This document shows, one piece after another, positions 1-64,000 of a DNA stretch of 64,000 nt (position 1 is the first letter of the stretch; the number at the start of each line of letters is the position of its first letter). The notes under the pieces are model-generated. The model searched no databases. It saw only the letters and a program-made list of their open reading frames with translations, and was not told the origin of the DNA. The DNA is from Cymodocea nodosa (lineage: Eukaryota > Streptophyta > Magnoliopsida > Alismatales > Cymodoceaceae), in assembly GCA_036874045.1 (NCBI GenBank), contig CM072344.1:6916501-6980500 (forward strand). The letters are read 5' to 3'. A program made the position numbers and the translations under genes.

Positions 1-524
1 AAAATTACATGGCTGTTACTTTAATTACCTCCCCCTATACCTACATTTTGCATTGTCCTCAATGTAAAAGATTTTACAGTAAATACAGTAAATGTAGCAA
101 GCATGAATATTGTTTCGTTGACTTAGCACCTAACTCAACGAACTGAGTTTAATTATAAATTCAAGATAAGTAATCAATTACATACCTTGTTCATTTGTAT
201 CTCCTTCAATATCTTTCGATTTTTTATTCTAAAAAACTTTTCATTCACAAATAAAAGCAGAATATATAACAAAATAACATTTAACAACAAAATATACTTG
301 TTAAATTAGTGTCTTGTGTGGAACTCAAGCTCCTATGCCTTTGGTGGCTCACAAGCAAGCCAGTTGGTTTCCTAGAACAAATACCAACAAACTGGATTGA
401 TATTTTGTTTTTTTTTCTTTTCTTATAAGATAAAACTAAAACTAAAATTTTTCTTCCTTTTCTCTTTTTTTTTTCTAAAAATAAATGCAAAATACATACA
501 ACATTAAACACACAAAATCATAGT
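1..524 (-). other. 3' untranslated module 1 of gypsy B
   Basis: There is no gene here. The stretch matches 34650-35118 of gypsy A and lies just downstream of the F-box stop. It has a C-rich tract at 28-36 (a purine tract on the element strand) followed by the motif ATACCTACATTTTG, which looks like a 3'-end or polypurine signal. A strong splice-donor-like GTATGTAAT lies on the minus strand near 180-190. A hairpin half, AACTCAACGAACTGAGTT, lies near 133-150. Confidence 0.55.
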
Positions 525-1661
525 TTAAGAACATGATTGAAAAGTAGTAACAAATGGAATAAATGTGTCAATCCAAGCAAACTTTTTAGGCATAATTCTT
601 CTTGCTATTAATTTTGTTTTAATGTAGTTCATTTTCCTTTTTAGCTTATAAACTTGTAGTATGCTATCAATACTAAATATAAGTGTATTTCCATTTATGA
701 AATGAAATGCAGAAAGGGATCCTCTTCTGTTCCAAAATAGTGTAGCTGTTTCTATTTCTACATCTATTTCAATATATTCTTCTTTCCACTTCCATTCATT
801 TAGGTCTTTTATAATCCATATTTGAAATTTCCTCAATTCATCCCACTATCTTATCAAACATAAAGTAGGATCATCATATTCATTATACCACATTCCTAAT
901 TGAATTTGATCATATTCTGCAGATGGTGGTTTAGCTATTTCACTCGATATAGGTAATATTTCTATAAAATCATCATAACTGTCTATGCTTACTATTTATA
1001 AATCAGATCTAAATGCAACTGATATATTTGTGACTAGATATATATATTCAACAAGTATGATATGTATGCTGTTAATTAATGCTTTCTGTCCTAAATATAT
1101 CATAGTATTTTCAATCCAAGATCTATTTAGAAAATTATCCACACTTAAGCATAAATCTTCATCCCAATTTCCAGTTGGTCTCCAATAATATAATTTTTCA
1201 GGAATGGTCAAATTTTTATCAGAAAATATTAAAGCTGACCCACAATTTTCAGTTGGTACTTCATATCTATTAGGCCTTCTTATATTCCATTCTTCTCTTG
1301 TGATAAGATTTCTAATCAAAATGTTGGGTAATAAAATTGCATACCTTAGTTTGGTTCTGTACATAATTAATCCTTCATCCATTCCCATAATATGATCTAT
1401 TCCTTCTAATGTATTGGGTGGAATTCCAACAGTTTCTTGCATATTCAGATATTCATAGTAGATTGAACTACGATTAAATGACTTCCATAAAAATCCATCT
1501 CTAATCTTAATCAGTTTTGCAGCTTGTAGTCCATGAAAATATTTTTCTCTAACACAATCTTTGATTTCCTTTGATACACAATACAATTTGCACAGATCTT
1601 TAGCTGACAGGTTACTTAGTACTTCCCTTAGTACATCTAGTGGTAATTTCAACAATTCCAT
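525..1661 (-). pseudogene. Captured F-box / F-box-associated gene, gypsy B copy
   Basis: Reading from the ATG at 1661 this encodes about 380 residues, the usual size of a plant F-box protein. Residues 1-45 form the F-box (LPLDVLREVLSNLSAKDLC, then CVSKEIK), which in the family binds SKP1 in an SCF ubiquitin ligase. The rest resembles an F-box-associated domain: the GLIMYRT/LIRNLITREEWNI block, the YYWRPTGNWDEDL block, and a C-terminal FQIWI/EWKWEEEYIEI stretch. A second copy sits at the same place in gypsy A. It lies downstream of the gag-like gene, and a pyrimidine-rich stretch ending in AG at 1673-1674 looks like a splice acceptor just before the ATG. The copy is broken. The F-box call is strong; the FBA subtype and target are unknown. 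Confidence 0.82.
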
Positions 1662-1734
1662 CTGTTGTGATTCTGTATAACATAAACAAAAATTTGACAG
1701 AGACAAAATTAACATAACTACTTCACACCCCCGT

Positions 1735-1790
1735 GGAGTTAGGTCATAACTCAACGGACTAAATTCGTTGAGTTAAGTAATAACTCTATG
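1735..1790. repeat. Inverted-repeat motifs between gag and F-box, gypsy B
   Basis: Near-copies of TAACTCAACG and CGTTGAGTTA face each other around the core GACTAAATT. The same spacer in gypsy A, at 36325-36425, holds two better-kept units. The rest of the short spacer (1662-1878) holds the splice-acceptor-like tract. Confidence 0.75.
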
Positions 1791-1878
1791 ATACTACTAG
1801 CTATAATTAAACTTACATTTTTTCTTTTTATATTTTTCTACTTACTATATTATACGTAGTTACTTCAGTTATATTGTT

Positions 1879-3226
1879 TCATTCAGCTACCCTCCTAGAG
1901 GAAGTATCAATTTCATTAACAGTTCTATTGACAATGTTAGGTACTGCTTGCATTGGCAATCCTCTAGTAGGTCTAATTCCATTGATTCCTTCTGTCTAGG
2001 GGGTATATTTCTATTTATATTTTGATTTTGAATTGCAGCATTTCCAAATACAAGATCTAGATGATTATTTAATTGTTGGATTATCTTTCTAATTTCTCTA
2101 TTCTAGATCCTTGTTCAATTAAAGTTTCATAACTTATATTTTTGTCATTTATATTTTCTCCTCTCTAGAAATTGTTGTTTCTCCAAGATAGATTCGGGTG
2201 ATTTCTTTAATTAAGGTTATAAGAATTTCCAAAGTTATCTTTTTGGTTTTTAGCATAAATAATATCTAGATCATTAACGTTTGCATTCTTTTCTGCTAGC
2301 TTTTGATTTAATGGTAACTCTTCTATTTTCTTTGTTAATTCAGTTAATTTAACTTCAAGCATAGTGTTTGAATCTATTTCATGCATTTCTCTTGGCAATA
2401 TTCTTTTATCTGTAATAGCTTCAGCCGAGTTTTCCCATTATGCAATTCTTTTTGCAAAGTTTTCTAAATATGCCCATGCTTCTTCACTACACAGTTTTAA
2501 AAATCCATTTTGACAAGTAGATTCTAATAAAGATTTTGTTGAAACATCTATGTCTTCATAAATTATACCTATTAATTATACTTTACTCATTGCATGATGT
2601 GGACATTGAGTCAGTAAATCTTTAAATCTTTCAAAATATTTCCAAAATGATTCCCCTTGTTTTTGGCTACACATTAATATTTCCTTTTTCTTTTTAATTG
2701 TTTTATGTGTTGGATAATATTTTTCTAGAAAAACAAAGCAAAATTCAGTCCATGTAGAAATTGAATCAGGCGATAGAGTATATAACTATCTCTTAGCTGT
2801 GTCTTTTAAAGCAAAAGGGATATATCTAACTTTAATAGCATTTATATTCATGTTCGGCATTTTCATCCTTTGACAAACTTCGTTAAATTCTCTAAGGAAA
2901 TAATAGGCATCCTCTCTTTCTAATCCATGAAAATGTGGCAATTGACTGATATAATTAGATTTCAATTCAAACCTATCTCCCTCAAAGTTTGGCAATCGAA
3001 TACATGAAGGTTCATCAACTAATTTAGGATACAGAATTTCCCCTAATGGTTTCTCTACTAGAACAGCCATATCTTCGTTCTCTTTTAAAGAAATGTTAGC
3101 TACACCCTTAAGGATTTCGTTGAAGTCCAATTCAGAAAATATTTCAATACGTCTCTATGTTGAATAATCCTATGTAGGTGTTCTTACTAATCGTTTAGTG
3201 CTACGAGAACGAATCCATGTGCTCAT
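1879..3226 (-). pseudogene. Gag-like (capsid) fossil downstream of pol, gypsy B
   Basis: This is a Ty3/gypsy retrotransposon gag of about 448 codons, from an ATG at 3226 (start MSTWIRSRSTKRL, typical of Athila gag) to a stop at 1879-1881. The capsid core reads IRLPNFEGDRFELKSNYI, then HFHGLEREDAYYFLREFNE, the usual retrotrans_gag signature. Further on is a WRNNN segment like the NPGWRNHPNFSW region of Athila gag. It is broken. The oddity is its place: it lies 3' of integrase and ORF3, not at the 5' end of the element. The same position in gypsy A argues that this is the family's layout, not a chance insertion. Confidence 0.85.
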
Positions 3227-3376
3227 AAACTCTTAACATAAGGTAAAATAGTAGAAGATTAATTACATACCAGTCTGAAGCTTTATATTCAGTAAATAGT
3301 TGTTGACGGATGAAGTTGAATCAGCTACTTCTCCTTCCAGTTCCCCAACGAATTTTCTTTTCTCCAATGCTGGTAA

Positions 3377-4826
3377 TGTTAGGACCCTAGTATTTTGATA
3401 ATGCAAAAACCTGTGTGAAGAAACATATTGTATTTCACAGTTAAGACAGTGCAGCAAAAGATCGAAAGGTAGATAAACAAATACAAGTAGTTCAGAAATT
3501 ATTGTTATAAAGCTATAAGACAATCGGATAGTTATCAAGCCAAGTATCTAGAAGAAAGTTAATTTTTAGTAAGTTACAGGCTTAAGTATCTAAAGAGTAA
3601 AGCAACAGAAATACCGTCGGATAGTTAGAAGAATAACTATTCGAAAATTACAAAGCCTTCAAAGAGTTAAATGATCGGACAATTAAGAAAGTTGGTTGAA
3701 TGATTGGAGAGTTAAGGAGTTAACTATCCGGAAGTAAAAGGATTTTTTGATGAGTTAGAAAAGCTAACTATCCGAAACTTAAGTCATTAAATTACCCATG
3801 TGTAGAAATCCAAAACAGAAGCTTAAAGGAGTTTTCAGTAAGTTAGAAAGCTAACTATCTAAAAAATAGGAGTTTTTGGAAGGTTACAGACTTATCTATC
3901 CAAAAACTTAAGTTATTCTTTTATGCATGTGCTGAAATAAGAAAGCAGTTGGAAACTTAAAGAAGGATTTCGGAGGGTTACTGTAGCTAACTATTCGACA
4001 GTCAAATGACAGTTCGGTAAGTTACAGTTACAAGTATTCAATAGAGTGATAGCTCATTGTACGATCTGAAATCCTATATAACAGAAAGACTTAAGTAATT
4101 TTTCGGTGAGTTACAAACATCCTTCAGAAAGTTACACAGCTAACTATCCGAAAGTTTGAGAAAATTGGAAGGGTATCTTGAAATACCTCCCTAAACGGTA
4201 ACTTACCATATTTAGGTTCGATTTCTTAGCAAGTATAGCAGAATACATCCGTTGGAAGAAAAATATGTTTGTTATACCTTTTGGTATAAATATAAGAAGA
4301 AAAGAGAAGATCAAACAAAGATAACGATCATACATTATACTGTGAGCTACACAAAATTCCTAATATACTCTCAAGTCTGCAACATTCAAGAATACTCTTA
4401 AAGATTCACAGTAGCAGAAAAGCTCCTTGTGCTAAAACTCTGATAGAAAAGTTTAAAGCTGTTGGTTCGTGAGTTTCAACCTGAAAACTCATTGTTGGTT
4501 GAGAGCTTCAACCTGAAAGCTCGAAGGAAGGTTGGTTATTGAGCTTATACCTGAAAGCTTTAAGTGTTGGTTCTTGCTTCAACCTGAAAGCAAGTGTTGT
4601 AAGTACTTGTCTATTTAGTGAAGCCTAAGTGTATCTTGGAGGTGGACTAGCCGAGTTGGTGAACCACCTAAAAATTTGTTGTGTTATTTTCTTCTTACTA
4701 TTTTGCATCTATTTAATTTATTTCAACTCACTATTTAATAGAATCAGTCGATTCTAAATTAAAAGAAGTAAAATTTACACACCTTCACCATTCACTCCCC
4801 CTCTAGTGAGCCTATCAATCCTAACA
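3377..4826 (+). mobile_element. Copia solo LTR with target-site duplication
   Basis: A 1450-bp LTR begins TGTTAGGACCC and ends ATCCTAACA. It is flanked on both sides by ggtaa (3372-3376 and 4827-4831); gypsy A at 37960-37980 shows the empty site with a single ggtaa. It belongs to the copia 4 family: its start matches the sense start of the copia 4 LTR, and its end carries the same CTAGAGGGGG block. It is plus-oriented, opposite to copia 4. There is no internal region, so this is the product of LTR-LTR recombination. The middle holds many copies of a TAACTATCCGAAA-like motif. The small ORFs in it are not genes. Confidence 0.93.
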
Positions 4827-5019
4827 GGTAACTCGTAAATAACATTCTATTCTATATTTATAATGCACGTCCATAAAGCAAATGAATCTCATTGCAAGAA
4901 TGTGTCTTGTAATGTGTAGTGCGGTTCCTATTTTTATGGGTACGTGTTCCACTTCTAATTTCAAATTTTCAGTAACTGCTAAACCCACAAAGTTTTGTTC
5001 ATGGATAAAAGAATAACTG

Positions 5020-5661
5020 TTTAGCTTAATCCACGAACTAACCTCGTTGAGTTACAGTTAACTCAACGGACTAGCTTCAGTTACTCTTGCTAACTCTATG
5101 GACTAACTTCGTTGAGTTATAGATAACTCAACGAAGTGACCTTATATTATATTATTGACCTCGGGGAGTTAAGGTTAACTTAATGAACTTACTTCGTTGA
5201 GTTAACACTTGGCAAATTTCTAAAACTTACTCCTTGTATTAACTTCTATATTTTTTTTTCTTTCTTGCATTTTGTCTACTTAAATAAAGTTAAATACATA
5301 TCATTATTGCAGTGTTCTAATTAAAAACTCATTTAAATCTGAACATTTTATAAATATTTAACTTGCAATTCACTTCATGTTATGTAGAATTTATATTTTA
5401 CATTGCAACATGCAGATATTTTCAAGCATTAACCAGTTATCTTGCAATTAATCCTGTCATTCAGCAAATTTGCATATCTTTTAAACAATCTTGCATCTTG
5501 TTCAAACAATTATATAATATTCAAGATAGTTCATCCATTACATCATTCTCAAACATAAATGCAAACATATCTGAAAAACATACATTCATTTATATGGATG
5601 TTTACATTACAATCAATTAGTTATTTTTCATACACATATACAAGTAGACGAACAATACAAT
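5020..5661. repeat. Hairpin-motif spacer between ORF3 and gag, gypsy B
   Basis: At 5020-5215 there is an array of alternating CGTTGAGTTA and TAACTCAACG units. The best is a perfect 10-bp inverted repeat around a 4-base loop at 5110-5133. The remainder (5216-5661) is A+T-rich with no gene. The same arrangement occurs at 38160-38761 in gypsy A and 48050-48733 in gypsy C. Confidence 0.85.
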
Positions 5662-7907
5662 TTAATCTTTTCTCCTAAGTTCATCTACTTCCTTCTGGAG
5701 TTATTCTAATTGATGCTCCAATTGATTTATCCTCTCTACAACTCCTATAATTCCTCCAAAAGGTTCAGCAATCTTTGTAGCAGCATAATTTCTGTATTCT
5801 TTCACTGAAATGGTTCTTGATCTTATCCTTTTGGATGCCCATTTCGTGAAATCAATACTATCCACCATCAGTAGTAGAATCAAATCTCTATAAAATAATT
5901 TCTTTTTTACTACTCTCAGCTTGGAGATAAAAACTGTAGACCAATTTATCTGAATTCTGTTCACAACTGCATATGTGTCCCACTTGACAAATTGACTCAG
6001 TTCTATATCATGACCTTGTCGTTGGTAGACATTCTTAATTAAAATGTTAACTATCATGTGTGCTTTACCATTTAAGTGCTTTAGTTTATTTAACAATGGC
6101 ACACTAGGATTCATAGCTAAACACTCTTTTATGATTTATTCTGTCCACTCGACTGTAGTTGTGCTTTCCAGAATTTCTAGTCCTTCATTCTTCAATCCTA
6201 AAATGTTGTGGAGAAGCTCTAATGTTATCTATACATCAGCTTGCTCCACGTTGGAAATTAATCCTCTTTCTCCTTCTCTTAAATTTGCATAAAAGTAGGG
6301 CACTAGATTCTCATATACTGCATGCCCTCTTTCTTGAGAAATAAATTGTAGTAGACCTTGGAACTGAAATAAATCCTTAATTTCTTGCATCCCGTCCCAA
6401 TTTACTGGTCTACTGTATATGATATCATATCCCCTAATCTCTTGGTATTTATTATATTCTTCCTGAATCCAAAAGTGTACTTCATTTAAAACTATTGTTT
6501 CAGTCGGGTCAAGAATGTAAATTTGTTGCTCTAGAGGGGTTTGTTCTTGAACTTCCTCTTCCATGTGCTAAACTTGAATAGACTGAAAATGCTCCAAAGA
6601 TTCTTGCATTTTTACTTCTGCTTTTGACCGTGGTGGTGAGCCGGCAGAACTCTCCACTCTGTCTTGAATTCTTTCCAAAATTTGCTGAAGAGTTTCTTGC
6701 TCTTCAGTGGAATCTGTCGAGTCATCTCTTTCCATATGTACTTGTTCAACTTCTTGTTCAATTTCTTCATTTTCTTCTTCCTCCTGACTACCAATCTACA
6801 TTGTCATTGTTATTTCTGATTCTGTGGCATATTGGGATGGAGTTACGGGCAAATCATCTTCTACCCTAATTTCTGTTTCTTCTACTTTATAGGTTGTAGA
6901 TTAGTTTCAGCCTATTTTTCTTCTTTTCTTTGCTCTTGTTGCTGCTGCTCCTGCTCCTCAAAATCGGATAGCAGGTATATAGAAATTGGCTCTATAGGCC
7001 CTACTGATATTTGCACCTCAGATTTAATCTCTTCTTGATGTTCAAGCACTATCTCTTTTCCTTTCCTTCTTCTAATTAATTGTGTTTGGTCTTCCTCTTT
7101 TTCTTCTGAGATTAAATCCATAAAAATAGGCTCTGTAGGCCTTTGAGCCACAAGTACTAGCTCTTCCTGTTTAATTTTTTCTATAATTCTTGGTCTTGAA
7201 GGACTAGCTTCAGCTCCTCTTATAATAGGTCTGGTAGTGGCTTCTTGATGCTGTTCAACTTTAATTTTATATTGGGCTTTCAACCTTTCTGTAGCCCTCT
7301 TTTTGCACCATACATCAAACACCAGACATGCTATAGCTACTACCAACTCTTCTAGTTCTCCTTGGTCTTTTCCAATTTGAACCAATTCTTGAAATTCTCT
7401 TATTTCTTCCTCAATAGAAGGCCCCAAAATTGCTGCTCTTTTTAACGGCCTTGGTGGTGGAACTGAAGATCTTAGCTACTGTTCCTTAGGGACAGGTCTT
7501 TCAGCAGTCAACTCCTCTTGTTCTTCAGTTACTTGTTCTTCATTTTCTTTCCTTTGTTGCTCCTAGATTGCTCTCTAAGCCCGTCTACCTATACACATTT
7601 TGAACCAGAGTCGGGACTTACATTGGATCAATTATAGGGCAACTTCATTATTTGGCCTGATTCTTCTCTCTTTTCTTACAGCAACTTTCGTAGCAACTTT
7701 GATTCTAGTTTCCATCATCTAAGGTATTTTTATGCCTAAATCAACTAACACTTTCATCTAGTAGAAAAGGTCAGATTCTACCTTTTAAAGCTCTTTTTCC
7801 CTCATTGTATTCCTAATTTTCTACCTTGTGTGTCATTCCTCCGAATCTTTAAGAAATTCTGAAGTGTCAACTACGGCCTCCTAGAATTCTAGTGTCATCT
7901 TTGCCAT
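5662..7907 (-). pseudogene. ORF3 fossil with plant-transposon-protein domain, gypsy B
   Basis: The frame runs from an ATG at 7907 to a stop at 5662-5664, about 750 codons, and is broken. The N-terminal third is charged and probably helical. The middle is rich in Glu and Gln (an EQEQQQQEQ run) and low in complexity. The last third matches what I recall as the 'putative plant transposon protein' domain (PF20167-like): FQGLLQFI, GHAVYENLVPYFYANL, TPELL, then LNGKAHM, NRIQINW and KKLFY. It occupies the env-like position 3' of integrase, but I see no signal peptide or membrane segment. Homologous ORFs occur in gypsy A and C and in copia 1 and 3. Its function is unknown. Confidence 0.75.
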
Positions 7908-8059
7908 CGTAGAGTTACACAATGGAACAGAATCGCTCTGATCTCTACTAGTCTAAGTTCTAAATGATTCTGCGGATAATGCCCCCAAACTCTAAGTTAA
8001 GTATAAATAAGCCCTAAGTTTAGGCAAGTAATCGGGTCATTTCCCACACAAACTCTTGC

Positions 8060-8600
8060 TCTCTCATCCATGGAATTACAGTTAACTCCACGAACTAAGT
8101 TCGTGAACTTAACTATAGTACTCCATTGAGTTATAGTTAACTCAACAAGGTAAGTTCGTTAACTTATCCTAGACTCAACGGAGTAAGTTCGTTGAGTAAA
8201 GTGTAACTCAACAGACTTTCTATAAAGTTATATCTAATAAAAATATATATAATAATACTTTTTACTTCGGTCAAGACCGAAGAATTCCCAATCTAACCGA
8301 TTTTTAATTTTCCAACATTTTAAAATTTTTTGATCAAATCATTATATTCCTCGGTTCAACTGAAATTAAATATATATATATTTTTTTCTTTGTCAGTTAA
8401 ACCGATACTATACTTCGGTAACACCAGTATTAAACTAAATATAATATATAGATTTGTTTATGTTTTTATGTTTCGGTCAGACCGATGGATCCTATCGGTT
8501 GAACCGCAACGATTTTTTTTCTTTTAAAATATGTTTTAGTAAAACCGATAATTCCTTTCGGTTGAACCGTGACTATGTTTAAATAAGGTTTTTTTTATTT
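8060..8600. repeat. Two palindrome classes between integrase and ORF3, gypsy B
   Basis: The stretch 7908-8623 holds no gene. At 8070-8215 it carries the TAACTCAACG/CGTTGAGTTA units. At 8260-8580 a second class appears: CTTCGGTC-AA-GACCGAAG (8265-8282, 8-bp arms), TCGGTC-A-GACCGA (8473-8485) and several CGGTTGAACCG copies. Equivalent spacers lie at 41150-41510 (gypsy A) and 51040-51560 (gypsy C). Confidence 0.85.
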
Positions 8601-8623
8601 ATATATACTTAGAAAATTTCTTA

Positions 8624-8952
8624 CTAAGTAAAGCTCGAGTAGTCCTCTACTCTTACTTCTTTTATAATTTCAAAAGAACATTTTGGTATCTTCAAAATAG
8701 GTCTAAGTTTTTGTTCATTTACTTTAAATATATTCTGATTTTTAGGATTTTCAATTTCAATAACTCCATAGGGATAAATATTTCGAACTATGTAAGGTCT
8801 TGCCCATCTAGATCTTAATTTTCTTGGATAGTTATGGAGTCTAGTCATGTAAAGATATACTTCTTGTCCTATTTCAAAGGTTTTTAGAATAATTTTCCTG
8901 TCATGCTAGAACTTCATTTTCTCTTTTTCTCTTACAATTTTTGAATAAGCTT
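8624..8952 (-). pseudogene. Integrase C-terminal part, gypsy B
   Basis: This is the C-terminal DNA-binding end of a Ty3/gypsy integrase: KLRSRWARPYIVRNIYPYG, then VNEQKLRPIL. It matches 41583-41910 of gypsy A. The rest of the integrase is at 21451-22423, on the far side of copia 1. Confidence 0.85.
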
Positions 8953-10167
8953 TGTAGGATCGTTGTATCACAAGAGGAGGGGTGAATTGTGTCTTTAGTA
9001 ATTAAATTACCAGTAGATAAAATAAGAGCACAAAACACTTGTAAATGAAATTCTATTCTTTATAAACTTTAAAGACAGAATTTATAATATCTTTTCAACT
9101 CAATTCCCTTTTTGACAGTTTTGATACAATAATGTTCGATATACAATTCAAATAGAAAAATGAAGTTTTATTCAAAACTAATTTCAAATTGTATAAAATC
9201 TGATCTTTATACATACAATTCCTTTCCTTCTTTTTGCTCAGCTTCTATACCTCTTCTTCTCCAATTGTCGAATTTCCAGACTTCTTACGTTTGCAGCTCC
9301 TTTTCTGAAATTGCTTGCAATTTTGAACTTCTTTTGATGTTGGAGAATTTTTCTAGATATGAATATTCAAACTTAACTTTTCAGTTAGGGATCTGGATTG
9401 AATATTCAAACTTGGTTTTTGAGATTGGGATCCACTGTTGTAATGTAGCTCGTACTCTCTATTAGTAGTCGAACTATGTCTTCACGTTCAGCATGTTCAT
9501 TCACTTAATCCATAATCCGCGTAATAATTTTTTCTTTAATCCAAATTACTATCTTTTTGAATTTCCACTTTCTCCACTATTATTTTGAATTTCCACGATC
9601 TCCACTCGTAGATTCACTAAAACTTTATCTTCCTGAAGTCTTGTAGAATATCTTCTAACTCTTTGTTTTAGTCGAACACTTATCCTTTAAGTCCTGTAAA
9701 AAACTCAAACACTTATTTGTAACTCTTTGAGTTTTTGCACCTGCAAAACACGTGACTGAACATAGCAAACTTATCTATTCGTTAGTTATTTTATAAAACT
9801 CGAATAGTTATCTATCCATGCATATAAAAATTCGAACAGTTATCTAACTATTTGATTTTCATTACCGAACGCACATAGAAAACACGTGACAACTTAAAAC
9901 ATTAAAAACACACGTGTAAATAACTTAACTATACGAGTTTTTAATATAAACTATTCGACAAAAATGAAATGTTAACTATCTGAAAGTTTAACTATCAAAA
10001 TTCTAACTATTCAAAAACTTTAACTATCTGAAAGTTAACTATCCAAAATAAAAATGAAACTTTTCGATAACCTGTTAACATTTAATTTCGTGAGAATTAT
10101 ACTTAGAGAATTAGACTTATTTAAAAACTTTAATAAAGCATATATCATTAAAACAAAATTCCTAACA
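8953..10167 (-). repeat. 3' LTR of copia 1
   Basis: Plus-strand ends are TGTAGGATCG and ATTCCTAACA, so in element sense it runs TGTTAGGAAT to CGATCCTACA. It pairs with the LTR at 20242-21450. The part from 9720 to 10060 holds CACGTG boxes and an array of AACTATTCGA/AACTATCTGAAAG motifs. Confidence 0.93.
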
Positions 10168-10186
10168 ATCTCCCCCTTTTTGATGA
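10168..10186 (-). other. Polypurine tract of copia 1
   Basis: On the element strand AAAAAGGGGGAGAT lies directly before the TGTTAGG of the 3' LTR. This is the expected plus-strand priming site. The stretch 10187-10469 is untranslated and holds nothing else I can name. Confidence 0.85.
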
Positions 10187-10469
10187 TGTTAAAACCTAAT
10201 AAGTCAAATAATCTATCTTCTCTCCCTTTTTGGCATTATAAAAAAGTAAATAAAATGTAAGGAAGAAAAATGTGCTAAGTACATATCATTCAAAAAGATA
10301 TTTTTAAACATGTATCACTTTCATGGATTAAGCATAAACTATTAAACATAAACTGCAAAGATAATCACATGAGCATTAAGTGCAGTAAATAGTTTACATA
10401 ATGCGATTTCTGTACATAAATAATTTTTGGTAACAATACATAATTTTTATAATCACAAGCCTCTTTGTC

Positions 10470-13023
10470 TTCAAAAAATATTGATCAGAGTATCTGAAAT
10501 TTGCCTTGCAATTTCTGTACTTACTCTATTTATCTGATCAATTACTGCTTGATCTAAATCATTTTGTGCAACTTGTGATGGTTGCTGTAAAAATTCTATA
10601 TTTATGTCTGTATGTAAATCTGTATGTATACTTGTATTTGTATTTGTATGTTGCTGTTGTTTTGAAAATTGTGTCGATTGTTGTTGTTGCTATTGTGATT
10701 GAGTTTGTCGATCTTATTGTTGTTGTCGAATTATAGGTGTATCTGCTTTCTAGTATTTTTGTAGTCCCTTTGTAGAGAAAGATCTTGACTTCAATATTTT
10801 CTATGGTCAAGGTGTAATATCTGTTTGACTTGCCACAATTCTCAAAATCGTATCACCATAAAATAATTTACTCTGCAAATGTAAGATATGAGAAACAAAA
10901 TAATCATACCAGTTCACCTGTATATGGTTAATTAATGCATATGTAGCATAAAGACAACATCTGTCAACTTCTGCACCATGACCAAACCTCTGAAAGAATG
11001 AAGCATGTAGTATTTTTGCAATAAAACATGCTTGGCCATTTAAATCATTTAGTAATCTCATTGCATTGTTGGCAGTCAGATCTTTGACTAAACTTTTAAT
11101 GTCCCATCCCAACTGATAAACCTATTTTCTTTCTGATAATTTAACTCCATATTTCAGACCAAGTACTTGATAAAGTAATTCTGGAGTTAAATATATATCG
11201 TAGTCTTGTATATTAGAAACAGGAATACCTTCTTCCACTGTTAAGTTTGAGTAAAAACAACTTATAAGTTCTGGTATAACAAGATGGCCTAGCTGTTGTG
11301 GAAGTAGAGTCAACAAGCCTTGAAATTCGAACATATCTCGTATATGTGCCATCCCTTCAAACTTAACTGGTCTTGAATATAAAACTGTAAAAGTTTTATA
11401 TGTCTGAAATTTTTCATAATAGGAACTATTTCTGAACCATAATAATATATTTTTGTCTAAATTCTGTTTAGGATTAGGTATTTTCTTGTCATGATTTTTT
11501 GATCTGGGACTTCTTTCAACATTATCAGCAACATCTAAATTTTTAGATCATTCAAAATTGGTGGAATTTCCATCAAAGCTAGTATAAATTTCTAAAATAT
11601 CTGGTATTGTCGTATCAATAATCTACTGAAATTCCTCTATTTGATCTTCTTGAAACATATTAGTAGCAACAGTCTCTATATTAATTTATCTATTAGCAAC
11701 ATTTATGTCTATGATTGATCTATAAAGCAACTGTCTCTGTATGAAAGAATGTTCTATAATAGATTCATTCTGTATTTCTGAAATTTCTATATTTGAGACA
11801 TTGGCAGTGGTATATTCTATTTGTAACTGTGTAGTTTGTTAATTATATACATTTATCAACAAATATACTATATATTGTAACAGACATAACCACATGTATA
11901 AACTATAGTATAAGCAACTATACTAAAAATCAAAAGTCTCTATCCGAGATATAGTAAGAGGAAGAATATCTGTATATTCCTCTTCAGATGAAATATCTTC
12001 AAAATTCATAGACTCAGTGTCTATGTCATCAAAAATATCATCAAAATTAATATCATCAGTATATGTATCATTAAAATTTCCTACATATTCTCTTTCCGTA
12101 GGAAAAGAATGTGTGCTTGTAGCATGATGTGAAAAACTATCCATTATATGAAAAGAAATATTATGCATTAATGTGACACAATACCTTAGAGTGTATGCTT
12201 GTAATCCGATATTTGTCACATCTGCTGGGATTCCTGACACAAAAGTCTGTCCAACTTCTGCAATGGAACATAATTTTCCATTTTTCAATGATTCTTCTCT
12301 TTGCTGCAATAAGTCTTGTACACCTGTAGTCAGTCCAAAATATTCTAATGTCTTCTTCTTTTTTTCGACTATATGTCTACAGTGTTTCTGGTTGTTTTAG
12401 AGGTTCTAAAGTTTTCTAAATTTCTCCTGTTAAAGGCACCTATGGTCTTGATGGTCCTTCACCATGATGCCTAGGTTGTTATAATGGAATATAGAGTTTT
12501 AAGTACTCAACCTCTACCATTTTTAGTTGATAAACTTTTTGTCCTTCACTTCGAAGGCCCATTTCCAAATGGCAATTTTCTGTTCATCAATAAATTATTG
12601 ATTGTCGTCTAAAACAGTTAGGGGAAAATAATGTTGGGAATACAAAGATTCTAATTCCCTATTGGCATTTTCTATCATTGGTCCCCATTTCTTTCCATAA
12701 TAAGTGATAGACTGTACCGATTTTTCAGGTACATGTCCAAAACTTGTAACAACCATAGGGTTAGGTTGTAAAGTTCGTTTTCATAGTTGTAATGCGGAAA
12801 GTTCGATCTGTTTTAGTCTAAACTGTGTTTCAACATAATTGCGAATAAACTTCCAATAGAAATTTTTCTCGTCTTGAACAACTTTTCTAATTTCATGTAG
12901 TACTTCATTAGTAAAAGTATACCTTGTGTAGATGTCGTTAATTTCATTTTCTATCTTCTGAAGTTCCAGCTCTTTTTTCTACACTTTTGTCATTCTACCA
13001 TGTCCTCTTCCACATCCTAACAT
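10470..13023 (-). pseudogene. ORF3 fossil of copia 1
   Basis: This is a third ORF in a copia element, placed between pol and the 3' LTR, from an ATG at 13023 to about 10470. The N-terminal region is charged (KKELELQKIENEIND). The middle has an acidic patch (DDINFDDIFDDID). At 10807-11400 lies the PF20167-like domain: YSRPVKFEGMAHIR, FEFQGLLTLLPQQLGH, CFYSNLTVEEG, LLYQVLGLK, then LNGQACFIAKIL and INHIQVNW. The C-terminus is rich in Gln, Thr and Asn. Residue by residue it resembles the gypsy ORF3 (FQGLL, GH, FY-NL, TPELL, NRIQINW). No membrane segment is seen, so an envelope role is not supported. It is broken. Its function is unknown. Confidence 0.75.
10585..10730 (-). repeat. Simple repeat coding the Gln/Thr/Asn-rich tail of copia 1 ORF3
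   Basis: Repeats of TGTATTTGTATG and of GTTGTTGCT fall in the ORF3 C-terminal region, giving Gln runs and alternating Asn/Thr in the ORF3 frame. Copia 3 carries a longer version at 62160-62300, so the tract varies in length between copies. Confidence 0.7.
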
Positions 13024-13084
13024 TGTCGATTAATCTTCGCTATGCACTGTAGAACTTAGTGGAAGTAAAGATTGTGAAACTAGG

Positions 13085-13908
13085 GTTTTACCAAGGTAGA
13101 AACATGAAAGGTTGTTAGTAAAACATTTTTAACTCTTAGAGTTTATAAACAGATTCAATCATTGAAATCATAAATATAAGATCCATTACTGATAAATAAC
13201 TTGAATGCTTACAATAACTATATGAGTTTTACAATCGACAAAAGCAGAATACTTAGCATAACTGTTCGTGTAAAGAAAATAACTTCGAGCTAAGTGAAAA
13301 GTGAGAAAACTCGAAGACTTATGATAACTATTTGAGTTTTATGAGTAGTAAAGCACATAACTATACAACAAATGAGAATAGTTATTGTTATAGTTTAAGT
13401 CTTTCAGAAAAATATAAGAATATTAAGTTAACTGTTCGAGTTTCTCGTATGGATATGCATAAAAGTCGAAGACTTAAACATAACTGTTCGAGTTTCAACT
13501 TGAGACATAATAAAGCAATGAAATTCAACACGTGCATAATTCTAACTTAAGGAGTTCAAATATTGTCGGATACTTATAAACCTAACTTTCCGATGCTCAA
13601 ATGCATTTCGGAGAGTTACTAGATAACTTATCGAACATTCACTTAAGATATGCATTTAGGCTTCAACACATGTACTTCAGGAAATAATAAAATATTCTTT
13701 TGATCGTTTAAAACATAACTATTTGGTATATATAATATAGCCTTCTGAAATAACAGAAAATTCGGATACTTAAGAACTAAAAAGCCTGTATTTCACCGAT
13801 AGTTCAGAAATATACTTAATTAATGTTAATTTCTTGAAATTAAGTAAATTCTTTCATTAAAGCATATAATAGTTCATAATGGTTGAATTATTATATGAGA
13901 AATTGCTC
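13085..13908 (-). repeat. Spacer of copia 1 with short-motif array and gypsy-LTR-like piece
   Basis: No gene. The part at 13200-13520 holds repeated AACTGTTCGAGTTT-like units in both orientations (AAAACTCGAA against TTTGAGTTTT), between pol and ORF3. The part at 13560-13908 matches the start of the gypsy LTRs: 13690-13870 aligns closely with the reverse complement of 22525-22715 (gypsy D) and with 33150-33270 (gypsy A), in the same sense relative to transcription. A purine tract (GTAAGGGGAG on the minus strand) abuts it at about 13908-13920. Confidence 0.75.
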
Positions 13909-15003
13909 CCCTTACATAAATGTAATCTAAAAAATCTATGGCGTACTTAAACTGAGTTTCTAAGCCTTAATAGATTTGGCATTAAAAGGTCAAATAGCTA
14001 TCTTATGTTGGTTACTAAGCCTTAAATAGATTTGAGTCTCTCTCTTTTTCTTTTTTATTTTTATTTTTATATGAATTAAATACGAAATAAGTAGTAGATT
14101 TAACAATTTAGACTTTCTAGCTTTTATCTTATTCAGTTTACAAAAGATAATTCATAGAGATATACCTTTAGGTAAGTTAAAAGAATTCAATAAGGAGTAC
14201 ACAAACTTAAGAAAATAAATACAGTACATTATGTGTAAAGAGTAGATAATAACAAAGAGAAATAACAAAGATTATATGCACAGATTATGGCAGGATTATT
14301 ATAACACCTGGAAAATAAATTAAGCTTGAGTACATTGCCCCCTTTTTTTTGTTTTTTTTATTTATATTCATATATATATATACTTTATGTATTACCTCCC
14401 ACAATATCATATTTTTAAGTGATCATAATCCCTTGCTTAGGGGAAAGATAACCAGTTACTCAATGACAAGTGAGAATAGGTAAAAAAAAAATTTTAAAAT
14501 ATAGTCTAAATTACTTGCAAAATGAGTTTTCAGTCAGCACATCCCAAACCAATTGGTTTAAGTGACTAGGGTTTAAGATCCCCCAACAGACTTAATTACT
14601 CAAGTAATTGCAGACAAAAAGGAAATAAAACAAGATAGTAAATTAAATTAGAGGCAACCGCAAGACTTAATTTTTCTAAGAGTATGTTAATAACTTTCCT
14701 TTAATAAACAGTACATACTTTCTATATATTTTCTTGTTAAAATCTCTGTAATATATACATAAGTAACAAAAATATAGTTGGCACTCACATTGAATCAAAT
14801 TAACTTTCCTTAAGTAATATTTTCTGAATTTTTCTTAAATAAATTGACTTTAATAAAAATCAGAATTTCATAAATTCTTAACTACTAGAAAATAGTAATT
14901 CGAAAATAGATATTTTCTTTGTTTTTTTTTTTAATAATAAAGAAATTAAATTCTAAAACTATATTTTTAACAAACCAAAATGTTGTGCAATGAATAGGAC
15001 AAT
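13909..15003 (-). other. Untranslated region after pol of copia 1
   Basis: No gene. The region is A+T-rich with T-runs at 14030-14070 and 14340-14390. It begins with a purine tract on the element strand, as if it were the 3' end of an ancestral copia unit. A block near 14520-14620 (TTTTCAGTCAGCACATCCC) recalls the shared untranslated module of copia 2 and gypsy A, but weakly. Confidence 0.5.
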
Positions 15004-18000
15004 TTAAATATCAGATAACCTATAGATACCAAGTTCTAATCGTAATTTTGAAAAGGTATTCTCATCTAAGGGTTTTGTAAATAGAACTGCTAATTGTTCT
15101 ATGGTAGGAACAAAATTTAATACTAATTTTCCTTTTATAACATTATCCCTTAGAAAATGATGTCGAACTTCTATATGTTTAGCTCGTGAATGTAAGATAG
15201 GATTTTTAGACAAACTTATTGCAGAACTACTATCACAGAAAATCTTAGTTGGTTCATAATCTAAATTAAAATCTTTTAAAGTTTGTCTGATCCACAGGAT
15301 TTGAACACAGCAAAGTGCAGCAGCTATATATTCTACACAATTTTAAAGCCTTATTGCTTTGATACCATGCTAAACCATGACACTAAAGAATTTCCTAATA
15401 ATTGACAAGTGCCACTAGTACTTTTTCTTTTAGACTTACATCTTGTGAAAGCAGCATTACTATAACCTATTAAATTTAAAGAATTGTATTTAAAGTAAAA
15501 TAATCCGAAATTGATGGTTCCTAATAGATATTTAAAAATTCGTTTAACAACAAGTAGGTGTGATTCTTTAGGATTAGATTGGTATCTAGCACAAGTACAC
15601 ACACTAAACATAATATCTGGTTGACTAGCTGTTAATAAAGTAATGAACCAATCATACTTCTATATTGTTTTATATCTACAGTTTTTCTAGAGTCATCTTT
15701 ATCCAACTTGGTGATAGTACTCATTGGTGTATTCTTTGTTTTAGTGTTGTCTAAACCAAACCTCTTTAATAAATCTTGAGTATATTTTTCTTGTGAAATA
15801 AAAGTACCTTGATCTAATTGCTTAATTTGTAAGCCTAGGAAAAATGATAGTTCACCCATCGTACTCATTTCAAATTGATTAGTGATGTCTTTCGAAAAAG
15901 ACTCAACTAATTTATCATTTGTTGCTCCAAATATGATGTCATCTACATAGATTTGAACTACCAATATATCTTTTTTGATCTTCTTGATAAAAAGAGTGTG
16001 ATCTACCTTTCCCATAGAATACCTTTTTTCCATAAGAAATTTAGATAATCTCTCATACCAAGACCTAGGGGCTAGTTTAAGGCTATATAGTGCCTTCTTA
16101 AGCTTATAAACATACTCAAGATGTTTTGAATCTTCAAAACCTAGAGGTTGTTTTACATAAACTTCTTCTTTTATATATCCATTTAAAAAAGCAGTCTTAA
16201 CATCCATTTGATATAATTTGAAATCCATATAACAAGCATATGCTAACAAAATTCTTATAGATTCTAGTCTAGCAACAGGAGCAAATATTTCATCATAGTC
16301 AATTCCTTCCTCTTGCTTGTAACCTTAAGCAACTAATCTAACTTTATTTTGAACTATATGTCCATCTTGATCTACTTTGTTTCTAAATACCCACCTTGTT
16401 CCTATTATGGACTGATTTTCAGGTGGTGGAACTAGATCCCATACCTCATTTCTTATAAATTGATTTAGCTCATCTTGCATAACTAAATACCAAAATTCAT
16501 CTTCTAAGGCATCTTCAATTTTCTTAGGTTCTAGTAAAGAAACAAATGAGTAAGCACCACAAATGTTGACTACTAATGACCTAGTCCTAACTCCTTGATT
16601 AGGATCGCCTATTATCTGATCAATAGGATGAGATGAAGCATAACGCCAATTTTTATGTTATTCCACATTTTCTTCTAAATATTCATCATTTAAGTTTATA
16701 TTTCTTATTCCGTCAGATAATCTCTCAATTTCTCTATCAACATCATTTGGTACCATTCCTAGGAGAATTTTTGAATCAAAGTTTTCAACATGTCTAAAAT
16801 GCAAACGAGAATTTTCATGAAATTTCACATGTAGGGTTTCCTCAATGGTTTTTGTTGATTTATTATAAACTCTATATGCCTTACTTCTAATGGAATAACC
16901 AACAAAAATACCCTCATTTGATTTGGCTCTAAATTTGTCTCTTCGTTCCTTAGTGTTTAAAATAAAACACTTACAGCCAAAGGGTTTTAAATAACTTATT
17001 TTGGGAACCCTATTATACCATATCTCATAAGAAGTTTTATCTAAAATTGGTCTTAGATGTACTCTATTTATAACATAGCATGCTGTATGAATTACTTCTG
17101 CCTAGAGAGATAGGGGTAACTTATTTTCATTTAACATGGTTCTGGACATTTCCTGAAGTGATCTGTTTTTAGGTTCTACTATCCCATTTTGTGAAGGAGC
17201 TCTTGGAAATGAGTACCTATGATCTATGCCTAATTCTTCACAAAAGGTGTCCATTTGATCATTATCAAATTTTGTACCATGATCACTCCTAAGTTTTTGA
17301 ATTTTAACATTTTGCTCATTCTGAACTTTATTACAGAATATCTTAAATATTTCAAAAACTTAAGTTTTATTAGTTAAAAAATAGACCCAAGTAAATCTAG
17401 AATAGTCATCAACTAGTACAAAAGCATAATGTTTACCTCCTAGACTAGTTGTTCTAGTAGGTCCAAATAAATCCATATACATTAGTTCTAGTACTCTTTT
17501 GCTTGTTATTTCATTTAAACTTTTAAAGGATGTTTTATGTAATTTACCTAGTTGGCATGCATCACACATAAACTCTTTCGAGTACTTAATACTAGGTAAA
17601 CCTCTAACTAGATTCTTTTTAGATAGCTTTTGAAATAATTTTAAGTTTGAGTGTCCTAGCCTTCTATGCTATAAAATAACTTCATCCGATTTTGCAATTA
17701 AGCAAGCATTGTCTTTAATAATATCAGAAGGCAAATTCAGAATACAAATGGATCCTTTCTTGTATGCAGTGAATAAAATTTCGTTTGTAGACATGTCCAT
17801 AATTTTACAGGAATCTTTTTCAAAAATTACTCTATAAAACTTTATTAAAATAGGAACACTCAATAAATTAAAACCTAAGTTTTTCACTAATAAGACATCA
17901 TTTATAAAGCATTTCTAAGTTACTTGAACCTTGCCAGACCCAAGGATATTTGTTTTGCTTTGATATCCAAAGGTAACTTGTCTGTTCTTGGTCTTTGTTA

Positions 18001-18070
18001 CTTCTGTAAGTAATCGTATATCTCCAGTCATGTGGCTGGATGCTCCACTATCTATTATCCATTTTGATTT
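15004..18070 (-). pseudogene. Pol region of copia 1 (PR, IN, RT, RNase H)
   Basis: In element order: protease near 18.0 kb (SSHMTG); GAG-pre-integrase and integrase at about 16.6-17.9 kb (MCDACQLGKLHKTSFKS, ELMYMDLFGPTRT, FVLVDDYSRFTWVYF); RT at about 15.63-16.55 kb ([21 protein letters not shown] and the catalytic block [10 protein letters not shown]); RNase H at 15.0-15.6 kb (KSTSGTCQLLG, SRAKHIEVRHHF, TKPLDENTF). The order PR-IN-RT-RH defines Ty1/copia. It is broken. Confidence 0.92.
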
Positions 18071-20106
18071 GTGTACCTACAAAACAGTCAAGAAGAGATT
18101 TTATCTCATGGAACCTATTTCTGAGTGGGTCCAAGAAGTTTAGAGAGAGTCATATCAAAATAATCAATATTTTTAAACTTCAACTTATCTATTTTCTGAT
18201 AATTATTCTTGCATTTATTTCTCTTAGTGTTATAATCATTAGAACATTTATCTCTATGTAAACCAAAGTTGAAATTTTCATTTCAGACATTATTTGATTG
18301 CTGATTCTGATATCTGATAATTTTTAAATATAAAGAAAACTAATCAAAAATATTAAGATTCTCAAATGTCTTATCTTGATTTTTCTCAAAATTTCTTTTG
18401 AAATTCCTGCATCGTGTGCTATCATTTATATGCTACATTTTATCAATTTGTACATATTTATCTCCCTTTTTAATTACACACGGAATAGTTTTTCTTTTAC
18501 TATTCTTAGTACTAGAAATAAAGACATTACTTTTAGCAGTACCATCATGCAATATATAATTTTTAGAAGATGCATCATGTAAACCAATACCATGTTTTTC
18601 TACATTTGATATTTTACTACTAAGTTCATTTGTTATAGTTTGACTATTATTCCATTTATTTAATATAGCCTTTTGATCGCAAACCTTAATCTTTAACATA
18701 TCAATTTTTGAATTTAAATCAGTAATAGTCAGTTTCAGTTTTTCAATTTCACAGATCATTTTCCTCTTATTAGCAATCAAATTTTCACAATTAGCATGCA
18801 ATTTTCTTTCTATTGCAGTAAACTTTAAAATTTCCTATGCATACTTTTGATTTTCTTCTTTAAATTTATTTAACGTAGAGTTTAGAAAATCAATCTTATT
18901 TTCAGATTCATCTAGCATTTTCCTAGTGTTCTTTCCTTTTGTTTTTACTTTCTTATATTTTCTATCCAGTTTATTGTATTCAACAAGTAATCCATCAAAA
19001 ATATCAAAACTAGCATTTTGATCAAAGGATACCTCATTGGATTTTGCCATGAAGTATACATTTGCTAGATTTTCTTCTAAATCTAATGTTGATTTGGATT
19101 TATTGTCTGATGTTGAATCCTTTGATTCTTCATTTTGTGAAGTTGAAGAGTCATCCCATGTCACTTTAAGTGCCCTTCTCTTTCTAAATTTCTTACTCCT
19201 GAAATTCCTCCTCGAATTCTTCTTATCATTGTTGAGAGGATAATTAGTTTGAAAGTGACCCGGTCTATTGCACTTGTAGCATATGATTTTGTCTTTCATG
19301 AATGACTTCTTCTCCATATCTCTAGATGTCTTTGTTGACCTGAAGTTCCTACATTTCTTCAACAGATTTCTAAATTTTCTAGTCAACAACAGTAAATTAT
19401 CGTCAGAATCACTAGTGACTTCTGAGACTTTATCAGCCTCAAAAGCCAAATCCCTTCTAGGATTTTTCCCTTTTAGATCTAAATGTTGTACTTCATAGGC
19501 TATCAGATTTCCTATGAGATCATCGAGAGTATATGTATTTAAATCTTTGGACTCTTCAATAGATGCTATCTTTTGAGCCCAAATTTTAGTTAAAGATCTA
19601 AGGATCTTTCTTACCAAGTCTTTTTCCTCGAATTTCTTGCCTAAAGATTTTAATGAATTTACAATCTCAAGAAAACGGGAAAACATGTCAGAGATACATT
19701 CATTTTCGTGCATTTTAAAAAGCTCATATTTATGTACTAACATATTAATCTCATATTCCTTGACCAAGTTAGTACCTTCGTTGGAAACTTCTAATGTATG
19801 CCATATCTCATATGTAGTTTGATAAGCAAAAACTTTGTTAAATTGATCATGAGATAAAGCACAAAACAAGATGTTTAAACCTTTAGCATTTAGTGTCATT
19901 CACTCCTTTTCATCAAAAGTCCAAGTATCATATGAAGTCGTAACTAACACTATAGGATTGCTAATTATATGCCATAGTTTGAAATCAATTGACTGGAAAA
20001 ATACTTTCATCCTATATTTCTAGTAGCCATAATTGCTACCTTCAAACATAGGAGGACAATTAGTGGTCTGTCCTTCAGTCATAACTAAGATTTCAGCATT
20101 ATCCAT
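18071..20106 (-). pseudogene. Gag region of copia 1
   Basis: This is the gag of a SIRE/Tork-type copia, reading from an ATG at 20106. Signature blocks are MTLNAKGLNILFCALS, IWHTLEVSNEGTNLVKE, YELFKMHENECISDMFSRF and DLVRKILRSL, all typical of the UBN2-type copia gag. A nucleocapsid segment (CYKCNRPGHF) lies near 19270, followed by basic residues (RRNFRSKKFRKRR), then a long charged, coiled-coil-like tail to about 18.4 kb. It is broken. Confidence 0.88.
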
Positions 20107-20226
20107 TTTAAACAGATGATCTTAAGTAAATGACAAGAAAAATCGATTTCTAACTAGAGAAATGAAAGCTTTTCAGATGCTTCGATACTAGATTAGCAGA
20201 GAGTAGGCAATCTGACAATAATAAAA

Positions 20227-20239
20227 AGCTCTAATACCA
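20227..20239 (-). other. Primer-binding site of copia 1 (tRNA-Met)
   Basis: On the element strand TGGTATTAGAGCT lies two bases after the LTR end. It differs by one base from TGGTATCAGAGC, the complement of the initiator tRNA-Met 3' end used by most plant copia elements. Confidence 0.9.
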
Positions 20240-20241
20240 GT

Positions 20242-21450
20242 TGTAGGATTGTAGTATCATAAGAAGGGGGGTGAATTGTGTCTTAGGTAATTAAATTACC
20301 AGTGGATAAAACAAGAGCACAAAATACTTGTAAATGAAATTCTATTCTTTATAAACTTTAAAGACAGAATTTACAATATCTTTTCAGCTCAATTTACTTC
20401 TTAACGGTTTTGAAATAGTCATGTTCGATATACAATTCAAATAGAAAAATGAAGTTCTCATTCAAAACTAATTTCGAATTGTATAAAACCTGATCTTTAT
20501 GCACACAGCTCCTTTCCTTCTTTTTGCTCAGCTTTTGTATCTCTTCTTCTCCAATTGTCGAATTTCCAGACTTCTTACGTTTGTAGCTCCTTTTTTGAAA
20601 TTGCTTGGAATTTCGAAATTCTTCTAATGTTGGAGAATTTTTCTAGATATGAATATTCAAACTTAACTTTTCAATTAGGAATCCAGATTGAATATTCAGA
20701 CTTGGCTTTTGAGATCCACTGTTGTAATGTAGCTCTTACTCTCTATTAGTAGTCGAACTATGTCTTCACGTTCAGCATGTTCATCCACTTAATCCATAAT
20801 CCACGTACTAATTTTTTCTTTAATCTAAATTACTATCTTTTTGAATTTTCACTTTCTCCACTATCATTTTGAATTTCTACGATCTCCACTAATAGTTCAC
20901 CGAAACTTTATCTTCCTAGAGTCTTGTAGAATATCTTCTAACTCTTCGTTTTAGTCGAACACTTATCCTTTAAGTCTTGTAAAAAACTCGAACACTTATC
21001 TGTAACTCTTCGAGTTCTTGCACCTACAAAACACATGACTAAACATATCAAACTTATCTATTCGTTAGTCATTTTATAAAACTTGAATAGTTATCTATCC
21101 ATGCATATAAAAACTTGAACAGTTATCTAACTATTCGATTTTCATTACCAAACACACATGGAAAACACGTGACAACTTAAAACATTAAAAACACACGTGT
21201 AGATAACTTAACTATACGAGTTTTTAACATAAACTATTCGACAAAAACGAAATGTTAACTATTCGAAATTTTAACTATCGAAATTCTAACAATTTGAAAA
21301 CTTTAACTATCCGAAAGTTAACTATCCGAAATAAAAATGAAACTTTCCGATAACCTGTTAACATTTAATTACGTGAGAATTATACTTCGAGAATTAAACT
21401 TATTTAAAAACTTTAATAAAGCATATATCATCAAAATAAAATTCCTAACA
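20242..21450 (-). repeat. 5' LTR of copia 1
   Basis: The 1209-bp partner of 8953-10167 runs from TGTAGGATTG to ATTCCTAACA on the plus strand. It holds CACGTG boxes near 21165 and 21195 and AACTATTCGA/AACTATCCGAAAG motifs at 21050-21340, clearer here than in the 3' LTR. Confidence 0.93.
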
Positions 21451-22423
21451 AAGCTTCATTCCTAAATTCTTCTAATTCAATCAATTGTATTTTTCTATTC
21501 GCAGTAGCTTGATTTAAATTAGTGTTCAGAGTTTTTAATGCCCAATAAGCTTTATGTTCAATTTTAGCTGGTAAATGACAACTTTTTTCATATACTAGCC
21601 TAAAAGGTGACATACTTAAGCTTCTCTTATAAGCAGTTCTATAAGCCCAAAGTGCATCTATCAATCTATTAGCCCAATCTGTTCTAGTAGGATTTACTAC
21701 TTTTTCTAAGATTAACTTAATTTGTTTCTATGCACTTTCTACTTGTCCACTTATTTGTGGATGATATGATGTTGCAATTTTATGATTTACTCTATATTTC
21801 CTCATTAAGGCTTCAAAACTTCTATTACAGAAATGAGTTCCTCTATCACTAACAATAGTTTTAGGTATTCCAAATCTAGCAATTATATTAGTTCTTATAA
21901 AATGTATTACCACTTTGTTGTCATTAGTTTTTGTAGGAATAGCTTCTATCCATTTAGATACATAATCCACCCCCAACAATATGTAATTAAATTGATTAGA
22001 CATAGGAAATGGACCCATAAAATCTATTCCCCACACATTAAAGATTTCAACCTCAATAATAGGATTAAGAGGCAACATATTCCTCTTTGATATTCTTCCT
22101 ATTTGTTGACATCTTAAACAATTTAAATAATATTTATGAGCATCTTTGAATAGTGTTGGCCAATAAAATCTACATTGTAGAATTTTAGCAGCAGTTTTCC
22201 CTAAACCAAAATGCCCTCTACATGCTTGGTCATGGCAGAAAGACAATATGCTCTGATATTCAGTTTCTGGAACACACCTCCTTAAAACTAGATTAGGACA
22301 TTTCTTAAATAAGTATAGGTCTTCCCAATTGTAATATTTTACTCTTGAAAAGAATAATTTCTTATCTTGTTTATTCCAATCCTTAGGTGTTAAACCAGTA
22401 ACTAAGTAATTAACTATGTCTGT
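21451..22423 (-). pseudogene. Gypsy B, right part: integrase core
   Basis: This resumes the gypsy B integrase after copia 1. Visible are the zinc-finger region (FCHDQACRGHFG, CLRCQQIGR), [12 protein letters not shown] with its catalytic Asp, [15 protein letters not shown], the second Asp in [24 protein letters not shown] with the third acidic residue, and the Athila-type [10 protein letters not shown]. It is broken, and gypsy D ends it at 22423, at the RNase H/integrase border. Confidence 0.9.
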
Positions 22424-24485
22424 TGTTTAGAATGAAAAAGTACATAATATTAACAGTTAAATGATGGTTAATTGCATAATATTTAGCTTATCATATGAGA
22501 ATTAAGCCATTATGTTATAATTGCACTATTATATGCTTTAATGAAAGAATCTACATAATTTCAGGGAATTAATGTTAATTTAGTACATTTTTGAATTGTC
22601 GATAAGTTGCTGGTTTTTAATTCTTTAGTATCCAAATTTTCTGTTATTTCGGAGAGTTATATTGCATGTACCCGATAGTTATGTTTTAAATGCTAAAAGA
22701 ATATTTAAGTGAATAGTATCAACTCATTGAGTTAGTGTTCTTTTTGTTAAAGATCACGTGCCAACTCATTGAGTTACAAGTTTAAAGGTATAAAAAGATC
22801 ACGTGAGAAGTCGTTGAGTTAGTGAGTGAAAATCGTAAGTTATATATTTGAACTTGTTAAGTTAGAATGATGCACGTGTTGAATTTAAAATACTTTATTA
22901 TATCATGTGAGATGCACATGTTTAACTCGTTAAGTTAGCATAACTGAACGCGTTGATTTACATGAATACACACTAAGGTAACGCATTATGTTAGCAGCTT
23001 ATTTCTTTATTGCACGTGTTTTATAGTTAAATCAACAAAGTAAGTCCGTTGAGTTATTTGTAACTCAATGGACCATTTATTTTCTAATATGCCATTGTAG
23101 CAGTTATAGAAACAGCACATTCGAAGTAAAGCCATGATTGCACGTATCACGTAGGAATTCACTCGTGGAAGGGAGAAGAAATTACCATTGTTGATCTGAA
23201 TGAAGGAAATCCAATCGATCATTTAGAGCAGAAGTAGTTACTACTGAAGAAATATAAAAGAAGAGGAGAAAAAATGAAGAATTGTGGTTGGCGGTGTGTG
23301 GTAGTGTGTGTAAAGGTGGAGGACCACGCTAACTGCAGGTAGCATTGGAAGTTCACTAAATCATCCACACCATCACCAACAATTCACCAACATCACCAAC
23401 ATTACCATAATCACCAACCATCGGAGGTCTGTGAGGATACTTTCCTGATGTCAGGTCGATTCGAAGCCAAACACGATACCTGACAACCACTGTGAGGAGT
23501 GATCACGTTGCGAGAAGGGAAACCATTTTCACCAAGCACCAACTCATATCTCAAGAGATTGTAAAGCTTCTAGCCTTGGTTTCAGATTGATGCCAATATG
23601 CTGAAGAGGAGATCATCTTGCAATTCTATAGGGAGAGGAGGTAGAATTGTAGGTGATTAAGTTTTCAATGGTGTAATCGCGTAGCATGTAGTGACAGAAG
23701 TATTTAATGTCGATAGAGAATTTTACATTTCACTTTTCGCCTATTTTCATGAACATCTCAAAACAAAAATACCAAACACAACTTATCTATGTTCATATTT
23801 AGTATTTAAGTGTTGTATTGTTTGTTTTGTATCCTGATTAAAGTTATCATTGTTAGTATTGTGAATGTTTTATGTTTCTTTGATTCAGAAAATAGAAAAT
23901 AGTATTACAGTTTACTGAAATTGATTTGTTCCAGATACTTAAAGATTTTAATGGTTACTATTTGAAATATTTAAATGTTAGTGTTACTTAATGATAAATC
24001 TAATATTCACTAGCATTAAAGAGCTTAATTGATGTTATTTACAATCTGTGAAACCACCCAATCGTTGGTCGAATTCCTCTGTAAATAATAGTATTAAACT
24101 GAAAAGATAGGCTCATGGAGTTAACTTAAGTCCACAAGATTAGTTTGTTGTGTTAACTATAGCTTAACAGAGGGATTACTGAACACATTAAGTATATTAT
24201 AAAAAATGAAACAGTACACAATTCTTACTCAATTTCTCTGTGGGATCGACCTGTACTTGCACACAAATACAATATACACTGTGCACTTGCAATTAAAATA
24301 CAAATTGGAATTAATATCTAATTTGTGTGAAAAGTTATTTGTTTACTTCTAAAAAGAAATTACTGATATAAGCATAAAGACAAATTAACCAAGTTAAAAA
24401 TAGAATTTAACAAATACAAGTTATTTGGTTTTGTTGCTTGGGAACCAATACAAGTTCTCTGGTACTGCCTGAAGCAACCTGAACA
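22424..24485 (+). repeat. 5' LTR of gypsy D
   Basis: It starts TGTTTAGAATG and ends at CCTGAACA. It aligns with the LTRs of gypsy A over most of its length but is about 380 bp longer, the excess lying mainly between about 22690 and 23000, where it matches the LTR of copia 2. The near-palindrome GTCCGTTGAGTTATTTGTAACTC... lies at 23045-23075. The small ORFs inside are not genes. Confidence 0.85.
22690..23020 (+). promoter_or_regulatory. Candidate promoter block in gypsy D LTR
   Basis: Four CACGTG G-boxes (22755-22760, 22800-22805, 22873-22878, 23013-23018) and a TATA-like TATAAAAAG (22789-22797) lie among AACTCATTGAGTT and AACTTGTTAAGTT inverted motifs. G-boxes bind plant bZIP and bHLH factors. 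That this is the LTR promoter is inference. Confidence 0.5.
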
Positions 24486-24492
24486 AGTTTTC

Positions 24493-24510
24493 TAGCGCTG
24501 TTGTTGGGGA
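24493..24510 (+). other. Primer-binding site of gypsy D (tRNA-Asp type)
   Basis: TAGCGCTGTTGTTGGGGA lies 7 bases after the LTR. It matches TGGCGCCGTTGCCGGGGA, the tRNA-Asp complement used by Athila/Tat elements, at 14 of 18 positions. Confidence 0.75.
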
Positions 24511-24596
24511 AATTGAGAAGCTAAGCAACTGTAAGTGCTATTTTGTTTTAATAGCAAAAGTGTTGTGTGTTTCCTTCTATGGAGAATATGGCATAT

Positions 24597-26390
24597 TGTA
24601 GGATCGTATGGCTACACAAGAGGGGGGTGAATTGTGTATCTTCAATATTTTCTGAAATATAATTGAAACTTTAAAACTCAAAAACAAGTCGAGACAGTGT
24701 TTTCATAAAATCATTTTTATTCAAGGTTTCAATTACAATATACAATTCAATTCTCCTCATAAATTGTAGATGCAATTATATTTTGATACCATGTTTCATC
24801 TATACAATTTCATAACTACAAATAGAGAAAACTAATTTGCGGAATTTAAAACATTTCTCCCTGTTTGAGATCTTTCTTCTTCTTCTTCTTCTTTCTTCTT
24901 TAGTAATTCTTCAGTGACGAATATCTTGTCTTTTTATGCTTTACCAAATTTACTTTCTTCTGATACTTCAAATCTTCAGTGACGAAAATCTTACCTTTTT
25001 ATGCTTCATTGAATTTTCTTCCACTTGAGAGATTTTGCCCGAAGAGGTGTTTTTGATCCTTGAAAAAAAATTTTCTTTTGGTGTGTAGGGATGGTTTGAT
25101 CCTTGAAAAGATTTTTCTTTTTGTGTGCAAGGATAATTTGATCAAAGAGAATTCTATGCCTTTTATACTGTATCTTCATTTCATGCATATCCTTCACGTT
25201 TAACCACTACCTGTTTTCCACTTCTCCATGTCTTTTCTTTTTCCTTCATCAAAACACATGCGTTCCAACCCACGTTTATATTTCAAATTTTCTTTAATCA
25301 TCAGTCCTAGATCTTTGAAAAATTTCCTGCAAAATAAACTTTCTCATCCAAAAATTTTTCATCAGTGTAATAAGAAGTCGTTACTTTAATGTTAACTAAA
25401 CGAGTAACACAAGTATATAAATATAACTTAACGTTTCTAACTTAACAAGTTCACCATGTGCCATTTCATGTGACAAGTACTGTAGCTAACTCAACGAACT
25501 AAGTTCGTGGTGTTATGAACGAACCATCTCCGTTGTGTTATGATAACTCAACGAACCAGCTTAACCTTTCTTTCGGAAGGTTAAACGATAACTCACTGAA
25601 AACAGTTTAAGTTTTGGATAGTTACGAATGTAAGTCACTGAAAAACTCTTTATAATATAAAACTAGTGAGACACGTGTCAAGACCTGAAAACATGACTTA
25701 AGTTACCTTTCGGATAGTTACGACTGTAAGTCTCCGAAAAACATTAACTCACTGATTCAGTAATAAACAAATATTTTTATAATAAGAATTTTACCACGTG
25801 CAAAAATAACAACTTAAGTTTATAATGCTAACCTAACGCGTTGCCTTAGTGTTCAATATAGCAACTCAACGCGTTTAGTTATGTTAACTTAATGAGTTAA
25901 ACATGTGCACCTCACGTGATACAATACGACATTCGTAACTTATAATTTCACCATGTGTATAACACTAACTTAACGAGTTCGTCTCTTCTTTTACTCACTA
26001 ACTTAATGAGTTATCACGTGACCTATTTTATCCTTTAAGCCTCTAACTTAACGTGTTGTCTAAACGTGCACTGTTCTCCTTAACTAACCTAACGAGTAAA
26101 ACACTGTCTAGAGGCATTTTTACATGTTACCTTATCTAACATAATGTCTAGTTAGTACACGAAACAATTTTCGGATGCTTCCAACTGAAACGTTCCGAAA
26201 ACAACACACATGCTAAACTTAACATTATCTTGAGAACATTGTAAACTATTTGAACATTTTGTCTTTTGAATCTAAAATAGTTTATTTGTCTTTTTAAATT
26301 ATTTCATCAAGATATTAATAGGACATTAATTCAAATTAACTAAGAGTTGTATTCTAAAATAAATTGATCTATTTTTGACATTGTTAATCA
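24597..26390 (-). repeat. 3' LTR of copia 2
   Basis: 1794 bp; plus-strand ends are TGTAGGATCGTATGG and TTGTTAATCA. It carries a hairpin-motif stretch at 25490-25560 (AACTCAACGAACTAAGTTCG and relatives), four CACGTG boxes (25672, 25795, 25913, 26015), and a block at 25826-26080 shared with the gypsy D LTR. A CT-rich microsatellite lies at 24868-24900. Confidence 0.9.
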
Positions 26391-27480
26391 TCCCCCTACA
26401 AATATACTTCAAATATATTCAATCAACATACAAAATATACTTGTAATGACAATAGATGTTAAGTATAACTATACTTTTAAATTTTGTTTTCAGAGACTTC
26501 CGTTATCCTAACATCATCAAAAATGATTTCCAAAATCAATTCCTACTGTATATGAATCAAAACACAACTTTGAACTTAATGTGATTAATTTAAGGAGAAT
26601 AAAAGAATGTATCTCAAATAAACGTTTACAAAAGTACTAATGTTGATTCAATAAATCAGTAGTCATATTGGAAAAAACTATATGCGATTCAAAGATATAT
26701 GTAATTAATGAAACAACATTTTTTTTTTTTCAAAATAGTGAATATTGATAATTTTCTTTAAAAGTTAGTTTGAAAAGCTTGAATCATACAAGAGCTTTCT
26801 AATGTACCTGTGTAATGAGCTTTCAGTCAACAATCCCAGATCTGATCAGGACCTTAGGTTGCCAGATTTAAAGTATCCTTTTTCAATACAACAATCCTTA
26901 CATACCTATCTGCTCAAGTACAAAAGGCTCGTGATTAAACTAATCAATAAACTCTCAAAGATTTTCACTTTGTAAGCACTTTTCATTTTAAGCACAGTAT
27001 ATATGTATTCCATTAATACAGATGCAATAAAACACAAATCTCATACAATTTTTACTTCTATGATTGTACTAAGAATATGAATCAGTTTCAATAAGCTTAT
27101 ACTTTTGATTAACAATTTAAGATGAGTGACATATAACTTATTCTACAAGTTTAATCAATTAAGTCAAATTTAAGCATGATCATATGCATTTTCCTTGATT
27201 CAAAGAAAACATTTAATCAGAATTTCAGAATGTCAGAAGTATTTAATGTTTTTCATTTACACTTCCACTTAAAATCGTAAAAACCATTAAAATTGATAAA
27301 CTACTTAAAATCAATAAGATACTACTATGATTTTACAATAAATACATAGTATCTTAAGCAGCAGTTTAGATATTACTTTAGATATTTATAATAAGTATAT
27401 AATATCTATGAGGTGAACAACATCATCAATAATATTTACCTTTTTATGTGGAGTTTAAGCATTTTACACATCACACAGCC
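26391..27480 (-). other. Polypurine tract and 3' untranslated module of copia 2
   Basis: No gene. The polypurine tract (TAGGGGGA on the element strand) abuts the LTR at 26391-26398. The remaining 1.1 kb is plainly homologous to 33367-34640 of gypsy A: both hold GAGCTTTCAGTCAA, CTTAGGTTGCCAGATTT, CCTTACATACCTATCTGCTC and CATTAATACAGATG in the same order and spacing. Confidence 0.85.
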
Positions 27481-30400
27481 TACAAATACCTAAATTTAAT
27501 CTAATGTTGCATAATGTATTTTCATCTAGAGGTTTTGTAAATATATTAGTTAATTGATTTTTACTAGACACAAATTCTAATTTAATTTTTCCTTTAATTA
27601 CGTTCTCTTAGAAAATGATGTCTAACCTCTATATGCTTTGCTCTTGAATGTAATACAGGATTTTTGGAAAGATTTATTACAGAACTATTGTCACAATAAA
27701 TCTCAATTGTATCAAAAGATAATCCAAAATCTTCTAAAGTTTTCCTTATCCACAGAATCTAAGTGCAACACAGTGCAGTATCAACATATTCAACTTCTAT
27801 TGTAGAAAGTGCTACACAGTTTTGCTTTTTACTAAACCATGACACCAAATTATTTCCCAATAATTGACATGTGCCACTGGTACTCTTTCTATCAGATTTA
27901 GATCCTACATAATCAGCATCAGTATATCCTATAAGATCTATTGAACTATCCTTAGAATAATACAGTTTGAAATTTTTAGTTCCTTGTATATATCTAAATA
28001 TTCTTTTGACTGCAATTAAGTGTGATTCTTTAGGATTAGATTGAAATCTAGCACAAACACACACAGCAAACATAATATCAGGTCTACTAGTAGTCAAATA
28101 AAGTAAAGAACCAATCATACTTCTGTATTTTCTTTGATCTATAGATTTTCGTATGTCATCAATATCTAACTTTAAAGTAGTACTCATAGGAGTTCCTCGA
28201 ATCCTTGTATCATTAAAATTAAATTTCTTAAGCATTTCATCTGCATATTTTTCCTAATTTAAAAATATACCTTTATCCATTTGCTTAATTTGAAGTCCTA
28301 GAAAATATGAAAGTTCTCCTATCATACTCTTTTCAAACTGATTAGTCATCTCTTTAGAGAATATTTCTATCAACTTATCAAAGGTTGCTCCAAAGATTAT
28401 ATCATCCACGTATATTTGAACAACAATCTGATCTTTACCATCTCTCTTAATAAATAGAGTATGATCCACTTTTCCCATGATATAGCCTTTTTCTATTAAA
28501 AAAGTAGACAATCTTTCATACCATGATCTAGGTGCTTTCTTCAAACCATATAAGGCTTTCTTCAATTTATACACAAAGTCAAGATTTTTAATATCTTCAA
28601 ATCCAAGTGGTTGTTTTACATAGACTTCTTCATTAATTAAACCATTTAGAAATGCACTCTTTACATCCATTTGATATAATTTAAAATCCATATAACAAGC
28701 ATAGGCCAATAATATTCTAATACTTTCTAACCTAGCCATAGGAGCAAATGTTTTATCATAATCTAATCCTTCTTCCTGTGTATACCATTGTGCAACTAAT
28801 CTAGCTTTATTCCTTATAATTTGACCAGTTTCGTTAGTTTTGTTTCTAAAGATCCACTTTGTACCTATTATGGACTGATTTTCTAGTGGAGAGACTAATT
28901 CCCATACATCATTTCTGATGAATTGATTTAGTTCTTCTTGCATTGCCACTATCCAATTTCCATCAAATAATGCTTCTAGTATATTCCTTGGTTCCACCAT
29001 AGAAACAAATATACACATACTATTTCAATTTATTGAAGCTCTAGTTTTAACTCCCTCATTAATATCACCAATGACTTGAGTAATGGGATGTGATGAAGAA
29101 TAACGCCAATTTCTCTGATTTTCCTTAATATTCTCATCATCTGAAAGTCCATCTTATTCATCATTAGTTTGATCATTTAAATTCATATTTTTGATTTTCT
29201 CATATAAATCATCAATCTCTCTATTGATCTCTAACTCATTTGGAAAATTGATCATATCATCATTATTAGCTTTAGATTGAGATTCTCTAAGAGAATTTTC
29301 ATTGAAGCTTCCATGGAGGGTTTCTTCAATAGTCCTAGAAGTCTTGTTATATACTCTATAGGCTTTACTTCTAGTAGAGTAACCTACAAAAATTCCTTCA
29401 TCCGATTTGGCTTGAAATTTATCCCTTTTATCCTTAGTATTAAAAATAAAACACTTGTAGCCAAATGGTTTCATATAGGAAATTTTTGGAACCCTATTAA
29501 ACATAATTTCAAAAGGAGTTTTATTAACATGAGGTCTTAAATGACTTCTGTTAATAACATAACTAGTTGTATTTACTGCTTCAGCCCAAAGATTTTGAGG
29601 TAACTTATGTTCATTCAATATAGTTCTGGCCATTTCTTAAATTGATCTATTCTTTCTCTCAACAACACCATTTTGAGACGGTGCTCTTGGAAAAGAAAAT
29701 CTGTGATCAATGCCATGCTCATTACAATAGTTATCCATTTGATCATTATCAAATTCAGTTTCATGATCACTCCTAAGTTTTTAAGTAGAGACACATTGCT
29801 CATTTCGAACAAAATTGCAAAACATTTTAAATTTTTCAAAAACTTCTATCTTAGATGCTAGAAAATATACCCAAGTGTATCTAGAGAAGTCATCTATTAA
29901 AACAAATACATACCGTTTACCACCAAGACTCATGATTCTTGTTGGTCCAAATAGATCCATATGTATAAGTTCTAAGACTCTCTTGCTTGAAATATCAGTT
30001 TTGGATTTAAAAGAGTTTTTGTGAAGTTTACCTAATTCACATGCATCACACATAAAGTTCTTTGAGTATTTAATCTTTGGTAAACCTCTCACTAAATATT
30101 TTCTAGATAGTTTATGTAACAGTTTCATATTTATATGCCCAATCCTTCTATGCCATAGATATGCATCACTAGTTTTAGCTAGCAAACATGAATTTAAATC
30201 AACTACACTAGAAGGTAAAGATAAAATACATATAGAACCTTTTCTTTTAGCAATAAACTTAATTTCATCTATATTTTTATCAATTATTTTGTATACATTA
30301 TCTTCAAACACTACATAATATCCATTTTCAGTTAGTTTTATGACACTCAGCAAATTAAATCCTAAGTTTTCTACATATAGTACATTCGAAATAACACAAG

Positions 30401-30575
30401 TAGGAGTTATTTGAACATTGCCCATACCTATGATTTTATCTTTGCTTTTGTTTCCAAATGTTACACTTCCTTTCATGGTATTTGTAAAATTTTGTAATAG
30501 ACTTTTCTGTCCGGTCATGTGACTCGACGCTCCACTATCCAAGATCCATTTTGATGTTGTTTCCTCCTGCAACAC
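27481..30575 (-). pseudogene. Pol region of copia 2 (PR, IN, RT, RNase H)
   Basis: Protease begins at about 30550 with the active site WILDSGASSHMTG. Integrase covers about 29.0-30.2 kb: LWHRRIGHINMKLLHKLS, MCDACELGKLHKNSFKS, MDLFGPTR, FVLIDDFSRYTWVYF, then the AEAVNTTSYVINRS block. RT covers 28.25-29.0 kb: [48 protein letters not shown]. RNase H covers 27.5-28.2 kb: SRPDIMFAVCVCARFQSNP, DADYVGSKSDRKSTSGTC. It is broken. Confidence 0.93.
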
Positions 30576-30578
30576 AAA

Positions 30579-32448
30579 TTAAGAAAAACTTTTCCTTAGT
30601 ACCCAATGTTGTTGAGGACCAAGTTCATTAAATGCATATTTCTTCTTTTTGTTTAAAAATAGTTTAACATTATCATTTATATTCTTATTAGTTGTAAGTA
30701 CTATTGATTTATCATTAGCTTCATACTCACATATAGCATTATTGCTTTTACAATCATTCTTTTTGTTTTCAAATGTAGTATAATCAAGACCAAACAGATT
30801 TTTATCAAATGTTAATTTATTTTGGTCATGCTTATACATTTCAGTAAGTTCATACCAAGATTTTGTACTTGTATTAACATTTTCCATACATACAAAATCT
30901 TTTTCTGCACAAGAATTTTTAGTTTTATCACATGCAGAATGAGTAATATGTCTAATACCAGTGTATTGAATTACATTCTTAGGTTTCTGAATTTTCAGTT
31001 TACTACAATTGTTTGAAATTTTAGAAACATTAGAAACTAAATTTCCAAAACAAGAAACAAGATTTTTAGAAACATTTATAGTCATGTTATAAGTACAATT
31101 TGACAAATCACATTGATTTATATTATTACTACATGATTCATCCTTTGAAATACCTACTTCTACATATTTATTATCTTGTTTCATAATAAAAGGAATTTTA
31201 GTCTTAGATTTACTTGAACTGCAACTAAGAAATCCTTTATTGGCTTGAGATTCAGGATATTCAGGATAATCAAATTCTAAGCCAAATTTATAAGACACCG
31301 CAGGGGTACTAGTTAGTTTTTCTTAGTTTGACTTAAATTCCATTTCTCAATGGTAGAATTTAAATCTTGCTCTCTTAGTTTTAATTTATCTATCTCTAAT
31401 TCAAGTTCATTTATATTGTTTCTCAACATTTCATTTTCAGATTCTATCTTTAATTTTTCAGCATTTATATTTTATATTTGTTTATGCAAGATACATTCAT
31501 TAAATCTAAATTTTTGCAAATCTCTAGCATGATTTTCATTATCACATTTAAACATTTCTAATGTAGTAGACAGGAAACAATTTTCTTCTTCCATAATGGA
31601 TGAAGATTTTCTAATATTCTTATTTTCCAGTTTACATACTTTAAGTTTTTGTAATAATGCATGATAAACACATAATAATTCGTCAAAGTTGAAATCTGAA
31701 TGACTTTCAAGATCAGATATTACCTTAGACTCATCTTCCATGAAGCACACATGAGCAACGTCTTCTAACTCTTGTTCTCCTTTTGAATGTGAAGATTTTA
31801 ATGTTGATTCCTCAAATTCAGACTCTTCAGACGTGTCATCCCAAGTGACCTTCAAAGCCTTTTTCTTGTAAAACTTTTTCTGAGTTTTCTGAGTCATCTT
31901 CTTCTGATTTGTCCTACTTTGCTTTTCATTTTTCCTCATAGGACAATCTGGAGAAAGATGTCTAGGTTTCTTATAGTTGTAACATACATACTTTCTGAAT
32001 GAAGAATTCTTGTCATTCATTGATTTTGACGTTGAGGGTTTATCATTTTTGTTCCTTTACTGTTTCCTAGCTTTCCATGCTTTCTTGAATTTCCTAGTCA
32101 GTAAAATCAAATCCTCATCAGAATTAGTAGATATATCAGAATCTGAATTAATTTCGAAGGCTATTTCTTTCTTCATTTTTAGTTTGTTGTGACTTAGTGA
32201 TTCATTTAATTAAACTTCATAAGTTGTTAAATTTCCTATAAGTTCATTCATAGTATAAACATTTAAATCTCATGATTCCTCAATTGATGTTACTTTCTAA
32301 GACCATTTAGAACTTAGGGATTTGAGAATTTTCCTCACCAAATCCTTTTGTTCAAAATTCTTTCCTAAACATTTTAAAGAGTTTATGATATCAAGAAATC
32401 TAGAAAACATCTCAGAAATATTTTCGTCTTCATGCATCTTAAAGAGTT
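30579..32448 (-). pseudogene. Gag region of copia 2, partial
   Basis: A partial SIRE/Tork-type gag. The UBN2-like part is recognisable at 32300-32448 (LFKMHEDENISEMFSRFLDI, KDLVRKILKSL), a nucleocapsid-like segment near 31970, and a long Ser/Asn/Lys-rich and coiled-coil-like tail (32.0-30.6 kb) that has little identity with copia 1. It is broken, and its 5' part is absent at the junction with gypsy A. Confidence 0.85.
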
Positions 32449-33366
32449 CCGTCACTACATACGATGCGATTACACCACTGAAAATTAAACCACATACAAT
32501 CCTGTCTCCTCTCTCTATAGAATCGCGAGTCCAGAATTGCAAGATAATCTCCTCTTCAGCATATAGGCATCAACCCGAAGTCAAGGCTAGAAGCTTTACG
32601 ATCTCTTGAAATATGAGTCAGTGCTTGGTGAAAATGGCTTCCCTTCCCACGACGCGATCACTCCTCACAATGGTTGTCAGGCACCGTGTTTGGCTAAGAA
32701 TCAACCCGACATCTAGAAAGTATTCTCATAGACCTCCAATGGTTGGTGATTATGGTGGTGATGGTGGTGGTAACAATGGTTGGTGTGGTACTTTGGAGAA
32801 TTGCCGATACTGCCTATAGAAAGCTCGGTGCTCCTCCGCTGTACACACTAGCCGTCCATCGATCACACCCGCACTTTTTTTCTTCTTTTCTTTTATATTT
32901 CTTCAGTAGTAACTGTTTCTGCTTGAATGGTCGGTTGGATTTCCTTCATTCATATCAACGACGATGATTTCTTCTCCCTATGCAATACATGCAATCGTGG
33001 TTTTCCTTCCAACTATCTTGTTTCTGCAACCGCTACAATGGCATATTAGAAAATAAATAGTCTATGGAGTTACAGATAACTCAACGGACTTTCTTCGTTG
33101 ATTTGACTATAAAACACGTGCATAAATTTAACTATCCAATGCTCAGGTACATTTTGGATACTTAAGAATTTCACAGCCTACAACTTACCGATAGTTCAGA
33201 AATGTACTAAATTGACATTAATTCCCCAAAATTAAGCAGATTCTTTAATTAAAGCTTATAACAGTGCAATTATAACATAATGGCTTAATTCTCATATGAT
33301 AAGCTAAATATTATAGAATTAACCATCATTTAACCGTTAATAATATGCACTTTTTCAATCTAAACA
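32449..33366 (-). repeat. Partial 3' LTR of gypsy A
   Basis: It ends (element start) TGTTTAGATTG at 33366 and aligns with 47110-48041 of the 5' LTR; the rest is absent at the junction with copia 2. It holds AGTCTATGGAGTTACAGATAACTCAACGGA-type inverted motifs at 33058-33100. The ORFs here are by-products of GGT repeats. Confidence 0.9.
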
Positions 33367-33378
33367 CTTCCCCCATAC
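33367..33378 (-). other. Polypurine tract of gypsy A
   Basis: On the element strand TATGGGGGAAG sits directly before the TGTTTAG of the 3' LTR, as expected for plus-strand priming. Confidence 0.85.
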
Positions 33379-34640
33379 CTAAATTTTGCTAGTCCCTTAG
33401 CAAACTATGATCTAATTATTTGGTCTTTCAAAAAGTGCTAGAATAAATTCCTTTTCTTCTTCTTTTTCTTCTTCCGTTCAGCATAAAAAAAAAAATATAT
33501 TCTGTATGTTTCAGTAATCAACTTGCAAATATACTTAAAATATATGCAAATTACGTACAAAGTATATCATCATCACATAGGTGTTAATTATATTATCGTT
33601 TGTTCTTCTTTTCATCATCTGTCATCTTGAATTTTCCAATAAGATTTCTAGAAGAAATTTCAACAATATACGAATCAAAGTACAATCCAATTCAATATGA
33701 TTAAGACAAGTAGAATAAAGAATTGTATCTCCATTAAAACAACTTCAAAAGTCAATTCCAGATTCATATTTTAGCAATTCTAGATAATAGAAAATATACT
33801 CAATTCATAAGATATCTATATTTCACAAAACACTTGTATCTTTTCAAAACAGTATATGTTTTTTTTTTTTTTCTTTAAAAGTTAATTTGACAAGCCTTAA
33901 TCATACAGGAGCTTTCTAATGTACCCATGTAACGAGCTTTCAGTCAATAATCCCATATTTGATTAGGATCTTAGGTTGCCAGATTTCAAGAGTCCTTTTT
34001 TCTTTTTTAGGACAACAATCCTTACATACCTATCTGCTCAAGTACAAAAGGCTCGTGATCAAACAAGTCAATAAACTCTCAAATTTTTCACTTTATTTAT
34101 TTATTTATTAAAATACACACAAAACAAAGCATTAATCACATATTGTATATGTACGTTTTTCATTAATACAGATGAAGTAAAACACCAATCTCATATAGTC
34201 CTACTTCTATCATTTATTGAAAATATGAATCCATAACAGTGAGCTCATACTTTTTCTGTAGTTTAATAAGATCTACACATAAATCATTCTACAAGTTCAA
34301 TCAATCAAATTAAATGTATCTTTAATCATATGTGTTTCATTTAATCTAGAATTCACATCTCAGCTCCTTCAAGAATTCAAATAATTTACTGATTTTTCAT
34401 TAAGCATTCTGATTTCATTTTAAAATCGTGAAACTATTAAACTCATGAAATTCAGAAAAAACATAAGATACTATATCTAGATTTGCATAAATAGTAAATT
34501 CTATAGCATCATATATAGGCTTCTAAATATAACATTCAAGCAGTTACAGATTATAAATTTTACAGTCTCAATTATCAGATAGTTAAAGTAAGTTCATAAA
34601 AATTTTCAATTTCCACAAAACTTTGTAGTACCATTTTAAT
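33379..34640 (-). other. 3' untranslated module 2 of gypsy A, shared with copia 2
   Basis: No gene. This 1.26-kb block aligns with 26391-27480 of copia 2, though the two elements belong to different superfamilies. Gypsy B has no counterpart within the window because it starts at the module 1 border. Confidence 0.85.
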
Positions 34641-35118
34641 TCCTTTAATTAACAAACTTACATGGCTGTTACTTTAATTACCTCCCCCCCATACCTACAT
34701 TTTGCATTGTCCTCAATGTAAAAGATTTGGCAGTAAATACAGTAATTGTAGCAGGCATGAATACAGTTTTGTTGATTTAAAATTCAGGATAAGTAATCAA
34801 TTACATACCTTGTTTTGTTTGTATCTCCTTCTGCATATTCTGATTTTTGATTCTGAAAACTTTTCATTCACAGATAAAAGAAAAAAAAATATAACAAAAT
34901 AACATTTAACAGATATTGATAATTTAGTGTCTTGTGTGGAACCCAAGCTCCTATGCCTTTGGTGGCTCACAAGCAAGTCAGTTGGTTTCCCAGAACAGAT
35001 ACCAACAAATTGGATTGATATATATTTTTTTTTTTCTTTTATAAAATAAAATGAAAACTATATTTTTTCTAAAAATAAACGTAGAATACACACAACATTA
35101 AACACACAAAATCACAGC
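34641..35118 (-). other. 3' untranslated module 1 of gypsy A
   Basis: No gene. It matches 1-524. It contains a second purine tract (GGGGGGGAGG on the element strand, 34679-34690) beside ATACCTACATTTTG, very like the true polypurine tract at 33367. It also has a donor-like GTATGTAATTGATTAC on the minus strand near 34795-34812. Confidence 0.6.
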
Positions 35119-36258
35119 TTAAGAACATGATTGAAAAGTAGGAACGAATGGAATAAATGTATTAGTCCAAGCAAACTTTTTAGGCATAGTTCTTCTTGCT
35201 ATTAATTCTATTTTCATGCAATTCTTATTCCTTCTTAATTTATAAACGTGTAATATATTATAAATTCCAAATACAAGTGTATTACTATAAATCATATGAA
35301 ATGCAGAAAGGGATCCTTTTTGGTTCCAGGGTAATGTAGTAGTTTCTATTTCTACATCTATTTCAATATATTCCTCTTCCCACTTCCATTCATTAATGTC
35401 TTCCATAATCCATATTTGAAATTTCATTAATTCATCCCACCATCTTATCAGACATAAAGTAGGATCATCTTCTTCATTATACCACATTCCTATTTGAATT
35501 TTATTAAATTCTGCAGATGGTGGTTTAGCTATATCACTCGATATAGGTAAAATTTCTATATATTCATCATAATTGTCTATGATCACTATGTATAAATCAG
35601 ATCCAAATGCAATTGATATATCTATGACAAGATATATATATCCATCAAGTATGACATGTGTTTGGTTAATTAATGATTTCTGTCCTAGATATATCATAAT
35701 ATTTTCATTCCAAAATCTATTCAGAAAATTATACACACCTAATCGTAAATCTTCACCCCAATTTCCTGTAGGTCTGCAATAATATAATTTTTCAGGAATT
35801 GCAGAATTTTTATTAGAAAATATTAAAGCCGATCCACAATTTACAGTTGGTACTTCAAATCTATTAGGTCTTCCTATATTCCATTCTTTTCCTGTTATAG
35901 GATTTCTTATCAAAATATCAGGTAATAATAAACTTGCATACCTTGGTCTCGTCCTGTATATGATTAATCCTTCATCTATCCCCATAATATGATTTATTCC
36001 TTTTAATGTATTGGGTGGAATTCCAGTAGTTTCTTCCATAGCAAGATATTCATGATTAATTGAACTACGATTAAATGACCTCCATACGAATCCATCTCTA
36101 ATCTTAGTCATTTTTGCAACTTGTAGTTCCTAAAAATATTTTTCTTCACTATAGTCTTTAATTTCCTTTGATATACAACACAGCCTGCATAGATCTTTAG
36201 CTGACAAGTTACTCAGTACTTCCCTTAGTGCATCCAACGGTAATTGCATCAATTCCAT
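35119..36258 (-). pseudogene. Captured F-box / F-box-associated gene, gypsy A copy
   Basis: About 380 codons from an ATG at 36258 to a stop at 35119, broken near its start but readable for some 330 residues. The F-box (LSAKDLCRLCCISKEIK) is followed by the associated domain: GIDEGLIIYRTRPRYASLL, NPITGKEWNIGRPNRFEVP, ALIFSNKNSAIPEKLYYCRP, GYIYLVIDISIAFGSDLY, DPTLCLIRWWDEL, FQIWIMEDINEWKWEEEY. In the family such proteins recruit substrates to SCF ubiquitin ligases through SKP1. That it is a host gene carried by the element is inferred from the matching copy at 525-1661, with the same flanks. The long conserved C-terminal part suggests it stayed under selection until recently. Confidence 0.85.
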
Positions 36259-36267
36259 TTATTGATT

Positions 36268-36269
36268 CT
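36268..36269 (-). promoter_or_regulatory. Candidate splice acceptor before the F-box gene, gypsy A
   Basis: On the minus strand a T-rich stretch ends TGTGTTATATAG just before AATCA and the F-box ATG. Gypsy B has TTGTTTATGTTATACAG at the same place (AG at 1673-1674). Confidence 0.55.
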
Positions 36270-36324
36270 ATATAACACACACAAATTTTGTAGAGATAAA
36301 AAATTAACATAACTACTACACACC

Positions 36325-36425
36325 CTCGTGGAGTTAAGGAATAACTCAACGGACTAAGTTCGTTGAGTTAAGAACAAACTCAACGGACTAAGTTCGTTGA
36401 GTTAAGAACTAACTCTACGATACTA
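36325..36425. repeat. Tandem hairpin motifs between gag and F-box, gypsy A
   Basis: Two tandem units. The first has perfect 10-bp arms TAACTCAACG (36342-36351) and CGTTGAGTTA (36361-36370) around the 9-base loop GACTAAGTT. The second (36376-36404) repeats it almost exactly. A partial third (AACTCTACGATAC) follows. Confidence 0.92.
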
Positions 36426-36480
36426 GTAACTAAAAATAAAAACATATATACATATAGATAGTTGCTTCAAATATGCTGCT

Positions 36481-37824
36481 TCATTCAGCTACCCTCCCAA
36501 AAGAGGTATCAATTTCATTAACAGTTATATTGACAGGATTAGGTATAGCTTGTATTGGCAATCCTCTAGTAGGTCTAACTTCCATTGGTTCCTTCTGTCT
36601 AAGTGGTATATTTCTATTCTGATTTTGAATAGCAGCACTTCCAAATACAAAATCTAGACGATTGTTTAATTATTGGATTATCTTTTCTAATTTCTCTATT
36701 CTAGATCCTTATTCCAATAATGCTTCATAACTTATATTCTTCTCATTTACATTTTCTCCTCCCTAGAAATTGTTGTTTCTCCAAGATAAATTCGAGTGAT
36801 TTCTCCAATTAGGATTATAAGAATTTCCCAAGTTATCTCTCTAGTTTCTAGCATAAATAATATCTAAATCATTTATGTTTGCATTCTTTTCTGCTAGCTT
36901 TCGATTTAATGATAACTCTTCTATTTTCTTTGTTAATTCATTTAATTTCACCTCAAGCATAGTACTTGAATCTATTTCATGCATTCCTCTTGGCAATATT
37001 TTTTTATTTGCAATAGCTTCAGCTGAGTTTTCCCACTGTGCAGTTCTTTTTGCAAGGTTTTCTAAATATGCCCATGCTTCTTCACTACATAACTTTAAAA
37101 ATCCATTTTGACAAGTAGATTCTAATAAAGATTTTGTTGAAACATCTATGCCTTCATAAATTATACCTACTAATTGTGCTTCACTCATTGCATGATGTGG
37201 ACATTGGGTCAGTAAATCTTTAAATCTTTCAAAATATTTCCAGAATGATTCACCCTGTTTTTGGCTACACATTAATATTTCTTTCTTCTTTTTAATCGTT
37301 TGATGTGTTGGATAATATTTTTCTAGAAAAATAGAGCAAAATTTAGTCCATGTAGAAATTGAATCAGGCGATAGAGTATATAACCATCTCTTAGCTGTGT
37401 CTTTTAAAGAAAAAGGGATATATCTAAGTTTAATAACATCTATACTCATGTTCGGCATTTTCATCATTTGACAAACTTCATTAAATTCTCTAAGGAAATA
37501 ATAGGCGTCCTCTCTTTCTAATCCATGAAAATGTGGCAATTGACTAATATAATTAGATTTCAGTTCAAACCTATATCGCTCAAAGTTTGGCAATCGAATA
37601 CATGAAGGTTCATCAACTAATTCTGGATACAAAATTTCTCCTAATGGTTTTTCTATTGGAACAGCCATTTCTATGTTCTCTTTTAAAGAAAGGTTAGCTA
37701 CACCCCAAAAAATTTCGTTAAAGTTCAGTTCAGAAAATTTTTCAGTACTCCTTTGCGATGAAAATTCCTAGGTAGGTGTTCTTACTAATCGTTTAGTACT
37801 TAGAGAACGAGTCCATGTGCTCAT
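36481..37824 (-). pseudogene. Gag-like (capsid) fossil downstream of pol, gypsy A
   Basis: About 448 codons from an ATG at 37824 to a stop at 36481-36483, broken but with about 275 residues of clean frame. Capsid blocks: SCIRLPNFERYRFELKSN, LPHFHGLEREDAYYFLREF, PFSLKDTAKRWLYTLSP, FLEKYYPTHQTIKKKKEI, QGESFWKYFERFKDLLTQCP. These are the standard order and motifs of the Ty3/gypsy gag, which forms the virus-like particle. The C-terminal part holds a WRNHSNLSWRNNN segment as in Athila. I see no zinc knuckle here; the knuckle is in ORF1 at the other end of the element. Confidence 0.9.
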
Positions 37825-37852
37825 AAATAAATAGTAGAAGATTAATTACGTA

Positions 37853-37853
37853 C
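37853..37853 (-). promoter_or_regulatory. Candidate splice donor before gag, gypsy A
   Basis: On the minus strand AATTG|GTACGTAATTAATC; gypsy B has ACTG|GTATGTAATTAATC at 3270. Both lie 30-50 bases before the gag ATG and fit the plant donor consensus. Confidence 0.45.
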
Positions 37854-38159
37854 CAATTTGAAGCTTTCCATTTAGTAAATATTTGTTGTCGGATGAATTC
37901 GAATTAGTTGCTTCACCTTCTAGTTCCTCCAACGCATTCTCCTTTCTTTTAAAAGTGCTGGTAACTCATAAATAACATTCTGATTTATATATATAATGTA
38001 CATCCATAAAGTGAATAAATCTCATTGCAAGAACGTGTCTTGCAACGTGCATCGTGGTTCCTATTTTTATGGGTATGTGTACCACTATTAATTTCAAATT
38101 TTAGTAACCGCTAAGCCGACGAAGTTTCATTCGTGGTTAAAAGAATAACCGTTCTACTT

Positions 38160-38345
38160 AATCCACAAACTAACCTCGTTGAGTTACAGATAACTTAACA
38201 GAACACAGCCGGTTACTGTTGCTAACTCCACGGACTAACTTCGTTGAGTTATAGATAACTCAACGGAGTGACCTTATATTATATTACCGACCTCGTGGAG
38301 TTACGGTTAACTCAACGAACTTACTTCGTTGAGTTAACACTTAGC
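38160..38345. repeat. Hairpin-motif array between ORF3 and gag, gypsy A
   Basis: About eight alternating CGTTGAGTTA/TAACTCAACG units, including a perfect 10-bp inverted repeat with loop TAGA at 38242-38265 and GAGTTACGGTTAACTC near 38298. The rest of the spacers on either side (37825-38159 and 38346-38761) is A+T-rich and holds no gene. Confidence 0.9.
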
Positions 38346-38761
38346 AACTTCTAAGTTTTACTCTCGTAAATTCCTCTCTGTTTTTTTATTCTGCTAACTG
38401 AAATAAAGTTAAATCTATGTCATTAATACCTCATTTTAATCAAAATTCATTTAAATTTGAACATTATATAAAGATTTAACTTGTAGGTCATTTTATATTA
38501 TGCAGAATTTACATTTTACCTTGCAACATGTAGAAATTTTTAAGCATTTATCCTGTCATTCAGCAAATTGTAATTCTGTTACATATTCATTCACAAAGTT
38601 CCACAAATTGTATAATATTCAATAAACTCCATTCATTTCACATCCAAAACACGTATGAAAAGTACATCTGAAAAATTATATTAATTCATATGAATCAATT
38701 TACAATGTAAATACATCATACAATTTCATACAATTTTATACAAGTAGACAAACAATACAAT

Positions 38762-40976
38762 TTAATCTCTATTCCTACGTTCATCTACTTTCTTCTGGAG
38801 TTTTTCTAATTGAAGTTCTAATTCATTAATTCTCTCTATATCTCCTGTAATTCCTCTAGAATGTATAGCTATCTCTGCAGCTACAAAATTTCTGTATTCT
38901 TTCATTGAAATGGTTCTTGATCTGATCCTTTTTGATGTCCATTTCATGAAATCAATACAATCCACCATCAGTAGTGGAATCAAATCTCCATAAAATAATT
39001 TTTTCTTTACTACTTTCAGCTTGGAGATAAAAACTGCAAACCAATTTATTTGAATCCTGTTTACAACTGCATATGTGGCCCATTTGACAAATTGACTTAA
39101 TTCTATGTCATGGCTCTGTCATTGATAGACATTTTAATCAGAATGTTAGCTACCATGTGTGCTTCACCACTTAAATGCTTCAATCTGTTTAATAAAGGCA
39201 CACCAGGATAGCTAAACAATCTTTGATTTCCTATTCAGTCCACTCAACGGTAGTTGTGTCTTCCAAAATTTTTAGTCCATTCTTTAATCCAAAAATGTTG
39301 TGGAGAAGCTCTGGTGTTATCTATACATCAGCTTCCTCCATGTTGGAAATTAATCCTCATTCTCCTTCTCTTAAATTTGCATAGAAATAGGGCACTAAAT
39401 TCTCATATACTGCATGCCCTCTTTCTTGAGAAATGAATTTCAGTAGACCTTGGAACTCAAATAAATCTTTGATTTCTTGCATTCCATCCTAATTTACTGG
39501 TCTACTATAAATGATATCATAACCCCTAATCTCTTGGTATTTGATATAAGCTTCCTGACTACAAAAATGTACTTCATTCAAAACTGTTGTTTCAGTCGAG
39601 TCAGGAATGTGACTTTGTTGTTCTAGAGGGGTTTGTTCTTAATATTCCTCTTCTATAGGCTACATTTGAACATTCTCTATAGATTCCTAAATTCCTGTTT
39701 CTGTTTCTGTCTATGGTGGTGAGCTGGCAGAACTCTCCACTCTATCTTGAATTATTTCCATAAATTGCTGAAGAGTTTCTTGCTCTTTAATGGAATCTGT
39801 GAAGTTATTTTTGTCTAAATGGCTTCTTTCAACCTCTTCATTTTCTACTCTTTCTTCTTCTTCCTGACTACCAATCTGTTCTGTTACTATTCTTTCTTAT
39901 TCTGTAATAGATTGGGATGGAGTCACGGGCAATTCAGTTTCAGCCCTAATTTCTGTTCTTTCTTCTTGTACAGGCTACAGATTAATTTCAGCCTGATTTT
40001 CTTCTTGTCTTTGCTCCTCCTATTGCAGCTCCTCCTACTCCTCAGAATCGGATAGCAGGTTTATAAAAATTGGCTCCACAGGCCCTGTTGATATTGGTAT
40101 CTCAGATTTAATCTCTTATTGATAATCAGGCACTATCTCTTTTCCTTTCCTTTTTCTGATTAATTGTGCCTGTTCTTCCTCTTTTTCTTCTAAGATTAAA
40201 TCTACAAAAGTAGGCTCTGTAGGCCTTCGAGCCACAGGTACTAGCTCTTCCTGTTTAACTTTTTCTATAATTATTGGTCTCGAAGGACCAGCCTCATCTC
40301 CTTTTACAACAGGTTTGCAGTAGCTTATTAATGTTGTTCCATTTTGATTTTATATTGGGCTTTCAACTTTTCTGCAGAATCTTTTTGTAAAGTGCATCAA
40401 ACACTAGGTGTGCTTTAGCCACTGCCAAATCTTCTGATTCTCCTCGATTTTTCCCAACTTGAATTAGTGCTTGAAATTCCTTTAACTCTTCTTCAGTCAA
40501 AGGCCCCATCATTTCTACTCGTGCCAACGGCTTAAATGGTGGAACTGAAGGTCCTGGCTGCTGTTCCTCAAGAACAAGTCTTTCAGCAATTGGCTCGTCT
40601 TGTTCTTCAGTTACCTCTTGTTGTTCCTGCTGCCATATTTCCCAACTTCCATGACCAGCAATGCACCTTTTGAACCATAATCTGGCCTTGCACTGGATTA
40701 GCTCTAGGGCAACTTCATTGTACGGCCTAATTTTTCTTTCTTCACTAACTGCAATTCTGTTGCTACTCTGATTCGTGTCTCCATTATCTGAGGTATTTGT
40801 ATACCACAATCTATTAATATTCTTCTTAATCTAAAAAGTTCAGATTCTACCTTCTGTAACTCTTTTTCTCTCGTCGTATTTCTGATCTTCTACTGTGTGT
40901 GCCATTCTTCTGATTCCCTCAGAAATTCTGATGTATCAACAACCTCTTCCCCGAATTCAGGTGTCAACTTCCTCAT
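38762..40976 (-). pseudogene. ORF3 fossil with plant-transposon-protein domain, gypsy A
   Basis: About 740 codons from an ATG at 40976 to a stop at 38762, broken. The N-terminal part (REKELQKVESELFRLRRIL, then KERKIRPYNEVALELIQC) looks helical and charged. The middle is rich in Glu and Gln with a Pro-rich piece (EEQQPGPSVPPFKPLARVE). The last third (about 38.76-39.6 kb) is the PF20167-like domain also seen in B and C. The N-terminal layout also resembles the ORF3 of copia 1. Confidence 0.72.
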
Positions 40977-41149
40977 CGTGGAGTTACTCAACAGCACGGA
41001 ATCGCTTTGATTTTTACTGTTCTAGATTCTAAATGATTTGCCAGATAATGCCCCTAAAACTCTAGGTTTAAGATAAATAAGCCCTAAGTTTAGGCAGGTA
41101 ATCGGGTCATTTCCCGAACCAACTATTACTATCTCATCTACGATCTTAG

Positions 41150-41510
41150 CTACAGTACTCCGTTGAGTTACAGTTAACTCAACAGAATAAGCTCGTTGAC
41201 TAACTCAAGACTCAATAGAGTAAGCTTGTTGAGTTAGGCGTTGAGTTAGGCGTAACTCAACAAACTCCCCGTACAAACAGATATAATAATAAAAATACTA
41301 CAGATAATAGTTTTTCTATTGTTGTTGTTTTTTTTTTTTTTACCGGTTTAACCGATACTATGTTTCGATCAGACCTAATTTTTTTTCAGTTGAACCGATA
41401 CTATGTTTTGATAAAATCAACATTTTTTCTGAAAATTAATATACATATTTTTTTTATGTTCCGGTCATACCGATGGATTTAGTCGGTTGAACTGTAACAA
41501 TTTTTATATT
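41150..41510. repeat. Two palindrome classes between integrase and ORF3, gypsy A
   Basis: At 41155-41280, AACTCAACG-type units (CGTTGAGTTACAGTTAACTC near 41161-41180). At 41340-41500, the ACCGATA/CGGTTGAAC class. There is no gene between 40977 and 41582. Confidence 0.82.
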
Positions 41511-41582
41511 TTAAATATATAAATATATTTATTTTTTAATGTGTTTTTTTTTTTATATATAAACATAGAAACTGATTTCTTA

Positions 41583-42830
41583 CTAAGTAAAGCTCAAGTA
41601 GTCCTTTACTCTGACTTTTTCTATAATTCCAAAGGAGCTTTTTGGTGTTTTCAGAATAGGTCTAAGTCTTTGTCCATTTACTTTAAATATATTCTGATTT
41701 TTAGGATTTTCAATTTCAATAGCTTTATAAGGATAAATATTTCGAACTATGTAAGGTCTTGCCCATCTAGATCTTAATTTTCCTGGATGGTTATGGAGTC
41801 TAGCCATATAAAGATATACTTCTTGTCCTATTTCAAAGCTTTTTGGAATAATTTTTCTATCATGCTAAAATTTTATTTTCTCTTTTTCTCTTACAGTCTT
41901 CGAATAAGCTTCATTCTTAAATTCTTCTAATTCAATTAGTTGCATTTTTCTATTTTCAGTAGCTTGATTTAAATTAGTGTTCAGAGTTTTTAATGCCCAA
42001 TAAGCTTTATATTCTATTTCAGCTGGTAAATGACAACTTTTTCCATATACTAGCTTAAAAGGTGACATACCTAAGCTTTTCTTATAAGCAGTTCTATAAG
42101 CCCAAAGTGCATCTATCAATCTATTAGCCCAATCTGTTCTAATAGGATTTACTACTTTTTCTAAGATTAACTTAATTTGTTTGTTAGCACTTTCTACTTG
42201 TCCACTTGTTTGCGGATGATATGATGTTGCAATTTTGTGGTTTACTCCATATTTCTTCATTAAGGCTTCAAAACTTCTATTACAGAAATGAGTTCCTCTA
42301 TCACTGATAATAGCTTTAGGTATTCCAAATCTAGCAAATATATTTGTTCTTATAAATTGTATTACCACTTTGTTGTCATTAGTTTTTGTAGGAATAGCTT
42401 CTATCCATTTAGATAAGTAATCCACCCCCAACAATATGTAATTAAATTGATTAGACATAGGAAATGGACCCATAAAATCTATTCCCCACACATCAAAGAT
42501 TTCAACCTCAACAATAGGATTAAGAGGCATCATATTCCTCTTTGATATTCTTCCTATTTGTTGATAACTTAAACAACTTAAGCAATATTTATGAGCATCT
42601 TTGAATAATGTTGGCCAATAAAACCCACATTACAGAATTTTTGCAGTAGTTTTCCCTGAACCAAAAGGCCCTCCACAAGCTTGATCATGACAGAAAGACA
42701 ATATGCTCGGATATTCAATTTCTGGAACACACCTCCTTAAAACCAGATCAGGACATTTCTTAAATAAATAAGGGTCTTCCCAATAGTAATATTTTACTAT
42801 CGAGAAAAACAATTTCTTATCCTGTCTATT
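41583..42830 (-). pseudogene. Integrase of gypsy A
   Basis: Ty3/gypsy integrase, broken. In order: the zinc-binding region ([12 protein letters not shown]), the core starting [18 protein letters not shown] with the first catalytic Asp, [17 protein letters not shown], the second Asp in [31 protein letters not shown] with the catalytic Glu, [19 protein letters not shown], and a C-terminal end KLRSRWARPYIVRNIYPY. The phrase [11 protein letters not shown] is a hallmark of the Athila/Tat group. Confidence 0.94.
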
Positions 42831-44640
42831 CCAATCCTTAGGTGTTAAACCAGTTACTAAGTAATTAACTATGTCTGCATACCAAGGCATTGTGTTGATG
42901 GTCATTAATTGTTCATCAGGAAAATTATCCTTAATTTCAATATTTGATTTTTCTATTTGTAATCTTGATAAATGATCTACTACTACATTCTCACAACCTT
43001 TTTTATCTTTAATTTCTAGATCAAATTCTTGTAATAATAATATCCATCGGATCAATCTAGGCTTAATCACTTTTTTCTTTATTAGATGTTTTAAAGCTGA
43101 ATGATCCGTGTATACTATCACTTTAGCTCCAATCAGATATGATCTAAACTTTTCCAAGGCAAACACAACAGCTAATAGTTCTTTTTTAGTAGTTGTGTAA
43201 TTAACTTGAGCATCATTTAAGGTTTTGCTTGCATAATGAATCACTCTAGGAGATTTTTCTATCTTCTGTCCCAACACTGCTCCTATAGCAAAATAAGATG
43301 CATCGCACATTAATTCAAATGGATGGTTTCAATCAGGTGCTTGAATTATAGGAGTTGAAATTAAGCTAGTCTTAAGCCTGAAAAATGCTTCCTTGCAATT
43401 TTTATCAAAGTTAAATGGGACATCTTTTAATAGATTAGTTAAAGGTCTAGCTATTTTGCTAAAGTCTTTAATAAATCTTCTATAAAAACCAGCATGTCCT
43501 AGAAATGATTTAATATCTTTTACTGATTTAGGTTCTGGTAGATTAGAAATTACTTCTAGTTTAGCTTTATCTACTTCCAACCCTTTCTTAGAAACAACAT
43601 GCCCTAAGACTATTCCTTGTTTAACTATGAAGTGACATTTTTCCCAATTTAAAATTAGATTTTTTTCCACACAACGTTTTAATATTTGGTCTAAATTGCT
43701 TAAACAAACTTCATATGAGTTGCCATATACTGTAAAATCATCCATAAATATTTCTAAGAAATCTTCAGTCATTCCAGTAAATATGCTCTACATACACCTT
43801 TGAAAGGTAGCTGCCGCATTGTATAATCCGAATGACATTCTCTTAAAACCATAAGTTCCATTAGGATAGGTGAAAGTTATTTTCTCTTGATCCTGTAATG
43901 CTACTGGAATTTGATTATAACCTGAATACCCATCTAGGAAACAAAAATATTCTTGCCCTGCTAATCTTTTCAGCATTTGATCTATAAAAAGTATGGGAAA
44001 ATGATCTTTCCTAGTCACAACATTTAGCTTTCTATAGTCTATACATACTCTCCAACCTGATTGAATTCTAGTAGGTATCAAGTCTTGACTTTCATTCCTA
44101 ATAACTGCTAATCCTGATTTCTTGGGAACTACATGGATTGGACTAACCCACGAGCTATCAGAAATCAGATAAATTATGTCATTATCTAACCATTTCACTA
44201 TTTCCTTCTTGACTACTTCTTTAAGATTTGGATTTAATCTCCTCTCAGGAATTCTAATAGGTTTAACATTCTCTTCTAAATATATGTGGTGACAGCATAA
44301 AGTTGAACTTAACCCTTTTATATTAGTCATAGTCCATCCTATTGCTTCTTTATAACTTTTTACTACATCTTTTAATTTAACTATTTCATCCTCTTTTAAA
44401 TCTAAAGCAATAATGATTGGACAGGTTCGTTTATCTTCAAGAAATATATAGGTTAATTTAGGAGGTAAAGGTTTTAATTCTAAATGTTGCTCATCAGAAG
44501 CTAGAGCTCCTAATTGAACATCATCATTTTCTAAATCAATTTCTTCCTGATGTCCTTCTATATTTATGCTTTCACTTTCCTCTAAAGTTTCAGAATTGAT
44601 TTGCCTATTTAATTCTTCTTGAATCACATCTTTTAACATA
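42831..44640 (-). pseudogene. Reverse transcriptase and RNase H of gypsy A
   Basis: RT covers about 43.4-44.5 kb with WRVCIDYRKLNVVTRKDHFP, FLDGYSGYNQIPV, TFTYPNGTYGFKRMSFGL, the catalytic EIFMDDFTVYGNS, ILNWEKCHFIVKQGIVLGH and FLGHAGFYRRFIKDFSKIARP. RNase H covers about 42.9-43.33 kb with [34 protein letters not shown] and [17 protein letters not shown] in place of YVDD is usual for Athila. It is broken in few places. Confidence 0.95.
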
Positions 44641-44651
44641 TCTCCTTCATC

Positions 44652-45070
44652 CTATAAAAAGTCTATGGTATGTAAGGACATTTCTAATTCCTCAAACCTT
44701 TCTGGTTTGAAAATATTTAGTTGAGTATCCTCATTACCATATGCTAACTTCATTACTCCAATTTTACAATTTATAACAGCCCCTAATGTTGCTAAAAATG
44801 GCCTTCCCAAAATTAAAGATGTATCACCATTTTTATGCTTAATTTGTTGGGAATCCAAAATTACAATATCAATAGGATATATAAAATTTTTGATTTTAAT
44901 TAAAACATCCTCTATTTTTCCTCTAGGGTATCTTATACTTATATCAGCTAATTGAATAACCGTATTAGTAAGAGTTAAGCCTTCTAATCCTAAGGATGCA
45001 AATATATCACTTAGCATAACATTTATACCTGCACCTAAGTCTATTAAGGTTCTTTCTAGAATGGTATTTT
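44652..45070 (-). pseudogene. Protease of gypsy A
   Basis: An aspartic retropepsin-like domain. The segment LIDLGAGINVMLSD carries the active-site block in its Athila form, followed by TNTVIQLADIS and ILGRPFLATLGAVINCK. It is followed by an acidic linker that leads into RT. Confidence 0.85.
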
Positions 45071-45182
45071 CTATGGTGCATGATATAACAGGGAATCCAA
45101 GATCAGATAACTTTTTAGGAATTTGTGGCAGAAATAGGGAACTACTTTGCTCAGCTAAAAAGACTTTTCTAAGAACTTTTCG

Positions 45183-46253
45183 CTATCTTTTCCTAGTACA
45201 CCAATCCTCCAAAAATTTAGCACAAGGTAGCATTTTCTGTAATAGATCTAACAAAGGAATGTTAACCTGTACTTTTTCAAAAATTTCTTTGATTTTTTCT
45301 TGTTTTTCAGGTATTGTTTGTTGTAATCTTTCAGGATAGGGTGCTAAGGATTGTGATTTAAAAGATTCTTTTTCTTTCAGTTGATTTGTTTGATCATTTT
45401 TAGCTTCATTAGCAGATTCAGATTGTTTTTCAGTGATTTCTAGATTTTCAGCTATTACATTTTCATTATCATTTTGATTTTTACTCTTATCCACCTTCAT
45501 ATCATTTTCATTTTGAGTTCTTGGTGGTATATCAGTTCCAGATCTTAATGTTACACAAACATCTTCCATATTTTTGTTACTCTCATGATGTTTTTGTATA
45601 TCATTTTCATGTTTATGATCTTCAATTGTTTTTAGTTTTAAAGTGCATTCTTTAAATTCTCTTGCATTAATATTTTCTGTTTGCTATATATTTTGCAAAT
45701 TATGCAGGTTTATAACATTATAATTTTCATTGTCCTGTTGCATAACTTGTATTTTCATTGTATATTCGTCCAATGCTTTTAATTTTCTTTCCAGATCATC
45801 TAAACTCATTGCATTCAATTTTTGATCAATTTTCATTATGGTTTTTTTAGTTTCGTAAATTATATCCTTTTTAGGTTCTGAATATGATTCCTTATAGTTT
45901 AATTGGTTGACTTCTTGTTGCTGACACATAAAGTATTTTAGTTTGTCCAGGTTTTGCTCTATACTACGCTCCAGTCTGTCATACCTATCCCAAACTTCCG
46001 TGTCTTTCAACATATTACACACTCTATACTGACCATCAGTTGGGTAAACTATAGAATTCTCATACTCGACTCTATTATATTGAGGATAATTCATTTGTTG
46101 TTCATGGGATCTAACCATCTGTAAACGTCTCAGTTTCAAACAGTCAGAAATGTCATGTCCTTCAGAATTGCAGAATTCACATATGCTAATTACAAGTTTC
46201 AGAAATCTTTGAGCATAAGCATATGCCATATTCTCAATTACAAAAGAAAACAC
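45183..46253 (-). pseudogene. ORF1 of gypsy A: zinc knuckle and gag C-terminal part without capsid
   Basis: The first ORF starts about 80 bases after the primer site, at MAYAYAQRFLK or a little upstream. It carries a clear CX2CX4HX4C knuckle (CEFCNSEGHDISDC), the counterpart of CELCGGSHTSDQC in Athila gag, then a coiled-coil-like region (DRYDRLERSIEQNLDKL). Further on are VTLRSGTDIPP and PYPERLQQ ... NIPLLDLLQKMLPCAKFL, the linker that precedes protease in Athila. No capsid domain precedes the knuckle; that domain is at 36481-37824. It is broken. Confidence 0.85.
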
Positions 46254-46335
46254 ACATCACTCTAGCTATTAAAACAAAACAGCTCTAACAGTTGCTTATA
46301 TTAATTCAATTCAATTCTAGTCAATTCAATTCAAT

Positions 46336-46353
46336 TCCCCGGCAACGGCACCA
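46336..46353 (-). other. Primer-binding site of gypsy A (tRNA-Asp type)
   Basis: On the minus strand TGGTGCCGTTGCCGGGGA, one base from the tRNA-Asp complement TGGCGCCGTTGCCGGGGA. It lies 7 bases after the LTR end, as in gypsy D. Confidence 0.93.
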
Positions 46354-46360
46354 TAAAGCT

Positions 46361-48041
46361 TGTTTGTGTTTTCCCAACACGACACCAGAATATCTGATTA
46401 GATCTCCAATAACATACTAGAAAAACTGGATTTGTTACTTCTGTTTTTACTTAGTTAATTTATCTTTATGCCTATTCTTTTCTTTTAGAAGTAAACAAAC
46501 AACCTTTAATACAATTTAGATATTAATTCCAATTTGTACTTTAATTGCAAGTGCACAGTGTCTATTGTATCAATGTGCAAGTACAGGTTGATCCCGTAGG
46601 GAATTGCTTAAAAGTTTAAAATTGTCCGTTTGTTAACAATCAAATTTATATATTCAATAAGCTCTCCGTTGAATTACGGTTAACTCAACGGACTAACCTC
46701 GTGGACTTAAGTTAACTCCACGAGTCTGTCTTTTCTTTTTAAATACTGCTATTTACAGAGGAATTTGGCCAACCATTGGGCGATTCCACAGATTGTAAAT
46801 AACATCAATTAAGTTCTTTAATGTTAGTAAATACTAGATTTATCATTAAGCATACTAACATTCAGATAATTCAAACAGTAATCATTAAAATCTTTAAGTC
46901 TTTTGAATGAACCAATTTCAGTAAACTACAAAACTAAAACAAACATAAAACAATCACAACACTGACAAAGATAACATTAATCACGATACAACACAAACAA
47001 TACAACACTCAAATACAACATACAATAGAAGATAAGTTGTTTTTGGTATTTTTGGTTTAATATGAACATGGAAATGGGCAAAATGTGAAATGTAAAGTAA
47101 TCTCAATCAACAGTAAATACTTCTGTCACTACATACGACGCGATTACACCACTGAAAATTAAACCACTTACAATCCTGTCTCCTCTCCCTATAGAATCGC
47201 GAGTCCAGAATTGTAAGATAATCTTCTCTTCAGCATACAGGCATCAACCCGAAGTCAAGGCTAGAAACTTTACAATCTCCTGAAATATGAGTCGGTGCTT
47301 GGTGAAAATGGCTTCCCTTCCCGCGACGTGATCACTCCTCACAATGGTTGTCAAGTACTGTGTTTGGCTCGGAATCGACCCAACATCTAGAAAGTATTCT
47401 CACAGACCTCCGATGGTTGGTGATTATGGTGGTGATGGTGGTGGTAATGATGGCTGGTGTGGTACTTTGGAGAATTGCCAATACTACCTATAGAAAGCTC
47501 GGTGCTCCTCCGCTGTACACACTAGCCATCCATCGATCACACCCGCACTTCTTTTTCTTCTTTTCTTTTCTATTTCTTCAGTAGTAACTGCTTCTGCTTG
47601 AATGGTCGGTTGGATTTCCTTCATTCATATCAACGGCGATGATTTCTTCTCCCTGCGCAATACATGCAATCGTAGTTTTTCTTCCAACTGTCCTGTTTCT
47701 GCAACCACTACAGTGACATATTAGAAAATAAATAGTCCGTGGAGTTACAGATAACTCAACGAACTTTCTTCATTGATTTAACTATAAAACACGTGCATAA
47801 ATTTAACTATCTGATAGTCAGGTGCATTTCAGATACTTAAGAATTTTACAGCCTGCAACTTACTGATAGTTTAGAAATGTACTAAATTAACATTAATTTC
47901 CCAAAATTAAGCAGATTCTTTAATTAAAGCATATAATAATGCAATTATAACATAATGACTTAATTCTCATATGATAAGCTAAATATTATGCAATTAACCA
48001 TCATTTAACCATTAATAATATGCACTTTTTCATTCTAAACC
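46361..48041 (-). repeat. 5' LTR of gypsy A
   Basis: About 1.68 kb. The element-sense end is ...AAACACAAACA before the primer site; the element-sense start is at about 48041, where the terminal base is altered from TGTTTAG. It contains hairpin motifs at 46670-46735 (GAATTACGGTTAACTCAACGG) and 47735-47765, a CACGTG at 47789, and GGT/GAT repeats near 47420-47460. The region next to the primer site (46540-46600) has the GTGCACTTGCAATTAAAGTA block usual in this group. Confidence 0.88.
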
Positions 48042-48049
48042 GCTTACCC

Positions 48050-48733
48050 CACAAAGTTTCTTTCATGGCTAAAGAATAACTGTTATACTAACTCCATGAA
48101 CTAACCTCATTGAGTTACAGATAACTCAACAGACTAGCCTCAATTATTGTTCCTAACTAAATGAACTAATCTCGTTGATTTATAGCTAATTCAATGGACT
48201 AGCTTCGTCGCCTATTTGCTAACTCCATGGACTAACTTTGTTGAGTTACAAATAACTCAACGGAGTGACCTTATATTTTGTTATTGACCTCGTAGAGTTA
48301 AGGTTAACTCCACAAATTAACTTCATTGAGTTAACACTTAGCAAATTTTTCTAAAAACTTACTTCTCATCTTAACTTCTATATATTTTTCTCGTGCATTT
48401 TATCAACTTGAATAAAGTTACATTAGTGTAGTGTTCCAATTTAAAAAGTTCATTTCCTGTTATGTAGAATTTACATTTTGCTTTTCAGTATGCAAATATA
48501 TTCAGACATTATCGAATCATCATGCATTTAACCATATCATTAATAAAATTGTAAAACTTGTAAAACAGTCCTACAAAGCTTTAAACAGATATATAATATT
48601 CAATACAACTTTAAATCATTCATTCACAAACATTAATTCAAAAACATCTTGCTGTTCAAACATTCATATATATAAATAGTTTACATTTATATATAATCAG
48701 ACAGTTTTCATAACAAGTAGATGAATAATACAT
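48050..48733. repeat. Hairpin-motif spacer after ORF3, gypsy C
   Basis: At 48090-48335 there are diverged CGTTGAGTTA/TAACTCAACG units, with TTGAGTTACAAATAACTCAA near 48241-48260. The remainder is A+T-rich with no gene. Confidence 0.85.
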
Positions 48734-50877
48734 TTAGTCTTTCTTCCTTAATTCATTTACTTACTTCTGAAGCTTTTCTAATTGTTGCTCTAATTGATTT
48801 ATATGTTTTACAGCTCCTATAAAGTCTTTAGAATATATAGCAATGGAAAAAGTAGTAGCAACATAATTTCTATATTCCTTCACTAAAATGACTCTAGATC
48901 TTATCCTCTTAGATGTCCATTTCGTGAAGTCAACTCCTTCCACCATCAATATTGGTATCAAGTCCCCAAAAAATAATTTCTTCTTTGCAGACTTTATCTT
49001 TAACAAGTCATGCCTTTGATAGACATTTTTAATTAAAATGTTTGCCACCATGTGTGCTTTTCCATTTAAGTACTTTAGTCTGTTCAGTAAAGGCACACTA
49101 GGGTCGATGGCCAAACATTGCTTAATTTCTTGTTCAGTCCATTCCACTACATTGTATCTTCCAAAATTTCAATTCTTTCATTTTTTAATCCAAAAATGTT
49201 GTGGAGAAGCTCAGGTGTTATCTGAATATTAACTTTTTCCACATTAGAAATTAAATTTTCTTCTTCCTCTCTTAAATTTACATAAAAGTAGGGCACTAAA
49301 TTTTCATAAACTGCATGCCCTTTCTCTTTTGGAATAAATTGTAGTAGGCCTTGGAATTTAAATAATTCTTTAATCTCCTCCATTCCAGTCCAATCTACTA
49401 GCCTACTGTAAATGATATCATACCTCTTTTTCTCTTGATACTTGTTGTATGCTTCCTAACTCCAAAAGTAAACTTAATTTAGAACAATTGCTTTAAAGGA
49501 GTCAAGAATTTGGATTTGTTGCTCTAGATGGGTTTGTTCTTGAATTTCTTCTTCAAGTTGTTGAGCTTGTTGTTGTACTTCTTGCTAAAAATAATCCGAA
49601 CATTCCTATTTTTCAGCTTTGAAATGTGGTGGAGAGCTTGCAGAACTTTCCACACTCTTATCTTGTATTCTCTCCATAATTTGTTGAAGAGTTTCATTCT
49701 CTTTAGAGGAAACTATCGAATTCTTTTCTTTTTGTTTAGCTTCTTGCTCAACTTCTTCTCTTTCTTCTTCCTCTTGACTACCAATCTATATTGTTACCGT
49801 TCTTTCTGATTCTGTGGCAGATTGTTATTTTATATTCTACCCTAACTTCATTTTCTAATTCTATAGGCTGTAGACTAATTTCAACCTATTTTTCTTCTCC
49901 TCTTTACTCCTGCTATTAATCTGCTTCTTCTTATGATAGCAAATCTAAATAAATGGGCTCTTAATGCCGTAGTGTAAACATTATAGGCTTAGATTTAATT
50001 TCTTCTTGATCCTCAAATACTTTTTCTTTTCCATTTCTTCTTTTAAATAGTTGTGTTTGATCTTCTTCTTCTAACATTAAGTCAACAAAAATGGGGTCTT
50101 GAGGCCCTCAAGTCATAAGTACTGGCTCTTCTTGTTTCACTTTTTCTATAATTACTGGTCTCGAAGGACCAGCTTGTACTTCTTTTGCAATTGCTATTCT
50201 AACTGCTTCTTAGTGCTTTTTCATCTTAATTTTATATTGGACCCTCAACTTTTCTTCAGCCTATTTTTTCTTTATGGCATCATACAAAATATGTGCATTG
50301 GCCATAGCCATTTCCTCACTATCTCCTTGGTCTTTTGCTGCTTTGACCAAGCTAACAAACTCCTTGTCTTCTTCAATTCTCAGCCAAGCAAATGTTACTT
50401 GTGGTAATGGTTCTGTTGGTGGAACTGAAGGTCCTGCTTGCTCTACTATTGCAGTCGACATTTCTACTTGCTCTCTTAACTATTGCTGTAAAGATTCTAG
50501 TTGCTGCTCTTGTTCTTCTTACTCTCTCTATTCTCTAAATTGTTGATAAGCTACTTCTATAGCTTTCTTATAAACCATAGCCGTGATTTCCTTCTTATAA
50601 GTTCTAGGGCAACTTCATTATTTGTCCTGATTTTTCTTTCTCTACTTACAACAACTTTAGTTGCTACCTATATTCTTGTTTCCATTATTTGAGGTATTCT
50701 AACATTCAAATTTACTAGCTTTCTAGTAAAGAAAAATAGATCGTCCTCTACCTTTTCAAGTTGCTTTTCTCTTGTGGCATTTTTGATCTTCTACTTGGAA
50801 TGCCATTCCTCTGACTGTCTAAGAAACTCTGTAGTGTCAAACTAATCTTAGAAGTTTGGCTCCATCTCTGTCTTCAT
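48734..50877 (-). pseudogene. ORF3 fossil of gypsy C
   Basis: About 715 codons from an ATG at 50877 to a stop at 48734, broken. It has a charged N-terminal region, a Glu/Gln-rich middle, a Pro-containing piece (EQAGPSVPPTEPLPQV) as in A and B, and the PF20167-like end: MEEIKELFKFQGLLQFIPK, GHAVYENLVPYFYVNL, ITPELLHNIFGLKNE, RLKYLNGKAHMVANILIK. This copy gives the clearest reading of the domain's first half. Confidence 0.75.
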
Positions 50878-51039
50878 GGCATTATGAAATAGAACAGAAT
50901 CGCTTTGACTTTTACTATTCCAAGTTCTAAATGATTTCTACGGACAATGCCCTCAAGCCCTAAGTTTTAATATAAATAAACCCTAAGTTTTTTGCGGGTA
51001 ATCAGGTCATTTTCCTACACAACTATCGCTTCTTACATA

Positions 51040-51597
51040 TATTACTCTGTGGAGTTATAGTTAACTCAACGGACTAAGTCTATGGACTTACCTTAAGTAC
51101 TTCATTGAGTTACAATTAACTCAATAGAGTAAGTTCATCAACTTAGCCTAGACTCAATGGAGTAAGTTCGTTGAGTTAAGTTTAACTCAACGAACCTCCC
51201 ATAAAGTTATAACTAATAAAATACTTATAATAACAATTTTTAATCTAATCAAGATCGAAGAATCTTCGATTTAACCGACTCTTAATTTTTTAACATTTTA
51301 GAATTTTAGTCAAACCATTACACTTCCATTGTTGAACCGAAATTACACAAAATTTTTCTTTTTCTTCCAATTGAACCAATGCCATGCTGTGGTAAAACCA
51401 ACACTTTTACTTAATATAATATATATATATATATTTATGTTTCAGTCAAACTGATAGATCCTTTCGGTGTGATCGTAACAATATTTTTCTTTTAATATAT
51501 GTTTTAGTAAAATCGATAATTTCTTTCGGTTGAACTGGTCCTATATTTAAAATAAGGTTTTTTTTTTTATACTAACACATATCTATTTCTTACTTAA
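51040..51597. repeat. Two palindrome classes between integrase and ORF3, gypsy C
   Basis: AACTCAACG-type units at 51050-51205, then the ACCGA/CGGTT class at 51250-51545, more diverged than in B. An AT dinucleotide run lies at 51418-51436. No gene. Confidence 0.8.
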
Positions 51598-52850
51598 TAA
51601 AGCTCGAGTAGTCCTCTACTCTTACTTCTTCTATAATTCCAAAGGAATTTTTTGGAATTTTTAGAATAGGTCTAAGTTTTTGTCCATTTACTTTAAATTT
51701 ATTCTGATTTTTAGGATTTTCAATTTCAATAGCCCATAGGAATAAATACTTCAAATTATGTAAGGTCTTGTCTATCTAGATCTTAATTTTCTTGAATGGT
51801 TATGAAGTCTAATCATGTAAAGATATACTTCTTGTTCTATTTTAAAAGTTTTTGGAATAATTTTCTTGTCATGCTAAAACTTCATTTTCTCTTTTTCTTT
51901 TATAATTTTCGAATAAGCTTCATTCCTAAATTCCTCTAATTCAATCAATTACATTTTACCTTTTTCAGCAGCTTGATTTAAATTAGTGTGTAGAATTTTT
52001 AATGCCCAATAAGCTTGAATTCAATTTCAATTGGTAAATGGCAACTTTTTCCATATACTATCCTAAAAGGTGACATACCTAAGCTTGTTTTATAAGCAGT
52101 TCTATAAGCCAAAGTACTATTAATCTATTATCCTAATTTTTTCTAGTAAGATTTACTACTTTTTATAAGATTAACTTAATTTGTTTATTTGAACTTTCTA
52201 CTTGTCCACTCATCTGCAAATGATATGATGTTGCAATTTTGTGATTTACTCTATATTTCTTCATTAAGGCTTCAAAACTTCTATTACAGAAATGTGTTTC
52301 TCTATCACTAAAAATAGCTTTAGGTATTCCAAATCTAGCAATTATATTAGTTCTTATAAAATGTATTACCACTTTGTTGTCATTAGTTTTTGTAGGAATA
52401 GCTTCTATCCATTTAGATACATAATCCACCCCCAATAATGTATAATTAAATTGATTAAATGTAGGAAATGTACCCATAAAATCTATTCCCCACACAACAA
52501 AGATTTCAACCTCAACAATAGGATTCAAAGACATCATATTCCTCCTTGATATTCTTCCTATTTGTTGATATCTTAAACAACTTAAATAGTATTTATGAGC
52601 ATCTTTGATTAATGTTGGCCAATAAAATCCACATTACAGAATTTTAGTAGTAGTTTTCCCTAAACCAAAATGTCCTCCACATGCTTGGTCATGGTAGAAA
52701 GACAATATGCTCTGATATTTAGTTTCTAGCACACACCTCTTTAAAACCAGATCAGGACATTTCTTAAATAAGTATGGGTCTTCCCAATAGTAATATTTCA
52801 CTTTTGAAAGGAACAATTTCTTATCCTATCTATTCCAATCTTTAGGTGTT
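51598..52850 (-). pseudogene. Integrase of gypsy C
   Basis: Decayed Ty3/gypsy integrase. Visible are [71 protein letters not shown] and [15 protein letters not shown]. The C-terminal part at 51600-51900 is recognisable by alignment with A. Confidence 0.88.
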
Positions 52851-54764
52851 AAACCAGTAACTAGGTAGTTAACTATGTCTGCATACCAAGGCATTGTGTT
52901 TATGATCATTAATTGTTCATTAAGAAAATTATCCTTAATTTCAATGTTTGATTTGTCTATTTGTAATCTTGATAAATGATCTAATATTACATTCTCACAA
53001 CCTTTTTATCTTTAATTTCTAGATCAAATTCTTGCAATAAAAATATCTAACAGATCAATCTAGGTTTAGTCTCTTTCTTTGCTATTAGGTGTTTTAAAGC
53101 TGAATGATCCATGTATACTATCACTTTAGCTCCTATTATATATGATCTAAACTTTTCTAAGGCAAATACAATAGCTAATAGTTCTTTTTTAGTAGTTGTA
53201 TAATTAACTTGAGCATCATTTAAAGTTTTGCTTGCATAATGAATCACTCAAGGAGATCTTTCTATCTTCTATCCTAGCACTACCCCTACAACAAAATCAG
53301 ATGCATCACACATTAATTCAAATGGATGGCTCTAATTAGGTGCATGTATTATAGGAGTTGAAATTAAACTAGTTTTAAGCTTGAAAAATGCTTCTTTGCA
53401 ATTTTTATCAAAGTTAAATGAGACATCTTTTAATAGATTAGTTAAAGGTTTAGCTATTTTGCTAAAATCTTTAATGAATCTTCTATAAAATCCTACATGT
53501 CCAAGAAATGATCTAATATCCTTTACTGATTTAGGTTCTGGTAGATTAGAAATTACTTCTATTTTAGCTTTATCTACTTCCAACCCTTTCTTTGAAACAT
53601 GTCCCAAGACTATTCCTTGTTTAACCATGAAGTGACATTTTTCCCAATTTAGAACTAGGTTTTTTTTCCACACAACATTTTAATACTCGATCTAAATTGT
53701 TCAAACACACTTCATATGAAGTTCCATATACAGTAAAATCATCCATAAATATTTCTAAAAAATCTTCAGTTATTTTAGCAAATATGCCCTACATACACCT
53801 TTGAAAGGTAGTAGTGCATTGCATAATCTGAATGGCATCCTCTTAAAAGCATAAGTTCCATTAGGACATGTGAAAGTTGTTTTCTCTTAATCCTCTAATG
53901 CTACTAGAACTTGGTTATATCCTGAATACTCGTCTAGGAAAGAAAAATATTCTTGCCCTACTAATTTCTCTAGCATTTGATCTATAAAAGGTAAGGGAAA
54001 ATGATATTTCCTAGTTACAGTATTCAACTTTCTATAGTCTATACACACTCTCTAGTTTGATTGAATTCTAGTAGGTATCAAGTCTTGACTTTCATTCCTA
54101 ATAACTATTAATCATAATTTCTTGGGAACTACATGGATTGGACTAACCCATGAGATATCAGAAATTAGATAAATTATATCATTATCTAACCATTTCACTA
54201 TCTCCTTCCTGACTACTTCTTTAAGGTTTGGATTTAATCTCCTTTAGGAATTCCAACTAATTTAACTTTCTCTTCTAAATATATGTGGTGACAACATAAA
54301 GTTGAACTTAACCCTTTTATATTAGCCATAGTCCATCCTATTACCTCTTTATAAGTTTTTACTACATCTTTTAATTTAGAAATTTGATCCTCTTTTAAAT
54401 TTGAAGTAATAATGATTGGATATGTTCATTTTTCTTCTAGAAATATATAGGTTAACTTAGGAGGTAAAGTTTTTAAATCTAAAAGTTGACCATTAGAAGC
54501 TAGAGCTCCTAATTTAACATTTTCATCTTCTATATTATCCTCTTCTTGATCTCCCTCTACATCTCTTACTTCTCAAGTTTCAGAATCTAATTGCCTATTT
54601 AATTTTTCTTGAATCACATCATCTAGCATATCTCCTTCATCCTCTAGAAAGTCTATAGTATGTAAGGAAATTTCTAACTCCTCAAACATTTTTGGTTTAA
54701 AAATGTTTAATCGAGTATCCTCATTACCATATGCTAATTTCATCACTCCATTTTTACAATTTAT
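52851..54764 (-). pseudogene. RNase H, RT and protease end of gypsy C
   Basis: RNase [89 protein letters not shown], and upstream blocks alignable with A to about 54.3 kb. Protease end: INCKNGVMKLAYGNEDTRLN, where copia 4 interrupts. It is broken many times. Confidence 0.88.
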
Positions 54765-55966
54765 TGTTAGGATCTGATGCCTTACTAGAGGGGGGGTCAA
54801 TGGTAATAAAATTTATTTCTTTGTAAATGAATGATTAATTAATAAAGAAAAATTGCAAGCACAGAATAAAATGGATGCACACAAGGTTTTTTAGGTGGTT
54901 CACCACTAACAGCAAGTCCACCCACAAGGGATACTTGGGCTTCACTAAACTTTCTCAAACTTACAAACACTTGCTTTAAGGTCAAAGCAAGAACCAACCA
55001 TTCACTTGAGCTTTCTAGTCGTAGCTCCAACCAATCTTTCTCTAAAGTTTTTGATCCGTGTACTTCAATAAAACACTTGCTTGAATGTATTAGAGTTGAG
55101 TGCACGATGAACTTCTAAATTTGAGTCTGTATATGCTGATGATGATTTAATCTCAAAGACTTTTTTCTGTTGAGCTTGGTGTAAATACTTGTATGAGCAA
55201 AAGCTATCTGATTCTGTTGTCTGTTGCTTGTATATATACTAATATGTGTAACAATCATATTTTTCTTCCAACAGATGTATTCTACTGTACTTGGTAAGAT
55301 TTCAGACCCAAATATGGTAAGTTACCGTTCAGGGAAGTATTTCAAGATACCCTTCCGATTTCCTAGGTTTTTCAGAGGCTTAGCCATGTAACTCTTTGAA
55401 AATCAATAGTAACCTATCGAAAAGTCACTTAAGTCTTTCTACCATGTAACTCTTTGACTGCTTTCTTATTTCAGCACGTGCATAATAGAATAACTTAAGT
55501 TTTGGATGGTTATAACTGTAACTCACCGAAACTCTACAGATTTCGAACAGTTAGTTACAGTAACTTTCCAATTCTTCATTTAAGCTTCTGTCTGGATTTT
55601 TGCATGTGGGAAATTCAATGACTTACGTTTCGGATAGTTAGCTACAATAACTTTTTGATTCTTCATACATCTATCTTTCTAACTCTCCGAAAGCCTTCTA
55701 CTTTCAAATAGTTATCCTCTTAACTGTTCGATAGTGTTGCTACTACTTTATACTGCCTTTCGGATACTTAGACTGGTAACTCATCGAAAATATATCTCTT
55801 CTGAATAGTTAAGCCTGGTAATCTTTCAAAATCCTTTTTATCACTTGTGGTACATTTTGAACTATCTGTATCATCTTCTGCTCTCTTGCTGAATTGTTAT
55901 GCCTAAGAAATACAATTTGATTCCTTACATTGATTTTTGCATTATTAAAATCTAGAGGTCCTTTCA
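54765..55966 (-). repeat. 3' LTR of copia 4
   Basis: 1202 bp; plus-strand ends TGTTAGGATCTG and GTCCTTTCA. It aligns with the solo LTR at 3377-4826 read on the other strand. The motif TTTCGGATAGTTA and relatives recur at 55380-55790. The ORF at 54839-55105 is not a gene. Confidence 0.9.
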
Positions 55967-56357
55967 ATCTCCCCCTTTTTGATAATGGCAAAAACCTTAC
56001 AATATATTACATGTATTTCTCTCCCTATATATCTATAGAATCACACAAAAATAGAATACAGAATTTGAAATTGACAAGCTCCTCCTATTTTTCTAAGATT
56101 ACTCCTCCTAAGTTTATTCCCCCTACTTTACTACAGCCTGCTACCAAAATATGGTCTTTCTACCCCTTTTTTGCCAATTGTTAAAAGGAGTGAGAAGTAA
56201 GATACTGACTTGGTGAACAATTATAGCTGATTATCCTACAAAGGAATGACTAAGTTGCTACAAAAACAGAGATGCTAGTAGATCAAGCTCCTAGTGTGAG
56301 CTTGGAGAGTAGAGAGATATGAAATTATAAATCATATAAAGAACAAATCCCTAAATT
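55967..56357 (-). other. Polypurine tract and 3' untranslated region of copia 4
   Basis: AAAAAGGGGGAGAT (element strand) abuts the LTR. Several further purine tracts follow (56070-56130), as is common in this copia group. No gene. Confidence 0.8.
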
Positions 56358-59300
56358 TCATCTAATATGATTAAATGCAGATTCAAATAAGGGTTTGGTG
56401 AAAATATCTGCAAGTTGTTCTTTAGTAGAGACATATTCTAAAGAGATATGACCTTTTTCAACATGGTCTCTTAGAAAGGGGTGTCTAATCTCGATATGTT
56501 TTGCTCTAGAGTGTAGGACTGTATTTTTGGAGAGATTGATGGCACTACTACTATCACAGTAAATAATTGTATTCTGAAATTTAAGCTTATAATCTGCCAA
56601 AGTTTGTTGCATCCACATAATCTGTGCACAACATAGGCTTGCTACCATATATTTAGCTTCAGTGGTAGATAGAGCTATAGAATTTTGTTTCCTATTGAAC
56701 CAAGAGACAAGTGAGTGACCAAGCAACTGACATGTACCACTAGTGCTTTTTCGATCTGATTTGCATCCTGCATAATTTGCATCACTGTAACTTGCTAATA
56801 TGAGATGATTCTGTGAAGAATAAAATAAGCCAAAGTTTTTTGTACCTTGTAAATATTTAAAGATACGTTTGACTACTTTTAAATGTGATGCTCTTGGAGA
56901 GGCTTGATACCTTGCACAAGCACATACATTGAACATTATGTCTGGTCTACTAGCTGTTAAATACAGAAGTGATCCAATCATGCCTCTGTATTTCTTTTGA
57001 TCTACAAACATGCCAAAGATATCTTTATCAAGCTTTTCATTTGAGTTCATAGGTGTATTTTCTACTTTGGATTTGTCCATGCCAAACTTCAAAAGAATCT
57101 CTTTACATAATTTTTCTTGATTTAGAAAGATGTCATGTTGTAGTTGATGAATTTGCAATCCTAGAAAGAATTTCAATTCTCCCATAAGACTCATTTCAAA
57201 TTCATTCTTCATTAAAGTCTAAAAATCATGACATAGTTTCTCATGGGTAGCACCAAAAATGATATCATCAATGTAGATCTAAATGATCAACATTTGAGAA
57301 TTTTCTAACTTGATAAATAAAGTGTTGTTTGTAGTTCCTATGTTAAACTGATTCTCAAGAAGAAAACCCTTCAATTTATCATACCATGGAGGTGGTGCAT
57401 GCTTCAGACCATAAAGAGCTTTATTTAGTTTGTATACATGGTTTGGTCTTTCTTCATCTTCAAAACCTGGTGGCTGTTCTACATATACTTCTTCTTGCAA
57501 AATGCCATTAAGAAAGACACTTTTAACATCCATCTCATAGAGCTTGATTTTCATACTGCTTGCAAAGGCAAGCAACATTCTAATTGCTTCAAGTCTTGTA
57601 ACAGGTGCAAAAGTTTCTTCATAGTCGATTCCTTCCTACTGGTTGTATCCCTGAGCAACAAGTCTAGCTTTGTTCCTTATAATATTGCCATTATTATCAA
57701 GTTTATTTTTAAACACCCATCTAGTTCCAATGATTGATTTTTCAATGGGCCTTTCAATTAAATCCCAAACTTCATTTTTCTTGAACTGATTCAGTTCCTT
57801 TTGCATGGCCATAATCCAATATTCATCATTGTAGGCTTCTTCAACTATTGTAGGTTCAAGTTCAAACACAAAAGCACAATAATTACAAATATTCTGAATT
57901 TTGCTTTTTGTTTGAACACCTTGATTTATATTCCCAATAATTTATGCAATAGGATGTCTAGACTTTGTTTTCCATGTTTTTTCTATCACAATAGGTGTAG
58001 GCAGTGTTGAACTATCCTTTTTCTGAAGAATTTTCTAATTTACTGATTCACATTCACTTTCATTATCTATTTTTAGCTTCTTCAATTTTCCTACTAGGTC
58101 TTCATCATAAGATACATTTATTGACTCTTCTTTCATGTTCAAAATAGATCCTGTAAGCCTTGCTTCTCGAAGAGTATCCAACAAGTAGAGCAGGATCAGA
58201 CTTTGCATCCTATGTTAAATTGATTCTTAAGAAGGAAACCCTTCAATTTATCATACCATGGAGGTGGTGCTTGGTTCAGACCATAAAGAGCTTTATTTAG
58301 TTTGTATACATGGTTTAGTCTTTCTTCATCTTCAAAACCTGGTGGCTGTTCTACATATACTTCTTCTTGCAAAATGCCATTAAGAAAGGCACTTTTAACA
58401 TCCATCTCATAGAGCTTGATTTTCATACTGCTTGCAAAGGCAAGTAACATTCTAATTGCTTCAAGTCTTGTAACAGGTGCAAAAGTTTTTTCATAGTCGA
58501 TTCCTTCCTACTGGTTGTATCCCTGAGCAACAAGTCTGGCTTTGTTCCTTATAATATTGCCATTATTATCAAGTTTATTTTTAAACACCCATCTAGTTCC
58601 AATGATTGATTTTTCAATGGGCCTTTCAATTAAATCCCAAACTTCATTTTTCTTGAACTAATTTAGTTCTTTTTGCATGGCCATAATCTAATATTCATCA
58701 TTGTAGGCTTCTTCAACTATTGTAGGTTCAAGTTCAAACACAAAAGCACAATAATTACAAATATTCTGAATTTTGCTTCTTGTTTGAACACCTTGATTTA
58801 TATTCCCAATAATTTGTGCAATAGGATGTCCAGACTTTGTTTTCCATGTTTTTTCTATCACAGTAGGTGTAGGCAATGTTGAAATATCCTTTTTCTAAAG
58901 AATTTTCTAATTTACTGATTCACTTTCATTGTCTATTTTTAGCTTCTTCAATTTTCCTACTAGGTCTTCATCAAAAGATATATTTATTGACTCTTCTTTC
59001 ATGTTCAAAATAGATCCTGTAAACCTTGCTTCTCGAAGAGTATCCAACAAGTAGAGCAGGGTCAGACTTTGCATCAAATTTGTCATTTTGATCCCTTGTA
59101 TTAAACACAAAGCATCTTGATCCAAAAACTTTAAAATATCAAATATTTGGTGTCTTACCATACCATAATTCAAATGGTGTCTTATGTAAAATAGGCCTAA
59201 GATGAATTCTATTTATTGAATAACATGCAATATTTACAACTTCAGCCATAAAAACTTTGATAGATCTGATGCATTAAGAATTGTTCTTGCCATTTCCTAT

Positions 59301-60245
59301 ACTAATCTATTTTTCCTTTCTACAACTCCATTTTGTGTAGGAGTTATTGGACATGAAAATTCATGCAGTATGCCAGAGGAATTACATAATTCTTCAAATT
59401 CAGAATTTTCAAATTCACCTCCATGATCACTTCTGATCCTTTTCACAATTGATTCTTTTTCATTTTGAATTCTAATGCAGAGATGTTTGAATTCATAACA
59501 AGCTTCATTCTTGTGTGCTAAGAAAATAACCCAAGTGAATCTTGTGTAATCATCAACTACCACTAAGGTATATTTCTTCCTCCTAAACTGGTTGTCTATG
59601 TAGGACCAAACAAGTCCAAATGTAGTAGATTTAATGGCTGACTTGTGGCAATGTCTTCAATACTCTTATGTGCTGATTTCTTTTGTTTTCCAATCGTACA
59701 GTCAGTACAGAGTTTATCGCTCTTGAATTTGAGTTTAGGCACACCTCTAATAAGATCATGTTTGGTCAATTTTCTTAAGAGTTTCATGTTCACATGATTT
59801 AATCTTTTATGCCATAACCATTCATCTTCATTAGAAGCAACTAAACATGCATCACTAGATATATTATCAAATGGAAATTCCAATGCATAAATTGAATTAT
59901 CCCTATATCCAGTAACTTTGATTCCATGTGTATCCTGTTGTAATATAAAATAGTTTTCAGTAGTAAACAGTATATTGTAACCTTTGTCACATAATTGACC
60001 TACACTTATAGATTCTGTTTTAAACCATTTACATGCAGAACATTTTCTACTTTTTCATTTTTAGATGCAACATTTCCTACAACATAATTTTACATTTTTC
60101 ATTATTACCAAACTTAACAGATCCTGAATTTATGGACTTAACAGATTCCAGAAATCTTTTATTACTTGTCATGTGCTTTGAGCATCCACTATCAATAATC
60201 CATTTAGACGTTTGAGCTTCCTTGTCCATGCAATCCTGCAAATCA
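56358..60245 (-). pseudogene. Pol region of copia 4 (PR, IN, RT, RNase H)
   Basis: Protease lies near 60.0-60.24 kb. GAG-pre-integrase and integrase cover about 58.9-59.9 kb: EWLWHKRLNHVNMKLLRKLT, CTDCTIGKQKKSAHKS, LDLFGPT, VVDDYTRFTWVIFLAHKNE, SDHGGEFENSEFEELC. RT covers about 57.2-57.9 kb: WDLIERPIEKSIIGTRWVFK, YEMDVKSVFLNGILQEEVYV, PPGFEDEE. RNase H is at 56.36-57.2 kb: SRPDIMFNVCACARYQASP, SDRKSTSGTCQLLGHSLVSW, SRAKHIEIRHPFLRDHVEKG. It is broken. Confidence 0.92.
57338..59073. repeat. Tandem duplication of about 870 bp inside copia 4
   Basis: 57338-58202 and 58209-59073 are near-identical copies in the same orientation, covering the N-terminal part of RT and the end of integrase. Both begin CCTATGTTAAA and end near GTAGAGCAGG. 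The two copies differ at few positions, so the duplication is much younger than most of the decay. Confidence 0.9.
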
Positions 60246-60419
60246 TGTTGAAATTAAGACTTTTGGTACCCATATTTTCTTGGGTCCATTAGTGTTAGTC
60301 CTTTGCATATTAAACATGTTGCCTTTTGGTAGCCACATATTAGTAGATCTTCTTTTAATGACAAAAATAGTTGTGCCATCTCTGTAAGATCTAATTTTTC
60401 CACCATAGTAAGGAGTTTC

Positions 60420-61563
60420 CTATGGTATAGCATACCCTAGGCCAAATTTACTTATTCTTGTTCTTTGGGATCCTATGATTTTGTTTAGACTGTTTTCACC
60501 TTTGGTAAATTTATATATAGTGTTCTTCAAATCAGTAATTTCAGATAATAGATTTTTATTTTCTTCTTTCAGATCAAAATTTTTACAACTATAGCTATCC
60601 ATTTTAGTTTTTAATTCCCTATTATCAACTAGGGCTTTTTCTAATTCAGCAAAGACATCTTCTAGATAGGAATTTAAACTCTTTAATTCTTTCTTATAAT
60701 TCTTGCATATTACATATAAGTTATCTACTATACAAAGAAGACTATCTATATCTACATCATCATTTTCTTTTTCTGAGCAATAAGGAGATGTAGGGCATAC
60801 CTCTTGTGTAGTAAAGCACACGTTTGCAGATGTCTCTTCTTCTGAGTCTGATGAGCTGCTGGATGAACTACTATCATCCCATGTGGCTTTCAAGGCCATC
60901 TTCTTCTTATTCTTCTTCCATTTTTGTTTGTCCTCCTATTGAAAAGGATAGTAAAGTTGAATGTGTCCCAGTTTTTTGCACTTATAGCATGTAGGGACTT
61001 TTGATCTTGAGGAGCTGGCTTTGCCTCCTTGTCTCATCATTTTCTAAAGTTTCTAGCTAATAGTAATACTTCATCCTCATCCAAACTTGGTTGGTCTTCT
61101 ATTGAGGGAAATGCTAGTTCTTTCTTTTGCTCAACCTTCTTTTAGTGGCTCATTCTTCTTCTTTCCATTCCTTCATCTAAACTTCATGGGCTAGAAAATT
61201 TCCTAACAGATCTTCGACTGAATAGTTGTTTAGATCCTTTGAATCTTGTGTGGAAGTAGACTTCTGCTTCCATTCGACTATCAAGCTTCTTAAGATCTTC
61301 TATACCTGTTCATGATTAGAAAAACTCTTTCCAAGGTCTCTTAGTTCGTTCACAATTTTTGTAAATCTAGAAAACATTTCAGTAATACTTTCTTTCTCAA
61401 GCATTTTGAATAATTTATATTTTCTTAACAAAATGTTGATTTTAGTATTTTTTAACTTGGCTGGTTCCTTCATATGTGATTTGAAGAGTCCTCCAAGCTT
61501 CATGAGAGGATTTACAAATAGATATTTTATTATATTGTTCACTGGTTAGTGCATAGTAAATGG
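60420..61563 (-). pseudogene. Gag region of copia 4, partial
   Basis: Part of a Tork/SIRE-type gag: KLKNTKINILLRKYKLFKM, KESITEMFSRFTKIVNELRD, then a Ser-rich acidic stretch (SSSSSSSDSEEET) and a coiled-coil-like tail (ELEKALVDNRELKTKMDSYS). It is broken and cut by copia 3. Confidence 0.85.
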
Positions 61564-62049
61564 TGTAGGATTGTCTGTATCACAAGAGGGGGGGGTGAAT
61601 TGTGTCTTTAGTAATTAAAATACTAGCGGATAAAACAAGAGCACAAAACACTCGTAAATGAAATTCTATTATTTATTTAAAGACAGAATTTACAATATCT
61701 TTTCATCTCAATTCCCTTCTTGAAGGTTTTGATGCAGTAATGTTCGATATACAATTCAAATAGAAAAACAAAGCTCTTATTCAAAACTAATTTTGAATTG
61801 TATAAAACCTGATCTTTATGTATACAGCTTCTTTCTTTCTCTTTGCTCACCTTCTGTATCTCTTCTTCTCATGCATAACTATCTTGGATTAAGCATAAAC
61901 TATTTAAATACAAACTATGAAAAATAATCACATGAGTATTAAATGCCATAAACAGTTTACATAATATTTTTGGTAACAAATTATAATACATAAATCATGT
62001 AATACATAATTTGTATAATCACAAGCCTCTTTGTCTTCGAAAAATACTG

Positions 62050-64000
62050 ATCAGAGTGTCTGAAATTTGCTTTGCAATTTCTATACTTACTCTGTTTATT
62101 TGATCAATTACTGCTTGATCTAAATTATTTTGTGAAACTTGTGATGGTTGCTGTAAAAATTCAGTATGGATGTCTGTATGTATACCTATATTTGTATTTG
62201 TTTGTGTACTTGTATTTATATTTGTATGTATACTGGTATTTATATCTGTATGTTGCTGTTGTTCTGAAAATTGTGTTGATTGTTGGTGTTGCTGTTGTGA
62301 CTGTGTTTGCCTATCCTATTGTTGTCAAACTACAAGTGCATCTATTGCTTGGTATTTTTGTAATTCCTTTGCAAAGAAAGATCTTGATTTTAATCTTTTC
62401 TATGGCCAAGGTGTAATATCTATTTGACTTGCCACAATTCTCAAAATCGTATCACCATAAAATAATTTACTTTGCAAATGTAAGATATGAGAAATAAAAA
62501 TATCATACTAGTTCGCCTGTATATGGTTAATTAATGCATATGTAGCATAAAGACAACATCTGCCAACTTCTACACCATGACCAAACCTCTGAAACAATGA
62601 AGCATGCAGTATTTTTGTAATAAAATGTGTTTGGCCATTTAAATCATTTAGTAATCTCATTGGTTTGTTGGCAGTTGGATCTTTGGCTAAAGTTTGAATG
62701 TCTCATCCCAAATGATAAACCTGTTTTCCTTTTGATAATTTAACTCCATTTTTCAGTCCAAGTACTTGATAAAGTAAATCTAGAGTTAAATATGTCATTT
62801 TCTTGTATATTTGAAATAGGAATATATTCTTCCATTGTTAAGTTTGAGTAAAAACAACTAATAAGTTCGGGTATAACAAGATAGCCTAGCTGTTGTGGAA
62901 GTAGAGTCAACAAGCCTTGAAATTCAAACATTCTCTTATATGTGCCATCCCTTCAAACTTAACTGGTCTTGAATATAAAACTGTAAAAGATTTATATGTT
63001 TGAAATTTGTCATAACAGGAACTATTTCTAAACAATAATAATTTATTTTCATCTAAACTCTGTTTAGGATTAGGTATTTTCCTATCATGATGTTCTGATC
63101 TGGGACTTGTTTCAAAATTATCAACAGCATCTATATTTTCAGATCTTTCAAAACTGGTGGAATTTCTATCAAAACTAGTATAAATGTTTGAAATATCTAT
63201 TATTGTCATATCAATAATCTGCTGAAATTCTTCTATTTGTTCTTCTGGAAACATTTCAGTAGCAATAATATCTATATCAATCTGTCTATCAGCAACATGT
63301 ATGTCTATAATTGATCTATACAACAACTGTCTCTATATGAAAGAATGTTCTATATCTGTTTGTATAATAGAATCATCCTGTATTTCTGAAATTTCTATTC
63401 TTGAGACATAGGTAGTGTGATATTCAATCTATAACTATGTATGTTGTTGATTATATACATTTATCAACAAGTATATTATATACTGTAATAGACATAACCA
63501 TATGTATAAACTATAGTATAAGCAACTATACCAAAAATCAAAATTTTCTATCCAAGATACAGTTAAAGGAAGAATATCTGTACATTCCTCTTTAGATGAA
63601 ATATCTTCAACATTCATAGACTTAGTGTCTATATCATCAAAAATATCATCAAAATTGATATCATCTATATATGTATCATCAAAATTTTCTACATATTCTA
63701 TTTCCGTAGGAAAAGAATGTGTGCTTGCGGCATGATGTGAAAAACTGTCCATTGTATTAAAAGATACATTATGCACTAATGTGACACAATACCTTAGAGT
63801 GTATACTTGTAATCCAATATTTGTCACATCAGCTGGGATTCCTAAGACAAATGTCTGTCCAGCTTCTACAATGGAACATAGTTTTCCATTTTTCAATGAT
63901 TCTTCTTTTTGCTGCATTATTCCTTCTACACTTGTAGTTAGTCCAAAATATTCTAATGTCTTTTTCTTTTTCTGACTATATGTCTGTAGTGTTTCTTGTT
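62050..64000 (-). pseudogene. ORF3 fossil of copia 3, partial
   Basis: The homologue of 10470-12400. From the right edge: KNGKLCSIVEAGQTFVLGIP, an acidic patch (DDINFDDIFDDIDTK), VLYSRPVKFEGMAHI, FEFQGLLTLLPQQLGYLV, CFYSNLTMEE, and a longer Gln/Asn/Thr-rich tail. The 5' end is outside the window. It is broken. Its retention in a second copia copy shows ORF3 belongs to the family and is not a one-off capture. Confidence 0.75.
62160..62300 (-). repeat. Expanded simple repeat in copia 3 ORF3
   Basis: TGTATTTGTATGTATAC-like repeats and GTTGCTGTTGTT, longer than the matching tract at 10585-10730. In the ORF3 frame they give Asn/Thr/Ile and Gln runs. The Tyr/Val-rich ORF on the other strand is a by-product. 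Confidence 0.75.

Follow-up and report, generated by a model that had tools for sequence, protein, structure and literature searches.

A high-copy Ty3/gypsy retrotransposon family of Cymodocea nodosa with a probable F-box accessory gene behind a gag-containing intron

Extra ORFs and introns are already known kinds of features in plant LTR retrotransposons. In the relevant passages of three studies (PMC7264820; Neumann 2019, PMC6317226; the Retand study, PMC11963269), additional sense ORFs are described as env-like or of unknown function. As in the family reported here, the extra sense-strand ORF of those elements lies between the integrase and the 3' LTR and occurs in most family copies; a search for the term "F-box" gave no hit in the available text of the three papers. 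In orchids, gypsy elements carrying an AlkB m6A demethylase were proposed to counter host surveillance, so that there too, as that paper's passages describe it, a Ty3/gypsy family fixed a host-type domain, although a different one (PMC9289625). The same passages, which report a screen of 121 genomes, include no F-box among the domains described, with zero occurrences of "F-box" in the text. Partial splicing of the RNA, changing the protein made, is described in the pertinent sections for Ogre and EVADE/BARE (PMC12786077, PMC6317226, PMC3735527). Those elements either have their intron between gag-pro and RT or splice to give a gag-only RNA, whereas in the present family gag itself sits inside the intron and the accessory gene is exposed.

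Outside retrotransposons, polerovirus P0 and similar viral suppressors are F-box-like (PMC6593998, PMC6784205, PMC7582759), and in the excerpts concerned P0 is reported to act on AGO1, as is the plant F-box protein FBW2 (PMC2914764). P0 resembles our case as an F-box-like protein of a plant-infecting genetic parasite, a likeness by description and not by sequence: it is an F-box-like motif in an RNA virus, whereas here a full Pfam F-box is followed by a long C-terminal part. A sunflower repeat library contains 10 sequences annotated as F-box motif proteins, a likeness by annotation only, and the passages on them tie none to a retrotransposon family (PMC3852528). Our searches of the open-licence literature brought up neither an F-box gene belonging to a plant LTR-retrotransposon family nor a gag inside a spliced intron, which is not proof of absence.

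The DNA analysed here (the window, 64,000 nucleotides of C. nodosa contig CM072344.1) is a nest of plant LTR retrotransposons in which the minus strand holds all 20 ORFs of at least 150 aa. Two elements, A and B, are members of one Ty3/gypsy LTR-retrotransposon family, both on the minus strand, and within the window they align at 84.8% identity over 3.3 kb, with the alignment continuing further upstream (Table 1). The original prediction had placed two F-box genes at 525-1661 and 35119-36258, and both frames were found there on the minus strand, 86% identical to each other. It had also located them after gag and before the 3' UTR; the first part holds for A and B, the second for B, as A leaves the window before its 3' UTR, polypurine tract and 3' LTR would be reached. 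These three parts follow the F-box gene in this order in B and in two copies elsewhere (L031, L032).

Table 1 Coordinates of the parts of elements A and B in the window.
Feature	Positions	Strand	Remarks
5' LTR of B	46361..48041	-	Matches the 3' LTR of B over 938 bp at 92.3% identity; primer-binding-site-like sequence next to it
Primer binding site of B, TGGTGCCGTTGCCGGGGA	46336..46353	-	7 bases past the 5' LTR
pol frame of B: zinc knuckle (NC-like), protease, reverse transcriptase, RNase H, integrase	41586..46229	-	Single frame, interrupted by stops
Post-integrase region of B, broken ORFs	37854..41585	-	3.7 kb; exon 1 of the spliced RNA lies at the 3' end
Intron of B, GT-AG, containing gag	36268..37853	-	1586 bp; GTACGTAAT...GTTATATAG in B, commonest form GTATGTAAT...TTATACAG
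gag capsid ORF of B, within the intron	36841..37668	-	Retrotrans_gag, E 2.1e-20; own-genome search
F-box gene of B	35119..36258	-	379 codons, one internal stop (codon 43)
3' UTR of B	33375..35118	-	1.7 kb; from alignment with copies elsewhere
Polypurine tract of B, GGGGGAAG	33367..33374	-	Between 3' UTR and 3' LTR
3' LTR of B, truncated	32440..33366	-	Located by alignment in the window and to copies elsewhere
F-box gene of A	525..1661	-	Two internal stops (codons 223, 273)
Intron of A with gag, GT-AG	1673..3270	-	1598 bp; counterpart of the B intron
Post-integrase region and integrase end of A	4827..8952	-	Homologous to B 37960-41911

The 5' LTR of B has an altered first base (GG instead of TG) and, compared with the 2.2-kb LTRs of another copy, lacks about 0.5 kb. 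In its pol frame, Pfam recognised RVT_1 (E 1e-11), RT_RNaseH (2.6e-33) and rve (7e-16), together with a sub-threshold Asp_protease_2 (0.0016), while the zinc knuckle and the final stretch 41864-41586, the C-terminal part of the integrase, were identified by eye. The domain order PR-RT-RH-INT is thus present as in Ty3/gypsy, with the protease below the Pfam cut-off, and from the style of the sequence and the primer binding site the lineage may be Athila-like. Five pieces of the post-integrase region, from A and B, gave no significant Pfam match. The other copy mentioned above, at C16:9470137-9484471 (loci L034+L032), retains an LTR at either end (lengths 2184 and 2212 bp, identity 95.1%, K2P 0.051), a PBS-like site, the polypurine tract GGGGGAAG and a 5-bp target site duplication with one mismatch (GCAGC/GTAGC); its pol is partly deleted (jump from B 45744 to 42729). 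At a plant substitution rate of 1.3e-8 per site per year, its LTR divergence would correspond to an insertion about 2 million years ago.

In the stretch 38000-54764, B seems to have inserted into a further family member, C (about 48042-54764), as its 5' LTR begins inside the post-integrase region of C, and L034+L032 is nested in another member of the same family in the same manner. Relative to B, A carries an insertion of about 1.46 kb (3363-4827) that is related, inverted, to 54888-55643. At 22424-24596 an inverted family LTR with leader directly abuts an integrase fragment of A (21451-22422), and a copia element at 57336-59075 contains a tandem duplication of about 870 bp, 96.3% identical.

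The genome itself (374.6 Mb, 28 contigs) was then the search space for further copies, with the best candidates scored: 140 of 6871 first-look candidates for the gag of B and 121 of 6613 for the F-box. These best 121 F-box places share 88-100% identity with B and come from 20 of the 28 contigs; the listed copies other than the query are 88-94% identical and spread over many contigs, and in 36 of the 121 the matched stretch is free of stops. A 34-base pattern for the splice donor beside gag (see below), with at most 2 mismatches, occurs at 2214 places against 0 for the control. Whole-genome matches are far beyond chance, and the copy number is probably in the thousands, the presence of the F-box having been checked in the sampled loci.

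Two sets of loci were sampled, each including B of the window: one chosen by gag similarity (L002-L030) and one by F-box similarity (L036-L064), the latter being biased against F-box stops and indels. F-box sequence lies downstream of gag in 29 of 30 gag loci; several are cut or partly deleted, and one keeps a C-terminal remnant only. Gag, in part or whole, lies upstream of the F-box in 28 of 30 F-box loci. Inter-copy distances of gag and F-box correlate (Mantel r 0.51, 0 of 999 permutations, 47 copies; 0.38 without the two most divergent copies), as expected if both travelled together; L016 and L050 are one copy, counted twice in this test and in the analysis of stop decay below. The proposal that the gene had moved with the family, made from the window alone, is borne out by this fixed place and these correlated distances, and the search for the F-box next to gag that had been suggested as a check returned the best 121 places described above. 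The F-box sequences fall into at least two subfamilies, of 15 and 36 among 51 copies in a two-way split (L004, L007, L013 and related loci versus L036-L064).

Whereas Ty3/gypsy elements have the gag capsid 5' of pol, the capsid gag lies 3' of the integrase in A, B and L034. This order is unusual, and the family is an unusual member still within the Ty3/gypsy superfamily. A zinc knuckle starts the 5' frame a few codons past its ATG. Gag thus appears to be split, from its sequence features, into a zinc knuckle in the 5' frame (46229-45687) and a capsid 3' of the integrase, inside the intron (37668-36841). A leader followed by the NC-side ATG within 40-68 bases was found in 503 exact leader-to-ATGGCATATGCT matches (255+248; control 0), so a 5' end of this kind is common. 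Among 97 donor places listed for contigs C1 and C2, 12 are preceded on the same strand, at 4-11 kb, by a listed leader (at 7998-8621 bases in 9 of the 12), and none has one downstream; among 18 listed spliced places on the two contigs, a leader lies upstream in 1 (8012 bases) and downstream in 1.

The two F-box loci without gag, L046 and L058, led to the intron. In L046, ...CAGACTG is joined to AATCAAC..., and the join in L058 falls at that position too but differs by one base, the F-box ATG being lost as well. The segment absent from both begins with GT and ends with AG. Across copies the donor is mostly CTG^GTATGTAATT (37 rows; T of GT in 94%) and the acceptor is TTATACAG^AATCA (64 rows; G of AG in 89%, missing in 11%) with a T-rich tract ahead, in a row set that contains several copies twice; we take both to be ordinary plant splice sites. 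In A and B, gag lies wholly inside the intron and the F-box directly 3' of it. The original prediction understated the locus here, having missed both the place of the capsid gag 3' of the integrase and the intron around it, which has to be removed to expose the F-box.

With a 34-base pattern and at most 2 mismatches, the spliced junction was found at 166 genomic places (81 forward, 85 reverse; reversed-pattern control 0), which is 7% of the 2380 places for both patterns, both counts varying with the mismatch limit. The intron is absent from the sequence in all four loci taken from this list (L065-L068). In a FastTree of F-box sequences, six spliced copies occupy at least 5 separate positions interspersed with unspliced relatives: L046 and L066 alone form a pair (support 0.86), other local supports being 0.59-0.89, and recombination between copies could add to this scatter. 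Tracing one spliced copy 8 kb upstream showed that it retains the integrase, the zinc-knuckle region and the 5' LTR, and that its pol has a further internal deletion. From the GT-AG junction at 166 places and the scattered tree positions it follows that family RNA was spliced, reverse-transcribed and inserted more than once. We read these genomic copies of spliced RNA as evidence that splicing at the gag intron takes place in the plant and is sometimes followed by reverse transcription; conserved splice sites with splicing of some transcripts, as in intron-bearing plant LTR retrotransposons with Ogre-like regulation, are thus seen in genomic copies. Other deletions were considered as further introns and rejected, as 0 of the 11 other junctions listed had GT...AG ends and several were merely jumps between similar regions. 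Ribosomes might gain access to the 3' half through an internal promoter or through further splicing from the 5' leader; among the few copies examined, no splice from leader to exon 1 was seen.

In the spliced form the F-box ATG stands 9 bases past the junction. Exon 1 of five spliced copies (L046, L065-L068) has an upstream ATG, preceded by an in-frame stop, that reads into the F-box as MESF(R/K)LNQQ-MEL, with a stop soon after this start in L066. The natural reading of this arrangement would be that the splicing exists to express the F-box.

The identity of the protein as an F-box protein is firm as judged by profile matches. Pfam F-box matches the A ORF with E 2.4e-9 and all 5 naturally open 379-aa genome copies with E 8.9e-8 to 1.4e-10 (32.2-41.1 bits, cut-off 20.5). 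FBA_1 matches at residues ~202-318 in 4 of these 5 at 14.0-16.4 bits, below its cut-off of 21.1. Of the F-box/FBA assignment made earlier, the F-box part therefore passes the Pfam threshold, and the FBA part is likely at a sub-threshold score. A Pfam FBA_1 search of the own genome gave 0 matches, as it did in 14 control genomes, and is so uninformative. No homolog outside the family was found beyond this genome for the C-terminal part of B (945 candidates), the N-terminal part of A (138) or a five-copy profile (5068), leaving no related host gene for the suggested tree, the PDB contained no relevant homolog of the F-box protein, and AlphaFold gave the two window proteins a mean pLDDT of 33. 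A fully open 379-aa ORF is present in 5 of 33 full-length copies, 29 of which were picked by F-box similarity; the other 28 are not intact, and the stops look like C-to-T decay after insertion.

Indels speak most clearly on whether the frame was kept. Between A and B there are 0 indels per kb in gag and 0.9 in the F-box (one 3-bp event), compared with 9-17 in the non-coding neighbours. In 30 copies not chosen by their F-box (27 gag-chosen loci, L031 and L032 in place of L003 and L005, and A of the window), the rate per kb and copy is 0.55 in the F-box, 7.3 in the spacer between gag and F-box, 5.4 on the 5' side and 11.5 in the 3' UTR. Frameshifting indels shared between these copies number 0 in the F-box versus 13 in the spacer, 30 on the 5' side and 10 in the 3' UTR, and the single shared F-box indel keeps the frame. 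The F-box-chosen set (28 copies) gives 0.09 per kb for the F-box, 0.97 for gag, 6.1 for the spacer and 7.1 for the 3' UTR. The rarity of F-box indels is the strongest sign in these alignments that source copies needed an open frame, and A/T runs in the non-coding parts may explain part of the contrast.

Substitutions were compared as non-synonymous to synonymous changes (N/S) relative to an expectation controlled for base and methylation context, in 25 copies not chosen by their F-box, covering at least 85% of codons 1-313 and including A and B. In frame, N/S is 0.69, 0.65 and 0.73 of expectation for changes seen in singletons, 2-3 and 4+ copies (p 0.006, 0.047, 0.127), and in the two other frames of the same copies 0.94-1.22. 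The two directions of the A-B comparison give 0.62 and 0.71 (p 0.003, 0.029), with 0.86 and 0.80 in frame 1, 1.0 in frame 2 and 0.41 in gag; for letters found in A only, frame 0 and frame 1 are alike (0.59, p 0.07, and 0.60, p 0.09). Pooled pairs give 0.79 in frame and 0.92 and 1.04 in the other frames, with 1.31, above expectation, at codons 46-150, and 0.73 in frame but 0.54 in frame 1 at codons 1-45 of the F-box motif. At 12 diagnostic sites between the subfamilies (15 versus 34 copies), 9 differences are non-synonymous and 3 synonymous. In the biased sets N/S is 0.58, 0.82 and 0.43 for the F-box and 0.48, 0.36 and 0.30 for gag, and for gag in the set other than its biased one 0.65, 0.64 and 0.53. 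NG86 dN/dS between A and B was discarded as a test of constraint, as wrong frames give similar values (0.45 in frame versus 0.46 in a wrong frame). Substitutions thus suggest a weak to moderate constraint on the F-box, mixed and not uniform along it. The long conserved frame expected from the window is upheld when judged by indels; the proposed comparison of non-synonymous with synonymous change agrees in lying below expectation in frame, with the weak, mixed signal and the inseparable NG86 frames on the other side. An absence of constraint between copies is contradicted by the indels and less clearly by the substitutions.

The fixed place, the kept frame, the GT-AG intron directly ahead and the spliced junctions in copies of different descent can all be read from the DNA itself. 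We consider it probable that they reflect a high-copy Ty3/gypsy family with the F-box as a standing accessory gene, a splice that removes gag and a predicted SCF adaptor, most likely lowering a host restricting or silencing factor. Weak substitution constraint and the stops in most copies could also be expected of a host F-box gene captured once and carried without selection, its frame surviving through recent spread of the family. We regard such cargo as rather unlikely: the flanking non-coding DNA of this set of copies has indels at 10-21 times the rate of the F-box, whose one shared indel is frame-neutral; A and B, though 14% divergent in the F-box, are set apart there by one 3-bp indel; and N/S lies below expectation in frame and not in the other frames of the 25 copies, with which the A-B pair agrees (frame 1 at 0.80-0.86). 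Repeated independent capture of an F-box gene was considered and rejected.

Loss of the gag segment might instead be an ordinary deletion or a gag-less ancestral form, its scatter in the tree coming from recombination between copies. Many copies have internal deletions elsewhere, the tree gives its branches modest support (0.59-0.89) and template switching between elements is possible; against this, the same GT-AG junction recurs at 166 places, none of the 11 other junctions listed has GT and AG ends, and spliced copies stand among unspliced relatives, which makes this account very improbable, and simple deletion of the segment was rejected. Two copies in one window might also point to a local segmental duplication or an assembly artefact, an explanation we find hardly credible given copies at 88-94% identity on many contigs and a copy elsewhere with both LTRs and a 5-bp target site duplication. 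Descent of only two copies from one segmental duplication, named beforehand as an outcome that would overturn the idea, is refuted by the same genome-wide copies.

For the favoured accessory-gene reading, we propose that two RNAs arise from the 3' half of the element. One, unspliced, would keep gag, with the gag ORF ahead of the F-box, and the other, spliced, would drop gag and place the F-box ORF next to exon 1 with its in-frame upstream ATG (MESFRLNQQ-MELMQL). Retroviruses reach env or accessory genes by splicing, and access to the F-box through removal of the gag intron may be likened to this. Judged by its protein family, the N-terminal F-box would join the host SKP1/SCF ubiquitin ligase, as we presume an F-box of such a Pfam score most likely does in a plant, and the C-terminal part, weakly FBA_1-like, would select the target. 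The sequence suggests that the element makes its own protein-degrading tool, which would most likely serve to reduce a host factor restricting or silencing it. By analogy with viral P0, host FBW2 and the orchid retrotransposon RNA demethylase, a role in counter-defence is our leading guess, tentatively held.

The main alternative to a host target is an action of the F-box protein on its own element, such as on the level or timing of Gag or capsid. Copy control by own products is known in other retrotransposons, and gag and F-box are coupled here through one splice; nothing in the sequence indicates Gag as a target, and we think this regulation of the own Gag unlikely. For counter-defence, a more specific form, possible though doubtful, would be gated by the splice: unspliced RNA would serve replication and Gag, and intron removal would yield an SCF adaptor destroying a host silencing factor, an endogenous parallel to P0. 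If this gated form is true, the place of gag inside the intron would couple both outputs.

Extra genes of plant LTR retrotransposons are known, and their use is mostly unexplained. In this family the extra gene has a clear biochemical identity, an F-box and hence a likely SCF adaptor; its gag is housed inside a spliced intron, and the logic of its expression is recorded in the genome by spliced copies. The family thus offers a concrete, testable case of possible use of the host ubiquitin system by a retrotransposon.
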